From: Bursaphelenchus xylophilus
Taxonomy: Eukaryota; Nematoda; Chromadorea; Rhabditida; Aphelenchoididae
Length of the DNA: 64,000 bases
Assembly (NCBI GenBank): GCA_904066235.2
Contig: CAJFCV020000004.1
Span: 1,488,001 to 1,552,000, forward strand
Direction of reading: 5' to 3'
The notes beneath the pieces were generated by a model. It worked only from the letters and a program-made list of their open reading frames with translations, was not told the origin of the DNA and did not search any database. This document shows positions 1 to 64,000 of this stretch, in pieces (position 1 is the stretch's first letter; every line of letters starts with the position of its first letter). A program made the position numbers and the translations under genes.

Positions 1-181
1 GCGGTGACCACCTGGAATCCATTTTTATTTGTGACAACCACCCCAGCCACTTTGTGCCCGCGACGGCATGGGTGGACAGAAAACCCGACCGCTCTTCGGG
101 AAGGAAAGATCGGACTCCGCTGAAATAGAAAGAAATTCACTTTTGTCGCGACACAATCTTTAAAAAAATAGAAACTCTCTT

Positions 182-1030
182 ATCAGTTTGTCGGGAAAAT
201 AATGAACACTCTGTCGCATCGAAAACCAAATCGCCGCCAAGAAAATAAATTGCGTGGCGGAAAAATCAAAGTGAGTTTCACTTACAAGGGAAGTCGTTCA
301 GATCGCAAATGAGTTGAGCTATGGGACCGGTATATTCTGATTCTCCATATTCGAAAACGGTAAGAGCTAAAACAATTTTTCCGTCTGGGTCCTGGTTTTC
401 GAGAAAATCGACTGTAAAGTTTGGCCGGAAAAAACCTCGCTAAATAGTCCTCGCTCCGAAAGACATTTGGGTCAATATCCAAATGGCGGAGGGCGAGTGA
501 AAACGCTCTCAAAATTCTTTTGTCCGGGATGCCGGGGAGGGTTCGAGTCTCGCTAGGAGCAAACCCTAATTTATAATGGTTGCAAAGCAAAAAAAATATT
601 TTTCCTTTTGCGTACTTTGGAGAAAATATTGAAATGCATGTCAAATAGGCATATCTATGCGTTGAACTCAAAAATGAAGCGTTTATTCCTAAAAAAAACT
701 ATTTGATCTAAAATTATTGGGGTACACTTTGCCACAAAAAACTAAAAAATTTTTATTTTTTATCATCGCCCTCCGCCATTTGGCTCTTGATCCAAAGGTC
801 TTTCGGAGCGAGGACTATTTAGCGGGGTTTCCGGTCAAACTTTACGGTCGATTTTCTCGAAAACCAGGGCCCAGACGGAAAAATTGTTTTAGCTCTTACC
901 GTTTTCGAATATGGAGAATCAGAATATACCGGTCCCATAGCTCAACTCATTTGCGATCTGAACCACTTCCCTTGTTAAGCGACGCGATCAGCGTTGCGAC
1001 AGCGCTCACTGTTTTTCCGACGGGCTGATA
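182..1030. mobile_element. CAGTCTGTCGGG-type MITE, split by a later insertion
   Basis: The left end (TCAGTTTGTCGGGAAAATAA) starts near 182 and the right end (TTTTTCCGACGGGCTGATA) finishes near 1030. The two halves are separated by the Tc5-like element at 285-974. Removing that insertion and one TTA copy restores the usual 150-bp layout of this family, which recurs many times in the window. The family has inverted ends beside TA, and no coding capacity is seen. Confidence 0.75.
285..974. mobile_element. Tc4/Tc5-like non-autonomous element, TSD TTA
   Basis: This 690-bp element has long inverted repeats of roughly 210 bp, beginning CAAGGGAAGTCGTTCAGATC and ending in the complement CACTTCCCTTG. 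The direct duplication TTA flanks it at 282-284 and 975-977. CAAGGGA ends with TNA duplications are characteristic of Tc4/Tc5 elements. The open frames at 282-671 and 717-1028 are the two arms of the repeat read as protein, so no transposase is present. Confidence 0.8.
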
Positions 1031-1224
1031 GTTTGTTCGGAAAGTCGCTGGAATGATTTTTTTCGGCGACATGCACTCTGCGAAAACAAAGTTCACTTTT
1101 CACTGTGTAATTTCCTGCTTTCTGCCGCGCGCAAATTGCGTTTTTGTGCTGTCGCTCGCAACTCGGCTTTTTTGTACAGTGCAGATTGCCGTAATCACCC
1201 CAGTGACTTTAGAAACGGGCTAAT
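1029..1224. mobile_element. TAGTCCGT-type MITE (family iv)
   Basis: The left end resembles TAGTTTGTTCGGAAAGTCGC and the right end GTGACTTTAGAAACGGGCTA. The interior carries repeated CACTGTGCAA-like runs shared with copies at 1850-2066, 5508-5692, 37106-37272 and 40880-41085. The ends are diverged and no coding capacity is seen. Confidence 0.55.
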
Positions 1225-1849
1225 AAAGCCTCGGATGTGGCTCGTTAGCAACAAAATTTTATTCCCTAGCTAGCGTATCTTGACGGTGCATACACGCGTT
1301 TCTCCAAGCCTAATGAAAAATTGAGGCATACTTCAAGAAAGTCAAAAATTATGATTTTTGACCTTCTTGAGCTGTCGCCGTAATCATTCCGGTGACTTTC
1401 AGAACCCACTTTTAAAGTTATAAGCACTAAAGACAATCTAATCGTCCCCTCCAGCGATCCTTTATCAGCAATTCTTTTTGTCCTTTTGCTCTTCAACACG
1501 TCACAGCTCAATTACACTTCAAAACTAATCATGAATAAAGTCAGATGGACTGTCCTGAGTGTTTTGAACCTTCAACTACGTTCGAAAGTATAATTCGACT
1601 ACGGTAAATTGATGATCGCCGAGTACAAAAATAGGAAAAAACGAGCTTATTTTGGGGTTTCCGCTGTAAAGTTCGTTCAGTTGAGCTAATTTTTTTAAGA
1701 TTTTTAAATTCGATTTCAAAAGTTTGTTTCGAATTTTGAGTCTTTAAAAGTTGGGGGGATCGTCTAGACGGAGGCTTTGGTCTTTTTCATGTGATAGACC
1801 TACCATTATATATAAAGCAACAAAAAAAGGAAAACGATTTTTTTTGCTA

Positions 1850-2066
1850 TAGTAGACCGTTCGTAAAGACGCTGGAGTGAGTTTGGCGACATTCAATATG
1901 CAAAAAGAGAAGTTCCCGTTGCACTGTGCAACAGATTTTTTGGACTGTCGCTCCCTGATGACATGCACTGTGCGAAAAAAAATTACTTTGCACTGTGCAA
2001 TTTCTTGCTTACTGCACTGTGCAGGTCGCAAAAATCCCTTCAGCGACTATAAGAACGGACTACTAG
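1850..2066. mobile_element. TAGTCCGT-type MITE (family iv)
   Basis: It begins TAGTAGACCGTTCGTAAAGA and ends TATAAGAACGGACTACTA. Several copies of CACTGTGCAA lie between. The ends are inverted relative to each other, and no coding capacity is seen. Confidence 0.6.
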
Positions 2067-2263
2067 TCGTTTCAGAAAGTGCATTGACTTTTCTCGGTTT
2101 TTTTCTCACCGAAAAGTGCATGCTGCGCGATGCGATCCTTTTCAAAACATTCTACATTTTGCGATTTCTTTTCGCGGGCCCAAAATTCGCGCCGGCTCAA
2201 GCTTTAAGTTTACATTGCAGCGATAATACAAGTGCACAGGTGCAAAAGGTGAAATGCACGCCG

Positions 2264-2487
2264 CACGTCAAACTGAGATAAGCTAAAACAGTCCGGTGAA
2301 TGGATTGGCAATTTGCCAAAAAAAGACGCAAAAAAACGTTTTGTCGGGGGAGAAATGGGGAATTTTTGGGGCGAGAGAGTACGTTTTTGCGTGTCTTTTT
2401 TCTCTCTTTCTCTGCGAAATCAAGACGAAGTGTAAAAAACCTATAACAAAGGTCCATCCCGGTCACCGGACTCCTCAGTTTGACGTG
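2264..2487. mobile_element. Transib-like MITE with 5-bp GC-rich duplication
   Basis: This 224-bp element has 14-bp inverted ends CACGTCAAACTGAG. The identical 5-mer CGCCG flanks it at 2259-2263 and 2488-2492. Ends starting CAC with GC-rich 5-bp target duplications are the signature of the Transib superfamily. A second copy at 13530-13756 has a different 5-bp duplication, which supports these ends. No transposase is present, so the superfamily call rests on the termini only. Confidence 0.7.
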
Positions 2488-2561
2488 CGCCGCAAAAAAA
2501 AAGGAATTTGTGCGTTGAGCAGCCCTCGACAAAAAATCCTACGCACTTTCTGGAATGAGTA

Positions 2562-2811
2562 CAGTGAGGGACCTGATCCAGGGGCAAAAAACGTGCCATT
2601 TTGCATCCGGGAAGTTTCAAAAATGCAGCAAAATACCTCCATATTCAAGTGGGAAAGCTCCTTTTTGAAGAGCGCATCACGAAAAGAGCGGGCGCGTTTT
2701 TGAAATCGGAGTTTTTTCACTTGGAGATGGAGGTATTTTGCCACTTTTTTTGATGCTTCCTGGATGCAAAATGTTACGTCTTTTGCCGCTAGATCAGGTC
2801 CGCCTCTGTCG
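2562..2811. mobile_element. Tc1/mariner-type palindromic MITE
   Basis: It starts after TA with CAGTGAGGGACCTGATCCAG, and the complementary sequence (AGATCAGGTCCGCCTCTG) ends it. The two halves form a near-complete palindrome containing CCATTTTGCATCC and its complement. This is a high-copy family in the window. Confidence 0.7.
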
Positions 2812-2837
2812 TAGTAAGCGAACTGATAGCGGGCAAC

Positions 2838-2940
2838 ATTAACTCCACTTCTGCCGCTCTTTTAAAACTCATGTTTTTATAATAAGCGGTAACATTTTGA
2901 CGGCTCGTCGTTTATGAAATTTGGAGAGGTTTCCGGCCAC
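2838..2940. repeat. Short dispersed direct repeat (with 8356-8450)
   Basis: About 95 bp around CTGCCGCTCTTTTAAAACTC and TTTTTATAATAAGCG is repeated at 8356-8450 with few differences. No inverted ends or coding potential are visible. Confidence 0.6.
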
Positions 2941-3168
2941 ATCTGCCTGTTTTAATTACCCAATTTGACCCTTTATCACAAACGGATGCTTGAAATTTTT
3001 ACGTAGTATAAGAGTTCCTGTTGCATCAAAACAAATACAAAATCACCGCCCTTTCCGTGAGTTGTTTTGCGAAATTTTCGTCGATAATAATTTCTTTTTG
3101 TTCCCACCAAAATAAAATTTGTTTGGACTTCATGCACTTTTACTCGTCTCATTTTGATGAATAAAAGT

Positions 3169-3308
3169 CAGTCTGTCGGGAAAATAATGTCGCTGCGCCG
3201 ATCGTTGAAGTAAAAAAACAACTTGATTTTGTCGCAATGCCATTCATTTTCTCGGTGGCGATGCGGTTTTTGATGCGACAGAGTGGACATTATTTTCCCG
3301 ACAGACTG
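3169..3308. mobile_element. CAGTCTGTCGGG-type MITE
   Basis: A complete copy with ends CAGTCTGTCGGGAAAATAAT and ATTATTTTCCCGACAGACTG. It is about 140 bp long and non-coding. Confidence 0.85.
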
Positions 3309-3900
3309 ATTTGTCTAGATTTACACTTTAACATGTCTTTTTGATGAGATTACAACGCAGTGTAGCTACCGCATAAACAAGTTTTTGAATATCATAGATC
3401 CGCATGTCTTGCAGAAGAATGATGATGTTTTACGGCAGTTTGTAGCACCATTTGACTCATTACAACAAAATGAAAATCTAAAGATTAATTACGAAATTAA
3501 CAATGCAACTGCTAGAACAACAATTTTTCGGCATTGTTTGACATTTTACAAATGTTTTAAGATCCGAAAACCTTTGTTATGACTATGTTAAATGAATGGA
3601 CTGATCTCTGTAAAAGGCGTTGGCTATTGTCTTTAATGTTTTGGCTATAGTATTGTGGACGGATGTGCTCAAATGAGAGGCGTCTATAAAGCAGTATATA
3701 AAAGATATCACAGATTATTATATCGTCATCTTTGGGAGATGTGTTTAATGGACGTTCGAAAACTTACTTCATCAAATTCTTGAGGCTTTGAGTTAATGAA
3801 TTTTTGAGACCCGCTAAAGGCTGGCCCGTCAGATTCCTCGATTCTGATCCAATTTTGCCTAATGCAATATAATTTCTTTGCTCTTCTTCGATCAATCTGA

Positions 3901-4493
3901 CAAGGAAAGTACTTTTATGGGGGCTCCTACTTTTTGACGGGACATACCTCAAAAAATCAGAAAAAATGTGCTGATCAAGGATATATAAATCTTAGCTGCC
4001 CATTTTGGGTTTTTATGGGTGAAAATGCCCAAAAAGTGGCTTAATTTCCCTACAAAAGGCGCAGGCATTCGAAACGATAAAAAGCGCAGTCGGTCTCTTC
4101 CTTCGGAAGAGAGCGGTGTCGCCGAGTGGTTAGTGCCGTAGTCTGGGAATCAAGAGGGGGAACGCCGCACGGGTTCGATTTCCCTTTTGGGCCGAATCAA
4201 CTTTTTTTGAAGTTGAAGGTCGGAAAAATAAATTTTTGGGCCAAGACTGTCTTATTACGTCTTAGAAACTCAATAAACGCCATTTTAAGCAAAAATAAAA
4301 ATTGTAAACCTGTGAAAAATTAAGCGAAAAGGGGTTCATATAGGACTTTAAGTCAACTTCCGATTGAGTTTTCACCCCTAAAAACCTAAAATGGGCAGCT
4401 AAGATTTATATATCCTTCATCAGCACATTTTTTCTGATTTTTTGAGATATGTCCCGTCAAAAAGTAGGAGCCCCCATAAAAGTACTTTCCTTG
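3901..4493. mobile_element. Tc4/Tc5-like element carrying a tRNA-like cassette, TSD TGA
   Basis: This 593-bp element has inverted repeats of about 125 bp, beginning CAAGGAAAGTACTTTTATGG. TGA flanks it at 3898-3900 and 4494-4496, matching the TNA target rule of Tc4/Tc5. The central segment between the arms contains a tRNA-like stretch (4112-4193). No transposase frame is present. Confidence 0.8.
4112..4193 (+). pseudogene. tRNA-like sequence (Ser/Leu class), probably degenerate
   Basis: A box-A-like segment (GTCGCCGAGTGGTTAG) is followed about 45 nt later by a box-B-like segment (GGGTTCGATTTCCC). The long spacing and a G-rich variable region suggest a class II tRNA. A loop reading CTGGGAATC would place a GGA (serine) anticodon. 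The outer acceptor stem does not pair well, so this is a pseudogene or a captured Pol III promoter rather than a functional tRNA. Confidence 0.5.
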
Positions 4494-5507
4494 TGAGAAG
4501 TTCGGGTTGCACCTCCTTAAAGCCTTTCGATGCTTTCTCGTTGGTTTCACACGTAAATTGTTGTTTTATTAGAACTTTGGGATCATTTTTATTATTTATT
4601 TGTAAAGGTTTCAGCGTATGAAATGTCGAAAACATTTTCCCGCGAATTTCTCTATTTCCACTTTTTTCGTGGCGTGCGCGGAGTACCTTTGTTGTGGCCA
4701 AAATAAGGAACTTTTTTCCGAAAAGCTCTTGCGGGCGACAACCCTATTGCATGGTGCAAAAATCGGTAAATCGCACAGTGAAAAGTGAACTTTTGTTCGT
4801 ATACATGTGCCGTAAGCACTCAAGCAACTTTGCGAGCGGTCTATGGATTTCGCAGGCGGCTGATTGTCCTGTAGTATAATATTTTTTGGTATTGGGACCA
4901 AGCCTTGGGATAATGATGCGGTCGCAGAGAAACCAAGTTCCTATTTTAAAACTCTTTTGATTACTTCGTATTTCCGCGTCATTCATCGTTTGAACGACCC
5001 CAATTTGCAACTGCAAGCGGAAGACCACACCAAGCACACAAACATGCCATAGTCTTTGTAATCATTAGCGCACTTTTACGCACAGGAAAAACATTCCAAA
5101 AAAACAACAACCAAACCGCGGGCTTTGTGGGAGGGTTAAATGCAATTTGTATACAGTAAAACTACTGCATACATATCAAATGTGTAGCGTCAAGGAGTTG
5201 TACATTATGTACATATAGTAGTTCTTGGTAGTATTTTTGTGTCATAATACGGGAAAGGTGAAAATAAAATTTGTTTACGGGTTCGGTTTACTGTAATTTT
5301 TTAAAGAGCCTATTCTTAGGTGCTCTTGAAATTTTTGCATCAAAAAACTTAAGAGAAGCTTGGCAGTTATTTCGTCCATGAAATCTGCAAAATTTTGAGC
5401 TCGCGTTGTGCAGAAACAACTAAATTTATTAGCGAGAAATTTAGAGATTCGCATTAAAAAACTTCTCTGACCGCTCTCCGGATTTTGCGCACTCTCTTGT
5501 ATTATAC

Positions 5508-5692
5508 TAGTCTTCCAGGAAAGTCGTCGGACTGAAATCGACATTGTGAAAAACAAAAGTTCTCTTCGCACTTTGCATTTTTTGTTTTTTTGCACCGTGC
5601 AACCGCATTTTTTTGGACTTCTTTTGCCCCCTGATTTTTTTCGCCCCGTGAAAGCGACAAAAATCAGTCCCGCGACTTTCCAGAAGAACTAC
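5508..5692. mobile_element. TAGTCCGT-type MITE (family iv)
   Basis: It begins TAGTCTTCCAGGAAAGTCGT and ends GACTTTCCAGAAGAACTA. The interior resembles the other family iv copies, with GCACCGTGCAA. It is non-coding. Confidence 0.55.
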
Positions 5693-5733
5693 AGTAACGA
5701 AAAATTTTGGAAGTTTTGTTTCCAGGCATACTA

Positions 5734-6214
5734 CAGTGGCGGACTTGATCCAGTGGCAAAAAGCGTACCATTTTGCATCCGGTAAGTGTCAAAAAAGTGG
5801 CAAAATACCTCCATCTCCGTGTGAAAAAACTCCGGTTACGAAAGCGCTTTTTTTGTGGGGGAAAGGGCGCCCTCACGTCAATCCAAAATAGAAGAAAAGA
5901 TTTCCCGCCATTTTTTGGTGATTCGTTCAAAACGAAATGTCACAATCCGATAAAACGCATTTTCTTATCTTTATCCTTCCTTTTCGAGAAAAAGCAATTA
6001 TTTCGGGCGAGAAAAAGTGCCGATAATTTTGCGACATTTCGTCTCTCTTTTAAATCAATGAAAACGATACGAAGTTTCGAAACGGTTCATGGATTGACGT
6101 GGCCCTTCAAATCGTAGTTTTTCTAGTCGGTGAGGGAGGTAATTTGTCACATTTTTTGATACTTCTCGGATGCAAAATTTTACGGTTTTTGCCACTGGAT
6201 CAGGTCCGCCATTG
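5734..6214. mobile_element. Tc1/mariner-type MITE, long variant
   Basis: TA-flanked, starting CAGTGGCGGACTTGATCCAG and ending in the complement GATCAGGTCCGCCATTG. At 481 bp it is about twice the usual size because of extra sequence in the middle. Confidence 0.6.
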
Positions 6215-7210
6215 TACGTAAAAAAATGTTTTTTGTAAAAAAATAAATTTCGGTACGAAACAACTGAAATTTCATTTTCCACAGAGAGAAATCACGCCTT
6301 CACATATTGCACTTCAACCTCCAAATTTAATAAAACAAATATAGCGCTATAAGCGTGATTTTTGTGTCTCCCTCCGACTACTTTTACAAGACTTGACTGC
6401 GACTTTACTGCGAGCGATTACTATAGTAAAGCCCACCGCCTGACCACTGACCTTCCCCCAATTCGTGAAATTCCTTTCTCAAAACATAAATCACTTGACT
6501 CTCGCCGTAAATAATTATCACCCCGTAAATACATATTATCATGCAGAAGGGGCTGGACATTCCGATCGTATCACTGTACATATAACGTAAAACTTATTGT
6601 CGACCTTTTATACATACATGTTACATATTTTGTGTCTCTTTTTTTACTGTTTTAACAGCCGTATCTTTGCGGGTTTTGTGCAAAAATTTGAAGATATTTT
6701 TTGTTGATTTCTCTGGAAGACTCCGGAAGCTGTTCTTTTATTTTTGTTTATCATATTTTTCCACCCGTTTTTTCCGTTTCAAACCGTTTACTTGTTTATC
6801 TTCTGTTTCTCGAAGTGTTAGATTGCGCTTTGCGGTTGAGATATACAACAATATTTGCTGTCGAGGAAGTATATCAGTAGAGCGATCAAAGGGAAAAAAC
6901 TTTTTGGCCGTATCTTTGCCAGTTTCGTGTTTCAAACATTAATTTTTTGTCGGAAAAATTATCCTCCACGGTAGAAATCAGCCATGGCTATTTGCCCCTG
7001 AAAATTTTTTAAAAATAATTCTGAATTCCAATTTTCCCGCCATTTTGACGGTATTTTGGCATGGCGTTTTATGCCCCCATTTTAGTGTGTTTTTCCACAG
7101 CCAGAAACATTCCAAACAACAAAAAATATTTTCAGTTTTTACAGAGCTACAAAAACACCTTGTTGCATAATGCCAAGAACCCAAAATTGGCATCCAAATT
7201 TTTTGTTTCA

Positions 7211-7870
7211 CAGGGGAAGTACTCCAACTGCGACGCTCAGATTTTGATGAAACTTGGCACAAATTTAGAAAAACTTTTTCTAAGATATATGCGAGAATCC
7301 TAGCTCGCGCTATGCAGAAACAACCGAGATTTTTAGAACGAAAGTCGGTGTTGTGGAGCGTCAAACGTCTCCACAATTCCCACGGAAATTAGCATAAACC
7401 AAGTCATATAAAAGCAACGTCTCGTCACCAATTAGAATAATGAATCCCATTTTCTCTTTTCCCTGTGTACGGTGCACCGCGGTGGTCTAAATAAACTTCT
7501 ATTCTAATCTTGTGTCTACCATTACCTCTACCTATCTATTGATCCTACACCACAGTCGGCAAAAATTTAGGACTTTTTGCCGAATTTCGGCACGAAAAGT
7601 TTCATGCCTATTTCAACCGCAAAGGATAATGTTTCTACAGAAAATCAAATTTTTCCGCACGAAACTGCCAAAGTTATGGCCAAAAAGCGTTTTTCCCCTC
7701 TGACCGCTCTCCACGTTTAGCGTGCTTTCTCGGCGGCCAAATTCGGTCGAGATCTCGGGGGCGCCCGCAAAGCGCGAGCTGAAACTTTCAGGAATTGATA
7801 TTTAGTCCATACCCGACGGGTGTGCAAAATTTAAAGAAAATCTGAGCGTCGCACTTGGAGTACTTCCGTG
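7211..7870. mobile_element. Tc4/Tc5-like MITE interrupted by a solo LTR
   Basis: The left end is CAGGGGAAGTACTCCAACTG and the right end is GAGTACTTCCGTG. The internal landmarks GCTCGCGCTTTGCAG and GACCGCTCTCCACG are shared with roughly ten other copies. It is split at 7349-7554 by an LTR. Without that insertion the element would be about 450 bp, the family norm. Confidence 0.75.
7349..7554 (+). mobile_element. Solo LTR of a retrotransposon, TSD GTCGG
   Basis: This 206-bp segment starts TGTTGTGGAG and ends CTACACCACA, the TG...CA ends expected of an LTR. GTCGG is duplicated at 7344-7348 and 7555-7559. It has a TATAAAAG box at 7408-7415 and an AATAAA signal at 7490-7495, in the order expected for U3-R-U5 on the plus strand. 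No internal gag/pol remains, so it is probably a recombination remnant of a Cer/Gypsy-type element. Confidence 0.8.
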
Positions 7871-8000
7871 TAAATGCGAAAAAAAATGTTTTTTTCTGAA
7901 GGGTGCCTGGCCCGAAAATCCGATTTTCGAGTACCAAAACCTGCCCCAAAAAAATTTGGTCGAGCCCTAAGGCCGGCCCCAGAAACGGTCGGCCCGGCGC

Positions 8001-8200
8001 GGGGCCAATGCGCTATCCGAAAGTTTGCTGAAAATCATAGGGCGCAGCTCGGAGAATTTACACGGGCGCAGCTCGCGTCTTGGGCGCAGCTCGAAAACAA
8101 GCCGAACTAGCTCCGGCGAGTTGCGAAACGTTGTTTTCCGAGCTGCGCCCTACCATTTTCAGCTAACTTTCAGCAAACTTTCAGATAGCGCATTGGCCCC
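8001..8200. mobile_element. Palindromic 200-bp element
   Basis: GGGGCCAATGCGCTATC at the left is mirrored by GATAGCGCATTGGCCCC at the right. Inner motifs GGGCGCAGCTCGGA and TCCGAGCTGCGCCC also pair. GGGCGCAGCTCG is repeated three times inside. It is probably a fold-back MITE, and target duplications are not clear. Confidence 0.6.
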
Positions 8201-8738
8201 CTGTCCTTTTAAGGCAAGGAACTTTTTTTTTATCATGCCAAAATTCCCACAAAAAAAAGTCACAATTTTTCCACCTTTCAACCTAAAGATCTCTGCCTCA
8301 GACGTGTACAAAGTTCGAAGAAAACCTGTGTGTCGCACTTGGAAACCTTGTTAAATATGCCAGCATTAATTCCACTCCTGCCGCTCTTTTAAAACTCATG
8401 TTTTTATAATAAGCGCTAACATTTTGACAGCCTGTTGTTTGTCCTTTACGAAATTCCTTTTGCTTGGCACGGTGTTCGTTCTTGTGTCCTAAAATTAGAA
8501 ATTTCCGAGAATATTCAAGCGGCTTCCAAATGACATGATGATTGGAAATTCCAAAGTTGACCAGAATTCGGCAAAAATATTTAGGTTGGTAAACAGGTCG
8601 GGGTGGTGTTGTAATTAGTGAACTGGTAGTGTAAATTTGGATATTATTCTCGCGGATACAGTAGTACTGTAAATGGTATCGAATAATGTGTTCTTAAACT
8701 GGGGATTTGTAGCAAAGGTTCTCCAAATTCGACACTTA

Positions 8739-8984
8739 GAGTGACGAACTCGATCCAGTGGGAAAAAGTACCATTTTGCATCCGGGAAGTATCAAAAATG
8801 TGGCAAAATGCTTCCCACTCCAAGTGAAAAAACTGCGATTTCAAAAGCGCGCCCGCTCTTTTTGTGAGGGAGCCCTTCAAAACGAAGTTTTTTTCACTTG
8901 GAGAGGGAGGCATTTTGCCACATTTTTGATGCTTCCCGGATGCAAAATGGTACGGCTTTTGCCACTGGATCGAGTCCATCACTG
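8739..8984. mobile_element. Tc1/mariner-type palindromic MITE
   Basis: TA-flanked copy with ends GAGTGACGAACTCGATCCAG and ACTGGATCGAGTCCATCACT. The two halves are complementary over nearly the full length. Confidence 0.75.
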
Positions 8985-9066
8985 TAGGTCACGGGACCAC
9001 CCCAATTAAAAAAAAGAAACTACTCAAGGAACCGATAAATTCAAGTTGGTTCTGAAGGGCTGACTA

Positions 9067-9311
9067 CAGTGGGGAACTGATCCAGTGGCAAAAAACATAT
9101 CATTTTGCATCCGGGAGGTATCAAAATGTGGCAAAATACCTCACTCTCCAAGTGAAAAAACTCAAATTTCAAAAGCGCGCCCGCTATTTTTGTGAGGGAG
9201 CCCTTCAAAACGAAGTTTTTTCACTTGGAGAGGGAAGCATTTTGCCACATTTTTGATGCCTCCCGGATGAAAAATGGTACGGTTTTTGCCACTGGATCGA
9301 GTCCGTCACTG
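9067..9311. mobile_element. Tc1/mariner-type palindromic MITE
   Basis: The left end CAGTGGGGAACTGATCCAG and right end GGATCGAGTCCGTCACTG enclose a palindrome very similar to the copy at 8739-8984, in the same orientation. Confidence 0.7.
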
Positions 9312-9474
9312 AAAGTTTTGGTGAAACTTAAAATTTTGGGCAAATGCAGATTAATTTCTTGTAAGAAATATGCGGGATTTCTAGCTCGCGCTTTAAAGAA
9401 ATGACCGAGATTTTTAGGCCCGAAAGCTGGCAAAAAATGAGACACTTTTTTGCGAATTTTGAGCGTGAAAGCTT

Positions 9475-9620
9475 TATGAACACTCTGTCGCATCAAAAAT
9501 CGTATCGCCGCTGAAAAAATGAATTGTGTTGCGGCAAAATCGTCAAAAAAAATTTTTTTTTTCACTTTACCAACCCAATTGTCGCAGCGACATTGTGCCC
9601 ATTATTTTCCCGGCAGACTG
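9475..9620. mobile_element. CAGTCTGTCGGG-type MITE, left end lost
   Basis: The body (ACACTCTGTCGCATC onward) and the right end ATTATTTTCCCGGCAGACTG are present. The left terminus is replaced by a fragment of a Tc5-like element (about 9366-9475). Confidence 0.6.
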
Positions 9621-9759
9621 ATACTAAAAAAATTTTGGGCTTTTCGGCAGATCGCAGCCCAAAAATCTCACATTAGAGAGGTGCAAAGTGAGCTTCGAAC
9701 TTTCACCAAAACTCAAGGAGCATCTCTCTCACAGTTTACCAGTGTTTTTTCCTAAATTT

Positions 9760-10300
9760 TTACTCCCATTTTTTTACTATTTCTATTTTTACCTTCACAA
9801 CATTCCCTGCGACATTGCGCGGCGTAGCCTAGCTTCTCCTCGTTTGATTGATTTTTCGTAAAAACATTTGCGCGTTGTAAAAGTAATACGCCACTACTGT
9901 TAAACGAGTGTTTGATCTCATAATTTCCAAACATTTTTTTGCGCAAACAACAGTTTTTTCGGCTCGAATTTTGCGCGCAAATTGTAATAATAATAGTGTT
10001 TCTTGGGCTGCAGTAATGTGTTGTCGTTCTTCAGGAGTGCAACGGGAATGTCGATGGCATTTGCGGCGGAATAACAAACAATGTTTTGGCCGGCAAATAC
10101 GTAATGTTACACTGGATCTCTGGTGTGAAAAAAGAATTTTTTTTTGGCAATTATTGATGGTGAACATTAATAATTGTTGTGTAAATGTATAGCGAAGTCA
10201 CGTATAGGAAAACTTTCTGATAAGGACTAATTTAGAGGTCCTAAAAATTTATTTTTGGGCGTTTCGACACGGGGTATACACTTTACAGATAGCTGACATT
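9760..10300. other. Stretch with no recognised feature
   Basis: Open frames here are short, overlap on both strands and show no protein signature or splice structure. I see no gene, transposon end or RNA. Confidence 0.4.
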
Positions 10301-10304
10301 TCCT

Positions 10305-10910
10305 GATCAGATCAAGATTTTTCTACCGTAGTCTGCATGGTGTAATAGAAATTTTGCATTGACATCTCTCTGGTACAGATAAGTACACGGATCTATTAAA
10401 TTCATCCACCGCTTTCAAGTTTATGAAAGTTTCTTTTCAAAAAGATGGTTTCTGAACCTTTAAAAATGCCTGGTTAATCTTACAGTAACTATTCAAGCCA
10501 TTTATACACCAGGAAACTTATATAGTTCTCAACATCGCACAGGTTCAAGCCACCGTTAGAATTTCCTGTTCTAGGGTAGTGTTGGCTGATTTCCAAACAT
10601 CGCCCGCAGCATCTCCGTGGTTCCTCTAGATGCCTGCAAAGGGGTTGCCCCCAAGTGTGCGCGCTCAGCTTAAAGATATGCCATGTTTAGGTTGATAAAA
10701 GGAACACAGGCCTAGTGATTTTCTAGACAGGTTTCGTTGCATAAAGGTTCATATTGTCCTGATCTTAGAACCTCACAATTTGTTCATTATATGTATATAA
10801 TACAAGTTGTGTTATAAGTCCGTTCGCTTTACAGAGCTTCTGCTGTAAGACTTAATCATGACCCCCATGACTTGAACTAGCTTTAAAATTCTTTTAAGCC
10901 ACCAACCATC
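10305..10910. repeat. Dispersed repeat A, uninterrupted copy
   Basis: This segment is homologous in the same order to 18695-19348 plus 24099-24240. Shared landmarks include CATCCACCGCTTTCAA, GATTTCCAAACATCG and ATGCCATGTTTAGG. It carries GTTCATATTG directly joined to TCCTGATCTTAG. In the second copy that junction is broken by the Helitron-like tandem, so this copy serves as the empty site. No coding potential is seen. Confidence 0.7.
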
Positions 10911-12280
10911 CCCTTGTAACGTTTTCGTAAACCTTTCATTTATCACCCTTCCCCCTCGACTCGACTTTATCATGTCATCGGTTCTTGACCGCCTACAGTT
11001 TTGGCATGATGATTTTTCGTTTTTTTCTCTTGTTTACCCTCCTTTTACTGTAACAATTTTGCACTTCCTTTTCTAAGACCCGACCCTTGGCACGTCTTTT
11101 GCAGTTTCGTATGTGGAACAACAAAAATATTGTCCGACTTGTTCGAGTTTATTGGTCAATTGCTATCACAAACAGTTCATAGAGCGATTACATTTGGCAT
11201 GGAAACCCAATTTTTCGCGTCCCAAACCTTGTATATTTTTGGGTTGAGACCGCTCGGGTTAACGCAAATTGATGGATACGGGGTGTAGGGCAGGTGGACA
11301 CCCAAAAAAAGTTGTAGGAAGTGCTATGAGGCCTGACAAAGCCGTTGGATCGTCGGCGGACGCTCAGCGTAGGTTCGGCGGAGACTTGGCGGCCATTTTC
11401 AATATGCCACTTTTTCAAATTCTAGCTAAATATTATAAACGTTAGTTTTCTTTACCCTGGTTTACTGTAACATAAAGAAGAGCAAAATTTGCGGTAAAAA
11501 ACAAGGATATATGACTTTTATCTAGATATTATTGATGTGAGTACATATAAAATACCTCAAAATGGGTGATAAGTTATCCTAGGGCCCGATTAATCTTGTT
11601 GTTTTTACTAACTAAGCCTTCTCCTAGCCTCACATAAGCATACAACGGGAACCGAAGCGATCCATAGCATCGTTGACCCGAACTGTCGCCGGCCCAAAAA
11701 ATCGTAGCGCCGAATTTTTGAGGTAAATTCTCCGATTTTTAGAGATTTATAATACAACATTTTGGACAATGTAATATTCAAATTTTAGCATACTGTAATT
11801 CACAAAGTCCTTGAAAAATTTTGTGAAATCTCGTCCTACTGTACAACCGCCTTCTCAACGAAATGTTTCGAAATTAAAATTGGAACCGGTGCATGCCGAG
11901 AGAAGTGAGTCATCAATTTCCGGCCATTACGTCTCGACATTACTCATTGCTTGACAAATTACAGCTGCATGGAATGCGCAAATCTTTGGGTACGCCGACC
12001 TATTGCCTCCCCATGGATATGAATATTTTTGCATCCTAGATTAGGCTGTTCATGATGTCATGTTCAACACTTTTTGTACTTTGATGTATTGGGGAGGTCG
12101 AAAAAGAGGGGTTTGATGACGAAGTGAAGGGTTTATAAGGAACAGTGGAATGTTGGGAAAGGGGAGTAAATTGGAAAATTTTTCTTTTGTTTCGTGGCTA
12201 CTGTAGAAGTAGTTCTTGTTGAAATGACAGTACCTTTGTAGAAAGAGTCACAGGCAACCCAAAATTCGTATTTGATACAT
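10911..12280. other. Gene-free stretch
   Basis: No convincing exon, RNA or transposon end was found. A GC-richer patch near 11340-11390 (CGGCGGACGCTCAGCG) resembles one near 31068-31110. Otherwise it is unremarkable AT-rich DNA. Confidence 0.35.
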
Positions 12281-12431
12281 CAGTTTGTCGGGAAAATAAT
12301 AAGCCCAATGTCACTGCGCCGATCGCGTCGATGAAGTTAAAATCAATTTAATTTTACCTCGACACAATTCATTTTCTCGGCTGCGATGCTATTTTTGATG
12401 CGACAAAGTGTTCATTATTTTCCCGACAAAA
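12281..12431. mobile_element. CAGTCTGTCGGG-type MITE
   Basis: Left end CAGTTTGTCGGGAAAATAAT, right end ATTATTTTCCCGACAAAATG (the last bases are mutated). It has the typical 150-bp size and interior. Confidence 0.75.
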
Positions 12432-12978
12432 TGAGAGTGGGGCTTCATTTTACCAGACAAGCCCCGCTAACGCGGGCCTTGACGCCGCTGTGCGCGCAAA
12501 GGTTGCCCAAATAATTTTGGGCAACCTAAGCCTTAAGCCTTTTCCTAAAGTCGTAGCGCCAATAAAATGAATAAAATGAAACAGTTTTCTGGAGTGCAAG
12601 CTGACTTTTTCTCACATAACTTTTCATTCATTCTAGCGTAGAACTCAGTAATGTTTATGTTACTTTCGTAACCATTCGGCATTGTTTTTGTTATATTAAA
12701 CAGATAAGCGGATTCAACGTCTGCCCTAATGGCCCTAAAATTAGTGCAAACGTGGAGACAACAACAGTAATCTTTCGCGGGAACTCCGTTAAAGACGACT
12801 GTAAATCAACGCGAAGAGGTATTATTGTACTTGAAAGTAGGGCTTATTTTTGCCCATTACTATTACATCTTCGTTTGCAGACAGTGCGGCTTAAAAATTG
12901 GATCCGACTTGGAGCCTAATTTCGATACATATTTTATAGACTAGCGAAGAGCTTCTGGGAACTAAGGGAGCGATATAT

Positions 12979-13128
12979 CAGTCTGTCGGGAAAATAATGG
13001 GCACAATGTCGCATCCAAAATCTCATCGCCGCCGAGGAAATTAATTGTCGCGGCAAAATCAACTTGTTTTCACTTTAGCAATGCGATTTTCTACGCCGCG
13101 GTATGCTCATTATTTTCCCGGCAGGCTG
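12979..13128. mobile_element. CAGTCTGTCGGG-type MITE
   Basis: Complete copy with CAGTCTGTCGGGAAAATAAT at the left and ATTATTTTCCCGGCAGGCTG at the right. Confidence 0.8.
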
Positions 13129-13390
13129 ATAAATGGAAGGAAGAACGTCATCCAAAGGTGCTCAAAGACCATATAAAAAGCCCCAAAGGAAAAACTTGAA
13201 GGTGAATTGGTGCGGCGCTCAGATTTTAATGAAACTTGGCAAAAATTTAGATCAAATTTATGTCGCATTTCCGTTTCTCATTTGATGTTCGAGAACCTAT
13301 GTGCTAGTGTTTTTTTTTTTTTGAGTATCGAAGCAAAACTTGATCTTGCCAATGAAAATGAAACACAATGCAAAGCCACGATTGGCATTA

Positions 13391-13858
13391 CAGTGGGGGA
13401 TCTGAGCCAACGACAAAAAACGTACCATTTTGCATCCGGGAAGTATCAAAAATGTGGCAAAATGCTTCCCTTCCCGAGTGAAAATACTCTGATTTTAAGT
13501 GCGCTATTTTTGTGAGGGAAAGCGCGTGCCACGTGAAACTGAGATAAGCTAAAACAGTTTTGTGAATGGATTGGCAATTCGCCAAAAAAAAAAAACGCGA
13601 AAAATCTTTTTAAAGGAGGAGGAATGGGGAATTTTTGAGCCGAGAGAGTACGTTTTTGCGCGTTTTTCTCTGTCTTCTCCGGGAAATCAAGACGAAGTGT
13701 AAAAAACCGATAGCGAAGAGTCTATTTCCGGTCCTCGGACTGCTCAGTTTGACGTGCGTGCCCTTCAAAACGAAGTTTTTTAGTTGGAGAGGGAGACATT
13801 TTGCCACATTTTTGATGCTTCCCGGATGCAAAATGGTACGTTTTTGGCCATTGGACTG
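13391..13858. mobile_element. Tc1/mariner-type MITE split by a Transib-like MITE
   Basis: The outer arms carry the family landmarks CCATTTTGCATCCGGGAAG and CCCGGATGCAAAATGG next to TA at both ends. The middle is interrupted by the element at 13530-13756. Removing that element and one CGTGC copy leaves a MITE of the usual length. Confidence 0.75.
13530..13756. mobile_element. Transib-like MITE, second copy, TSD CGTGC
   Basis: This 227-bp element has CACGTGAAACTGAG and CTCAGTTTGACGTG ends. CGTGC flanks it at 13525-13529 and 13757-13761. The interior matches the copy at 2264-2487. It sits inside a mariner-type MITE and so is the younger insertion. Confidence 0.7.
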
Positions 13859-14603
13859 TATTTTTGAGCTTTTTTGTTCTTAGATAGCTTCCGAGCACAA
13901 TATCTATCTGTTTGCGTGATAATAGAGAGGAATACGGTCATAAGGAACCAGACCTAATACAGATTATCGCTTCCCTGAAGTCGTCTGCGCGATTGTCTCC
14001 ACTCACTTAACCAAATCGTCTTACACAGCGTCAGCACCGTAACCCACCATTCTTTAGTCGGTTACGGCTAAGCCGCTGTTTCCATAACACAGCCTTCTAT
14101 CTGCATCGTGTCTATCACTAATTCTAATTCACTTCCCAGACCAATTCCCGGGAATAATCGCAAACATTGAAGTCAGGGTGCAATCAAATCTCGGCTCTTG
14201 CAGACCGAAAAATTGTCCATTAATTTTTGCCCTCCGCCGAAAGAACGGTGCTAAAAATACCATACGAAAGAAAGCACAATTTCTTGTTTTTTCGTACTTG
14301 AAGGTTTGTGCGATTTATGGTTTGGACGAGAGGCTTGTACTCTGCAGTGGAAATACATACATATTGGTGTATACGAAAAGGGGACCGGAGCAAAACACCA
14401 CGTGCAAATTTTAAACGAAATTGGAGGCCAAATTGAGGTCGGAATTTTCGAAGATTTATGGGAGATTTGTATACTATAAATATGATATATGGATATGCAT
14501 AAAAAACGAGATTTTTTGGCGGAAAAACGAATGCCGGCTGTCGCCCAAACCTTGATTTTTTTGCACCGAAATCACTCCAACGGCTTTACGGGACGGACTT
14601 GTA

Positions 14604-14871
14604 CAGTAACGGACCTGATCCAATGGCAAAAAACGTATCATTTTGCATCTGCAATGTATCAAAAAATGTGGCAAAATGACTCATTCTCCAACTAAAAGAA
14701 GATCCGTTTTTAAGAGCGCGCCCTTTCCCTAACAAAAACAGCGGGCGCGCTTTTGAAATCGGAGTTTTTTTCACTTGGAGAGGGAGGTATTTTGCCTCAT
14801 TTTTGATACTTCCCGGGTGCAAAATGGTACGTTTTTTGCGGCTTTTTGCCACTGGATCGGGACCGCCATTG
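14604..14871. mobile_element. Tc1/mariner-type palindromic MITE
   Basis: It starts CAGTAACGGACCTGATCC after TA and ends GGATCGGGACCGCCATTG. The palindromic interior is typical of the family. Confidence 0.65.
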
Positions 14872-15129
14872 AATTAAGGCGGGCTTTGTAGAAAGACCCA
14901 AGGTATTCGCTGGTCTTACGGAGTGTGTGAAGTGGGGAGAATGCGCAAGGCCGACGGAAAATCTGAGCCTCACAGTTTGAGTTGTTACTATATGAAAGCG
15001 AGCTAGAAATTTCGAAAATTCTGCAAAACGCAAGCCGAAAGCCTCTCATACAACTGGGCGGCAATGATCGTTGAATATCTCGGCGGCGCTTGCAAAGCGC
15101 GAGCTAAAACTTACAGGAATTGATACTTA

Positions 15130-15568
15130 CAGGGGAAGTATCCCAGTGCGACGCTCAGATTTTTATGAAACTTGGCCCAAATTTAGAATAATTTTTTCTA
15201 GGATAAATGCGAGAATCCTAGCTCGCGCTTTGCAGAAACAGCCGAGATTTTTAGATCGAAAGTTGGCGAAAATGTGAGACTTTTTTCCGAATTTCGACAC
15301 GAAAAATTTCATACCTATTTCTGCCGTAATGTGCAATATTCTACAAAAAATCAGTTTTTTCCGCACGAAACTGGCAAAATTATGGCCAAAAAGCGGGTTT
15401 CTCTCTGACAGCTCTCCGCTTTAACCGTACTCTCTCGGCGGCAAAGGTCGTTCAATATCTCGGCAGCGTTTGCAAAGCGCGAGCTAAAACTTTCAGGAAT
15501 TGAAACTTAGTTCATGATCGACATGTGTACAAAATTTAAAGAAAATCTAAGCGTCGGTAGTTCCCTTG
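15130..15568. mobile_element. Tc4/Tc5-like MITE, TSD TTA
   Basis: A complete 439-bp copy with ends CAGGGGAAGTATCCC and TAGTTCCCTTG. TTA lies directly on both sides (15127-15129 and 15569-15571). It landed in the tail of another copy of the same family (about 15070-15126), so this is a self-nested insertion. Confidence 0.8.
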
Positions 15569-16352
15569 TTAGCACGACAAAGTCCATGGTCACAATAAAT
15601 TCTCAAGGCTTTTTGCCCCATATTTCTGCCGAAATTGTAATCATTTCTTTCACTGAACTCCACGCTATACAATTTCAAAAAATAACTTACTTTTTTCCCC
15701 ACTTTTTCGTTGCTTCCAAAGTCCAAAGTCGCAACCCTGCACCACCACAAACTCCCAACAATTTTTCGTAAATTGTAAACATTTCCCGCGCGCAACTATG
15801 TTTCTAAAAACGGAACATCAAAAATAAAGTCATCGCGCGAATTCCTGGCGTTTTAATTTTTACGACGCACGCAAAAACGGTGCGAATTTTTTGATAAGTC
15901 CGCGAATTTTTTTCATTTTTACGAAATGATGGAACATACGAACCTCGTTGCGAAACGTTTCAAACAATTTTGATTGATTTGCCGCCCTTCCCCGGCTGAT
16001 CTATTCGTTTGAACCGTGGATTCGTGGTACGCGTTGTGTGGGTATAAAAGTAACTGTTGTACAATCGACAAACTGGTTTGGGATGATTTGTGTGGGCAGA
16101 CGGTGGGTAGTAATGTTTATATGTACATGTTTTTGTCTGGTGCGCTTTATTGGTCGATGGGTTTGGATCGAAAACAGCAATTTTTTTTTTGGCTACGGAA
16201 ACTTTCTACGGCAAGCCTGTAGGTCGTAATGAGCACGATTTTGATGATAATAGGTGACTAGTTGAATTCTTGAAGGCATAAACGCGGTTTTTGGCTTGCC
16301 CTTTGCAGAAACTACCTCGATTTCTACCTTTGGACATACGAAATAGAAACCC

Positions 16353-16500
16353 TGCAGTGTCGAGCCTGATCCGGCGGCAAAAAACGTACCATTTTGCATC
16401 CGGGAAGTATCATAAAATGTGGCAAAATACCTCCCTCTCCAAGTGAAAAAACTCCAATTTCAAAAGCGCCCGCTCTTTTTGTGAGACAAAGGGCGCTACC
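16353..16500. mobile_element. Tc1/mariner-type MITE, partial
   Basis: The left half is present (CAGTGTCGAGCCTGATCCGG and CCATTTTGCATCCGGGAAG). The right half is missing. A CAGTCTGTCGGGAAAATAAT end with no partner follows near 16531. Confidence 0.55.
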
Positions 16501-17019
16501 CTCAATGGTCTCTATTGGTATTTTCATATCAGTCTGTCGGGAAAATAATGAGCGCAGCGCCTATGGCATAGTAAAAAGCAATTTTATTTGGCATTTTTTA
16601 AAAATTGGAGGGTCTTTTCGGTAGGTTTTTTTGCGTTAACTTTGACGAGCCATAGCATTGCCCTCAGGGCTCGTGAACACTCTTGGAAGCCAGAGCCTTC
16701 TAACACTACTCTAGGCCTTCAACATTCACTAGGTCACCAGTATGGGTCAATGCAAAAAAAACTCACTTCCATTTGGAGAATATCCCCTGTGATAACAGAA
16801 TAGTCATCAAAAAATCAAATTATGTCTACAGACAACATACATTCTGCTAGAAAACGGATTCGAGTAAAAAATTACTGCAATAATTTAAAGTTAAAACTTT
16901 ACAGTCTTATTTTTTAGTGCACTTTAGCTATATATTTCCGTTGTAAATTCCTGAATTCGAATGCTAACCGCTCAAAAAGCCGTATCTATTATATGAAAGC
17001 TCATTTGATCCAAAATTTA

Positions 17020-17461
17020 CAGGGGAAGTACTCCAAGTGCGACGCTCAGATTTTGATGAAACTTGGCACAAATTCAGAATAATTTTTTCTAAGATATATG
17101 CCAGAATTCTACCTCGCGCTTTGCAGAAACAACCGAGATTTTTAGATCAAAAGTTGGCGAAAATTTAGGACTTTTTGTCGAATTTCGGCACGAAAAGTTT
17201 CATTCCTATTTCAACCGTAAAGGATAATGTTTCTACAAAAAATCAAATTTTTAAACTGCCAAAGTTATGGCTAAAAAGCGGGTTTCTTTCTGACCGCTCT
17301 CCACGTTAAGCGTGCTCTCTCGGCGGAAAAAATCGTTCGATATCTCGGATGCGTCTGCAAAGCAAGAGCTAAAACTTTCAGGAATTGATATTTAGTCCAT
17401 ACCCGACGCGTGTGCAAAATTTAAAGAAAATCGGAGCGTCCCACTTGGAGTACTTCCCCTG
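17020..17461. mobile_element. Tc4/Tc5-like MITE, TSD TTA
   Basis: A complete 442-bp copy with ends CAGGGGAAGTACTCCAAGTG and CACTTGGAGTACTTCCCCTG. TTA flanks both sides. It is one of the best-preserved members and shows the terminal sequence of the family clearly. Confidence 0.85.
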
Positions 17462-18100
17462 TTAGTATAGTTGGCCGCATTTTCATCGATAAAAACCGTT
17501 GATTTCATTGATTTCGCTTCTTACCACCCACTTTCTACGCCAATTAGCCGACTGTTTGGGCGATTCGTATAGTTGCCCCATATTTTGGACTTCTAACCCG
17601 CCATTTTGATGGAGCGATCACATGCTCTTTGCAACGTTTCCTGTTCATAATCGCCGAGGTGTCAGCGGCGAAAAAGTATATAAACGGGGCGTGTAGGTAA
17701 GCCGAGTAAGAACATTGACGGTCTTATTGGGGCCAGCTTTTAACGAAGGCTGAGTTGTCGTAGAATGATGGTGAAGATATACGTATAAATAGCTTGGGTT
17801 TGTTGTTTCGTTATTTTTTACCGACGAAATTTTTAATTTTTTCACTTTTTTTGATTGTTGTAAAAATACGAGATACACTGATCAAAGAATATCTAGGCTT
17901 TATGGCTCAAAAATACCTCACAGCTACAGTGTTTACTATAAAAATGAGACGCTCTGATCTTGATGAAATTTCGCGCAAATTTAGAATAATACTTTTTTAA
18001 GACATATGCCAGACTTTTAGCTCGCGCTTTCCAGAAACGACCGAGATTTTAGGTCAAAAGTTGTCAAGAATGTGCAATTACTGTCCAATTTGAGGTGAAT

Positions 18101-18265
18101 CTACAGTGACGGACCTGATCCGATAGCAAAAAAAGTACCATTTTGCATTCGGGAAGTATAAAAAATGTGGCAAAATGCCTCCATCTCTAACTAAAAGAAC
18201 TCCGTTTTGAAGGGCGCGCTTTTGAAATTGGAGTTTTTTCAATTGGAGAGGGAGGTATTTTGCTG
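18101..18265. mobile_element. Tc1/mariner-type MITE, right end lost
   Basis: It begins CAGTGACGGACCTGATCCGA and keeps the GGGAAGTAT and GGAGAGGGAGGTATTTTGC landmarks. It stops before the right terminus. Confidence 0.55.
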
Positions 18266-18694
18266 ACTTTCACTGTAAACAAAGGGGCGTGGCTTTGGAA
18301 GCTCTTTAGTTTAGACACTACAGACGTTCTTGAAGGCACTTACAATGGTCTGGCTAGACTTTTAATTTCCTTATATGTTATATTAGACGGGTTTAGAAGA
18401 TATTTTTTCAGACCGACTCTGCTTATTAATACTTGGTATTTTTGTCGCAAAGATTACTGAAAACCGTGATAATTTATTAATTTGGAAGTAAGGGGGTTCA
18501 AATGTTTGTCATTTGGTTTGTAAGTTATACAGGTCATAGGTGATAAAATTTGAAGCTCTACGGAAATCTGAGCGTCGTATCACGAGATATCACTATGTTT
18601 TTTGACAAATGGGTCTAGCAGGTATGGAAAGGAGGACGTTGCGACTCCCGCGGGCTACTACTTTGCGGGCAGCCAAAACTTACCGCTTATAATA

Positions 18695-19348
18695 GAATTA
18701 CGATTTTCCTACCATAATCTACATAGTATGATACAACTTTTGCATTGACAACTCCCTGGTACTGATAGGTACACGAATCTACTGAATTCATCCACCGCTT
18801 TCAAAGTTATGGGAGTTTGTTTTCGAAAAAATGGTTTCTGAACGTTTAAAGATCCTTGGTTAACCATATAGTAACTTTTCAAGCCGCTTGTACATCTGAA
18901 AACTTTATTTGAAACATCGAACTGCCAAATCCATCGTTTGAAGTTCCTGTTGTAAACAAACGTTGGGTGATTTCCAAACATGCCCGCAGAATCTTCGTGG
19001 TTCTTCTAGCTGACGGCAAAGTGGTTGTCCGCAAGTGTGAGCTCACCTTATATGCCATGTTTAGGATGATAAAAGGAACTCATGCCTAACTACAGTGAGG
19101 GACCGGATCCAGTGATAAAAAACGTCCCACTTTGCATCCCGGAAGGGACCAAAACGTCTCCAAACCCTTCCCTTCTCTAAGCCAAAAAACTCCGTTTTGA
19201 AAAGCGCGCCATTTCCTTTAAGGCGGGCTCTTCAAAGCGGGGTTTTTTAGCTTAGAGAAGGGAAGGGTTTGGAGACGTTTTTTACCGCTGGATCCGGTCC
19301 CTCACTGTATAAGGTTCTTCTAGACAGGATGCACAGAAGTTCATTTTG
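18695..19348. repeat. Dispersed repeat A, interrupted copy (left part)
   Basis: Homologous to 10305-10760. Relative to that copy it carries a 215-bp mariner-type MITE (19093-19307), and it is cut at 19348/19349 by the tandem Helitron-like elements. Its continuation resumes at 24099. Confidence 0.7.
19093..19307. mobile_element. Palindromic mariner-type MITE, GGATCC variant, TSD TA
   Basis: TA-flanked, 215 bp, starting CAGTGAGGGACCGGATCC and ending GGATCCGGTCCCTCACTG. It is almost a perfect palindrome. Its sequence is distinct from the common subfamily (AACGTCTCCAAACCCTTCCC). It is absent from the paralogous repeat A copy at 10.7 kb, so it inserted after repeat A duplicated. Confidence 0.75.
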
Positions 19349-21730
19349 TCTAAAATATATCTATTAATAAGGTTTGGGGTTTATCTTTTCTTTTGCTCCG
19401 ATTGACTTGATTTTTGGCATGGGGGTTCTTTTAGATGCTCTCTTTGCGTATTTGAAAAAAATTTTCAAAATTTTCAATTTTGAGTGACCTATGACGTCAC
19501 AAAAAGTCGAAACTTTGAGTCTCTGTATCTCGCTCCGTTTTATAGGTATCGACTTGATTTTTGGTTTCATAGCGTATGGTACATAATGGGACAATCACTG
19601 TCGAGATTTTTTGGAAATTTCAAATTTTACGAAAAAAATCCCAAAAAATGACCTTTTTTCGTAACCTTTGACTAGCAAGAAGAATATTGAAATGCAAGCT
19701 TCTACAGGTCCATATCGGGAAAGCAAATTCATAACTAAGAGATAACTCAATGTATGTGTAGATACGGCCATGTACAAAGTTACACTTCCAGAAACCCCCG
19801 TCATGATGACGGGTTTTCTGGATTTTTTCGATTCCATTGAATTCTACGTACCAAACTTCCTATTGGGTCGTGTCTTTCTTTTCTGTAGTGCACTTCGTAT
19901 TTTAGCTATGGCTTACTGTAAAAAATACGATTTGCACAGTGCAAATTTCAAAAAAATCGTTCTTGGCTCCCAGGTCGAAATTCGAAAAAACGGCTCGCTG
20001 ATCTTAGTTTTTTTGCCCGAACATTGCCCCTAAATTTTTTCAGACCATTCTACGTAACCATCGCTTCAGAACATCTACATACTTGAAAACGCAATTTTTC
20101 GGAATTTTCAAAATTTTGACTTTTTCAAAATTTTCTCCTTGATGTACAACAGCGATGTCAAAAACGTCCAACTATTGATTGTAGAGCTCGAAGAGCTCTA
20201 CAAATTACCCGCTTACATCTTCAGCGTATCTTTAAAATTACGGCCGTCAGAGCCGCCGGAAATTTCGGTCGATTTTTGGTGCACCGTGCGAAAAAAATCG
20301 CCCTCAGGGCAACAAGTGGAGTTGAACAAACTGATCATATGGGTGCTATAGGACACAAAATGAACTACCAGCGTGCCAAGTATCAGGTCTCTATCTTCAA
20401 TTTTTCGTGCGCACTGTGCCGTCAAAAAAAATTTTCGAAATTTCGGCCAAAATTCGGCCCTGAGGGCTTGGAACCGAATTTTTTCGGATTTTAATTGTCT
20501 CCATCGTACTCAGCACGTTGAACGGCTATAGAAACAGGTATAGACTCCTAAAATACGGACAAGTTGAAAAGGCAGTATTCGAATTTCTGAATTTTCGGAT
20601 TTTACTTCAACGTACGAAAGTGAAATTATCTCGGGAACAAGGTCGAAATTCAAAAATCCGGCTCTAGCGTTCCCTCGGTAATTTGGCTGGCTTGACGAAA
20701 CCCTTTGAATCCAGCCTTTTGATTTCGACCCTAAGGCCAGATCATTTTTGAAAAATTTTGGTGACAAAACTCCAAACCTTTAAAACCGTCAAAACTCGAA
20801 ACTTTCTCATTAAAATTCAATCAAAAGTTACATATTCGGAATCTCCATGTCATTTTGGACATAGTCGTATCTTTTTCCCCGGTACTTTTAGTGCAACATG
20901 TGGAAGTTTTGAAAAAACGCCCACTTCCATGACCGAAAACACAGAAAAAGAGCGCGCGGAAGAGAGAGAGCGGGCAGAGAACCGCTTCCTTCTTCGTTTA
21001 GCGGGAGAGAAGAGAGAGAGTGGGAAAGCGGTGGAGGGTGGTTAGAGAAATGTTTTCTCTTTCGATTTTGGTCAGAGATAAGACGGAGAGACTGGTGAGT
21101 GTGAGGAGGGTGGTATGGAAACGGTCATCGTGACGCGTCATGACGGGGTTTTCTGGATTTTTTCGAGAAATTTTTGTAAAAATATTTTTTTGCTCCTGGA
21201 TTCTCAGGATTTGGCCGTTTTAGGGCCAAATTTGACGGGGAATCCGGGAAAAATGTTCGCTTAGGATACCTTTGAGCGCTGAGTCCATTTTTTAGTTGAT
21301 TTGTGGTTACTGCAAGTGTTTTTGATCAACTTTTGGTGGAAGGGAAAATTTTTTAGGTAACAAAACACAGGCTCGCGGCGGCCGTAGGCCGTCGCCTCAT
21401 GCCGGCGGGCTGTTTAACGGGGCTTAGCGATCTGGAACTGAGCTTAGCGATTAGGGTAAGCTTAGCGATCTTAACTTCTCGATCTAAAACAAGGTCGGCT
21501 TAGCGTTGTGAACACCACAAGCTTCTACTAGGCTCAGTCTAACGCGTAGCGTTTTTCTGCCGCGGCCGGAGGCCGTCGGCAAAGCTTTGGCGAGCGTTTC
21601 TTCCGCAAAAGCGACTTTTCATCTCAATTTAGCTTCAAAAATGGCTCAAATCGCGCGCAAAGTTGCCTTTATGCGCAGGGCTGCCCGAGAGACGGTAGCA
21701 GCCGCAGGCTGCGTTAGTCTCGAGCCCTAG
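19349..21730 (+). mobile_element. Helitron-like non-autonomous element, copy A
   Basis: A 2,382-bp unit that starts TCTAAAATATATC and ends CTAG. A GC hairpin (GCAGCC-GCA-GGCTGC) lies about 14 bp before the CTAG. TC at the 5' end, CTAG at the 3' end, a subterminal hairpin and no target duplication are the defining features of Helitrons. It inserted between G and T of repeat A. No Rep/helicase frame is present, and the short open frames (for example 19364-19594, 19770-20033) show no known domain. It is diverged from copies B and C. Confidence 0.75.
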
Positions 21731-24098
21731 TCTAAAATATATCAATTCATAGGGTTTGTCCTTTGTTTTTTGTTTTGCTCCGATTGACTTGATTTTTGGC
21801 ATGGGGGTTCCTTTAGCTGCTTTCTTTGAGAATTTGAAAAAAAATTTCAAAATTTTCAGTTTTGAGTGACCTATGACGTCATGAAAAGTCGAAACTTTGA
21901 GTCTCTGTATCTCGCTCCGTTTTACAGCTACCGACTTCAATTTTGGTTTCGTCGCGTATGGTACATAATGGGACAATCACTGTCGAGATTTTTTCGAAAT
22001 TTCAAATTTTACGAAAAAAATCTCAAAAAAAGACCTTTTTTCGTATCTTTTTATTAGACCGGGGAATATTCAAATGCAAGCTTCTACAGGTCAATATCGG
22101 GAAAGCAAATTCATAACTAAGAGATATCTCAATGTATGTGTAGATACGGCCATGTACAACGTTACACTTCCAGAAAACCCCGTCATGATGACGCATTTTC
22201 TGGATTTTTTCGATTCCATTGAATTCTACGTACCAAACTTCCTATTAGGTCGTGTCTTTCGTTTTCGTAGTGCACTTCGTATTTTAGCCATGGCTTACTG
22301 TAGAAAACACGATTTGCACAGTGCAAATTTCAAAAAAATCGTTCTCGGCTCCCAGGTGGAAATTCAAAAAAATCTCTCGCAAATCCTAATTTTTTTGGCC
22401 AAAGATTGTCCCTAAATTTTTTCAGAACATTCTACGTAGCCATCTCCTCAAACAAATCTCCGGACGGAAAACGCAATTTTTCGAAATTTTCAAAATTTTG
22501 ACTTTTTCAAATTTTCCTCCTTGATGTACAACAACGACGTCAAAAACGTCCAACTATAGATTGTAGAGCTCGAAGAGCTCTACAAATTACCCGCTTACAT
22601 CTTCAGCTTATCTTTAAAATTACGGCCGTCAGAGCGGCCGGAAATTTTGGCCGATTTTTGGTGCACTGTGCGAAAAAAATTGCCCTCAGGGCATTGCGCG
22701 GAGTTGACAAAATTGATCATACGGGTGCTATAGGACACAGAATCAACTACCAGCGTGCCAAGTTTCAGTTTTCTACCTGCAATATTCCGTGCGCACTGTG
22801 TCTCCGAAAAAAAAGTTCGAAATTTCGGCCGAATTTCGGCCCTGAGGGCTTGAAACGGAATTTTTTCGGATTTTAATCTTCACCATAGTATTCAGTACAT
22901 TGAACTGCTACAGAAACAGGTATCGATTCATAAAATACGGACAAGGTGAAAAGGCGGTATTCGAATTTCGGAATTTTCCGATTTTACTTCAACGTATGAA
23001 AGTGAAATTATCTCGAAAACAAGGTCGAAATTCAAAAATCCGGCTCTCGCGTTCCCTCGGTAATTTGGCTGGCTTGACGAAACCCTTTGAATCTAGCCTT
23101 TTGATTTCGACCCTAAGGCCAGATCATCTTTGAAAAATTTTGGTGACAAAACTAAAAACTTTTAAAACCGTCAAAACTCGAAAATTTCCAATTAAAAGTC
23201 GTCTAAAAGTTACATATTCGGAATCTCCATATAATTTCGGACATAGTCGTATCTTTTTCCCCGGTGCTTTTAGTGCAACAAGTGCCAGTTTTGAAAAAAC
23301 GCCCACTTCCACGGACGAAAACACAAAAAAAGAGCGCGGGGAAGAGAGAGAGTGGGCAGAGAACCGCTTCCCTCTTCGTTTGGCGGGAGAAAAGAGAGAG
23401 TGGGAAAGGGTTGGAGGGTGGTGAGAGAAATGTTTTCTCTTTCGATTCCGGTTAGAGATAAGGCGAAGAGAGTGCTGAGTGTGAGGAGGGCGGTACGGAA
23501 ATTGTCATCGTGACGCGTAATGACGGGGATTTCTGGATTTTCTTGAGAAATTTTTGTAAAATTATTTTTTTGGTCCTGGATTCTCGGGATTTGGCCGTTT
23601 TAGGGCCAAATTTGACGGGGAGTTCGGGAAAAATATTGGATTTGGATAATTTTGAGTGCTGAGTCTATTTTTTCGAGTTTTTTAGTTGATTTTTGCTTAT
23701 TTTATGTGCCTTTGATCAGCTTTTGGTGGAAGAAAAATTATTGTAGGTAACAAAATGTAGTCTCGCGGCGGCCGTAGGCCGTCGCCTCATGCCGGCGGGC
23801 TCTTTAGCCGGGCTTAGCGATCTGGGACTGACCTGAGCTTAGCGATTAGGGTAGCGATATTAACTGTTCGATCTAAAACAAGGTCGGCTGAGCGTTCCGA
23901 ACGCCACAAGTTTCTACTAGGCTCAGTCTAACGCGTAGCGTTTTTCTGCCGCGGCCGGATGCCGTCGGCAAAGCTTTGGCGAGCGTTTGTGCTGTTTTCG
24001 ACGTTGAACAGGTCCAAATCGCACGCAAAGTTGCCTTTATGCGCAGGGCTGCCCGAGAGACGGTAGCAGCCGCAGGCTGCGTTAGTCTCGAGCCCTAG
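21731..24098 (+). mobile_element. Helitron-like element, copy B (tandem to A)
   Basis: A 2,368-bp unit beginning at the very next base after the CTAG of copy A and ending at its own CTAG. It therefore forms a head-to-tail tandem. The 3' hairpin is the same as in copy A. The next bases, TCCTAAATTG, resume repeat A. All its open frames are identical to those of copy C, which has the same length. Confidence 0.8.
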
Positions 24099-24249
24099 TC
24101 CTAAATTGATATTCTCAGAACGTGTCTGTTATAGAGAATTTTTGTTATATATGGCCAGGCTTCTACTGTAAGTTTCTACTGCTAACTAAAACCATTGTGT
24201 TCAAGAAGCCTTAAGATTCCTTTAAGACCAACCAAGCCCGTCGGAAATG

Positions 24250-25425
24250 ATCTTCTAGGCCAGAGAAAGCATTTTTCAACTACAAATAGTGTATCAGTAA
24301 AGTAGTAAAGTTGTCTCAACCATTTAAACCGATCATAACGCATTTTTACTATAAATTTCCCACTGATTTATTTCGCAAACCCCCGCATATTTTTAGCTTA
24401 CATTCTACTTGTTTTTTCAAATTATATCATCAAGGACGATACGTTTTCACCACGTTTCTGCTCGCCCAAAACACGCCACAGTTCTTTGCGCTCACCCTTA
24501 TTCTTTGTGCTTTATGATACTGTCTTCTCAAGCGTTTTTTTCACGCCTTTGTCGGATGGCTTTTTATTTAATTTTACACTAAGATCGACCGGTGTTACGC
24601 ACTGTCACGGGAGCACGTGCACCGAGTTCAGAGTACAGTCTTGTTCGAACCTTGAGGGCAAAAATGTGATGTGCGAATTTTGAAGGGCCTTGCAGGGAAG
24701 TGATTTATATTTTTTTTTTATTTTTGGGTCTGTTTTGGACCGAGTTTTATTATTAATAATTACAAAAAAAATTAGCTTGCAATTTACAGTGGAAGCCTTT
24801 ACAAGAAGATATCATTCTGAAACGGTTTCCGGCCATAATTTTTTTATGTATCACTTTTATTTTATTTATTTTTTTTATATTTTTTATTTTTTTTTGTGAA
24901 GATTTTGCGTGAGATATATGAAATTTAAAAAAAAAGTAAAAAAAAAATATTTTTGGGTTTACATTTCGTCAAGAAATGAGTAATATTAATCATGCTTTTT
25001 ATAATATCAAAAAATTGTTTCTTATTCATTAAATTTTGTCATGTATTGTTCAAAATCTTATAATGATTTTTTTTTTATTTTATTTTTTATTTTAGTAACT
25101 TTGCGTGAAATTATGACAAATGTTGCGTTTAGAAACAAAAAAAAATATTAATTTTTAAACTTTTTAATTAAAAAAATAAATTTTTAAATTTTTAAAAAAA
25201 TCACAAAAAAAATCAAAGAAATTCAAAGTTAATCATTGCCCATTTCCTTGTTTTTTCTCAAATTTTAATTTTATTTTATTTAAAAATTGCAAAAAAAATT
25301 TTTTTTATAAAAAAAATATTTTTTTTATTTTTAAAATTTTTGAATTTTGAAATAAAAACGCGATTTTTTTTTGGCGTGTCGCATTTTTTTCAAAACCAAA
25401 CTTATTTAACCAGTTTATTTTTCAG
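24250..25425. other. AT-rich intergenic stretch upstream of the secreted-protein gene
   Basis: Long A and T runs (especially 24700-25400) make the region very low in complexity. No gene or transposon end is seen. The TTTTCAG at 25419-25425 could be a trans-splice or intron acceptor for the gene that starts at 25499. Confidence 0.4.
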
Positions 25426-25498
25426 ACTATTATAAGCTTTTTATATGCACATCCTACAGTTTTCGTAATTTTTTTCGCCCCGAGGAAGCATTGCCTTA

Positions 25499-27563
25499 AT
25501 GAGACGTAAGTTTTTTTTATTTTTTATTGAAAACCTCTATATTGCAAACAAAAAGCTTTTTTTTTTGATTTTTTTAGCAAAAAACTTTAATATTTTTTCA
25601 ACTTTGTCATAATTTTGATCTTTAGTGTTATACCTTGCCTGTTGGAGTGGACTTCTTTTCGCACAAAGAAGCTTATTGGCCATGGGGATCGGCAGCAAAG
25701 AGATTGAGCGGCTAAAAAATCCATTGGAGAGCCTCTGGAAACGATCTGTAAATAGGTGGGTTTACTGTAACAGGGTCAAAATTACAGTGTTCATAGCAAA
25801 AAAAATTTATTTTTTTTTTATTTTTAGAAATGAAAAAAAATATAAAAATGATTTTTTTTTTATTTTTTCGTATTTTAGAAACCCTGAATTCCACACAAGG
25901 ACCAATCACAACCGACACCGCGGGAAACGCCATCACAGAGACGAACGCATTCTTTACATCATAAAGAAGAAGCCCTTGGGACGGAAGCGCCGGTCCATCT
26001 CGGATGCGGTCATTGAAACTGGTGAGTTTACAGCTAACAAGGGAAGTACCACAAGTGCGACTCTCAGATTTTCTTTAAATTTTGCACACACGTCGGGAAT
26101 GGACCAAATATCAATTCCTGAAAGTTTTAGCTCGCGCTTTGCAGGCGCCGCCGAGATATCGGACCATTTTTGCCGCCGAGAGAGCACGCTCAACGTGGAG
26201 AGCGGTCCGAGAGAAAAGCGCTTTTTGACCATAAATTTGGCAGTTTCGTGCGGAAAAAAATCGATTTTTTGTAGAAACATTACCCTCTATGGTAGAAATA
26301 GGCATAAAACTTTTCGTGCCGAAATTCGGCAAAAAGTGTAAAATTTTCGCCAACTTTCGAACTAAAAATATCGGTTGTCTCTGCAAAGCGCGAGCTAGAA
26401 TACTCGCATATATTAAAAAAAATACTCTAAATTTGTACCAAGTTTCATGAGAAGTCTAAACGGTTCAGGAAATGCGCTGAATTGACGTTTAAAAATGTAA
26501 TATAAAGAAGGCGTGTAACACCCTCAAAAGGGCAGATAAGCCTTTTAAAATGGCGAATAAAAAGATTACTGTACATACATTTTTTTTTGAAATACATTTT
26601 TGTAATTTCTTGAGCCATTTTGAGATGAAATTTTTCAGCGCAACCCTTTGATTATGACCCAGCGAGGGAAAAAAATTTGATCAAGAATTTTTTTCAGTCT
26701 GTCGGGAAAATAATAAACGCCATGTCACCTAGCGTCGCTGAAGTGAAAAGCAATTTGACTTTGCCGCATCACAATTCATTTCCTCGGCGTCGATGCGATT
26801 TTTTGTGCTACAGAGGGCTCATTATTTTCCCGACAGACTGATAAAGTATATAGGGTACTAAATTCTGACAGGGGAAGTACTCCAAGTGCGACGCCCAGAT
26901 TTTGATGAAACTTGGCACAAATTTAGAACATTTTTTTCTAAGGCATATGCGAAAATCCCAACTCGCGCTTTGCAAGAAACAACCGAGATTTTTAGATCAA
27001 AAGTCGGCCAAAAATTAGGACTTTCTGCCGAATTTCGGCACGAAAACTTTCATGCCTATTTCTACCGTAAAGGATAATGTTTCTACAAAAAATCAAAATT
27101 TTCCGCACGAAACTGCCAAAGTTATGGCCAAAAAAGGTGTTTTCTCTCTGACCGCTCTCCACGTTGAGCGTGCTCTCTCGGCGGCAAAAATCGTTCGATA
27201 TCTCGGCGGCGCCCGCAAAGTGCGAGCTAAAACTTTCAGGAATGATATTTAGTCCATCCCCGAAGTGTGTGCAAAATTTAAAGAAAATCGGAGCGTCCCA
27301 CTTGGAGTACTTCCCCTGTAAAAAAAATATTTTTTTTTTTGATTTTTACCAATGTTTCATATCTCTTTTGCTTGATTTATTTTTCATTTTTTTATTTTTC
27401 ATTATTTTCAGCCCGTTGCGAGCACATCGAGCTCGTCGACTGCGAGGCCTACGACTCGGACGAGATGACCTGCATGATCACCGCCACCGGAATGCCCTGC
27501 TGCATTTGCAACGGCAAGCTGAAGTCGTTGAAGGCGCGCCGACAGAATTGGAGTCTCTGGTAG
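25499..27563 (+). CDS. Small secreted cysteine-rich precursor protein, 4 exons
   Basis: Coding exons are 25499-25505, 25626-25755, 25879-26021 and 27412-27563, joined by GT-AG introns whose phases all agree, giving 143 residues. The first 21 or so residues look like a signal peptide (hydrophobic LLYLACWSGLLFA). A basic middle region follows, ending in GRKRR, a furin-type site near residue 82. The predicted mature part, about 60 residues, has six cysteines (C-x8-C-x10-C-x9-CC-x-C) and ends NWSLW. Exon 4 is GC-rich with strong codon bias, unlike its surroundings, which supports real coding. A TTTTCAG acceptor lies 74 nt upstream of the start and AATAAA signals near 27679. I do not recognise the family; a peptide-signal or defence-peptide role is possible but unproven. 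Confidence 0.75.
26038..26450. mobile_element. Tc4/Tc5-like MITE in intron 3 of the secreted-protein gene
   Basis: It starts CAAGGGAAGTACCACAAG just 16 nt inside the intron and runs to a truncated end near CAAGTTTCATGAGAAG. It is inserted in the opposite orientation to the copy at 26869-27318. Confidence 0.7.
26497..26692. repeat. Dispersed repeat B (inverted copy at 37731-37900)
   Basis: The segment with ACCCTCAAAAGGGCAGATAA and GCGCAACCCTTTGATTATGA recurs in inverse orientation at 37731-37900. In both places a CAGTCTGTCGGG-type MITE sits on the same side. Confidence 0.6.
26695..26840. mobile_element. CAGTCTGTCGGG-type MITE in intron 3
   Basis: A complete copy with both terminal sequences intact (CAGTCTGTCGGGAAAATAAT and ATTATTTTCCCGACAGACTG). 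Confidence 0.85.
26869..27318. mobile_element. Tc4/Tc5-like MITE in intron 3
   Basis: A complete 450-bp copy with CAGGGGAAGTACTCCAAGTG and CACTTGGAGTACTTCCCCTG ends. The flanks TGA and TAA both fit TNA but differ by one base. It lies 93 bp before exon 4. Confidence 0.8.
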
Positions 27564-27825
27564 AATATGCACACGATCACTCAACAAAAAAAAACAACAC
27601 ACCGCTCTTTCGCAAGTTCCTTATCAAACTGATCTCAAACTGGTACTAATAACTTGTTGTCCATGTATAATACGTTGTAATAATAAACCTGTTGTATATA
27701 TCAGGGTGTGTTTTGCTATGAGTTATATCATCTCTAAGAATAATAAAAACCACTCCTTTACGCTCGAAAATGCAGCTCAGATGTTCAACGACGCTTGGTA
27801 GATTGAGGATGAACGCGTACAATAT

Positions 27826-27856
27826 GAAAAACGACCGAATTGTTCGGTCGTTTTTC
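27826..27856. repeat. Perfect 14-bp inverted repeat, 3-nt loop
   Basis: GAAAAACGACCGAA, loop TTG, then TTCGGTCGTTTTTC. It lies about 150 bp downstream of the poly(A) signal of the secreted-protein gene. It could form an RNA hairpin, and its function is unknown. Confidence 0.6.
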
Positions 27857-28160
27857 CGAACCATTGGACACCGCTCTTCTTTTCCGAGGGAAGAGGAAGA
27901 GGAATTTTTATGGAACTTTCGGTCGATTTTTCTCGTCGGCTAGGCTTATTTCGCAGCTGGAAAATAGCTCTTTTTACCAAAGTTGACCTGCTCTATCCAA
28001 CTGTACTAGTCATTTTCCCAAACGCTGGAGGAAGTTCAGATCATACCCTCGTAAGGAAAGACTCATCTACAGGGGAAAACTCCAAGTTCGATGCTCAGAT
28101 CCAGGCAAAACTTGGCACAAATTAGACTAGTTGTTTCTAAGCCAGAAAAACAAGACTCCT

Positions 28161-28404
28161 TCAGTGACGGAACTGGCAAAAAAGTGGCAAACAGCCTATC
28201 ACTTTGCATTCATGAAGTATCAAAAAATGTAGCAAAATGCCCCCACCAACCAAAAAACTTCGTTTTGTATGTCTCAAAAAAAAGCAGGCGCACTTTAGAA
28301 ATTGGAGTTTTTTCACTTGGAGAGGGCTGTGTTTTGCTATGTTTTTGATACTTCCAGGATGCAAAATGGTATATTTTTTTGCCACTGGATCAGGTCCGCC
28401 ACTG
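28161..28404. mobile_element. Tc1/mariner-type palindromic MITE
   Basis: Starts CAGTGACGGAACTGGC and ends GGATCAGGTCCGCCACTG. The left end is slightly deleted relative to the family. Confidence 0.6.
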
Positions 28405-29047
28405 TAGCTCGTGCAACGGTCGATATCTTCAGGTCAAAGCTGACGGTGAGCAAAATTTTACATTTTTTGCGAACCTTGGCATGACAATGTTTCATGTCCC
28501 TTTCTCCCGTAGAATGTAGTATTTACACATAAAATCAATCCTTTCCAAGCAGGACAGGCAAGATTGTTGATATTGTGAGGACGAAACGTCTTAATGGTTC
28601 AGTCAGTGAGCCGGATTACCGTGCCTCCCTTTGGCAGCATCTCCAGACTTCCACGCGGACACGCGTTCTCCACTCAAGAATGTTTCTCTGGTTTGTAGTT
28701 GCAAAAAACGAAAAATAAGCCGTGAACCTTTTTAAACATCATGTTGTACCTGTTTGTTACACTTAAAATTTTAGAAGCATATTGTACTCACAGTACAATG
28801 AGGCGCAAAGATGCCAAATGTTGTTTTCGTTGAATCCTTTGGACCAAAAATTTCTGTCATTGCTTTTGTGTTGTTAATGCGAGATGTGCAGAGATCTCAG
28901 CCTGTCAGAAAAATAGTTTGTAAGTTTGTGTGAGGCGGAACGACCAAGCTTGGAGGATTTTTCCACGAGGAACTGTCTTCAATTATTCAAATTTTATTGT
29001 ACTTTCCTACATGGGGCTCTCCTATAAAAGTGCCTTCTTTCTACCGA

Positions 29048-29495
29048 CAGGGGAAGTACTCTAAGTGCAACGCTCAGATTTCGATGAAATTTGGCACAAA
29101 TTTAGAATAATTTTTTCTAAAATATTTGATAGAATCCTGGCCCGCGCTTTGTAGAAACAACCGAGATTTTTAGATCGAAAGTCGGCCAAAATTAAGGACT
29201 TTTTGCCGAATTTTGGCACGAAAAGTTTCATGCCTATTTCTACCGTAAAGGATAATGTTTCTACAAAAAATGAAATTTTTCCGCACGAAACTATTAAAGT
29301 TATGGCCAAAAAGCGCCTTTCTCTCTGACCGCTCTCCACGTTTAGCGTGCTCTCTCGGAGGCAAAAATCGTTCGATATCTTGGCGGCGCCCGCAAAGCGC
29401 GAGCTAAAACTTTCAGGAATTGATATTTAGTCCATACCCGACGTGTTTCCAAATTTTAAAGAAAATGTTAGCGTCGTACTTGGGGTAATTCCCTT
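29048..29495. mobile_element. Tc4/Tc5-like MITE
   Basis: A complete 448-bp copy with CAGGGGAAGTACTCTAAGTG at the left and TGGGGTAATTCCCTTG at the right. The flanking triplets are CGA and TGA, close to a TGA duplication. A diverged relative fragment lies at about 30080-30540. Confidence 0.75.
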
Positions 29496-30550
29496 GTGAG
29501 GAAACCACTTGATTCTCGAGAACTTGGCTTGATCGGTTACTGTTGTCAGGCCTTTCTACAATGTGTTAAAAAAGTCGCATCTGAATTTGTATGAAGCTGC
29601 TGGCTTCCTTCTCCGAAGCCATTTTCTAAACCCATCTCAATGATGATGTAAAATGTTATCTGCAACGAGTGTTTTGTAGCGCCAAGTCAGAGCTCACCGC
29701 CCCACCCCCAGATCCATATGAAAATCACAGGGAACACGTGGACGTTGCAACATGGGCGAGTTTACAAACAGAAAGGTGGAATGATCAAGATTGTCTTCGC
29801 GATGCTGTTGAATTGATCTCTTGAGCGCTCTTTATGCGAAAACAACAGGAAAAACGCGTGTTGTTGTGGCTGCATCAGGGAATAAAGAGTAGAAAATCGA
29901 CGGACTTGGGAGCGGAGAAACTTTGCCCGACCCGGGTTCAGTATTTGTAGTTTCGAAGGGGCAATGTACAGTGCTGTAAAGGGTTGAAAAATAAAGGAGA
30001 ATAGTAAACCAAGTCAACGCCTGTTGTTGACGCGGAACTAACCGCCCAAAGGTCAGTCAAAGTCAGCGAAGTTTGCGACTATCAAGGGAATGGTGTGACG
30101 CCAGATTTTTGTTAAACTTTGCACACACATCGGTCATAGGTCATATCAGAATTCGTAAAAGTTTCAGCTCGTGCTTTGCAGGACCAGCCGAGATATTCAA
30201 CGATCCTTGGGTAGACATAGCTCTGGTGCCTGGTTGGGCCCGAAATCGGCTTTCGGCACAGAAAAGTTGGGCTCTGCCCCGGTCCGCTTCAAATTCGCTT
30301 GGCCCACCCTAGAGAGCCATATTTGACCGAGAGTGTTCGAAAAAGCGGAGTGCGATCAGAAAGAAAAACACTTTTCGATCATAATCTTGCCAGTTCCGCA
30401 TAGAAAAACTTGATTTTTTGTGGAAGCATTATTCTCAACAGTAGAAATTTCTATGAAACTTTTCATGGCAAAATTCGCCAAAAAGGGGCCCATTTTTGCC
30501 GACTTTCGATATAAAGATTTCGGTAGTTTCTGCAAAGCAAAAAAAAAAAA

Positions 30551-31040
30551 ACGGGTATATTCACCACGCGGGAATATACCCGGGTATATTCCCGGGTATA
30601 TACCCGAAATCTCGGGTATATTCGGGTATTTATAAAATTAGCCTAAATTAGTCCAATATAGTACCAATATGAAGTCGTTAATGAATAAGTGGCAACTTAT
30701 TCAATAACCTAATCATGTTTGGAGTGATGTTCCTTATTTTCCCAGCTACAACAAACAAAACTAGTATTTTAACAATCAAAAAGTTTAGCAATCCAATATT
30801 TGGCAGTCAGATTTTGAATTTTTCCCGTTTATTTTCCGACTCCGGCCAAGTAAATTCCAGCCTTACAACCAAGTTTTGAGAGGCATAAAACAAATTATGA
30901 CAAAATGTCAACATTTATTGATTTTTTATGACAAAACTCGATTTTTTTTACATTTTTTGAATGCAAAAGTAATTTGAATATACCCATAAATACCCGAAAA
31001 TTCCTGGCCTCTCGGGTATTTGGGTATATACCCCGTCCGA
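30551..31040. mobile_element. Element with CGGGTATAT-rich ends
   Basis: The left end contains many copies of CGGGTATATTC and its complement. The right end (CTCGGGTATTTGGGTATATA, then CCCCGT) mirrors it, so ACGGGTATAT and ATATACCCCGT form inverted ends about 490 bp apart. The interior is AT-rich and non-coding. Target duplications are not evident, so the superfamily is unassigned. Confidence 0.45.
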
Positions 31041-31773
31041 ACCCTACTGAAAACGCGATTAGAGGCTCGGCGGACGGTCGGCGAAGGCTCGGCGGAGACT
31101 TGGCGAAGACTTTCGATAAGGCCACTTTCCTTTTCTTACCTATTTCAAATGAAGGTTTATCAGAACGGAAATTCACAAATTCCGCAGAATATTTAATACA
31201 TAACATTGTAAAACTACAAACTTTGAGTATTTGTCATCCCACCAAAAAGAACGTGTACTCAATTTGGAGGGGCTTTAACAAGATAACAAGCGTTTTCATT
31301 CCGGTGCACATCATGTTTATCCGAATAATGCAAAGAAGTGACATGTCCATTCAGCCATCCATAAATTCGACGAGTATTTATGCAAAGTGAGCCGGTGCAA
31401 ATGACTTGTGACCTCTGTAGCCAAGACAATTTTTTTTGCTTTTTTTGTTTTGCAGAAACTGCAGAGAGTTTTGCGTTAACGGTGGGTTTGTAAGTTTGAC
31501 ACTAAAAAATTCACCTGACTTGTAATGTAAAAGTTGCCGATGGTGCTACAAAATCAAATCATTTTTTTTTTACAAAAGATTGCCAGAAGTCGTTGCGGCA
31601 GAACTCTCCTCCTTTTCTGAACGGGGGAGAGTTCAGGCTCAACCTCCAGAAGTATCGCCGAAAACGGCTTTTTATTCTGGCCGCTCTTCGAAACTTTGCG
31701 CTCTCCTTTGTTGTAAAAGATCGCTGCAGAACTCGGCTGTAAGGAGCTTAAAATTTCAATGATTGATTTTAAA

Positions 31774-31895
31774 GGTGTCGCAGCGAAACCCGCATCGCCG
31801 AAAATTAATTGTGTCGTTGCAAAATCAAATTGCTTTTCACTTCAGCGACCCGCTTAGCGCAGCGACATTGGGCTCATTATTTTCCCGACAGACTG
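31774..31895. mobile_element. CAGTCTGTCGGG-type MITE, right half
   Basis: Only the body and the right end ATTATTTTCCCGACAGACTG are present. The left end is missing. Confidence 0.6.
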
Positions 31896-31899
31896 ATAG

Positions 31900-32971
31900 T
31901 AAATCTGAGTTCGCTCCGAATCTTAATAAGCGAACTGCTCTTATAAGCCTACGGTCTTGCTTTGCCATAGGGCATCTCGACAGTCTTGCATTTCAATTGT
32001 CTTGAATTGAACACTGTTATTTAAAAATCTTTGTCTTTTGGCTCTCCTGGCACTATCGGTCCATGATCTTCTTGCTTATTCCAAAACCGTCTCAAATTCC
32101 ACAGAACGAAACCTTTTACTCACCAAAGCAGATTCTATTACCCACTCCTCCCTCACACTCTGTTCATGTGTAAAATCTGTGCCATAAGTTTGTCATCCCA
32201 CTAGCAATAAGCTATTTACAGTGTTTTTGAACCCTCGCGGCCACGGATCCCAAAAATAGAGACCGTAGGGCACAACTATGAGCCTGAGAAAAGATCCGCA
32301 AAATAAAAAAACGAGCCGGCAAAGAAACAGTAATGTCACTTCTTTTTTATTTTCTCACCCCCGCTAATGAGCCGTTGAACATACAAACCGTAATGGCGTT
32401 GGGCCAAATCTCGCGGAACAAATTCAATTTCTCCATCGTCAGTCGTCTTGTGTTGCCGCTATATAAACTGTCTTCTGGTAGTCAAAAAAGTGACAGCATT
32501 TTTTTTTTAAGATGTCTAAAAATAACGAAAGTTTTTTTCGAAAAAACTCAGTAGTTTTTTGAGGAAGATCTTTAGAGGTTTGTAATCGTATTTGAGTTCG
32601 TGTGTAAAGTCCTGGTAACCAATTCAGGAAGAGAAGAGCGCAATTGGATTAAATCGGAGGAGTTTGGAATTTGTCATGTACCCGAAAGATAGTACAAAGT
32701 TTATCGAAGAAATTGGGGAGTTTAAACGAGCAAAACGGCGCTTTATATTTTTGAGTCAACGACAGTTTGGGTTGACGTACTGTGAGTTTCCTCAGTTTGT
32801 CATTTTACGTATAAGGCTTGGAGAAGACTTGATCAATAGAAATAATTAAGTTGATCAGGGCCTAAGATAGTTTATCATATATTTTGAGGTGTTTTACATG
32901 TTCTTACATCAATAATCTCTAGATAAAAGTTACGGATTTTCGTTTTTTGCCGCAAATTTTCATCTTTTATA
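31900..32971. other. Gene-free stretch
   Basis: Short open frames only, with no protein motif, splice pattern, transposon end or RNA that I can support. Confidence 0.35.
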
Positions 32972-34360
32972 CACTGCTCCACGAAATGATAGACGCACCC
33001 TGTTTTTAGCGATTATCTTCCTTGTACTAAATGATATCGAATAATGTTCAACAGATGAAATGTGACAAATTAAACGAGAAATCATGTCCTGTAGCAATTT
33101 TGGAACAACATTTTGTCTTGACTGAGATATGACAATTTTCGGCTTTTTTGGGGTCCACAAAATGATAGACGCACTTAAGTAATTTTTTGTTTATTTAAAA
33201 GAATTTTGAGTCAACCTGCTTTTATCACACTTCCTCGTGTTCTCTGTAGTATTAGAAAGGTAATTACATTTATATCCGCCATACTTCATCGACGCAGTGG
33301 CCTTATGAGCCATTTCCGACCTTGTACATGAGGTAAATATTCGGTTTGAAAAAAAATTTGATTAACGATTTGGCTTTCGCCAAAAAACCATCTTAAACCA
33401 TCATAGATTACTAGTAGCAACTATAAGACATAAAATAAACCAATACCGATTCGCTTGAAGCCATTTAATCGACCATTAAGTTACCGTATACCTTCTACAG
33501 TAACCTTCAAAGGCTCTAAAAGTACAGAAGATTTCTATCGATGGCAATTTTTTGCTCAGAAAATCAAACTCAGCATGTTAACAAACCTAAAAACGCAACT
33601 TATTGCCTGCTTAAATGTCATGATGATTGACAGATGATTGATTAAAGATAAACGTGTAAAAACAAGCCTATTTTTGTGAACTTTTTTTTGTCGAACGACG
33701 TTACCGACCAAATTTATTCTGTAACGGCTGATGATTAAAACATTACGTTTTCAGGCATGCTCAGTTCGAATTTGCAAATTAAATTTTGTCATTCTCTTTA
33801 TTCGCCTTGGTATTTCGGGGGTCTAAAAGTATTAAGGTAACTAGTTGTTGAAAATGATATGCCAAGAAAATGCTCGGGATCCTTGAGCAAGCCGTTTTTT
33901 TCCATCCGTGGGATCTACACGTATAATGTGATAGTATTAGCTAGTTTTTCGCCCAAGAAAACAGCCTAACCTACAGTTTTTTTCAAACCGAATATTTACC
34001 TCATGTACAAGGTCGGAAATGGCTCATAAGGCCACTGCGTCGATGAAGTACGGCGGATATAAACGTAATTACCTTTCTAATACTACGGAGAACACGAGGA
34101 AGTGTAATAAGAGCAGGTTGACTCAAAATTCTTTTAAATAAACAAAAAATTACTTAAGTGCGTCTATCATTTTGTGGACCCCAAAAAAGCCGAAAATTGT
34201 CATATCTCAGTCAAGACAAAATGTTGTTCCAAAATTGCTACAGGACATGATTTCTCGTTTAATTTGTCACATTTCATCTGTTGAACATTATTCGATATCA
34301 TTTAGTACAAGGAAGATAATCGCTAAAAACAGGGTGCGTCTATCATTTCGTGGAGCAGTG
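32972..34360. mobile_element. Mariner/Tc3-like element with 384-bp inverted repeats, TSD TA
   Basis: The arms 32972-33355 and 33977-34360 are almost identical in inverse orientation. They begin CACTGCTCCACGAAATGATA and are flanked by TA. A translated stretch in each arm (for example 34172-34393) is the same 65-residue frame read from both copies. The 620-bp centre carries no transposase. TA target and very long inverted ends resemble Tc3-type Tc1/mariner elements. High arm identity suggests recent activity or gene conversion. Confidence 0.8.
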
Positions 34361-34436
34361 TATGTTACCATAACTCAGGGTGAAGAAAACTAATGTCAGC
34401 AATAGCCAAAATTAGAGAAAGTAGACATATTGCAAG

Positions 34437-34817
34437 CAGACATTGCCACGGCTCCGGAGCCGGAAATTTTGGGGTCGGCTCCGGCTCCCGAGCCCAAAGT
34501 CGGAGCCAGGCTTCCCAGCGGTCAGAAAGTAAAAATTTCGTGATCTTGTTATCCAAATTGCTTGAAAAAACACTGCGGAAGATGTGACTTGACTGCAAAA
34601 ATGTTGACTGTATGATCTCTGGCACTAATAACTTTTATTTTTGGAAAAATATTTAAAAAAAACATTTTGCATAGGAGCCGGGATTCGGAGCCGGAGGCCT
34701 TTTTAAATTTTGCACGGAGCCAAGAGCCGGAGCCGGAGCTGCAAATTTGGCCTCGGCTCCGGCTCTGGGAGCTAAGAGCCGGAGCCGGAGCCGAAATTTT
34801 GACCGTGGCAATCTCTG
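34437..34817. mobile_element. hAT-type MITE with GGAGCC repeats, TSD ATTGCAAG
   Basis: This 381-bp element has ends CAGACATTGCCACGG and CCGTGGCAATCTCTG. The 8-bp duplication ATTGCAAG flanks it (34429-34436 and 34818-34825). Both halves are filled with GGAGCC/GGCTCC hexamers. An 8-bp duplication with ends starting CAGAG is typical of hAT elements. A second copy lies at 42193-42568. Confidence 0.8.
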
Positions 34818-34829
34818 ATTGCAAGTCCT

Positions 34830-36050
34830 CACCGACCCTTCGCCGAACCTGCCGGGCATTCTACGGCTTTCACAGGGCTCGTTGGCACTTCCTATCACGT
34901 AATTTTTGGCTCCCCGCCTGTCATAGGCCTTAAAACAAAGTATATAGAAATAATATTAAAACTGCTGTGAATATAGGTAGATTGTATTTTACAATATTTT
35001 TTGGCAAAATTTGCTGCGGTGTACTGTACAGAACATGTATAGTAAGAACGTGTTCTTTCTAGCCTGTCCAGGGGCGTTCCATTTGATTTCCCACATTTTT
35101 CATCCTAAATTTCTAATCATAATTCTTGGCATAGCTGCATCCCTGCAACGCTTCCGCCGCTACAATATGCCAAGAATCTCTTGATGTCAGCATGATTTCT
35201 GACCAAAAGTTACCGTTTTTCTGAGGCTCCTTTCCCAAATGTACCCGGAACGGTGTTTTGTATTCAATGTTTCCCGGATGTCGGCCATATTTCGGATGGA
35301 ATTATGCATTCCCAGCCATATCAGGTGTTTCACAGAGCACCGAACACCGGCTTTTGGGTGCATTCCCAAAAAAAATGTCATTCAGTTCATGGGGGTGTTT
35401 TTCCTTTGGAGCCGTGATGTTTTTGGCTACTGTAAAAAGGACCGAAAAATTGCTCAAAATATAAGCGAAGAGTATACCAATTGCGATGCTCGGTTTTGGA
35501 TGAGACTTGATGCAAATTAATTTTACTGTGGAAGGCAATGTTTCTACAAAAAAAAAATCATTTTTCGCTGGTTAATAGAAAAAATCCAATGCTTTTTTTC
35601 CCATTTTTCCTGTTTTTTTCGCTCTACTCTATCTAAATTAACAATGTTCTTTGACTGGAAGTTGTTTTATAAGTAAATATAATAAATTTCATTATTATAA
35701 AGTACAATGTCTCGGGTACATAGCCCAGTTTTTTCTGCCCCCTTAATATTATAGTTCCTTAACGTATGTCACGAACCGAACTCCCATAGTAATTCTTATA
35801 ATATAATATAAAAGTAGTAACAGGAATTGGGATTGTTGGTTTCTTGAAGTGCTGGCCCATGTGGTCTTTATTACGTGGCCCAACGACACGGATCAGACGA
35901 CTTGAATGAAAGCCTTTAGCTGCAACTATAGGGCTTGATGAGCTTTCTGGTCTTGGAAGTATGCGTAATTTGCGTCCGGTCGATGATGAGCTTACAAAAA
36001 GCTTTTGTTAGAAAAAAACTAAAAATGAGAAAAAATGGATAAGATTTTTT
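34830..36050. other. Stretch with only transposon fragments
   Basis: No gene is supported. A fragment of the Tc4/Tc5-like family occurs near 35465-35550 (GCGATGCTCGG, GGCAATGTTTCTAC). The remainder is AT-rich and unremarkable. Confidence 0.35.
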
Positions 36051-36052
36051 CA

Positions 36053-36488
36053 CAGGGGAAGTGCCCCAAGTGCGACGCTCAGATTTTGATGAAACTTGGC
36101 ACACATTTAGAAAAAATTTTTCTGAAATATATGGGAGAATTCTAGATCGCGCTTTGGAGAAACAACCAAGATTTTTAGATCGAAAGTCGGCGAAAATTTA
36201 GGACTTTTTTGTCGAATTTCGGCACGAAAAGTTTCATGCCTATTTCTACCGTAAAGGATAATAGCTCCATAAAAAATTATTTTTTCCGCACGAAATTAGC
36301 AGAGTTATGGCCAAAAAGTGTTTCGCTCTCTGACCGCTCTCCGCATGTACTAGTATATGGCAAAGATCATTCAATATCTCTTGCAAAGCGCGAGCTAAAA
36401 CTTTCAGCAATTGATACTTAGTCTATGCCTGATGTGTGTGCAAAATTTAAAGAAAATCTGAGCGTCGCACTTGGGGTACTTCCCTTGT
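36053..36488. mobile_element. Tc4/Tc5-like MITE
   Basis: A 436-bp copy with CAGGGGAAGTGCCCCAAGTG and GGGTACTTCCCTTG ends. The interior has small deletions. Confidence 0.75.
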
Positions 36489-37105
36489 AAAAATGATAAA
36501 AAATTGACAAGATTTTTATGTCTAAACTCCATTTAGATCTCGATGAGGTAGCAAAAAGAAGATTTTTTATATATTTTTTTGCGGACCTTTTTTGCGGACC
36601 TTTTTGCCCAGTGAATCCCTTCAGCACTTACGGAAAAAAGCTAGAAGCTTCGTATTTTACCCGTCACTTTTTAAAATTCCTAAAAATTTGAAATTTTTAT
36701 CTAATTTCCAAAAAATTTCACTTTTACTAATCCTCCAGTTCCGCGGAAAACATTCTCTCCCATCATTCTTCCCCCCTCCCATTCTATTCTTATATATTCA
36801 CGTCATTTAGCCGTTCGCTAACTGTCATTCCTTTGCGCGTTTTATGTCCTCAACAATAATTTCCCAATTAGCATGCCGTCGCGATCTCTGCCCTCCGGGG
36901 GGATGAAATTCCGCGGAATTATTTTTTCTTTCCCCCCTTTATTTAATCGTTCTCCGCGTTTGACAATACGCGAAAAAACATTTCAAATGACGCAGTTTTA
37001 TGCGAGGATATGTCTGGGACTTCCGCGGTTTCGAATACGGTGTGAACTCTGTGATAAAAGTGGTAATATCGGTCTGTCGGGAAAATAACGGCGGGTCGAG
37101 ACAGA

Positions 37106-37272
37106 TAGTCCGTACGTAAAGTCGCTGGAGTGATTTTAGCGACATGCACTGTGCGGAAACAAAAGTTCACCTTGCACTGTGCAATTTGCTTTTTTGGGTA
37201 GTCGCTTGTACCCTGACTTTTTTCGCAAAATGCAAATACCGAAAATCACTCCAGCAACATTACGAGAGGACT
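37106..37272. mobile_element. TAGTCCGT-type MITE (family iv), best-preserved copy
   Basis: It begins TAGTCCGTACGTAAAGTCGC and ends CAACATTACGAGAGGACT. GCACTGTGC motifs lie inside. A CAGTCTG-type left end lies directly before it (37072-37105), which suggests nesting. Confidence 0.6.
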
Positions 37273-37566
37273 GGACAAGGGCAAGCGAAAAAATGGCGAG
37301 TGTCTTTATAACGGCAAGGAAAAAAATCTGAATGCAAACGTTCAGATATTCTTTAAATTTTGCATGTGTGGCCTAGCTGGGCCGGTCATCAATCTACGAA
37401 AAATTTTGATTGTATTTGGCATTATCTGCCAAGGTATTCACGACGAGATTCGTTTTTTCGCGCTTTTATCGGTAGAGTAAGATCAAGCGCTTTTATCGCA
37501 AAAAAGGTTGAACTTTCGGCAACTTTTGGCCTTAAAATCTCCTTTGTTTCTGTCCTATATTATAAA

Positions 37567-37697
37567 TCTGTCGGGAAAATAATGAGCACTCTGTCGAGTC
37601 GAAAATTGCACCGCCGCCGGGAAAATGCTTCGTGTCGCGACAAAATCAAATTGCTTTTCCCTCAGCGACGCGATCTTATTATTTTCCCGACAGACTG
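37567..37697. mobile_element. CAGTCTGTCGGG-type MITE
   Basis: Left end ATCTGTCGGGAAAATAATGA (first bases lost), right end ATTATTTTCCCGACAGACTG. Repeat B (26497-26692 family) follows it. Confidence 0.75.
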
Positions 37698-38719
37698 ATA
37701 AAAATTGACAAGTTCCAAACAGACTGATAAAAATTCTTGATCAAATTTTTTCCCTAGCTGGGTCATAATCAAAGGGTTGCGCTGAAAAATTTCATCTCAA
37801 AATGGCTCAAAAATATCTTTAGGCTACAGTAATCTTTTTATTCTCCATTTTAAAAGGGTTATCTGCCCTTTTGAGGGTGTTTCACGCCTTCTTTAACGCT
37901 CTTGGGCTTGAAGAAGGAATCGAAAGTGGGTTTGTTGTCTTTTTTGTTTTTTGCTTTGTTTATTTTTCATTTTTTATGCCCCCACTTGCAAGATACATTC
38001 CTTGCAGCCAAGAAAATGACAAATCCGAAAAGGTTTTTCCGTGATTATTTGATTCGTTTTTGGAGTCTAGCGTCTTGTCAACATTTTAACGGTGGTTAAT
38101 CTATTTTTTTACATTGGTTAAAACGCGAATTTAATTTGAAAGCCATGACTTTATTGGGTTATGATGTGTTCTCACCCACAATTGTAGTATGGTGTAAATA
38201 ATTTTGTAATGATTTATGTTGTTGATGTAGTATAATCGTCTTTCTTTTGTGTCCCAAAACATCAAATCAGATATGGCAAGGCTTATCTGTGCTTAAACAA
38301 CTCAAAAACAGCAGTTTCGAAAGTCTTGGAGAATTCTAGAGCTTTAGGGAAGCACTGTTTTTTATGGTACCTTAAGGTATATATAGGCCATTACGGGGGT
38401 TTGGCTGCGTTAGATTTTCGTTTAATGTTGATTTTCTGTATGCCGTGGATTGATACGCAAGTCTGTTAAGAATTTTTGGGGGTTTTTTACTGTGTAGATT
38501 GCAGTTGTCACATGGTACAAGAGGGACCAAAAAGTCTTGGCGTTTTTTCGAACTTGCAGAGGTGGTGTCTTAAAAAAATCGACGGTATGCGAAAAAAAGC
38601 ACACGGTGTTTTGGATTGCTTCTTGGCCCGCCTAGTATAGCTCAGATGCTACCGTAAAGCGCAAGTACAAATTTTTAGGACCTATTACGTGGGCTGTATT
38701 GAGCATGCAGGCTAAATTT

Positions 38720-39272
38720 GCATCGGAAGTGCTCCAACTGCGACGCTCAGATTTTGATGAAGCTTTTCACAAATTTAAATCCTTTTTTTCTAACATGGTA
38801 AGATACATGCCAAGTTTATAGCATTGTAAGATATATGCAAGGTTTATAGCTCGCGTTTGGCACAAACAACCGAGATTTTTTTATATATGGTCGAAAGTCG
38901 GCAAAGGTGCGAGACTGTTTTCGTGAATTTTGGCACTACATTTTTATACCTGTTTCTGTCGCAGAAGACAAAGTTTCCACAAAAAAATAGTTTTTTTCCG
39001 CATGAAGCTGAAAAAAACGGCCAAAAAGTCTTTTGCTTTCTGATCGCCCTATTTTGGCTGCGCGTACTCTCTCAGCGGCAAAAATTGTTCAATATCCCGC
39101 CTGATGTATCGGTCTGTCAAGAAAATAATAGTGGGTCGTAGCGCCTTGGAACACCCATTATCGCTTAGCGACGGCTTGCCGCGGCTGGAAATTTTGCGCT
39201 TATTACACCGTTTTTTTCGACGAGAAGAAATATTTTGCTGCGACGGCCCGCCACTATTTTCCCGACAGACTT
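38720..39272. mobile_element. Degenerate Tc4/Tc5-like MITE followed by a variant CAGTCTG MITE
   Basis: 38723-39108 retains landmarks of the Tc4/Tc5-like family (CGACGCTCAGATTTTGATGA, GCTCGCGTTTGGCA). 39110-39272 has ends GGTCTGTCAAGAAAATAATA and CACTATTTTCCCGACAGACT and a distinct interior (TTAGCGACGGCTTGCCGC), a subfamily of its own. Confidence 0.55.
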
Positions 39273-40147
39273 GTAGCTGTTTTTTTGTATGATAATTCGG
39301 TTACACTTCATTTACCGGCTTTTTTCGGCATCCACTTATCCCCCGCTTCGCCCTTTGCTTGTACTCGGCGAATTAATGACGTTCGTCGTTAATTCGATCG
39401 CAATGTACAAAGGAGTTAACAATTCGGAGTCGTTTTTTGCCTTCATTGCCAATATACCCTATAAACGTATACAATGTGTTTTTAAAAATGTCAGTTCTAT
39501 TTGACAATTCTTTGTTATGCATGGTCAATTAAACTTTCACATATCTTTGTGTTGCGAAAGGAATTTGGTATAATTTTATCTCGCGCATGACTTCAGGTTT
39601 AGTATACGACCCATAGGACCTTGTCTTGGATGATGCAATAGGGTTGGGTTGGGGGTTGGCGGGTTATATTTTGGGATGAGGGTCCGGGTTATGAAATGCC
39701 AATATGCAGTCCAAAAATGTATTGAGTTACTTAGGGGGGTGTTACCAGTCTGTCGGTAAAATAATGAGCACAATAAGAGCAATCTTTGGCCAGGGGCGTA
39801 GCTGGCCAAAAATTGTAGGGGCGGGGGAGGTCGCCTGAAGAGGGAGGTAGCCTGGGGAAGCCACAATTGAAAAAATATCACAGCGATGCTGTGAAAATTT
39901 CCTTGGTCGGCAAAAACTTTTCGGCTACCCTTGGAAAAGTTAAAATTCTTATAAATTAATATGGCGACGATTGGCCTCATGGTACAATATACAAATAGCT
40001 GATGGGACCCCTGTCTTATCACAAAAAGTGTAGAAGCGAGCAACTTCTCACAAAAAAGCCTCAATGGCTTTTGTAAACCACAAACAAAAACCTTTTCTGG
40101 CTTGAAAATCAGAGGGGTAGTTGAATTCTAATTTTTTGTCATTTTTA

Positions 40148-40597
40148 CAAGGGAAGTACCCCAAGTGCGACGCTCAGATTTTCTTTAAATTTTGCACACA
40201 CGTCGGGAATGGACTAAATATCAATTCCTGAAAGTTTTAGCTCGCGCTTTGCAGGCGCCGCCGAGATATCGGACGATTTATGCCGCCGAGAGAGCACGCT
40301 AATCGTGGAGAGGGGTCAGAGAGAAAAACGTTTTTTGGCCATAACTTTGGCAGTTTCGTGCGGAAATTTTTGATTTTTTGTAGAAACATTATTAATTTAC
40401 GGTAGAAATAGGCGTGAAACTTTTCGTGCCGAAATTCGGCAAAAAGTCCTAAATTTTCGCCGACTTTCGATTTAAAAATCTTGGTTGTTTCTGCAAAGCG
40501 CGAGCTAGGATTCTCGCATATATCTTAGAAAAAATTATTCTAAATTTGTGCCAAGTTTCATGAAAATCTGAGCGTCGCACTTGGGGTACTTCCCCTG
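40148..40597. mobile_element. Tc4/Tc5-like MITE
   Basis: A complete 450-bp copy with CAAGGGAAGTACCCCAAGTG and GTACTTCCCCTG ends, inserted in reverse orientation relative to 26869-27318. The 40449-40733 frame on the minus strand is the MITE read as protein. Confidence 0.8.
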
Positions 40598-40674
40598 TAA
40601 GTAACACCTTACTCAGAATTCTTACCATTTTTCTCCATTGGTCCCGGCCTGAGCGGGCTCTAGCTACGGCTTTG

Positions 40675-40800
40675 AATGCCGCTTCACCGATCACGTCGCT
40701 GAAGTGAAAAGAAATTTGATTTTGCCGTAACACAATTCATTTTCTCGGCGGCGATGAGATTTTCGTTGCGACAGGGTGCGCATTATTTTCCCGACAGACT
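40675..40800. mobile_element. CAGTCTGTCGGG-type MITE, right half
   Basis: The body (GTCGCTGAAGTGAAAAG) and the right end ATTATTTTCCCGACAGACTG are present without a left end. Confidence 0.6.
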
Positions 40801-40879
40801 GATAAAGCGTGTCAGATCATGCTGTCTCATCAACACTGTTTTTTTCAGGCCCTGTGGACCACGGGTACATTGTTTTTTC

Positions 40880-41085
40880 TAGTCAGTTCGCAAAGTTTCG
40901 CTGGGGTGATTTTCGCAGCGTACGAAAACAAAAAATTCATTATTTTTGTTCACTTTGCACTGTGCAATTTCTTGTTTTTTTCACCTTGCAATAGACTTTT
41001 ATGGGCCGTCGCTCGTACCGTCACTTTTTGCATACAGTTTGAAGGCTAAAAATCACTTCAGCAGCTTTACGAATGGACCAGTACA
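40880..41085. mobile_element. TAGTCCGT-type MITE (family iv), diverged
   Basis: It starts TAGTCAGTTCGCAAAGTTTC and ends GCAGCTTTACGAATGGACCA. A CACTTTGCACTGTGCAATTT block lies inside. Confidence 0.5.
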
Positions 41086-41619
41086 TTCATATTTTATGCA
41101 TTGATTTTTTGCATTTTCTTTTTTTTTTTTTTTTGAGATTGTCATCTTATGATGACTTTATTTTTTCAGCCTCGCTAAAGCCTACAGTTTCCTTTTAAAG
41201 ATATTTTTATCGATTTTTCAACTTGAACCCAACTCAAACTTTGTTCCCAACCCCTACATGACCACGATATTTAATCCCACGAATGCATAAAACATCCCAA
41301 GAATAGGTCAAAAAAGCACGCAAGTTGTGCCGAATTATTCAAAGCGCAAACAACGCCGTAGAGTAAATAAAGAACGTTCTTGTACCTGGAACCGCGCCCT
41401 AATTCGACTTGGCCATTCCGGTCCGTTTGGAGCTTCAAAGAACCCCCGCTCTTTGAATTCGAAGCAATTCCGACTTGAAATAGAAACTTTTCCAGAAATT
41501 ATTTTTATATTTTGGAAGTTGCCTCTCATGTTTCAGTACAACGTTCTTCACGCCAAGAATTCATCTTGGCATCATACTATTTAAAATTGCAAATTGTTCG
41601 ATTGATGTCTATTTTTTAA

Positions 41620-42015
41620 CAGGAAAGTGCTCCAAGTGGGACGCTCAGATTTTGATGAAACTCGGCACAAATTTAGATTAATTTTTCGAAAGATATATGC
41701 AGGATTCCTAGCTCACGCTTTGCATAAACAACCGAGATTTTTCGATCGAAAGTCGGCAAAAATTTGAGACTTTTTGCCAAATTTCGGCTCGAAACTTTCA
41801 TGCCTATTTCTACCGTAGAGGGTGATGTTTCCACAAAAAATCAATCTTTTTCGATCAAAACTGCCAGAGATATTGGCCAAAAGTGTTTTTCTCCATGACT
41901 GCACTCCGCCTTTCGTGTACTCTCTGGGCCAAAATATCGTTGAATATCTCGGCTGCACCTGCAAAGCGCGAGCCAAAATTTTCGGTAATTGATATGTGGC
42001 CTGCAAAGGGTCGAA
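41620..42015. mobile_element. Tc4/Tc5-like MITE, right end truncated
   Basis: Left end CAGGAAAGTGCTCCAAGTG. The family body continues to about 42015, where the usual right terminus is missing. Confidence 0.65.
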
Positions 42016-42192
42016 GAAAATGATTAATTATAAAATGGTTCGCGCTATTATGGATGTCAATTTTCTTCCACAATAGGCTGCTGGTTCCTCTGATTTTTTT
42101 CGTCGGAGAGTTTTTCGTTAAACTGCGGTTTATAATACAGAGACGGCCATAAGGAGTCCGGGCCCGGAAAGAAACCCGGCCGGGTTTCTGAC

Positions 42193-42568
42193 CAGAGATT
42201 GCCACGGTCAAAATTTCGGCTCCGGCTCCGGCTCTTAGCTCTGAGAGCCGGAGCCGAGGCCAAATTTGCAGCTCCGGCTCATGGCTCCGTGCAAAATTTA
42301 AAAAGGCCTCCGGCTCCGAATCCCGGCTCCTATGCAAACTGTTTTTTTTAATATTTTTCCAAAAATAAAAGTTATTAGTGCCAGAGATCAAACAGCCAAT
42401 GTTTTTGCAGTCAAGTCACATCCTCCGCAGTGTTTTTTCAAGCAATTTGGTTTAACAGGATCACGAAATTTTTACTTTTCTGACCGCTGGGAAGCCTGGC
42501 TCCGACTTTGGGCTCGGGAGCCGGAGCCGGCCCCAAAATTTCCGGCTCCGAAGCCGTGGCAATCTCTG
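42193..42568. mobile_element. hAT-type MITE with GGCTCC repeats, TSD TTTCTGAC
   Basis: A 376-bp element with CAGAGATTGCCACGG and CCGTGGCAATCTCTG ends. The 8-bp duplication TTTCTGAC lies at 42185-42192 and 42569-42576. It is in inverse orientation to the copy at 34437-34817 and very similar to it. Confidence 0.8.
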
Positions 42569-42625
42569 TTTCTGACCGTGACTTCTTGGATTTTGGGATA
42601 GCTGCTGCACAAAGGGCATGGCTAT

Positions 42626-42773
42626 CAGTCTGTCGGGAAAGTAATGAGCACTCTGTCGCATCGAAAATCGCGTCGCCGCCGAGAAAACAAGCTGTTTCGA
42701 TGAGATCAAATACCTTTTCACTGCAGCGACAATATCGGTGCAGTGACATTTTTCTCATTATTTTCCTTACAGA
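42626..42773. mobile_element. CAGTCTGTCGGG-type MITE cut by Helitron-like copy C
   Basis: The left end CAGTCTGTCGGGAAAGTAAT is intact. The right end ATTATTTTCCTTACAGACT breaks at 42773/42774, and its last base plus flank (GTTAATA) resumes at 45142. Confidence 0.75.
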
Positions 42774-45141
42774 CTAGGGCTCGAGACTAACGCAGCCTGC
42801 GGCTGCTACCGTCTCTCGGGCAGCCCTGCGCATAAAGGCAACTTTGCGTGCGATTTGGACCTGTTCAACGTCGAAAACAGCACAAACGCTCGCCAAAGCT
42901 TTGCCGACGGCATCCGGCCGCGGCAGAAAAACGCTACGCGTTAGACTGAGCCTAGTAGAAACTTGTGGCGTTCGGAACGCTCAGCCGACCTTGTTTTAGA
43001 TCGAACAGTTAATATCGCTACCCTAATCGCTAAGCTCAGGTCAGTCCCAGATCGCTAAGCCCGGCTAAAGAGCCCGCCGGCATGAGGCGACGGCCTACGG
43101 CCGCCGCGAGACTACATTTTGTTACCTACAATAATTTTTCTTCCACCAAAAGCTGATCAAAGGCACATAAAATAAGCAAAAATCAACTAAAAAACTCGAA
43201 AAAATAGACTCAGCACTCAAAATTATCCAAATCCAATATTTTTCCCGAACTCCCCGTCAAATTTGGCCCTAAAACGGCCAAATCCCGAGAATCCAGGACC
43301 AAAAAAATAATTTTACAAAAATTTCTCAAGAAAATCCAGAAATCCCCGTCATTACGCGTCACGATGACAATTTCCGTACCGCCCTCCTCACACTCAGCAC
43401 TCTCTTCGCCTTATCTCTAACCGGAATCGAAAGAGAAAACATTTCTCTCACCACCCTCCAACCCTTTCCCACTCTCTCTTTTCTCCCGCCAAACGAAGAG
43501 GGAAGCGGTTCTCTGCCCACTCTCTCTCTTCCCCGCGCTCTTTTTTTGTGTTTTCGTCCGTGGAAGTGGGCGTTTTTTCAAAACTGGCACTTGTTGCACT
43601 AAAAGCACCGGGGAAAAAGATACGACTATGTCCGAAATTATATGGAGATTCCGAATATGTAACTTTTAGACGACTTTTAATTGGAAATTTTCGAGTTTTG
43701 ACGGTTTTAAAAGTTTTTAGTTTTGTCACCAAAATTTTTCAAAGATGATCTGGCCTTAGGGTCGAAATCAAAAGGCTAGATTCAAAGGGTTTCGTCAAGC
43801 CAGCCAAATTACCGAGGGAACGCGAGAGCCGGATTTTTGAATTTCGACCTTGTTTTCGAGATAATTTCACTTTCATACGTTGAAGTAAAATCGGAAAATT
43901 CCGAAATTCGAATACCGCCTTTTCACCTTGTCCGTATTTTATGAATCGATACCTGTTTCTGTAGCAGTTCAATGTACTGAATACTATGGTGAAGATTAAA
44001 ATCCGAAAAAATTCCGTTTCAAGCCCTCAGGGCCGAAATTCGGCCGAAATTTCGAACTTTTTTTTCGGAGACACAGTGCGCACGGAATATTGCAGGTAGA
44101 AAACTGAAACTTGGCACGCTGGTAGTTGATTCTGTGTCCTATAGCACCCGTATGATCAATTTTGTCAACTCCGCGCAATGCCCTGAGGGCAATTTTTTTC
44201 GCACAGTGCACCAAAAATCGGCCAAAATTTCCGGCCGCTCTGACGGCCGTAATTTTAAAGATAAGCTGAAGATGTAAGCGGGTAATTTGTAGAGCTCTTC
44301 GAGCTCTACAATCTATAGTTGGACGTTTTTGACGTCGTTGTTGTACATCAAGGAGGAAAATTTGAAAAAGTCAAAATTTTGAAAATTTCGAAAAATTGCG
44401 TTTTCCGTCCGGAGATTTGTTTGAGGAGATGGCTACGTAGAATGTTCTGAAAAAATTTAGGGACAATCTTTGGCCAAAAAAATTAGGATTTGCGAGAGAT
44501 TTTTTTGAATTTCCACCTGGGAGCCGAGAACGATTTTTTTGAAATTTGCACTGTGCAAATCGTGTTTTCTACAGTAAGCCATGGCTAAAATACGAAGTGC
44601 ACTACGAAAACGAAAGACACGACCTAATAGGAAGTTTGGTACGTAGAATTCAATGGAATCGAAAAAATCCAGAAAATGCGTCATCATGACGGGGTTTTCT
44701 GGAAGTGTAACGTTGTACATGGCCGTATCTACACATACATTGAGATATCTCTTAGTTATGAATTTGCTTTCCCGATATTGACCTGTAGAAGCTTGCATTT
44801 GAATATTCCCCGGTCTAATAAAAAGATACGAAAAAAGGTCTTTTTTTGAGATTTTTTTCGTAAAATTTGAAATTTCGAAAAAATCTCGACAGTGATTGTC
44901 CCATTATGTACCATACGCGACGAAACCAAAATTGAAGTCGGTAGCTGTAAAACGGAGCGAGATACAGAGACTCAAAGTTTCGACTTTTCATGACGTCATA
45001 GGTCACTCAAAACTGAAAATTTTGAAATTTTTTTTCAAATTCTCAAAGAAAGCAGCTAAAGGAACCCCCATGCCAAAAATCAAGTCAATCGGAGCAAAAC
45101 AAAAAACAAAGGACAAACCCTATGAATTGATATATTTTAGA
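42774..45141 (-). mobile_element. Helitron-like element, copy C (inverted, matches copy B)
   Basis: Exactly 2,368 bp, the same length as copy B, and the open frames of the two copies are identical. Its CTAG end and hairpin are at 42774-42830 and its TCTAAAATATATC end at 45129-45141. Joining the flanks recreates the right end of a CAGTCTG MITE with no duplicated bases, again between G and T. It lies 18.7 kb from copy B in inverse orientation. Confidence 0.85.
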
Positions 45142-45259
45142 CTGTTAATAAAATGATTACTATTTTTAGTTCCATAAAAAATACTAGTAGTAATAAGAGG
45201 TAGTTTCTGGCACTAAATTTTGCATCCACTGGAAAAGGGGGGAGGAGCCGGCGCGGGGT

Positions 45260-45800
45260 GCCGTAAATGAGAGAGTGTGGGATTGGAGGAGAGTGGGGAG
45301 AGAGGTGAGGGAATTTTTATGGTATGGTAGTACTGTAAAGATGAGAGAGTGTGGGATTGGAGGAGAGTGGGGAGAGAGGTCAGGGGAATTTTGCGGTCAA
45401 ATTTCAAAAAAGATGAGAGGGTGTCGTAATTGAAAGGACGCGATGAAATTGCGGTAAAAAATGAAAAAGATGAGAGAGTGTGGGATTGGAGGAGAGTGGG
45501 GAGAGAGGTCAGGGGAATTTTGCGGTCAAATTTCAAAAAAGATGCGGGGTGTCGTAATTGAAAGGACGCGATGAAATTGTGGTAAAAAATGAAAAAGGTG
45601 AGAGAGTGTGGGATTGGAGGAGAGTGGGGAGAGAGGTGAGGGAATTTTGCGGTAAAAAATTGAAAAAGGGTGAGAAAGTGGGGAAAGGAGGAGGATTGAG
45701 GGTTGTTGCGCAACCTAGAGGTTGCGGGAGGGCAAGAGGTTGCGGGGTGTTGCGCAACCGAGATGTTATGAATGTTGCGCAACCTAGAGGTTGCGGTAGG
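45260..45800. repeat. Minisatellite plus GTTGCGCAAC palindrome cluster
   Basis: Imperfect tandem units built on GAGAGAGTGTGGGATTGGAG and GAGTGGGGAGAGAGGT alternate with GGAATTTTGCGGT spacers up to about 45690. After that the palindrome GTTGCGCAAC occurs three times with AGGTTGCGG blocks. The long minus-strand frame here (45213-45782) reflects the repeat, not a gene. Confidence 0.7.
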
Positions 45801-46105
45801 TTAAAGAGTTTATGATTTATGTCTGTGATTTTTTTCCGGAAAAAGCGGAAGGATCAAGACTATCAAGTCCATCAATAAAATTTGATGACTCTTCAATAAA
45901 CTTTTCGACTCAATGATGATGAAATAATTTTTTACCCTTTTCAAAAGGATTAAGAATCCAATAACTTTTATTCGTTTATTCAAAAACCAACAGGTTGCGG
46001 TAGGTTAAAGAGTTTATGTGTTTGTGATTTTTTTCCGGAAAAGCGGAAAGATCAAGAGTATGTATGGCCCATGAATAAGAGTTGATGACCCTTCAATAAA
46101 CTTTA
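45788..46105. repeat. Direct repeat pair, about 115 bp, 204 bp apart
   Basis: AGGTTGCGGTAGGTTAAAGA begins both copies (about 45788 and 45992). Both continue through TTTTTTTCCGGAAAA and end at CTTCAATAAACTTT. They lie between the last host transposon and the first Maverick-side gene, so they may belong to the left terminal repeat of the Maverick. Confidence 0.6.
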
Positions 46106-46206
46106 GAGGTCACAGATCTCCAGGATTTTCGGGGCCGTTTGGGGTCAATAGGTCACGCCTCCAAAAAGACCTATATATTCAGACAAGATATTAAGACATT
46201 TTCATT

Positions 46207-46265
46207 AAAGTGCATGTCGCTAGTCGCGGCAATTCCCTGTTTTTTGCACTAGCGACATGCACTTT
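46207..46265. repeat. 18-bp inverted repeat around the first gene start
   Basis: AAAGTGCATGTCGCTAGT at 46207-46224 is exactly complementary to 46248-46265, with a 23-nt loop. The right arm contains the first in-frame ATG (46257) of the next gene. It could be a regulatory hairpin or a remnant of terminal-repeat structure. Confidence 0.7.
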
Positions 46266-46675
46266 ATGTCGCGACTAGAATCATTTTGCCGAAAAATTAA
46301 AAAAAATTTTTTTAGTGAAATGGAAAAACTGTGTGAAGAGTTTAATTCAATGTCCCTCTCCGAGGACGAAACCGAAGTAAGCTTCATTTTTTTTTTTATT
46401 TTTTCTTTTATTTTTTTAATTTTCTGTTTTTTTTTTAGTTAGCGCACCTCAGTGCGCGCCTCGTGGCGGATTTCCCAGGGTGTTCAACCTTGGAGGAGTT
46501 TCGGCTTCAAATAATCCGAAACTTTTATAAAGCTTATTATGCCATTATATATGGCGAAGCCTCACAGGCTTCCAAGGAGGCGGCGGAAGAACTCCGTCGC
46601 TGTTTCGAGCAGACACTCGAAACAGTAGACGGGGTGGACCCCCGGTCCAATGAAAGGATTCATGGATGCCCTTAA
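46257..46675 (+). CDS. Unidentified Maverick-side gene, 2 exons
   Basis: Exons are 46257-46376 and 46439-46675, with a GT-AG intron of 62 bp at phase 0. A start at 46257 gives 118 residues. The second ATG at 46320 gives 97 and avoids the hairpin, and I think it slightly more likely. The product is mostly helical, charged and soluble (EKLCEEF, EFRLQIIRNFYKAYYAII, KEAAEELRRCFEQ), with no signal peptide or known motif. The stop codon lies within a 33-bp palindrome. No late-type TATA box is found at the usual distance. Function unknown. Confidence 0.5.
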
Positions 46676-46850
46676 AGGGCATCCATGAATGTGACCCCAA
46701 ACGGCCCTCTTTAGGGCCACCCAATCGGCCCTCTTTAGGGCCCCGCCAGAGCCAGTTCCAGAGCCAGTTCCAGAGCCCCCCGCCAGAGCCAGTTCCAGAG
46801 CCCCCCGCCCGAGCCTTTTCAAATGACCCCAAACGGCCCTCTTTAGGGCC
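46657..46850. repeat. Palindrome followed by three GGCCCTCTTTAGGGCC hairpins
   Basis: ATTCATGGATGCCCTT-A-AAGGGCATCCATGAAT (46657-46689) is a perfect fold-back. The 16-mer GGCCCTCTTTAGGGCC follows at 46703-46718, 46727-46742 and 46835-46850, each able to form a 6-bp stem with a 4-nt loop. Between them lie CCAGAGCCAGTTCCAGAGCC repeats. The stretch sits at the 3' end of the gene that stops at 46675. A strong hairpin series could terminate or stabilise transcripts. Confidence 0.65.
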
Positions 46851-46859
46851 ACAAATCAT

Positions 46860-48024
46860 TTTTTTTTTTTTTGATAAAGAATAAACATAACGACGCACAT
46901 CAAGAAAAGATAGAACAAAAGTGTTCAAGCAATGAAAAAAAAAAAAAATTTTTTGGATTCTGTAGCTCAAAGATAATTTTTTGCTCCAAAGATAACCTGA
47001 TCACCTGGAAGATGGAGTAGAATAGATTTATTGCATACATGTGGGTCATAATTATATCACCACTTTAAAAATTGGGTGTAACTTTTTGTGATTGTTGATA
47101 GAAATGTGTCATTTGGCATCAATGTACATCAGGGTACTAGAAATTTGAAGCTGGACTCCTACTTAACCTCACCATATATGTTTCATATAACAATTCAATC
47201 GTCTTCTATCTGCTTCAAGCCTAAACTAACAACGTCTAAAAAAAAAAAAAAAAATTTTTTTTTTAACGACTTTGCCGATTTCTCCAAGAGTTTTCCCTCG
47301 CCCCTGTTTGAAGTTTGTTGAAAACATATTCTGGAACAAGATGGATTTTCTGAACCTAAACGAAAAAAATCCAATGAGTCAGTTTTCAAGATGGAAAATC
47401 TCTTCATTTTACGCAATATTTCGCCTTTCGTCTGACCCCGTCCAAAGAAACCTTCATTAAGAGCGATTTTTGGACACTTTCATAAGCGGGTCATTTTACA
47501 CAATATTTCGCCTTTCGTCTGACCCCGTCCAAAGAAACTTTCATTAAGAGTGATTTTTGGACACTTTCATAAGCGGGTCATTTTACACAATATTTCGCCT
47601 TTCATTAAGAGTGATTTTTGGACACTTTCATAAGCGGGTCATTTTACACAATATTCCACCTTTCATTAAGAGTGATTTTTTGGACACTTTCATAAGCGGG
47701 TCATTTTACACAATATTTCGCCTTTCGTCTGACCCCGTCCAAAGAAACCTTCATTAAGAGTGATTTTCAGGCTCTTTCATAAGAGGTAACAGAACGCCAA
47801 CTTATGTGTTGAAAGATAACCCTTTGAGCGCAAAATCTTGACGTGCATCGCAATCTTTCCACGGAATGCTAAAACCCTCCCATTTATTCGTTTATTCAAA
47901 AAAAAAACCGTCAAGATTAAATGTTGCGTAAAGTTCCAACAGATTCAACGAAGAAATAACCGAGATCAATTCATATAAAATTTTTATCCATAACAAATGA
48001 AAAAAGAGAGATAGATATGCATTT
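46860..48024. other. Gene-free stretch with A/T homopolymers and a tandem repeat
   Basis: It contains poly-A/T runs, the tandem repeat at 47406-47787 and no convincing gene. The small open frames at 47272-47460 and 47557-47757 are read from the repeat. Confidence 0.5.
47406..47787. repeat. Five tandem units of 87 or 61 bp
   Basis: Units start at 47406, 47493, 47580, 47641 and 47703 with ATTTTACACAATATT and end CTTTCATAAGCGGGTC. Units 3 and 4 lack a 26-bp internal piece (GTCTGACCCCGTCCAAAGAAAC region). The arrangement indicates unequal exchange or replication slippage within the Maverick. Confidence 0.8.
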
Positions 48025-48347
48025 TCAGATATCCTCGGAGAGTCTCTTATGACTTCCCCTTCTTCGATAAAAAATGTAAAAATTGAAAAGGATGAGGATC
48101 ACGATAACAGCTAGCAGCACCCAGATTACGATCACCAAATTGTTATTCTTCGAAACCAGCGTATCCAATCCTTCAAAATTTTTCGGCAAACATGTTATCG
48201 CCAAATTCGGTCTTTGGGCAAAAGACATACAGTCTTCATCTTCTTCACAAGGACCCGAAATACCACAGGAGCCATTTAAATCCCCCTTGAACTTGATCTG
48301 AAAACAGAATAAAAATGTCGAAAACAGCATACCATACGGGTACTCAT
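48025..48347 (-). CDS. Small single-pass membrane protein
   Basis: Preferred model: exons 48333-48347 and 48025-48297 separated by a 35-bp GT-AG intron, giving 95 residues. The N-terminal half has four cysteines in a CGISGPC...C...C arrangement. A strong transmembrane segment follows (VIVIWVLLAVIVILILFNFYI), then a short basic tail (YRRRGSHKRL). Alternatively, translation could begin at 48330 inside the would-be intron, replacing the first five residues with a hydrophobic start. It lies downstream of the major capsid gene in the same orientation. A virion membrane or envelope protein is possible, by inference only. Confidence 0.6.
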
Positions 48348-48566
48348 GAAGCGCTCAGTATCCGGTGTCGACCAGAGTATGTTTCACTGAAAAATAATAC
48401 AATTATAAGATAACCGAATGAATCGCGACAACAAAAAAAAAAAAAACATTTTTTATTTCTCGACATTTTTTTCTTTGTATTTTTTTTTTGCGGTAAAAAG
48501 ACACAATGCCATAAAAAAGTTTTGTTGCCAATTCCGAGGGATTTTCAAACTAACATTTTCTATTTT

Positions 48567-49883
48567 TTATACGCTGTAGGACATTTGAACGTTTCGGTTA
48601 TTATCGACAAGCATTGTGGCGTCATATTCGATCATAGCAATCAGGCTAAGACCTGATTCCCCGACGGGAGTGTTAAAAGCAAGTCTTAACGAAACAGGTC
48701 CGTTTCTGATCAAGTCCATGCAGTTGTCATCTTCTAAGGTTGTTGTCATATTCAAGACAAAGATCGTAAAACCCTTTTTGTACATTTCCCTATCGATAGT
48801 GCATGAATAATCGGTAAATGCGAAACCCAAAGCCTCATTAAAATCATGATAGGCCCTAATAAAATTATCTTTTGTAAAATCCATTTCATAAGGGATGCAA
48901 GGGAATTGTTGACCATTAGCAGAGAGAGTAACGGATCTTAGGTCACTGTGTACAAAATTAAAGGGAGACTTTTTCGAAGAGTCTTGGACATCAGGGTGAT
49001 TTGTTAAACCAAAAACAACCCTCCGAGGGACCTGGTCTGTACTTAAGGTTGTAACATATTCTTGTCTGCCTTGAGAAATGAAAAAGGATTTCAAATCCGT
49101 TTTCCTGATTGGATAGATTGCGGGATTTTTAATTAAAGTATTGGCAAATCCCATTCCCACACCATCGTTTAAATCCACAGTTTTCACATATAATTTACAG
49201 GAGGTTATGGTAAGACGGAACTGCGTTGCTTGATTTGTCACATTACTCTCAATACAAAACAAATTCTTTGCAGGCGTAATCTCCAACACAAGATCCGTGT
49301 GATTAAGCATTAATTTTGGAACATTTGCGAGCTCGCAGAAAAGCCTTGTTACAAAGTGCGCTTCCTGTCCTCCCACAAACATTGCGCGGCGCTTTTGGAA
49401 CCCCGAGTCCGTTTCATCGTTAAATTTTACACTATCATACCATCCCAGAGAGGAGAGATAAGTTTGACTGGCAGTTGAGGGGAAATTAAGCAAAAGGTCA
49501 AAGTAGGTTCTCCAGCTTTGTAAAGAATTTGAATGGTAAACCTCCTGGCCGTTTATTAGTAGTCTCATATTTTGAATAAAGGTTGCCCCAATGCCTTGGA
49601 TAGGAGCGACCTTATCATTGGCTTCAATATTTATCCAAGTTTGACCATTATCTGATGATTTTTGCATTTTCATCGATGTCATAAGAAAAGTTTTTGTCAA
49701 ATCAACAAAAGAGCTTCCAGGCATTACTTTAAATTGGTAAGGAGTTTCAGAAATTGGGTTTAGGGTTAAATATTCACTAAATTGGGAATGAGACGCTGAT
49801 ATATTTGTTTCGGGGACATTGAAAACATCGAGAGATGACGAAACACTCTCTTCACTTCGAGCATCAATCTTCTTAAACGACAT
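48567..49883 (-). CDS. Major capsid protein, double jelly-roll (Polinton type)
   Basis: A single exon of 438 residues. It fits the Polinton major capsid family in length, all-beta composition and position next to the penton/ATPase/protease set. Sequence features include an N-terminal SEYLTLNPISETPYQF segment and TFIQNMRLLINGQEVYHSN followed by W-R-T-Y-F-DLLLNFP. A late conserved stretch IRAYHDFNEALGF and a C-terminal LIAMIEYDATMLVDNNR complete it. Double-jelly-roll trimers build icosahedral shells in adenoviruses, virophages and predicted Polinton particles. A TATATAAAG box lies 40 nt before the ATG. No frameshift or stop is present. Confidence 0.9.
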   Translation of the reverse strand: MSFKKIDARSEESVSSSLDVFNVPETNISASHSQFSEYLTLNPISETPYQFKVMPGSSFVDLTKTFLMTSMKMQKSSDNGQTWINIEANDKVAPIQGIGATFIQNMRLLINGQEVYHSNSLQSWRTYFDLLLNFPSTASQTYLSSLGWYDSVKFNDETDSGFQKRRAMFVGGQEAHFVTRLFCELANVPKLMLNHTDLVLEITPAKNLFCIESNVTNQATQFRLTITSCKLYVKTVDLNDGVGMGFANTLIKNPAIYPIRKTDLKSFFISQGRQEYVTTLSTDQVPRRVVFGLTNHPDVQDSSKKSPFNFVHSDLRSVTLSANGQQFPCIPYEMDFTKDNFIRAYHDFNEALGFAFTDYSCTIDREMYKKGFTIFVLNMTTTLEDDNCMDLIRNGPVSLRLAFNTPVGESGLSLIAMIEYDATMLVDNNRNVQMSYSV

Positions 49884-49913
49884 GTTAATAATGAAGCAGT
49901 AAGGCCTAATGTT

Positions 49914-49926
49914 CCTTTATATACTG
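49914..49926 (-). promoter_or_regulatory. TATA box of the major capsid gene
   Basis: CAGTATATAAAGG on the minus strand. The first T of TATA is 40 nt from the ATG at 49883. Confidence 0.65.
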
Positions 49927-49927
49927 T

Positions 49928-50389
49928 TTAGTACATGCCAAACACATCGGTCCTTTTCTTCTTTATCATTCCTTTGCGCCCTGATGCCTTTCGTTTCCTT
50001 CCCTCCCCTTTATGCAAATATTTATTTGAAGCCTTGCGCAACAAATTCCGAGCTCCTTGTGAGGTGTTGCGAACCATTATGGTCTTCAAATCTTCACTCT
50101 GTGGTTGAGCCATATCTCCGAGAATACGACTCCCCGTTTCCAAGGCTTCTTTTCCCAAACTCTGCCCCGCAGCTTTCAAGACAGGAGCAAAATAACGCCA
50201 CACATTACCAAGAACTGATCCTAAGCCATGCCCTCTGTGTATTCTTCCCATCCCGCGATGAAACATTTTTCCCGCATAAAAGGGAGATGAAGAAAATCCA
50301 GAACCATATTGAAAACTTCTACCGTATTGAGTCTTGCCCTGAGGCGAAAAGTCGACTATTTTCGAAGAGTCAAAGGGTACAAGAACCAT
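49928..50389 (-). CDS. Basic Gly-rich Polinton protein, probable minor virion component
   Basis: Single exon, 153 residues. The first third is rich in Gly, Ser and aromatic residues, including SSSPFYAGKMFHRGMGR. A middle region follows (GLGSVLGNVWRYFAPVLKAAGQSLGKEALETGSRIL), and a strongly basic tail (GEGRKRKASGRKGMIKKKR) ends the protein. This three-part layout next to the major capsid gene is familiar from other Polintons. Its biochemical role is not established; the basic tail would suit DNA binding or a nuclear signal inside the particle. It has its own TATA box and does not overlap its neighbours. Confidence 0.75.
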   Translation of the reverse strand: MVLVPFDSSKIVDFSPQGKTQYGRSFQYGSGFSSSPFYAGKMFHRGMGRIHRGHGLGSVLGNVWRYFAPVLKAAGQSLGKEALETGSRILGDMAQPQSEDLKTIMVRNTSQGARNLLRKASNKYLHKGEGRKRKASGRKGMIKKKRTDVFGMY

Positions 50390-50418
50390 ATCTAGTGTCC
50401 AAATAAGTCAAAACATAC

Positions 50419-50432
50419 GTATTTATACTTTT
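50419..50432 (-). promoter_or_regulatory. TATA box of the basic virion-protein gene
   Basis: AAAGTATAAATACG on the minus strand, with the first T 39 nt from the ATG at 50389. Confidence 0.65.
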
Positions 50433-50563
50433 ATCTGCTTGCACCTCAACTGTAAGATCTATGACAAAACCAGAATCAAAAGTCTAGTGATTACAAAAAT
50501 TTTTATTGATGATTAACATTTTGTTTTGGACACAACAATATTTTTTTAAAAACCCACAATGTT

Positions 50564-50961
50564 TTATTCGTTGATATCGATCTCCTCAATGACCTTGCTA
50601 CGACATTGACAACATTTGTTCACACGGACCCCAATTAATCCTGAGCAAATGAGGATTAGAAGCTAAAATCGGTATAAAATGATATATTGAATTTGATCTT
50701 ACAGTGAAGAAGAAAGCAACTATTCCAAGGATTAAGCTAGCCAAGGGCCAGAATTTGATGGAGAAGTTCAAGAAACAATTTTCATCGAGCGTCTTTCCAA
50801 CATTATAATTAGAATCCAAGCATATAAGGGGTTCCAGATACCTTAAAAAGGACATTTTAAAAAATCATTAATGCAAAAAATTACCCAAAAGGACGATAAC
50901 AGTCAAAGTTGTTGGGACACGTACAATTGGTCCTCAAGAAATCTTGAATTCTCAGAGACAT
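50564..50961 (-). CDS. Small cysteine-rich single-pass membrane protein, 3 exons
   Basis: Exons 50885-50961, 50703-50841 and 50564-50662 join in phase across introns of 43 and 40 bp and give 104 residues. The N-terminal part has CTC, a further C-YR motif and three more cysteines before the membrane. One long hydrophobic segment (ASLILGIVAFFFTLLILICS) spans the second intron. A CC-Q-C cluster and an acidic tail (VIEEIDINE) follow. The frame is interrupted without splicing, so the exon model is needed to see the complete membrane segment. It is divergent to the ATPase gene and shares its promoter space. It may be a virion or entry-associated membrane protein, by inference only. Confidence 0.65.
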
Positions 50962-50990
50962 TTTGAAGAAACGAGCGTTAGACGGAGCAG

Positions 50991-51006
50991 AAAAAGTATT
51001 TAAGAC
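50991..51006. promoter_or_regulatory. Shared TATA-like element between divergent genes
   Basis: AAAAAGTATTTAAGAC. On the plus strand its first T is 39 nt before the ATPase ATG (51036). The complement TTAAATAC lies about 41 nt before the membrane-protein ATG (50961). Confidence 0.5.
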
Positions 51007-51035
51007 AGAAAAATTTTTGTATTTCGGGCTAAACA

Positions 51036-51665
51036 ATGGCTTTCTCTGCTACGGAGTTGAAACTTCACCTACCATCTGGTCTTTTATTAGGAGGTTCTTC
51101 AGGCAGCGGAAAGACGTCCTTAATGCTCCAAATTATAGAAAATGCGCGTAAAATTTTTGATCCCCCGCCAAAGGATGTGGTTTATTGTTATGGAGAGTTT
51201 GGAGAACATGTTACACATCTAGCAAAACAGGGAATTAAAGTTGTTTCAGGACTCCCGGATGATGAGCTAATAAAAAATTCAAAAAAACCTTTGCTCCTTG
51301 TGTTGGACGACCTGATTACATCGATAGACCCTCAGTACCTCACAGAGCTTTACACAAAGAAGGCGCATCATCAAAACTTGGGTGTGATTACATTGAGTCA
51401 ATCAATTTTCGAACCAAAACTCCGTGTTCCACGCATAAATTCCCAATATATCATTTTAATGAGAGCTCCGAACGCTGAACTTCAAGTACGAACACTAGGC
51501 TCACAAATTTTCCCCGGTAAAAAGGGATTTATGGAAGCATATCGTGATGCAACAAAGGAACAATTCGGCTATCTTTTAATCGATCTACATCCAAAGACAC
51601 CTGTTGATTTGAGACTACGTACAAACATTTTTTCGACAGACTCCATGGTGGTGTACAAAGTATAA
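51036..51665 (+). CDS. DNA-packaging ATPase (FtsK/HerA, A32-like)
   Basis: Single exon, 209 residues. It has a Walker A motif GGSSGSGKTS near residue 20, Walker B LLLVLDDL near residue 90 and a downstream sensor-like segment VITLSQSIF near residue 120. Length and motif order fit the Polinton/virophage packaging ATPases that pump genomes into preformed capsids. The plus-strand genes that follow (minor proteins and protease) form a virion cluster. Its stop codon region overlaps the next gene's TATA box. Confidence 0.9.
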   Translation: MAFSATELKLHLPSGLLLGGSSGSGKTSLMLQIIENARKIFDPPPKDVVYCYGEFGEHVTHLAKQGIKVVSGLPDDELIKNSKKPLLLVLDDLITSIDPQYLTELYTKKAHHQNLGVITLSQSIFEPKLRVPRINSQYIILMRAPNAELQVRTLGSQIFPGKKGFMEAYRDATKEQFGYLLIDLHPKTPVDLRLRTNIFSTDSMVVYKV

Positions 51666-51670
51666 ATAGC
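51657..51670 (+). promoter_or_regulatory. TATA box inside the ATPase 3' end
   Basis: AAAGTATAAATAGC, first T 36 nt before the ATG at 51697. It overlaps the last codons and stop of the ATPase gene. Confidence 0.65.
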
Positions 51671-51696
51671 AAAGAGAACAACCAAAAATCTAGTTT

Positions 51697-52023
51697 ATGA
51701 AGCTTATTCAAAAGCATGTCTTGTTTCTAAAAAAATTGGCGTCGTTCAAGAGTCCTGAAAGTCGAAAATTGTTTTTAAGTTCTTGCTCTCCAGAACAAGT
51801 CCAAGCAATTGTGGAGATCTGTTATAATCTTGTTCAAGGGAACATCCATTTAACTCCCCACCAAAGGAAAAAGTTGTTGCCATACGCTACCTTTATTCGC
51901 GAATTGAGTCGAAAAAGGTCTACCGCCTCGGGGCTTAAACATCTTCAGAAAGGAGCCGGTCTTCCATTTGCTGCCTTAATTATTCCTGCACTACTTGAAG
52001 CGTCGAGATTATTCCTAAAATGA
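51697..52023 (+). CDS. Small basic Polinton protein with hydrophobic C-terminus
   Basis: Single exon, 108 residues. It has an N-terminal helical basic region, then QVQAIVEICYNLVQGNIHL and TPHQRKKLLPYATFIREL. A C-terminal Gly/Ala/Leu-rich hydrophobic end closes it (KGAGLPFAALIIPALLEAS). This pattern recurs in Polintons beside capsid genes, where it may be a minor virion protein; I do not know its biochemical role. The TGA stop overlaps the next gene's ATG (ATGA at 52020-52023), which suggests a two-cistron transcript. Confidence 0.7.
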   Translation: MKLIQKHVLFLKKLASFKSPESRKLFLSSCSPEQVQAIVEICYNLVQGNIHLTPHQRKKLLPYATFIRELSRKRSTASGLKHLQKGAGLPFAALIIPALLEASRLFLK

Positions 52024-52952
52024 AAAAATTTTTCCTAGTGCCAGAGGATTTTTACAATAATATTCTAAACACAACAACCTCTGAAGATTTTTCTCAATCA
52101 AATGTCAACAAGACCTTGCATCAAAAAGGCAATGTGGGCACAAAGTATTTGAAATATAATCAACAAATGCCTGATTATCTTCGCAGAAAAAGAGAGATGG
52201 ATAATAAACCTGTTAAGGTTACTTTTGAAGATGGATCGACAGGGGCCAAAACGGGAAAATCAATCTCAAAAGTAGATGATGATGGAGCATACGGGGAACT
52301 GTTTGCCAAAATTTATAAGGAAGTTCAGAGAACTGCTGGGAAAACTCCGAGGGTTAGAATAAAACGTCGATTTGTCCCAAAACATTCTGAGAACCGGGAA
52401 GAAGAACATGAGCCCAATTCAGAACAAATCCCCGACCTCGAATCAGAACAATCCCCTGACCCCGAAAACGAAGAAGGCCATGAATTTTTTACACCTGTCA
52501 GCCGTAGAACCCCAAAAAATACGACTCCAAAAAGTGAACGCCAACCCTTTACGGGTTGGAAAGCCCTTCCTCCAATCACTCCTTCCAAAGCCTTAGAAAT
52601 TGCAAATTCTTTAAAAGGGAAACTCCGACGGGCCCCAGATACGTTTGGGATATCAGAAAAGGGATTCTTAAAAGATAAAAAAGGAAAAGCAACGACTTTT
52701 AATGCTGAAGCTCTTCTCAAACAGTGGGCCAAGAATCCTGTTGTTGGTGCTGACACCGTTCCCATCGATTTTCTAAATAAAATGTACAAGAATGAAGGTA
52801 CAAAGGATATGATTCATCAACTTATGAGCGGACGGACAAAGAGGGAGAGAAAGCAAGTAGCCCGAGGAGTTTTATTGAAAAGAAGACACTACAGATTCAA
52901 GGTTCTTTCGTGGAAGTATAAAAGCACACCGAAAGTTTTGAAAAGGCATTAA
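52020..52952 (+). CDS. Unidentified 310-residue Polinton protein
   Basis: Single exon. The start MKKFFLVPEDFYNNIL resembles the opening of a recurrent Polinton protein. The middle (residues about 115-190) is a low-complexity Glu/Pro/Ser/Asn stretch. The C-terminal third is basic and helical (WKALPPITPSK..., ...FNAEALLKQWAKNP..., then KRRHYRFKVLSWKYKSTPKVLKRH). The ATG overlaps the preceding stop by ATGA, and its own end contains the next TATA box. It is probably a virion-associated protein. The long opposite-strand frame here is a shadow. Confidence 0.65.
   Translation: MKKFFLVPEDFYNNILNTTTSEDFSQSNVNKTLHQKGNVGTKYLKYNQQMPDYLRRKREMDNKPVKVTFEDGSTGAKTGKSISKVDDDGAYGELFAKIYKEVQRTAGKTPRVRIKRRFVPKHSENREEEHEPNSEQIPDLESEQSPDPENEEGHEFFTPVSRRTPKNTTPKSERQPFTGWKALPPITPSKALEIANSLKGKLRRAPDTFGISEKGFLKDKKGKATTFNAEALLKQWAKNPVVGADTVPIDFLNKMYKNEGTKDMIHQLMSGRTKRERKQVARGVLLKRRHYRFKVLSWKYKSTPKVLKRH
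52912..52927 (+). promoter_or_regulatory. TATA box inside the preceding gene's 3' end
   Basis: GGAAGTATAAAAGCAC, first T 36 nt before the ATG at 52953. It lies within the coding sequence of the 310-residue gene. Confidence 0.65.
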
Positions 52953-53189
52953 ATGGATGTTTCAGTTCCTGAACTTCCCGACTCTTGCAATCGTTACAAC
53001 GAACTCATTTTTTGTGCTGTAAGCATAATTTACACTATTGTTTTGTTTGTATATTTTATTGTGCACGGACTTATAAATGGACGAAAACGAAATCCGAAGA
53101 ATAATCAAGCTGACGCCCTCGCTAGCTTCGAGCTTCTTAGACGTGCTTTCGATAGACCAAGTCAGTCTTCCCCCCAAGTACCCGTTTAG
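52953..53189 (+). CDS. Small type-III-like membrane protein overlapping the protease
   Basis: 78 residues. A short polar N-terminus with one Cys precedes a transmembrane segment (IFCAVSIIYTIVLFVYFIV). A basic patch (GRKRNPKN) and a polar tail follow. The gene begins at the base after the stop of the preceding gene, and its last 113 nt overlap the protease start in another frame. Constant spacing to a strong TATA box supports its start. Function unknown; a virion membrane role is a guess. Confidence 0.6.
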   Translation: MDVSVPELPDSCNRYNELIFCAVSIIYTIVLFVYFIVHGLINGRKRNPKNNQADALASFELLRRAFDRPSQSSPQVPV

Positions 53190-53514
53190 TGTCATATACA
53201 ATCTCGATAAGAGCTATGAGCCAGGTTCACATTGGGTCGCTTTGTACGGTGATTCTCAAAAAAGAGTGTTCTATTTCGACAGTTTTGGAGATCCGCCACC
53301 ACACGAAATTACAAGTAAATTTCCAAATACAAATTACTGGCAAAAGCCTGTCCAATCCTTGTTTTCATCAGCCTGCGGGCATTACTGTATTGCATATTTG
53401 ATCCTCAAAAATAGAGGTTTTTCGGATACATCAATTTATGGTACACTCTCCCATATTAGTGAGAAACAACTGAGGAATGTGATTAGACGCCTCGAGGGAA
53501 AATGGGGAGTATAA
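53077..53514 (+). CDS. Adenain-like cysteine protease
   Basis: 145 residues. The adenovirus-protease fold signature is visible: catalytic His in GSHWVALY (about residue 49), the acidic residue in FYFDSFGDPP, and Gln plus Cys in QSLFSSACGHYCIAYL (about residues 91-106). Polinton proteases of this class (family C5) are thought to mature capsid proteins. The start lies inside the membrane-protein gene and no TATA box is seen at the 36-40-nt position. It may therefore be expressed by leaky scanning or re-initiation from the upstream mRNA. Confidence 0.85.
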   Translation: MDENEIRRIIKLTPSLASSFLDVLSIDQVSLPPKYPFSVIYNLDKSYEPGSHWVALYGDSQKRVFYFDSFGDPPPHEITSKFPNTNYWQKPVQSLFSSACGHYCIAYLILKNRGFSDTSIYGTLSHISEKQLRNVIRRLEGKWGV

Positions 53515-53520
53515 AAGTGA
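53506..53520 (+). promoter_or_regulatory. TATA box at the protease 3' end
   Basis: GGAGTATAAAAGTGA, first T 36 nt before an ATG at 53546 and 55 nt before the ATG at 53565. It overlaps the protease stop codon. Confidence 0.65.
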
Positions 53521-53564
53521 TAGTTCTGGTTAGAAAAGACATTTAATGTCTAAAAAAAAACGTC

Positions 53565-53815
53565 ATGTCTTCTTCTGAGGAGGGTGGTTCGTCTTTTATT
53601 GGTATCCCCACTGATCTGGGTCAGAAAACGTAAGTATCTTTTAAAACTTTTTGTTTATTTCAAGTACTACCGTGTATCCGACGCCCTCGGGGCCATTCCT
53701 CTCAGTCCAAATAGTCCCAAACGAATCTTGGGCCATGTATGTATTTTACAATAATGGATCTTCACGTCATTTGATAACAATAATTTATTTACAAGAAGAA
53801 ATGTATGATTTATAA
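53565..53815 (+). CDS. Small two-exon protein with an upstream A9 run (possible frameshift)
   Basis: Exons 53565-53629 and 53665-53815 join across a 35-bp GT-AG intron to give 71 residues. The product has a Ser/Glu/Gly-rich start and a Thr/Pro-rich middle with no known motif. The TATA box predicts a start at 53546 instead. That ATG reads ten codons through a run of nine A and then stops; with one A fewer it would continue in the frame of this gene. So the real start may be 53546 with slippage, a mutation or a base-count error. Function unknown. Confidence 0.45.
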
Positions 53816-53845
53816 TATTATATAAAAAAAGTAATAAATAAATAA

Positions 53846-56800
53846 TCATTGTACATAACCGAATGGAAGAATAGTGACGTCGTCATTAGCAATATATCCC
53901 TTATCACAAACACCTTGATAAACTTTTTGTTTATCATTTGTAGTGAAAACTCCAACGTTCTTAATGGCGCGAATCTCGTCGTAGACAGCTGTTAAAGATT
54001 CTTGATATCCATCCAAAATAACTCGGTCAACCAGACCAGAAAAGGAGTCATAGTTAATGATCGAACATGTTTTTCCGTTTAAACTTATTCCGCGGAGTTT
54101 CAGATCATATTCCAACTCCCCAGTCACAACGTCCCTATATTTTAAGGCATATTGCTTGGCACCAAGTCCAAGAAACTCGAGGATATCCTTCCCTTTCTTC
54201 TCCAACTCCATATCTCCAAGGTAGTCTCCAGTCTTCAGAGGATACTCACCCGAAGCCTTATCAAAGGTGAAGATCAGACTATCTGAAAGATTGTTGTTGT
54301 TTTGCATGCACACCTACCTGTATCATAATACAGAATTTTTTCGCCTTTACTCTCCACCTGTTCAAAGAACGAGTAGAGATAGGTCCGGGCTTGGGCCGTG
54401 ATCCATGTAGGGATCAACAGATTTGAAAACTCCAGCGGGGTTGTGAATTCTTCAGAGGTCTTGAAGCTAATGTATATTTTATCATCCTCCACCAAATCAA
54501 CACTTTTGATCACATTGGTGGAGTTGTTGAGTATCTTGTAGAACTCGGTGGCAGTGGAACATACCACAGTCTAAAAATCAGATTACAAAAAATGTGCTCA
54601 TTCGTTACCTTGGGAAGATCCGTTCTCATACTCAATTTTCCCCATAAACTATTGAGATACAACTTGGAGATTGTTCGGAGAGCAGGATTTTTAGACCATT
54701 TGCCCTCGTCAATTTCAAACCCATATCTTCGCTTAATTTCCTCCTTGAATTGTTGATTTTTTGCCTCGTCATCATAAGGTTTTCCCGAAGCCTCAAGCTT
54801 GGTTTTTAAAAACCTATATACATAGGGTTTGAATAGGGCGTCCGACATTTCATTAAATTTCAAAATTTCGAATATTTTCTTGACTTTGTATCCCTTCCTG
54901 AGGGCATTTTTAAGTTCAACTGATGTTGTAGTTGTCAAAAAGGACCTCTCTTCCTCTCCATGTTCGCATACCAAGTTTTTGTTGTAGCTGGCTCCTTGAT
55001 TCTCCTGAGCACATGAATAACATAGAGGGTAGATTAACTTTTTGTTACAGGTAATCGGGAGGACAGGAAGCGCGAGATTCTGAGGAGGAAGAACAACAAC
55101 TTTATACAACCCATCATGCTCAATGTCTGCTTCAGATTCCCAATTCACATCATAATTTTGAATGTATAAGGGTGTAGGTATCCCTATGGGCATTGCATAG
55201 GTCGCCATGATATAAGGGTAAAGACTCTGAATGTCTGTGTATCCTATTCCTTTCCTTTCATTAGCGTTAAATTTGAGACATTGCGTAGCAGTTCGTCCAC
55301 CATGGAAGGCATCTCGGAGTCTGATAGAACCCGCCGAAAAGAATCTCTGCTCAAAATAAGCAGACATTTCGTCGTCCTCTTGTAACATTTTCCTAATCTC
55401 ACATTCCTTATAAACAAGGACTTCAAATCCCAAATCTTCGAGAGCTTTTACTCTTTTTTCTGTTTTTAGTAACCCTTCTTTTACAGATATTCCAGAGGGC
55501 AAACGGTCTCCGAGATCTTTACAACAATCTTTGCACCCGTGATAATAGCAACCATTTAGCTCCAATGCCAAAGGTTTCTCATTCTGCCTTTCCAAGAACC
55601 CATCTATCGAGATTTTGTGGACCTTTCCGTCGATGACAATCTCAACTCTATAAAAATTTTTTATTATTTTTGTTTTTGTTCTAACCTTTTTTCCCCATTA
55701 TCCCTAAATTGGAGATCTTTCATGTCCTTTTTGTCTCTCAGCCATCTGAAGAAAAGTAATGCCACTTTTGATTGTTGTATAAAATCTCCAAACCCAATAG
55801 TAGGAGTTCTGATGACGGTCCTTTCCTCCAGGTCTAACATTCGCCAGATTCTCAGACATGAAGAAGCAAGGGTTGGACAGTAGTATAATACATCGTCCGT
55901 AGGACAATGCTCTTGAATCATACTTCTAAACTTTACTAAGGCATGCAGCAGGATTCTGGTGTCTTGAATTCCATAATCGTACAACTGTTGTTTGAAGTTG
56001 AAAGGTTTATCCCGATTTTCTTCGTAAAAGTCAAGCAACTCTTGTCTTTTGTTCGCATTCAAACTGTCTGGACAATAATATTGAATATCCGGATGATGAG
56101 GGAGGTCAGCTTGATAGTGAGCAGGAGTGTTAAAGAGATGGGGGAATGTCCCCTTGGAATCAACTTCAAGACCCAAAGCCTTTGGCATCGATCCGAGAGG
56201 CATTTGGAGGTAATTAAAAGAGTCTGTAAATTTGACCTCTGTGAAAGCTCCAGCAGTTCCAGCGACATTAATTGTGTAATATTTGGCCCCTGTCAAGATC
56301 ATATCGATCTTGGAGATGGCTGAAAAAAATATTTGAATTTGTTGCAATGACCTACTCTTGTCTTTGTTTATTTCTTTCATGAGCAAATGACAATCGAATT
56401 TGCCTCCGAAATGTGCTATTGCGAGGACTGGTATCTTTTTTGCGCAACTTTTTAGATACTCCCATACGTCTTTGACAACATTTTCGGAGTCACCATGAGG
56501 AATACTAAACGTCTTTAGATGCTCTCCACATTTTTCACATGGAGTCTCTTCGTCTCTCCATTTACCGTTTGCCATACAAGTTGTACAGGCCTTGTGAATT
56601 GATGCGAAATTTACAGAGTGTTGACTTCTGTTCGAGTTATCGTTCAAAGGAGTGGTGGTAGTTTCAAAGTCAAAGGCACACAAGTTGTAGTTGACAGGTT
56701 TTTTAGGCACAGGTATGGGGTTGACGTAACACTCACTCCCGACTTCGTGAAAGCCTCGGCATGACACGCAAAAACTTAATCCACATAAATGCCCATTCTT

Positions 56801-58709
56801 TTTTGAATATGCCTGATCACATTTGTCACATTTTTTGTAATAAGAGCAAATGTTTTTCTTCAGATGGTGTTCATAGCAATCCTTGTTTAAAAACTTTTTT
56901 GTACATGCGGCGCACTTCTTTTCAAAGCCATCATCCTTACAAGGAAAGTCGTTTCCTATACGACAACACTTGGTGCATTTTTTCTGGCATCTAGCTGTAT
57001 GATCGATTGATTCTCTCATCAATTTCCGACAACTGAAACATAAATTGGAGAAAGATCTGACTCCGAAGAAAGCAGTGGGACTCCATATGGAGTCGTAGTG
57101 ATTGTCGTGGTAATAAAGCATAATTGGAGTTTTTACATCCAAAATCTCATCCTTCTCCAGTTTCGGGTAACTCCATCCGTGCTCAAAAGATCTCCGATCA
57201 AAAACTATAATTTTATGTGGAGCGGCTTCTGGGTATTTTTGGTCCATGAAAGCTTCCCAGAGGCCAACCGTGAACTCGATGCTTTCCTTTCCTGTTAAAC
57301 TTGCAGCCTTAAAATGTTTGTATGCTTCTTTTAGTTCAGCACATTCTGTTGGTTTTGTAAATTTTCGAGCCTTGTACAATTTTCGTTCAGATTTTTTATG
57401 GCCCGGAAGATCCTTGGTAGTTGCAAGCCTAGAGATGTTTATGGATACAGGAAGACAATCATTCTTCTGAGTGTTAACATGGAAAATGCCTGTACTTGTC
57501 TCCAAAAAGGATCTAGTTGTCTGTCGTGTCGGGGGAGCGCCACCGATTCTGCCATATAGAACTGTTATGTTGAGTACAAAGGGTTTCCCCAACAAGCTTG
57601 GAGTTTTGGATGACTGTGCAATTTTGAATAATTTTGTGTAAAGATGTTTAGGATCGAAAACATTTCTTTTGGAGAAATGATTTAGAGGTCTCGTTAAGTT
57701 ATCGGACGATACTCTCACACCTACATACATGGCCCTTTCTGATCCTCCTCTTTCAACTAGAAATTAAATTTGATTTTTTTTTTAAAGTGTTTACCTTCTC
57801 TGAGGCACTCGTTGACTGATTGTTCTACAAGCTGATTGAAACGTTTTTCAAAATCACTCATGTTTTCACTAATGTGTATATGGTACTTTTGTTCTCTTGA
57901 GTAGCATTTAAATCTCTCTGACGTTTTAACTCGAGAGGCTCCGACACGGAAGAATTGTATTCTATAATAAAATTTTTTGACTTTTTTATACGATTATTGC
58001 ACTTACCCCCGACCTTTTTGAGGGAGAGGTCTGAAAAAATCGTCAAATTCAGGGAGGGTATCTGTGCCTCCTAAAAACCTTGCCATGTCAAAGCACGGAT
58101 CAGAAAAATTTTCCTCGTCAAGATCATCTAGAGAAATATTGGTTTCTGAGAATTCCTTGTAAAAGTCGAGATCTTCCAAAAGTTTTTGCATCATCATTTC
58201 GCGGGGATTATGTGAAGAACTCGATGGGATGTTTGAGAGATCATCACTAAAAAATGAATCAGAGAAAAAAACAAGAGATACCTTTCGAGTAGCTGCATGT
58301 ACTGCATGAGTTCTGCGGGCCCTAAGACCTTAAAGTCGGGCCTGAGAATGTCTTCAAGGGACAATGTATTATTTTGTTCTTGGGTTGTCATTTTTATTGA
58401 TTCTTCATGATTGGAGTTTGTCTGCTCTTCCATAATGGTTTCCGAGCATTGGCGAAAATTGGGAGCCGATCTATGATAATCGACGGCCGGGTCTCTTATA
58501 TTCGATAAGTCCCTCAGGGGTGTAAGACGCCTTCTCTTGGAAGGTGGATGATTGGAGTTTGTCTGCTCTTCCATAATGGTTTCCGAGCATTGGCGAAAAT
58601 TGGGAGCCGATCTATGATAATCGACGGCCGGGTCTCTTATATTCGATAAGTCCCTCAGGGGTGTAAGACGCCTTCTCTTGGAAGGTGGTTGTTCTATTTC
58701 GTTAGTCAT
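53846..58709 (-). CDS. Protein-primed family B DNA polymerase with N-terminal extension
   Basis: Exons 58282-58709, 58007-58246, 57795-57961, 55686-57756, 54609-55647, 54318-54570 and 53846-54282 join in frame (introns 35-45 bp) to 1,544 residues. Without the extension, the ATG at 57861 gives 1,288. The first 256 residues carry two 47-residue repeats with an SKRRR nuclear signal, then an acidic region. The core has a cysteine-rich, zinc-finger-like block (about 56730-57050). Exonuclease motifs follow: FDFET (near 56675), HFGGKFD (near 56400) and YGIQD (near 55970). The polymerase motifs are DIQSLYP (near 55225), KLYLNSLWGKL (near 54650) and YYDTDS, which is split by the last intron. All catalytic residues are present. 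Polintons use such polymerases for their own replication. Alternative: the extension is a separate gene ending at 58003. Confidence 0.85.
58407..58688 (-). repeat. Two identical-looking 141-bp coding repeats
   Basis: Units 58407-58547 and 58548-58688 duplicate a 47-residue segment containing PPSKRRRLTPLRDLSNIRD and ending EEQTNSNH. The period is a multiple of three and the units look identical, so the duplication is recent and keeps the frame. Confidence 0.9.
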
Positions 58710-58857
58710 CTAAAAAATTTTTTTCTTTATTAATTGAATTAAGAAAGGTACGATAATAACACGCCAACAGTTCACGAAAAATATATGATAATAAGAGGGA
58801 ATCAAAACATTGTAAATAGGTGTAAGGATAAGGGGAACATTTAACGATAAAAGGGGG

Positions 58858-59650
58858 TCAGTCGGATTTTTCTTCCTCGAAGACTTTTTCAATCTGTTTC
58901 TGTAGTTTACGAAGTGTATTCTTGCTCACATCTGTTGCCCTGTAAATGTCCATTAGTGTGTATTCTTCTCTGCACATGTAGTATAAAGTTGCAGCGATAG
59001 TTGAAAGAAGAGGATTTCTGAACATTTTTTATTTTTTAGATTGATATATGTTACCCCGTCAGCACACTTTTATTTTGAACTGTATGAACCATTTTTACTA
59101 GTTGAGCATGTCTTTTATAGGAGAGCCCTAGATAAGCGCAAAATCTGCTTGCATATTCCTCGACTCCAATCGGTTTGTTTGCATTGGCAATATTTCCGGG
59201 GATCTGTTTGAAACATTTATAGATCTTCTTTATGTTAACCGCCGACAATTCTGAGATTTCTAAAAAGGGAAAAATGAAACGCTTGGGTCATTGATAACCT
59301 TTGAAACTCCGTGGAACCCCATTTTTACGACATGTTATGTACAAGCAAGTGGCTAAAACATGTTTGTCACTAGTGTTTTTTACATAGTCTTTGATTCTGT
59401 CAAATAGGATTGAAACATCCTTTTCAATGCTTGAGGGCAGATGTCCTTTACTGGTCATCTCTTGTAATATTTTTGTATTCTCTTCAGACATTTTTGATGT
59501 AGGTGTTGTGGTATAAAAAGGCACATCATTTAAGACGTCAAAGATCCGTTCGCCGACAACGACGCCACACTCTGGGCAAATCAGATCTCCACATCTAAAA
59601 TCTTCTATCAACTCCGCCTCTGTATGAAAGGGGCACGTCAAACGCTCCAT
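58858..59650 (-). CDS. TFIIB-like transcription initiation factor, 3 exons
   Basis: Exons 59299-59650, 59055-59259 and 58858-59017 join in phase across introns of 39 and 37 bp to give 238 residues. The N-terminus has a zinc ribbon, C-P-F-H ... C-P-E-C with the TFIIB-like GDLICPECGVVVGERIFD run. A linker and a first cyclin-like repeat follow (HVLATCLYITCRKNGVPRSFKEISELS). A second repeat has the same layout (STIAATLYYMCREEYTLMDIYRATDVSKNTLRK). Both repeats end in a TLR/ELS-type helix as in TFIIB/TFB. At 238 residues it is shorter than cellular TFIIB (about 310). It is divergent to the penton gene. The expected role is recruiting RNA polymerase II to promoters, perhaps the element's own late genes. 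Confidence 0.85.
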
Positions 59651-59652
59651 GT

Positions 59653-59664
59653 CACTATAAAAAC
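59653..59664 (+). promoter_or_regulatory. TATA box of the penton-like gene
   Basis: CACTATAAAAAC, first T 37 nt before the ATG at 59693. It lies 3 nt upstream of the divergent TFIIB-like ATG. Confidence 0.65.
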
Positions 59665-59692
59665 AAAACGGTTAGTGATTTGTATGTTAGAT

Positions 59693-61186
59693 ATGCGTTC
59701 GTCATTTTTTATTGTGCTTCCCAGCAACGATCCTAGTAACACCTTTGGGAAAAATACCCCTGCTGATTTCAAAATCGTGTTGCCTAAACCCTTGACATTT
59801 GACGCCCCCTATTTATGTGGTTTACAGAGCATTGTCTATCCTCATTCATGGGCTTCTATCGGGACCTTGGATGGGCAATATATCGATCTTACAACTGCTT
59901 ACGCAATCTTGAGAATACACATCCCTAAAGGGAGTTTTAATACAATTGAGAGTTTGGTGACATATTTGAATTCGGTGGTTCAAGAAGAGCTTGAGAAGGG
60001 AGAGGGGCGTCGTAAAAGAAATGCTCCGGAAGAGCCAAAGGTTTTAAAAAAGGGTAAAAAGATGGATGTCGCATTAAAGAAGTCTGTGAAGACTGATGAG
60101 GGAAATCCAATCCCTTTGACAAAAGCCGCGGTACAAAATGTTTCTCTTCCAAACGTTTCTAATACTAATATTGCTGATGTTGGTACTAGAAATAATCCGG
60201 GGGGTATTCGAAATACTACTAGAGATACTGCTAAAAGTACTACATTTCCTCATGGTGCTGCTCAACCTAGCCCTTTGCCTCCTTCTAATCCGCCTGTTTT
60301 ACAACCGTCTACTCTTAGCAATCCAATTACTACTAGCATAGCTACTCCATCTACAACAACACTAACAGGGGCACAACATACCGCTCCCTCTGCATCCTCA
60401 AAGGCCTCGTCATCACACCTTTCCAATAATATACAAAAAGGCAATTTATCTCTCGAAAATGAAAAAAAGGCCCCGAATAACAACAACTCCCAATCTGCCA
60501 AGAACAAAAGCGGCGCGACCTCCTTCTCCCCGGTTTCGACCGACCATCTGCCTACGCACAATCCTGCGATTGGTTTTATGGATGTTGAGTATCCCAGAAT
60601 GTCACGCCCCCTTGCCCTGGTTGGCACGAGACGTATTGAGACTGAACCTTTGAAGGTCCCCGTCTATGAATTGAACCGCCCTCATAAAACGGTGAAAGAG
60701 CCAATCAAAGCAATGTATAACCTGAGACCTTTAAGATCTTCCGATTTCGCAATATTATACGACAAGAAAATTCAGCGTGTGAAAACACATGTTAATCATG
60801 AAGTAGTGGGGAAGATTGAGTTCTCACCCCAATTAAAGTACACTCTAGGGTTTTCGGATTATGGGGAAATTGTAAACGAAACTGTCGCTCCATTCTCTCC
60901 TGATCTCAGTGGTGGCATCAAGAACCTAGCCGTATACGTTGACGATTTAGTTGAACAGGTTATTGTCGGCAGTTTTCAAACACCTATGCTTCGTATGGTT
61001 ACAGTAAAAGGCAAACCGGGGGATGTTGTGGAACAGATTTACGATCAACCGTTAATGATACCTGTTAGAGCAAGGGAGATCTCTGTATTACATGTTCAAA
61101 TTAGAACTCTAGATGGACGTTTATGCCCTTTTGATTATGGCATTACTTGTTTAACTTTATGTTTCAAACCTCTGGCGGTTTTTTAA
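59693..61186 (+). CDS. Penton-like minor capsid protein with a long inserted low-complexity region
   Basis: 497 residues from the ATG at 59693. An in-frame ATG at 59624 overlaps the TFIIB-like gene and the TATA box and is rejected. The N-terminus (SSFFIVLPSNDPSNTFGKNT, then FKIVLPKPL and LQSIVYPHSWASI) matches the Polinton minor capsid/penton pattern. So does the C-terminus (NLAVYVDDLVEQVIVGS, LRMVTVKG, RTLDGRLCPFDYG). Between about residues 100 and 288 is an insert, first basic and then rich in Ser, Thr, Pro, Asn and Ala, likely disordered and exposed. Penton proteins occupy the capsid vertices. The insert could be a surface or attachment domain, by inference. Confidence 0.85.
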   Translation: MRSSFFIVLPSNDPSNTFGKNTPADFKIVLPKPLTFDAPYLCGLQSIVYPHSWASIGTLDGQYIDLTTAYAILRIHIPKGSFNTIESLVTYLNSVVQEELEKGEGRRKRNAPEEPKVLKKGKKMDVALKKSVKTDEGNPIPLTKAAVQNVSLPNVSNTNIADVGTRNNPGGIRNTTRDTAKSTTFPHGAAQPSPLPPSNPPVLQPSTLSNPITTSIATPSTTTLTGAQHTAPSASSKASSSHLSNNIQKGNLSLENEKKAPNNNNSQSAKNKSGATSFSPVSTDHLPTHNPAIGFMDVEYPRMSRPLALVGTRRIETEPLKVPVYELNRPHKTVKEPIKAMYNLRPLRSSDFAILYDKKIQRVKTHVNHEVVGKIEFSPQLKYTLGFSDYGEIVNETVAPFSPDLSGGIKNLAVYVDDLVEQVIVGSFQTPMLRMVTVKGKPGDVVEQIYDQPLMIPVRAREISVLHVQIRTLDGRLCPFDYGITCLTLCFKPLAVF

Positions 61187-61188
61187 AT

Positions 61189-61559
61189 TTATTGTTTAAT
61201 AAATAATAATTGCAAGTTAAAGGGAGTATTCGTGAAAGTTCTCGTACAGCTGTAAGCATGACAAAAGGCTCTAATAACATCTGAAGGCTTGAAATCTTTT
61301 AATGGCAATGCCTCCACCTTAAACTCATCGAGATCCATCTCCCCAGAAATGTGCATAGTAATGTAATTGAAACCTATAACAATATGATAATTCAAGTTAG
61401 TCTCCAACCTTTTGAGTATCTGTCTACAAGTTCTTTTACAAGCCTTTCAATATTTCGAACAGTTGCATTCCGGGGTTTCTTTGTCTCGTACGAAGCAGAA
61501 TATGAAAAATAGTTACCGATTGAACTTTCTGATGTTGAGGTACAGTTAAACAACTCCAT
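61189..61559 (-). CDS. Unidentified 111-residue protein, 2 exons
   Basis: Exons 61409-61559 and 61189-61373 join across a 35-bp intron in phase. The N-terminus is Ser/Thr-rich. A basic helix (RNIERLVKELVDRYSKG) and a segment with DLDEFKVEALPLKDFKPSDVI follow. No signal peptide, membrane segment or known motif is seen. A strong TATA box 40 nt upstream places it with the virion/late-type genes. It is convergent with the penton gene and divergent from the integrase. Confidence 0.6.
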
Positions 61560-61574
61560 GATAATATTTTTTCT

Positions 61575-61586
61575 ACTATAAAAAAG
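61575..61586 (+). promoter_or_regulatory. TATA box of the integrase gene
   Basis: ACTATAAAAAAG, first T 36 nt before the ATG at 61613. Confidence 0.6.
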
Positions 61587-61589
61587 AAA

Positions 61590-61602
61590 CATTTATATAC
61601 TG
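61590..61602 (-). promoter_or_regulatory. TATA box of the 111-residue gene
   Basis: CAGTATATAAATG on the minus strand, first T 40 nt before the ATG at 61559. The sequence is nearly the same as the box of the major capsid gene. Confidence 0.65.
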
Positions 61603-61612
61603 TGCACAGATC

Positions 61613-62644
61613 ATGAGCATTTTAAAAAGCTTTCGTGATCTAGACGATCCCTCTGCATACACAGGGCCTTCTCGTTTGGCAAAAACAAAGAAGCTAAAAT
61701 ACGAAGATGTTCGGCGGATCTTGGCACGTGATTTTTCGTATAGTCTCCATAAACCGAGACGTCGAAGATTCAATCGTTTGAAGACTATCCCCTCAGGGTT
61801 CATGACGGATGTGCAAATGGATTTGGCGGACTTTCAGGCTCTTTCAAAATACAACAAGGGCTACAAATATTGTTTATTGGGGGTTGACGTAATGTCGCGC
61901 AGGTTCTTTGCTTGTCCTGTTCTCTCCAAAAAGTCTTCGGATATGCTCAAAGCATTCGAATGTATGTTCAGAAAAATGCCGCAAATCCCCCAGGTGATTT
62001 TTACGGATAAGGGCAAAGAGTTTGTTGCCAAAGATGTCAAAAACTTTTTGGATTCAAAAAACTTGGAGCTTCGCCATGGAGAAAACGCGGAGATCAAAGC
62101 AGCAGTTGCAGAGAGAGGAATTAGAACTTTAAAATCTCGTTTATACAAATACTTTTCCGCACAAAACACTTTGAATTGGATTGGTGTGCTGGACAAGTTT
62201 ATTAACGCCATCAACAATACTGTGTGTAGGAGCACAGGCTTGAAACCTAAGGATATTAATAGCTCAAACTGGTTCGAAATTTGGAAAAAAATTTATCAAT
62301 CTGATTCCCCAAAAGCCAAAGAGCCCAAGTTCAAGGTGGGGGATTGGGTCAGGATTTCACGGCAGGCCGGGGACTTTGATAAGGGCTACTGGAATACCTT
62401 TACAGATGAAATTTTCAAGATTACAAAAATTAATAGAACTAACCCCATTACTTTTGAACTTGTTGACTCGGAAGGCGAACCGATTGAGGGCCGATTTTAC
62501 ACCGAAGAACTTTCGCTGACTTCTGAAGATACTGAATATCGAATCGAAAAGATTCTCAAAACACGATTGCGTAAGGGCATTAAAGAAGGGTTTGTCAAAT
62601 GGATTGGATTTCCCTCATCAAAAAATTCTTGGGTTCAGCTATAA
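61613..62644 (+). CDS. Retroviral-type DDE integrase with C-terminal chromodomain
   Basis: Single exon, 343 residues. The N-terminal part is basic, with a FSYSLHKPRRRRFNR segment as in Polinton integrases. The catalytic triad is visible: D in VQMDLADF (about residue 68), D in VIFTDKGKEF (about 139) and E in NAEIKAAVAERGIRTLK (about residue 160). A linker with FKVGDWVRIS follows, and a chromodomain at the C-terminus (YRIEKILKTR...GFVKWIGFPSSKNSWV). This enzyme joins element ends to host DNA, and the chromodomain may guide target choice. No lesion is seen. Confidence 0.93.
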   Translation: MSILKSFRDLDDPSAYTGPSRLAKTKKLKYEDVRRILARDFSYSLHKPRRRRFNRLKTIPSGFMTDVQMDLADFQALSKYNKGYKYCLLGVDVMSRRFFACPVLSKKSSDMLKAFECMFRKMPQIPQVIFTDKGKEFVAKDVKNFLDSKNLELRHGENAEIKAAVAERGIRTLKSRLYKYFSAQNTLNWIGVLDKFINAINNTVCRSTGLKPKDINSSNWFEIWKKIYQSDSPKAKEPKFKVGDWVRISRQAGDFDKGYWNTFTDEIFKITKINRTNPITFELVDSEGEPIEGRFYTEELSLTSEDTEYRIEKILKTRLRKGIKEGFVKWIGFPSSKNSWVQL

Positions 62645-62712
62645 TTCCAAATTTACAAAAGTATGTTTATTTATAGCACGATTCCTTAAAAAAATATATA
62701 TATATATGACAA

Positions 62713-63553
62713 TTAAAGTTTTCTCTGCTTCAGAGGCATTTTCGCTCTTTTCGGTGTGACATTTTCCTTGTTTTTCTCATCGTAGTCCGGGAGTTTATTT
62801 ACGTAATGGGGAAAGACGACTTCAGTCATCTTCCATTCGCCATTTATACATTGGCAGTTCAATTGACGAGAGAAATTTTTGATTCCCAGAACCGTGATCA
62901 TAGAATTCGGAGTTATTTTGTGATGCACATCGTCGGCATTATGAGGAAATTTCTCCACATTTTTAAGATCATAAACATGTCCTTCTCGTAGAGGCGAGAA
63001 CTTTGAGACGTTATTATGTGCATTTACATATATTACAATCGGTCTTTTGAACATGTCAGCTCCATTTATTACCATATCCGGACCTCCGTCAGCAGGTCTG
63101 TTGTTCTTCCAAATTCTCAGAATGATAACCGTCTCCGTATTCCTAAAAATCTTGTATTATACAAATCGTAACTTACTTATCTTCTTGACGTGCTTTTTGG
63201 CACATTTCATAAAACTCGCTTCTCTTTGTGGTTCCTCCAAGATGTTTTACAACAGTAGTGTCATCAACAAAAATTACCTTTTCGGCCAAATTTTTCTGGA
63301 CCTCTGTATTATCCAGCTTCAGAAGTGTGCCCGGATATATTGCCTCACCTCCCATATTAAAATCAGGGAACGGCCATTCTAAAGTGATGTGATTGTTAAA
63401 GCAATCAGTTGCACAAATTGTCCTGGACTCCTCGCTGTTGAAGGTCTTGAGGACCTGGACGACTACAGTTTTGGATGTTGTCGTATCCATCATTGGGTTG
63501 ATCAGAAAAGAGGCGCGCGTCCTCTCTTCCTCCGTCATAATAGGCGCAGCCAT
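62713..63553 (-). CDS. Unidentified 268-residue protein, 2 exons
   Basis: Exons 63177-63553 and 62713-63142 join across a 34-bp GT-AG intron in phase. The ATG at 63553 is preferred over one at 63577 because the latter lies within a palindrome. The protein is mostly beta-like and soluble, with [15 protein letters not shown] and [14 protein letters not shown] lysine-rich tail closes it ([12 protein letters not shown]). OB-fold-like ssDNA binding is one possibility, but I cannot support it from motifs. It has no late-type TATA box and is divergent to the gene at 63643. Confidence 0.6.
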
Positions 63554-63557
63554 ATCG

Positions 63558-63605
63558 CGAGGAGACAAAATAAGCAAATGAGGTCATTTGCTTATTTTCG
63601 CCTCG
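63558..63605. promoter_or_regulatory. Perfect 15-bp inverted repeat between divergent genes
   Basis: AAAATAAGCAAATGA (63567-63581), spacer GG, then TCATTTGCTTATTTT (63584-63598). An outer CGAGG/CCTCG pair adds to it. It sits between the starts at 63553 (minus) and 63643 (plus), where an operator or cruciform would affect both genes. Confidence 0.65.
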
Positions 63606-63642
63606 TGGAGTTTAGCCCCAATCTTTTTCTAGCTCCGCCCTC

Positions 63643-64000
63643 ATGATTTCGATTACCCTTAACGAATATATCCGGAAGACATACGCCGTGTCCATTGATG
63701 GGGTCGATATCAATACTTTGAAGTTAATAAATTTTAGTGTAAGTTTTTAATATCATATATTTTATGTTTTTTTTTTTTAGAATTTTTACATGAAATTCCG
63801 TGGGCGTAAGATTTGTCGTCTGAAACCTGTTCAAAGCAAATGCGGTGAGAAGCTGTGGTTCTTTTCGCTGTACGATAAAGATGATGGATGTGAGAGCGAC
63901 ACTAGATGTCTCTTTGACGGAGATGAAATTCAAATTTATTTAACACCTGTTACCAAACGTCACACTGAAGTCCCTCAATCTGATCTTATTTTTTATACAA
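63643..64000 (+). CDS. Unidentified gene, 2+ exons, cut by the window edge
   Basis: Exon 1 is 63643-63738 and exon 2 begins at 63781. They join at phase 0 across a 42-bp intron ending in a T-run plus AG. At least 105 residues are seen, starting MISITLNEYIRKTY. The rest includes RGRKICRLKPVQ and a CGEKLWFFSLYDKDDG segment with an acidic loop. No known motif. No TATA box is seen at the usual distance, so it belongs with the non-late group. The 3' end lies outside the window. Confidence 0.6.

What the first reader, a model, noticed from the sequence alone, without database searches (positions are those of the whole stretch)
49914..61602. A Maverick that may run its own early/late transcription: encoded TFIIB plus TATA boxes at fixed spacing
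Seen: eight starts have a TATA-like box whose first T lies 36-40 nt before the ATG. They are the major capsid (40), basic protein (39), ATPase (39), 108-residue gene (36), 78-residue gene (36), penton (37), 111-residue gene (40) and integrase (36) genes. Several boxes sit inside the previous gene's 3' end. The polymerase, TFIIB-like, 268-residue and 63643 genes lack such a box. The spacing implies very short leaders, unlike host mRNAs, which are often trans-spliced. Known: TFIIB positions RNA polymerase II at TATA promoters, and large DNA viruses encode TFIIB homologues for late genes. Inference: this TFIIB-like protein is an early product that turns on the virion genes.
Basis: partly seen in the sequence, partly recalled or inferred. 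Interest (0 to 1): 0.87.

Follow-up and report, generated by a model that had tools for sequence, protein, structure and literature searches.

The report
Mavericks carrying their own TATA machinery
A group of virus-like transposons in a worm genome puts the same start signal in front of nearly all its particle-building genes, and several of them carry a gene, apparently copied from an animal host, for a protein that normally reads that signal, which hints that they help to run their own late gene expression.

Summary
All 8 named genes have a TATWWAW box 36-40 nt before the ATG (dinucleotide shuffles: mean 0.07 of 8); 7 other starts of the element have none. The box is not private to this element: three diverged Maverick families in the same genome (capsid 46-52% identical) keep it. 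Over families A-D, 26 of 28 starts of seven shared genes have one, against 2.3 in shuffles.

The TFIIB link is not general. TFIIB was found only in the window's family A; B, C and D keep the boxes without it. But C and D each carry a TATA-binding protein (TBP) gene; in B neither factor was found. TFIIB and TBP introns match host intron positions, so they look captured from a host. Box spelling is uniform within a family and differs between families (permutation P 0.0002), as an element-specific reader would leave.

Best reading: the virion genes are a TATA-driven, short-leader late set read by host Pol II, with one element-encoded core factor in A, C and D. The set is well supported; the factors' role and the timing are inferred. 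No transcript data were available.

The parts
45176..45986 (.). left terminal inverted repeat; its partner is at about 64018-65222, beyond the window
   Evidence: 97% identical inverted match, with extra tandem copies on the right side
48567..49883 (-). major capsid protein (MCP)
   Evidence: model pLDDT 83 matches double-jelly-roll capsids of PBCV-1, Sputnik and mavirus; no Pfam match
49917..49923 (-). TATA box of MCP, 40 nt before ATG
   Evidence: the 60 nt upstream of the ATG are identical in 7 of 7 family A copies
49928..50389 (-). basic virion-type protein
   Evidence: homologues in B, C, D at 36-40%; no Pfam match; role by composition only
50421..50427 (-). TATA box of the basic gene, 38 nt before ATG
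50997..51003 (+). TATA box of ATPase, 39 nt before ATG
51036..51665 (+). packaging ATPase
   Evidence: P-loop matches below Pfam cut-offs; homologues in B, C, D
51661..51667 (+). TATA box of the 108-residue gene, 36 nt before ATG, over the ATPase stop
51697..52023 (+). 108-residue gene
   Evidence: homologues in B, C, D at 37-52%
52020..52952 (+). 310-residue gene, no box; overlaps the 108-residue gene
   Evidence: no box in 4 of 4 families
52917..52923 (+). TATA box of the 78-residue gene, 36 nt before ATG, inside the 310-residue gene
52953..53189 (+). 78-residue gene
   Evidence: homologues in C and D by BLASTP; the B start was placed by eye
53077..53514 (+). adenain-like protease, no box; overlaps the 78-residue gene
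   Evidence: PF00770 E 0.0027, below cut-off; no box in 4 of 4 families
53510..53516 (+). ninth box, before a small ORF with ATG at 53565
53846..57861 (-). DNA polymerase B gene in several open pieces, likely with introns; no box
   Evidence: PF03175 on two pieces; frames; start region
58003..58709 (-). 171/268-residue gene with a KRRR stretch and acidic second part; TTTTTTAG directly before ATG; no box
   Evidence: no credible Pfam family
58858..59650 (-). TFIIB gene, about 238 residues by my reading, introns about 59260-59298 and 59018-59054; no box
   Evidence: intron positions compared with the host gene
59656..59662 (+). TATA box of penton, 37 nt before ATG
   Evidence: upstream 60 nt identical in 7 of 7 loci
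   Evidence: homologues in B, C, D at 38-51% in pieces; fold model too poor to use
61189..61559 (-). 111-residue gene, likely with one intron
   Evidence: frames
61593..61599 (-). TATA box of the 111-residue gene, 40 nt before ATG
61577..61583 (+). TATA box of integrase, 36 nt before ATG
61613..62644 (+). rve integrase with a chromodomain-like end
   Evidence: PF00665 above cut-off; PF00385 below cut-off

Best explanation
In these nematode Mavericks the capsid, packaging and integration genes form one transcriptional set. Each unit starts at a TATA box, probably giving leaders of only some 5-15 nt (inferred from the usual TATA-to-start distance, recalled). Host RNA polymerase II reads the boxes, helped in some families by one core promoter factor captured from an animal host: TFIIB in family A (the window), TBP in C and D. 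The polymerase and factor genes mostly lack the box, several have introns, and they would be made first. Shown here: boxes, spacing, conservation over four families, the factor genes, and the family-specific spelling of the box. Inferred: timing, leader length, use of Pol II, and that the encoded factors act on these boxes.
For: 8 of 8 named starts have a box at 36-40 nt against 0.07 in shuffles. 26 of 28 starts of seven shared genes in families A-D against 2.34 +/- 1.43. TFIIB gene in 7 of 7 family A copies and TBP in both copies of C and both of D (for C). Box spelling concerted within families (P 0.0002) and no more alike for the same gene than for different genes between families. Polymerase/factor-type starts have a box in 1 of 7 against 26 of 28 (P 1.1e-4). 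Introns in the polymerase, TFIIB and D TBP genes speak for nuclear transcription.
Against: No TBP or TFIIB was found in family B, which keeps boxes at 7 of 7 starts. No transcripts or binding data. Spacing is tight only in A; over all families it is 34-59 nt. C ATPase has its box at 71 and D integrase has none within 30-60. The D 171-like gene has a box at 41 and the C TBP gene has TATTTAA at 61, one base outside the range. The 111-residue gene of A has both a box and an intron. The viral TFIIB lacks about 50 residues between ribbon and first repeat compared with human TFIIB, so it may not work as a normal TFIIB.
Confidence: 0.6

Rival explanations
1. Host TBP and TFIIB alone read the boxes. 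The captured TFIIB and TBP are cargo or do something else, and the family-specific spelling is drift or base composition.
For: Family B has boxes at 7 of 7 starts with neither factor found. TATA boxes are ordinary Pol II promoter elements. Flank similarity within families may reflect composition.
Against: Two different core promoter factors in three of four families is an odd choice of cargo. Composition does not explain TATTTAA in 5 of 6 C boxes (P 0.002, post hoc).
Confidence: 0.3
2. The viral TFIIB and TBP are decoys that hinder host transcription (host shut-off), and the late genes only profit because their TATA promoters are strong.
For: Viral TFIIB lacks most of the stretch between ribbon and first repeat, a region needed for start-site choice (recalled).
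Against: No host-effect data. The C and D TBPs keep both repeats, which looks like a working DNA binder.
Confidence: 0.08
3. The boxes are chance matches of a short A/T word.
For: 52 TATWWAW words lie in 48400-63900 on both strands.
Against: 8 of 8 against 0.07; 26 of 28 against 2.34 at 46-52% capsid identity.
Confidence: 0.01

Closest known systems
Maverick/Polinton elements of animals
   Same: inverted terminal repeats, B-family polymerase, rve integrase, double-jelly-roll capsid
   Different: TFIIB in family A, TBP in C and D, and a shared TATA box set; I recall no such report, and my ten searches listed none by title or abstract start (see full report)
Mavirus-like endogenous virophages (EMALEs; PMC8547959, passages)
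   Same: one promoter motif shared by many genes, differing between element types
   Different: there the motif is read as matching giant-virus transcription factors; here the elements themselves carry TBP or TFIIB and no helper is known
Viruses that encode TBP or TFIIB: mirusviruses for TBP (59% of their genomes; PMC10132985, passages); large DNA viruses for TFIIB (recalled)
   Same: a virus-encoded host-type initiation factor
   Different: those are large viruses; these are about 20 kb elements with, as far as found, no RNA polymerase and only one such factor each
Adenovirus major late promoter (recalled)
   Same: TATA-driven transcription of capsid genes by host Pol II
   Different: one long spliced late unit there, many short units here; no encoded TBP or TFIIB there

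Membership tests
Maverick/Polinton | terminal inverted repeats | tested here: met
   97% inverted match 45176-45986 / 64018-65222
Maverick/Polinton | B-family DNA polymerase | tested here: met
   PF03175 above cut-off on two pieces
Maverick/Polinton | rve integrase | tested here: met
   PF00665 above cut-off; full length in 5 of 7 family A copies
Maverick/Polinton | double-jelly-roll capsid protein | tested here: met
Maverick/Polinton | packaging ATPase and adenain-like protease | tested here: inconclusive
   Pfam matches below cut-off for both; genes conserved in B, C, D
Maverick/Polinton | target-site duplication | tested here: inconclusive
   no clear duplication at the ends read
TFIIB | zinc ribbon and two cyclin repeats | tested here: inconclusive
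   ribbon and first repeat above cut-off; second repeat below cut-off, weak to TFIIB structures (E 0.14), visible by reading
TFIIB | stretch between ribbon and first repeat (reader/linker) | tested here: not met
   about 50 residues shorter than in human TFIIB
TFIIB | binds TBP-TATA and recruits Pol II | not testable with these tools
   none
TBP (families C and D) | two TBP repeats | tested here: met
   C: PF00352 2.8e-34, two stretches, solved TBPs to 1.4e-24; D: two genomic matches above cut-off in each copy
TBP (families C and D) | four intercalating phenylalanines (positions recalled) | tested here: met
   all four seen by eye in both sequences
Virus with factor-driven late promoters | common motif at late genes | tested here: met
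   26 of 28 starts
Virus with factor-driven late promoters | encoded factor made before, and needed for, late transcription | not testable with these tools
   no expression data; family B has the motif without a factor found

The most novel reading that the evidence does not exclude
Nematode Mavericks run a private TATA code: a captured TBP (C, D) or TFIIB (A) has co-evolved with an element-wide spelling of the box (TATTTAA in C; TATAAAW without a preceding G in D; mostly GTATAWAA in A and B), so that each element's factor prefers its own virion promoters to host promoters. This would be a natural, orthogonal core-promoter system inside an animal genome.
Probability: 0.33. Interest if true: 0.9.

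Novelty: new variant of a known kind. Interest (0 to 1): 0.74.

Why it matters
How animal Mavericks express their capsid genes is, to my knowledge, largely unknown. If elements that encode TBP or TFIIB use them on their own TATA boxes, their expression becomes directly testable in worms, and several lineages within one genome would show a core promoter factor and its target sites diverging together.

Tried and rejected
TFIIB as the general key to the boxes: rejected, since B, C and D keep them without it. Splice-acceptor rule for early genes: TTTT(C/T)AG within 30 nt of the ATG at 3 of 7 early against 1 of 28 late starts (P 0.019); too weak to build on, and the acceptor-like stretch before TFIIB is the reverse complement of the penton box. 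Public viral contigs: no relatives by TFIIB or capsid. Protein database: one match for TFIIB, 24 capsid relatives without DNA context, one match for C TBP. Penton fold unusable (pLDDT 43.5). The C5:2175523 TFIIB-like match is a 103-nt relic, 88% identical to the window.

Choices made after seeing data: the box word TATWWAW and the 30-60 nt range were set with the A upstreams and then the A-D listing in view. The ATG used for C MCP is the nearest one to an unclear start. Starts are ORF ATGs, not mapped. B penton and 78-residue starts and D protease were added after and before the count. The early set was chosen by gene identity (7 starts, 9 with TBP). Eight further starts of unclear class were kept apart, 3 of 8 with a box; one of those eight, C '165', turned out to be an internal ATG of the C TBP gene. 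In one search the B count for 78-residue to protease failed (anchor not found) and is not used; by eye, searches show no ATG there.
Full report
WHERE IT IS. The window lies in an unnamed 78.25 Mb genome of 8 contigs. SL1-like RNA matches (48 at E <= 0.001, none above Rfam's gathering score) and capsid relatives in records named as nematodes point to a nematode; the species was not established. The element is a Maverick of about 20 kb with inverted repeats at 45176-45986 and 64018-65222, a B-family polymerase and an rve integrase above Pfam cut-offs, and a capsid protein whose model (pLDDT 83) matches double-jelly-roll capsids. The genome holds seven copies of this family A, six with the same top capsid score and one slightly lower; full integrase was found in five of the seven, only a fragment in two.

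THE BOXES. The one number that differs is the basic gene, 38 and not 39. A ninth box (53510) precedes a small ORF. Of 25 copies of the stricter word STATWWAW in 48400-63900, 9 lie 30-60 nt before one of nine listed starts and 16 do not, so the word alone does not mark a promoter. In the family A copies the 60 nt upstream are identical for MCP, basic, ATPase and penton (7 of 7 loci each); for the 108-residue gene 6 of 7 and for integrase 4 of 5, the differing base lying outside the box.

CONSERVATION. Capsid, ATPase and integrase searches found three diverged families in the same genome: B (C2 near 1.29 Mb), C (C1 near 1.12 Mb, C5 near 8.43 Mb) and D (C2 near 2.30 Mb, C6 near 10.63 Mb), capsid 46-52% identical. 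C and D capsid genes carry stops or are split, so these copies are decayed. For seven genes shared by all four families (MCP, basic, ATPase, 108-residue, 78-residue, penton, integrase) 26 of 28 starts have a box 30-60 nt upstream, against 2.34 +/- 1.43 in 1000 shuffles (maximum 8). The misses are C ATPase (box at 71) and D integrase. The 310-residue and protease genes have none in any family, 0 of 8; shuffles give 0.26, so this absence is not unusual in itself. Both overlap the gene before them. Distances are 34-59 nt over all families; the tight 36-40 is a feature of A.

LEAKY SCANNING. Between the ATG of the 108-residue gene and that of the 310-residue gene there is one intervening ATG in the four families together, against about 24 from base composition and 4.6 +/- 1.4 in synonymous-codon shuffles (P 0.014); none of the four 108-residue proteins has an internal methionine. 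For the 78-residue/protease pair the count is 1 in A and 1 in C, 0 in D from four bases after the first ATG. This fits the second protein being reached by ribosomes that skip the first ATG, as very short leaders allow (recalled). Inference only.

THE FACTORS. The window's TFIIB gene has a zinc ribbon and a first cyclin repeat above Pfam cut-offs and matches human TFIIB at E 4e-21. Its second repeat scores below cut-off (E 0.14 to TFIIB structures) but can be read through two short GT-AG introns. Both introns sit, by my reading, at the positions and phases of introns in the host TFIIB gene at C5:4540100-4541300, and one copy's single-base insertion falls inside intron 2. It looks like a captured animal gene. 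The stretch between ribbon and first repeat is about 50 residues shorter than in human TFIIB. Searches with the Pfam TFIIB and zinc-ribbon models and with the protein itself gave the seven family A copies, host loci, two below-cut-off ribbon matches elsewhere and one 103-nt relic; none lies in B, C or D. A gene too diverged or too finely split by introns could be missed.

A TBP search changed the picture: besides three host loci, TBP lies inside family C (both copies, between ATPase and basic gene) and family D (both copies, beside the capsid gene). The C ORF matches PF00352 at 2.8e-34 and solved TBPs down to 1.4e-24. C and D TBPs are about 40% identical to each other and 33-44% to host TBP1, exon by exon. 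By my reading of the frames they share one intron position that host TBP1 lacks, and D has a second intron where host TBP1 has one, which suggests one capture before C and D parted. All four intercalating phenylalanines (positions recalled) are present in both. In family B neither factor was found; it carries an innexin gene.

FAMILY-SPECIFIC SPELLING. With family labels permuted within genes (26 boxes, 5000 permutations), boxes with one base either side are more alike within a family than expected (7.46 against 6.57 +/- 0.16 of 9; P 0.0002), and so is the seven-base box alone (P 0.001). Boxes of the same gene in different families are no more alike than boxes of different genes (6.14 against 6.28). 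C spells TATTTAA in 5 of 6; from its own A/T make-up P is 0.002, tested post hoc. Flank similarity may be compositional. Turnover by element rather than by gene is what an element-specific reader would leave. A parallel exists in mavirus-like elements, whose types carry different promoter motifs (PMC8547959, passages only).

EARLY VERSUS LATE. Polymerase, TFIIB and neighbouring regulator-type genes have a box at 1 of 7 starts against 26 of 28 (P 1.1e-4); with the two TBP genes, 1 of 9 (P 1e-5). Against this: the one hit, the D 171-like gene, is at 41 and is the penton box read backwards; the C TBP gene has TATTTAA at 61, one base outside the range, so a slightly wider range gives 2 of 9; the 111-residue gene of A has both a box and an intron. 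Of eight further starts of unclear class, 3 have a box. Timing itself was not tested.

WHAT IS IN PRINT. Ten searches of the held library listed no title or abstract start that reports TFIIB or TBP in animal Mavericks; I read passages of five papers and no whole text, and many subscription papers are not held. Viral TBP as such is known: mirusviruses have it in 59% of genomes, against 0% of Nucleocytoviricota in the same survey (PMC10132985, passages), and TBPs occur sporadically in elements of putative mirusvirus origin in a green alga (PMC10675990, passages).

JUDGEMENT. That the virion genes form a TATA set is well supported. That A, C and D supply part of the reading machinery is the most economical account of finding TBP and TFIIB in these elements, but B shows that it cannot be strictly required, and nothing here shows binding or expression.

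Noticed in passing
L070:3574-4716 (+), family B (G000:C2:1291473-1292615): A full-length innexin (gap-junction protein) ORF without introns lies between polymerase and protease of the family B Maverick: PF00876, E 2.6e-84.
   Followed up: partly
window 51697-52952 and 52953-53514; L038, L017, L034, L035, L071: Overlapping gene pairs (108/310-residue, 78-residue/protease) are kept in the families, with almost no ATG between the two starts, as expected for leaky scanning.
   Followed up: partly
   Followed up: partly
G000:C1:2751283-2751495 and C5:1544817-1545029: Two of the seven family A copies show only a diverged integrase fragment (68% identity, with stops) where five have the full gene; they may have a different right end.
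   Followed up: no
window 58407-58688 (-): A perfect 141-nt tandem duplication inside the 171/268-residue gene repeats a stretch with a KRRR motif.
   Followed up: no
G000:C5:2175523-2175663: A lone relic matching the TFIIB gene over 103 nt at 88% identity, outside the seven copies.
   Followed up: yes
G000:C6:12233467-12234447 and C4:3284497-3285261: Integrase relatives (33-36%) in very A/T-rich loci with asparagine-rich proteins; a different kind of element.
   Followed up: no
L069:4254-4832 (-), family D: A strongly acidic 192-residue frame upstream of the polymerase, with no Pfam match; a possible regulator.
   Followed up: no
window 40000-43000: A cluster of diverged direct and inverted repeats (I1-I4, D6, D7) left of the Maverick; one of them (41414-41995) has an 80% inverted match right of the element.
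   Followed up: no
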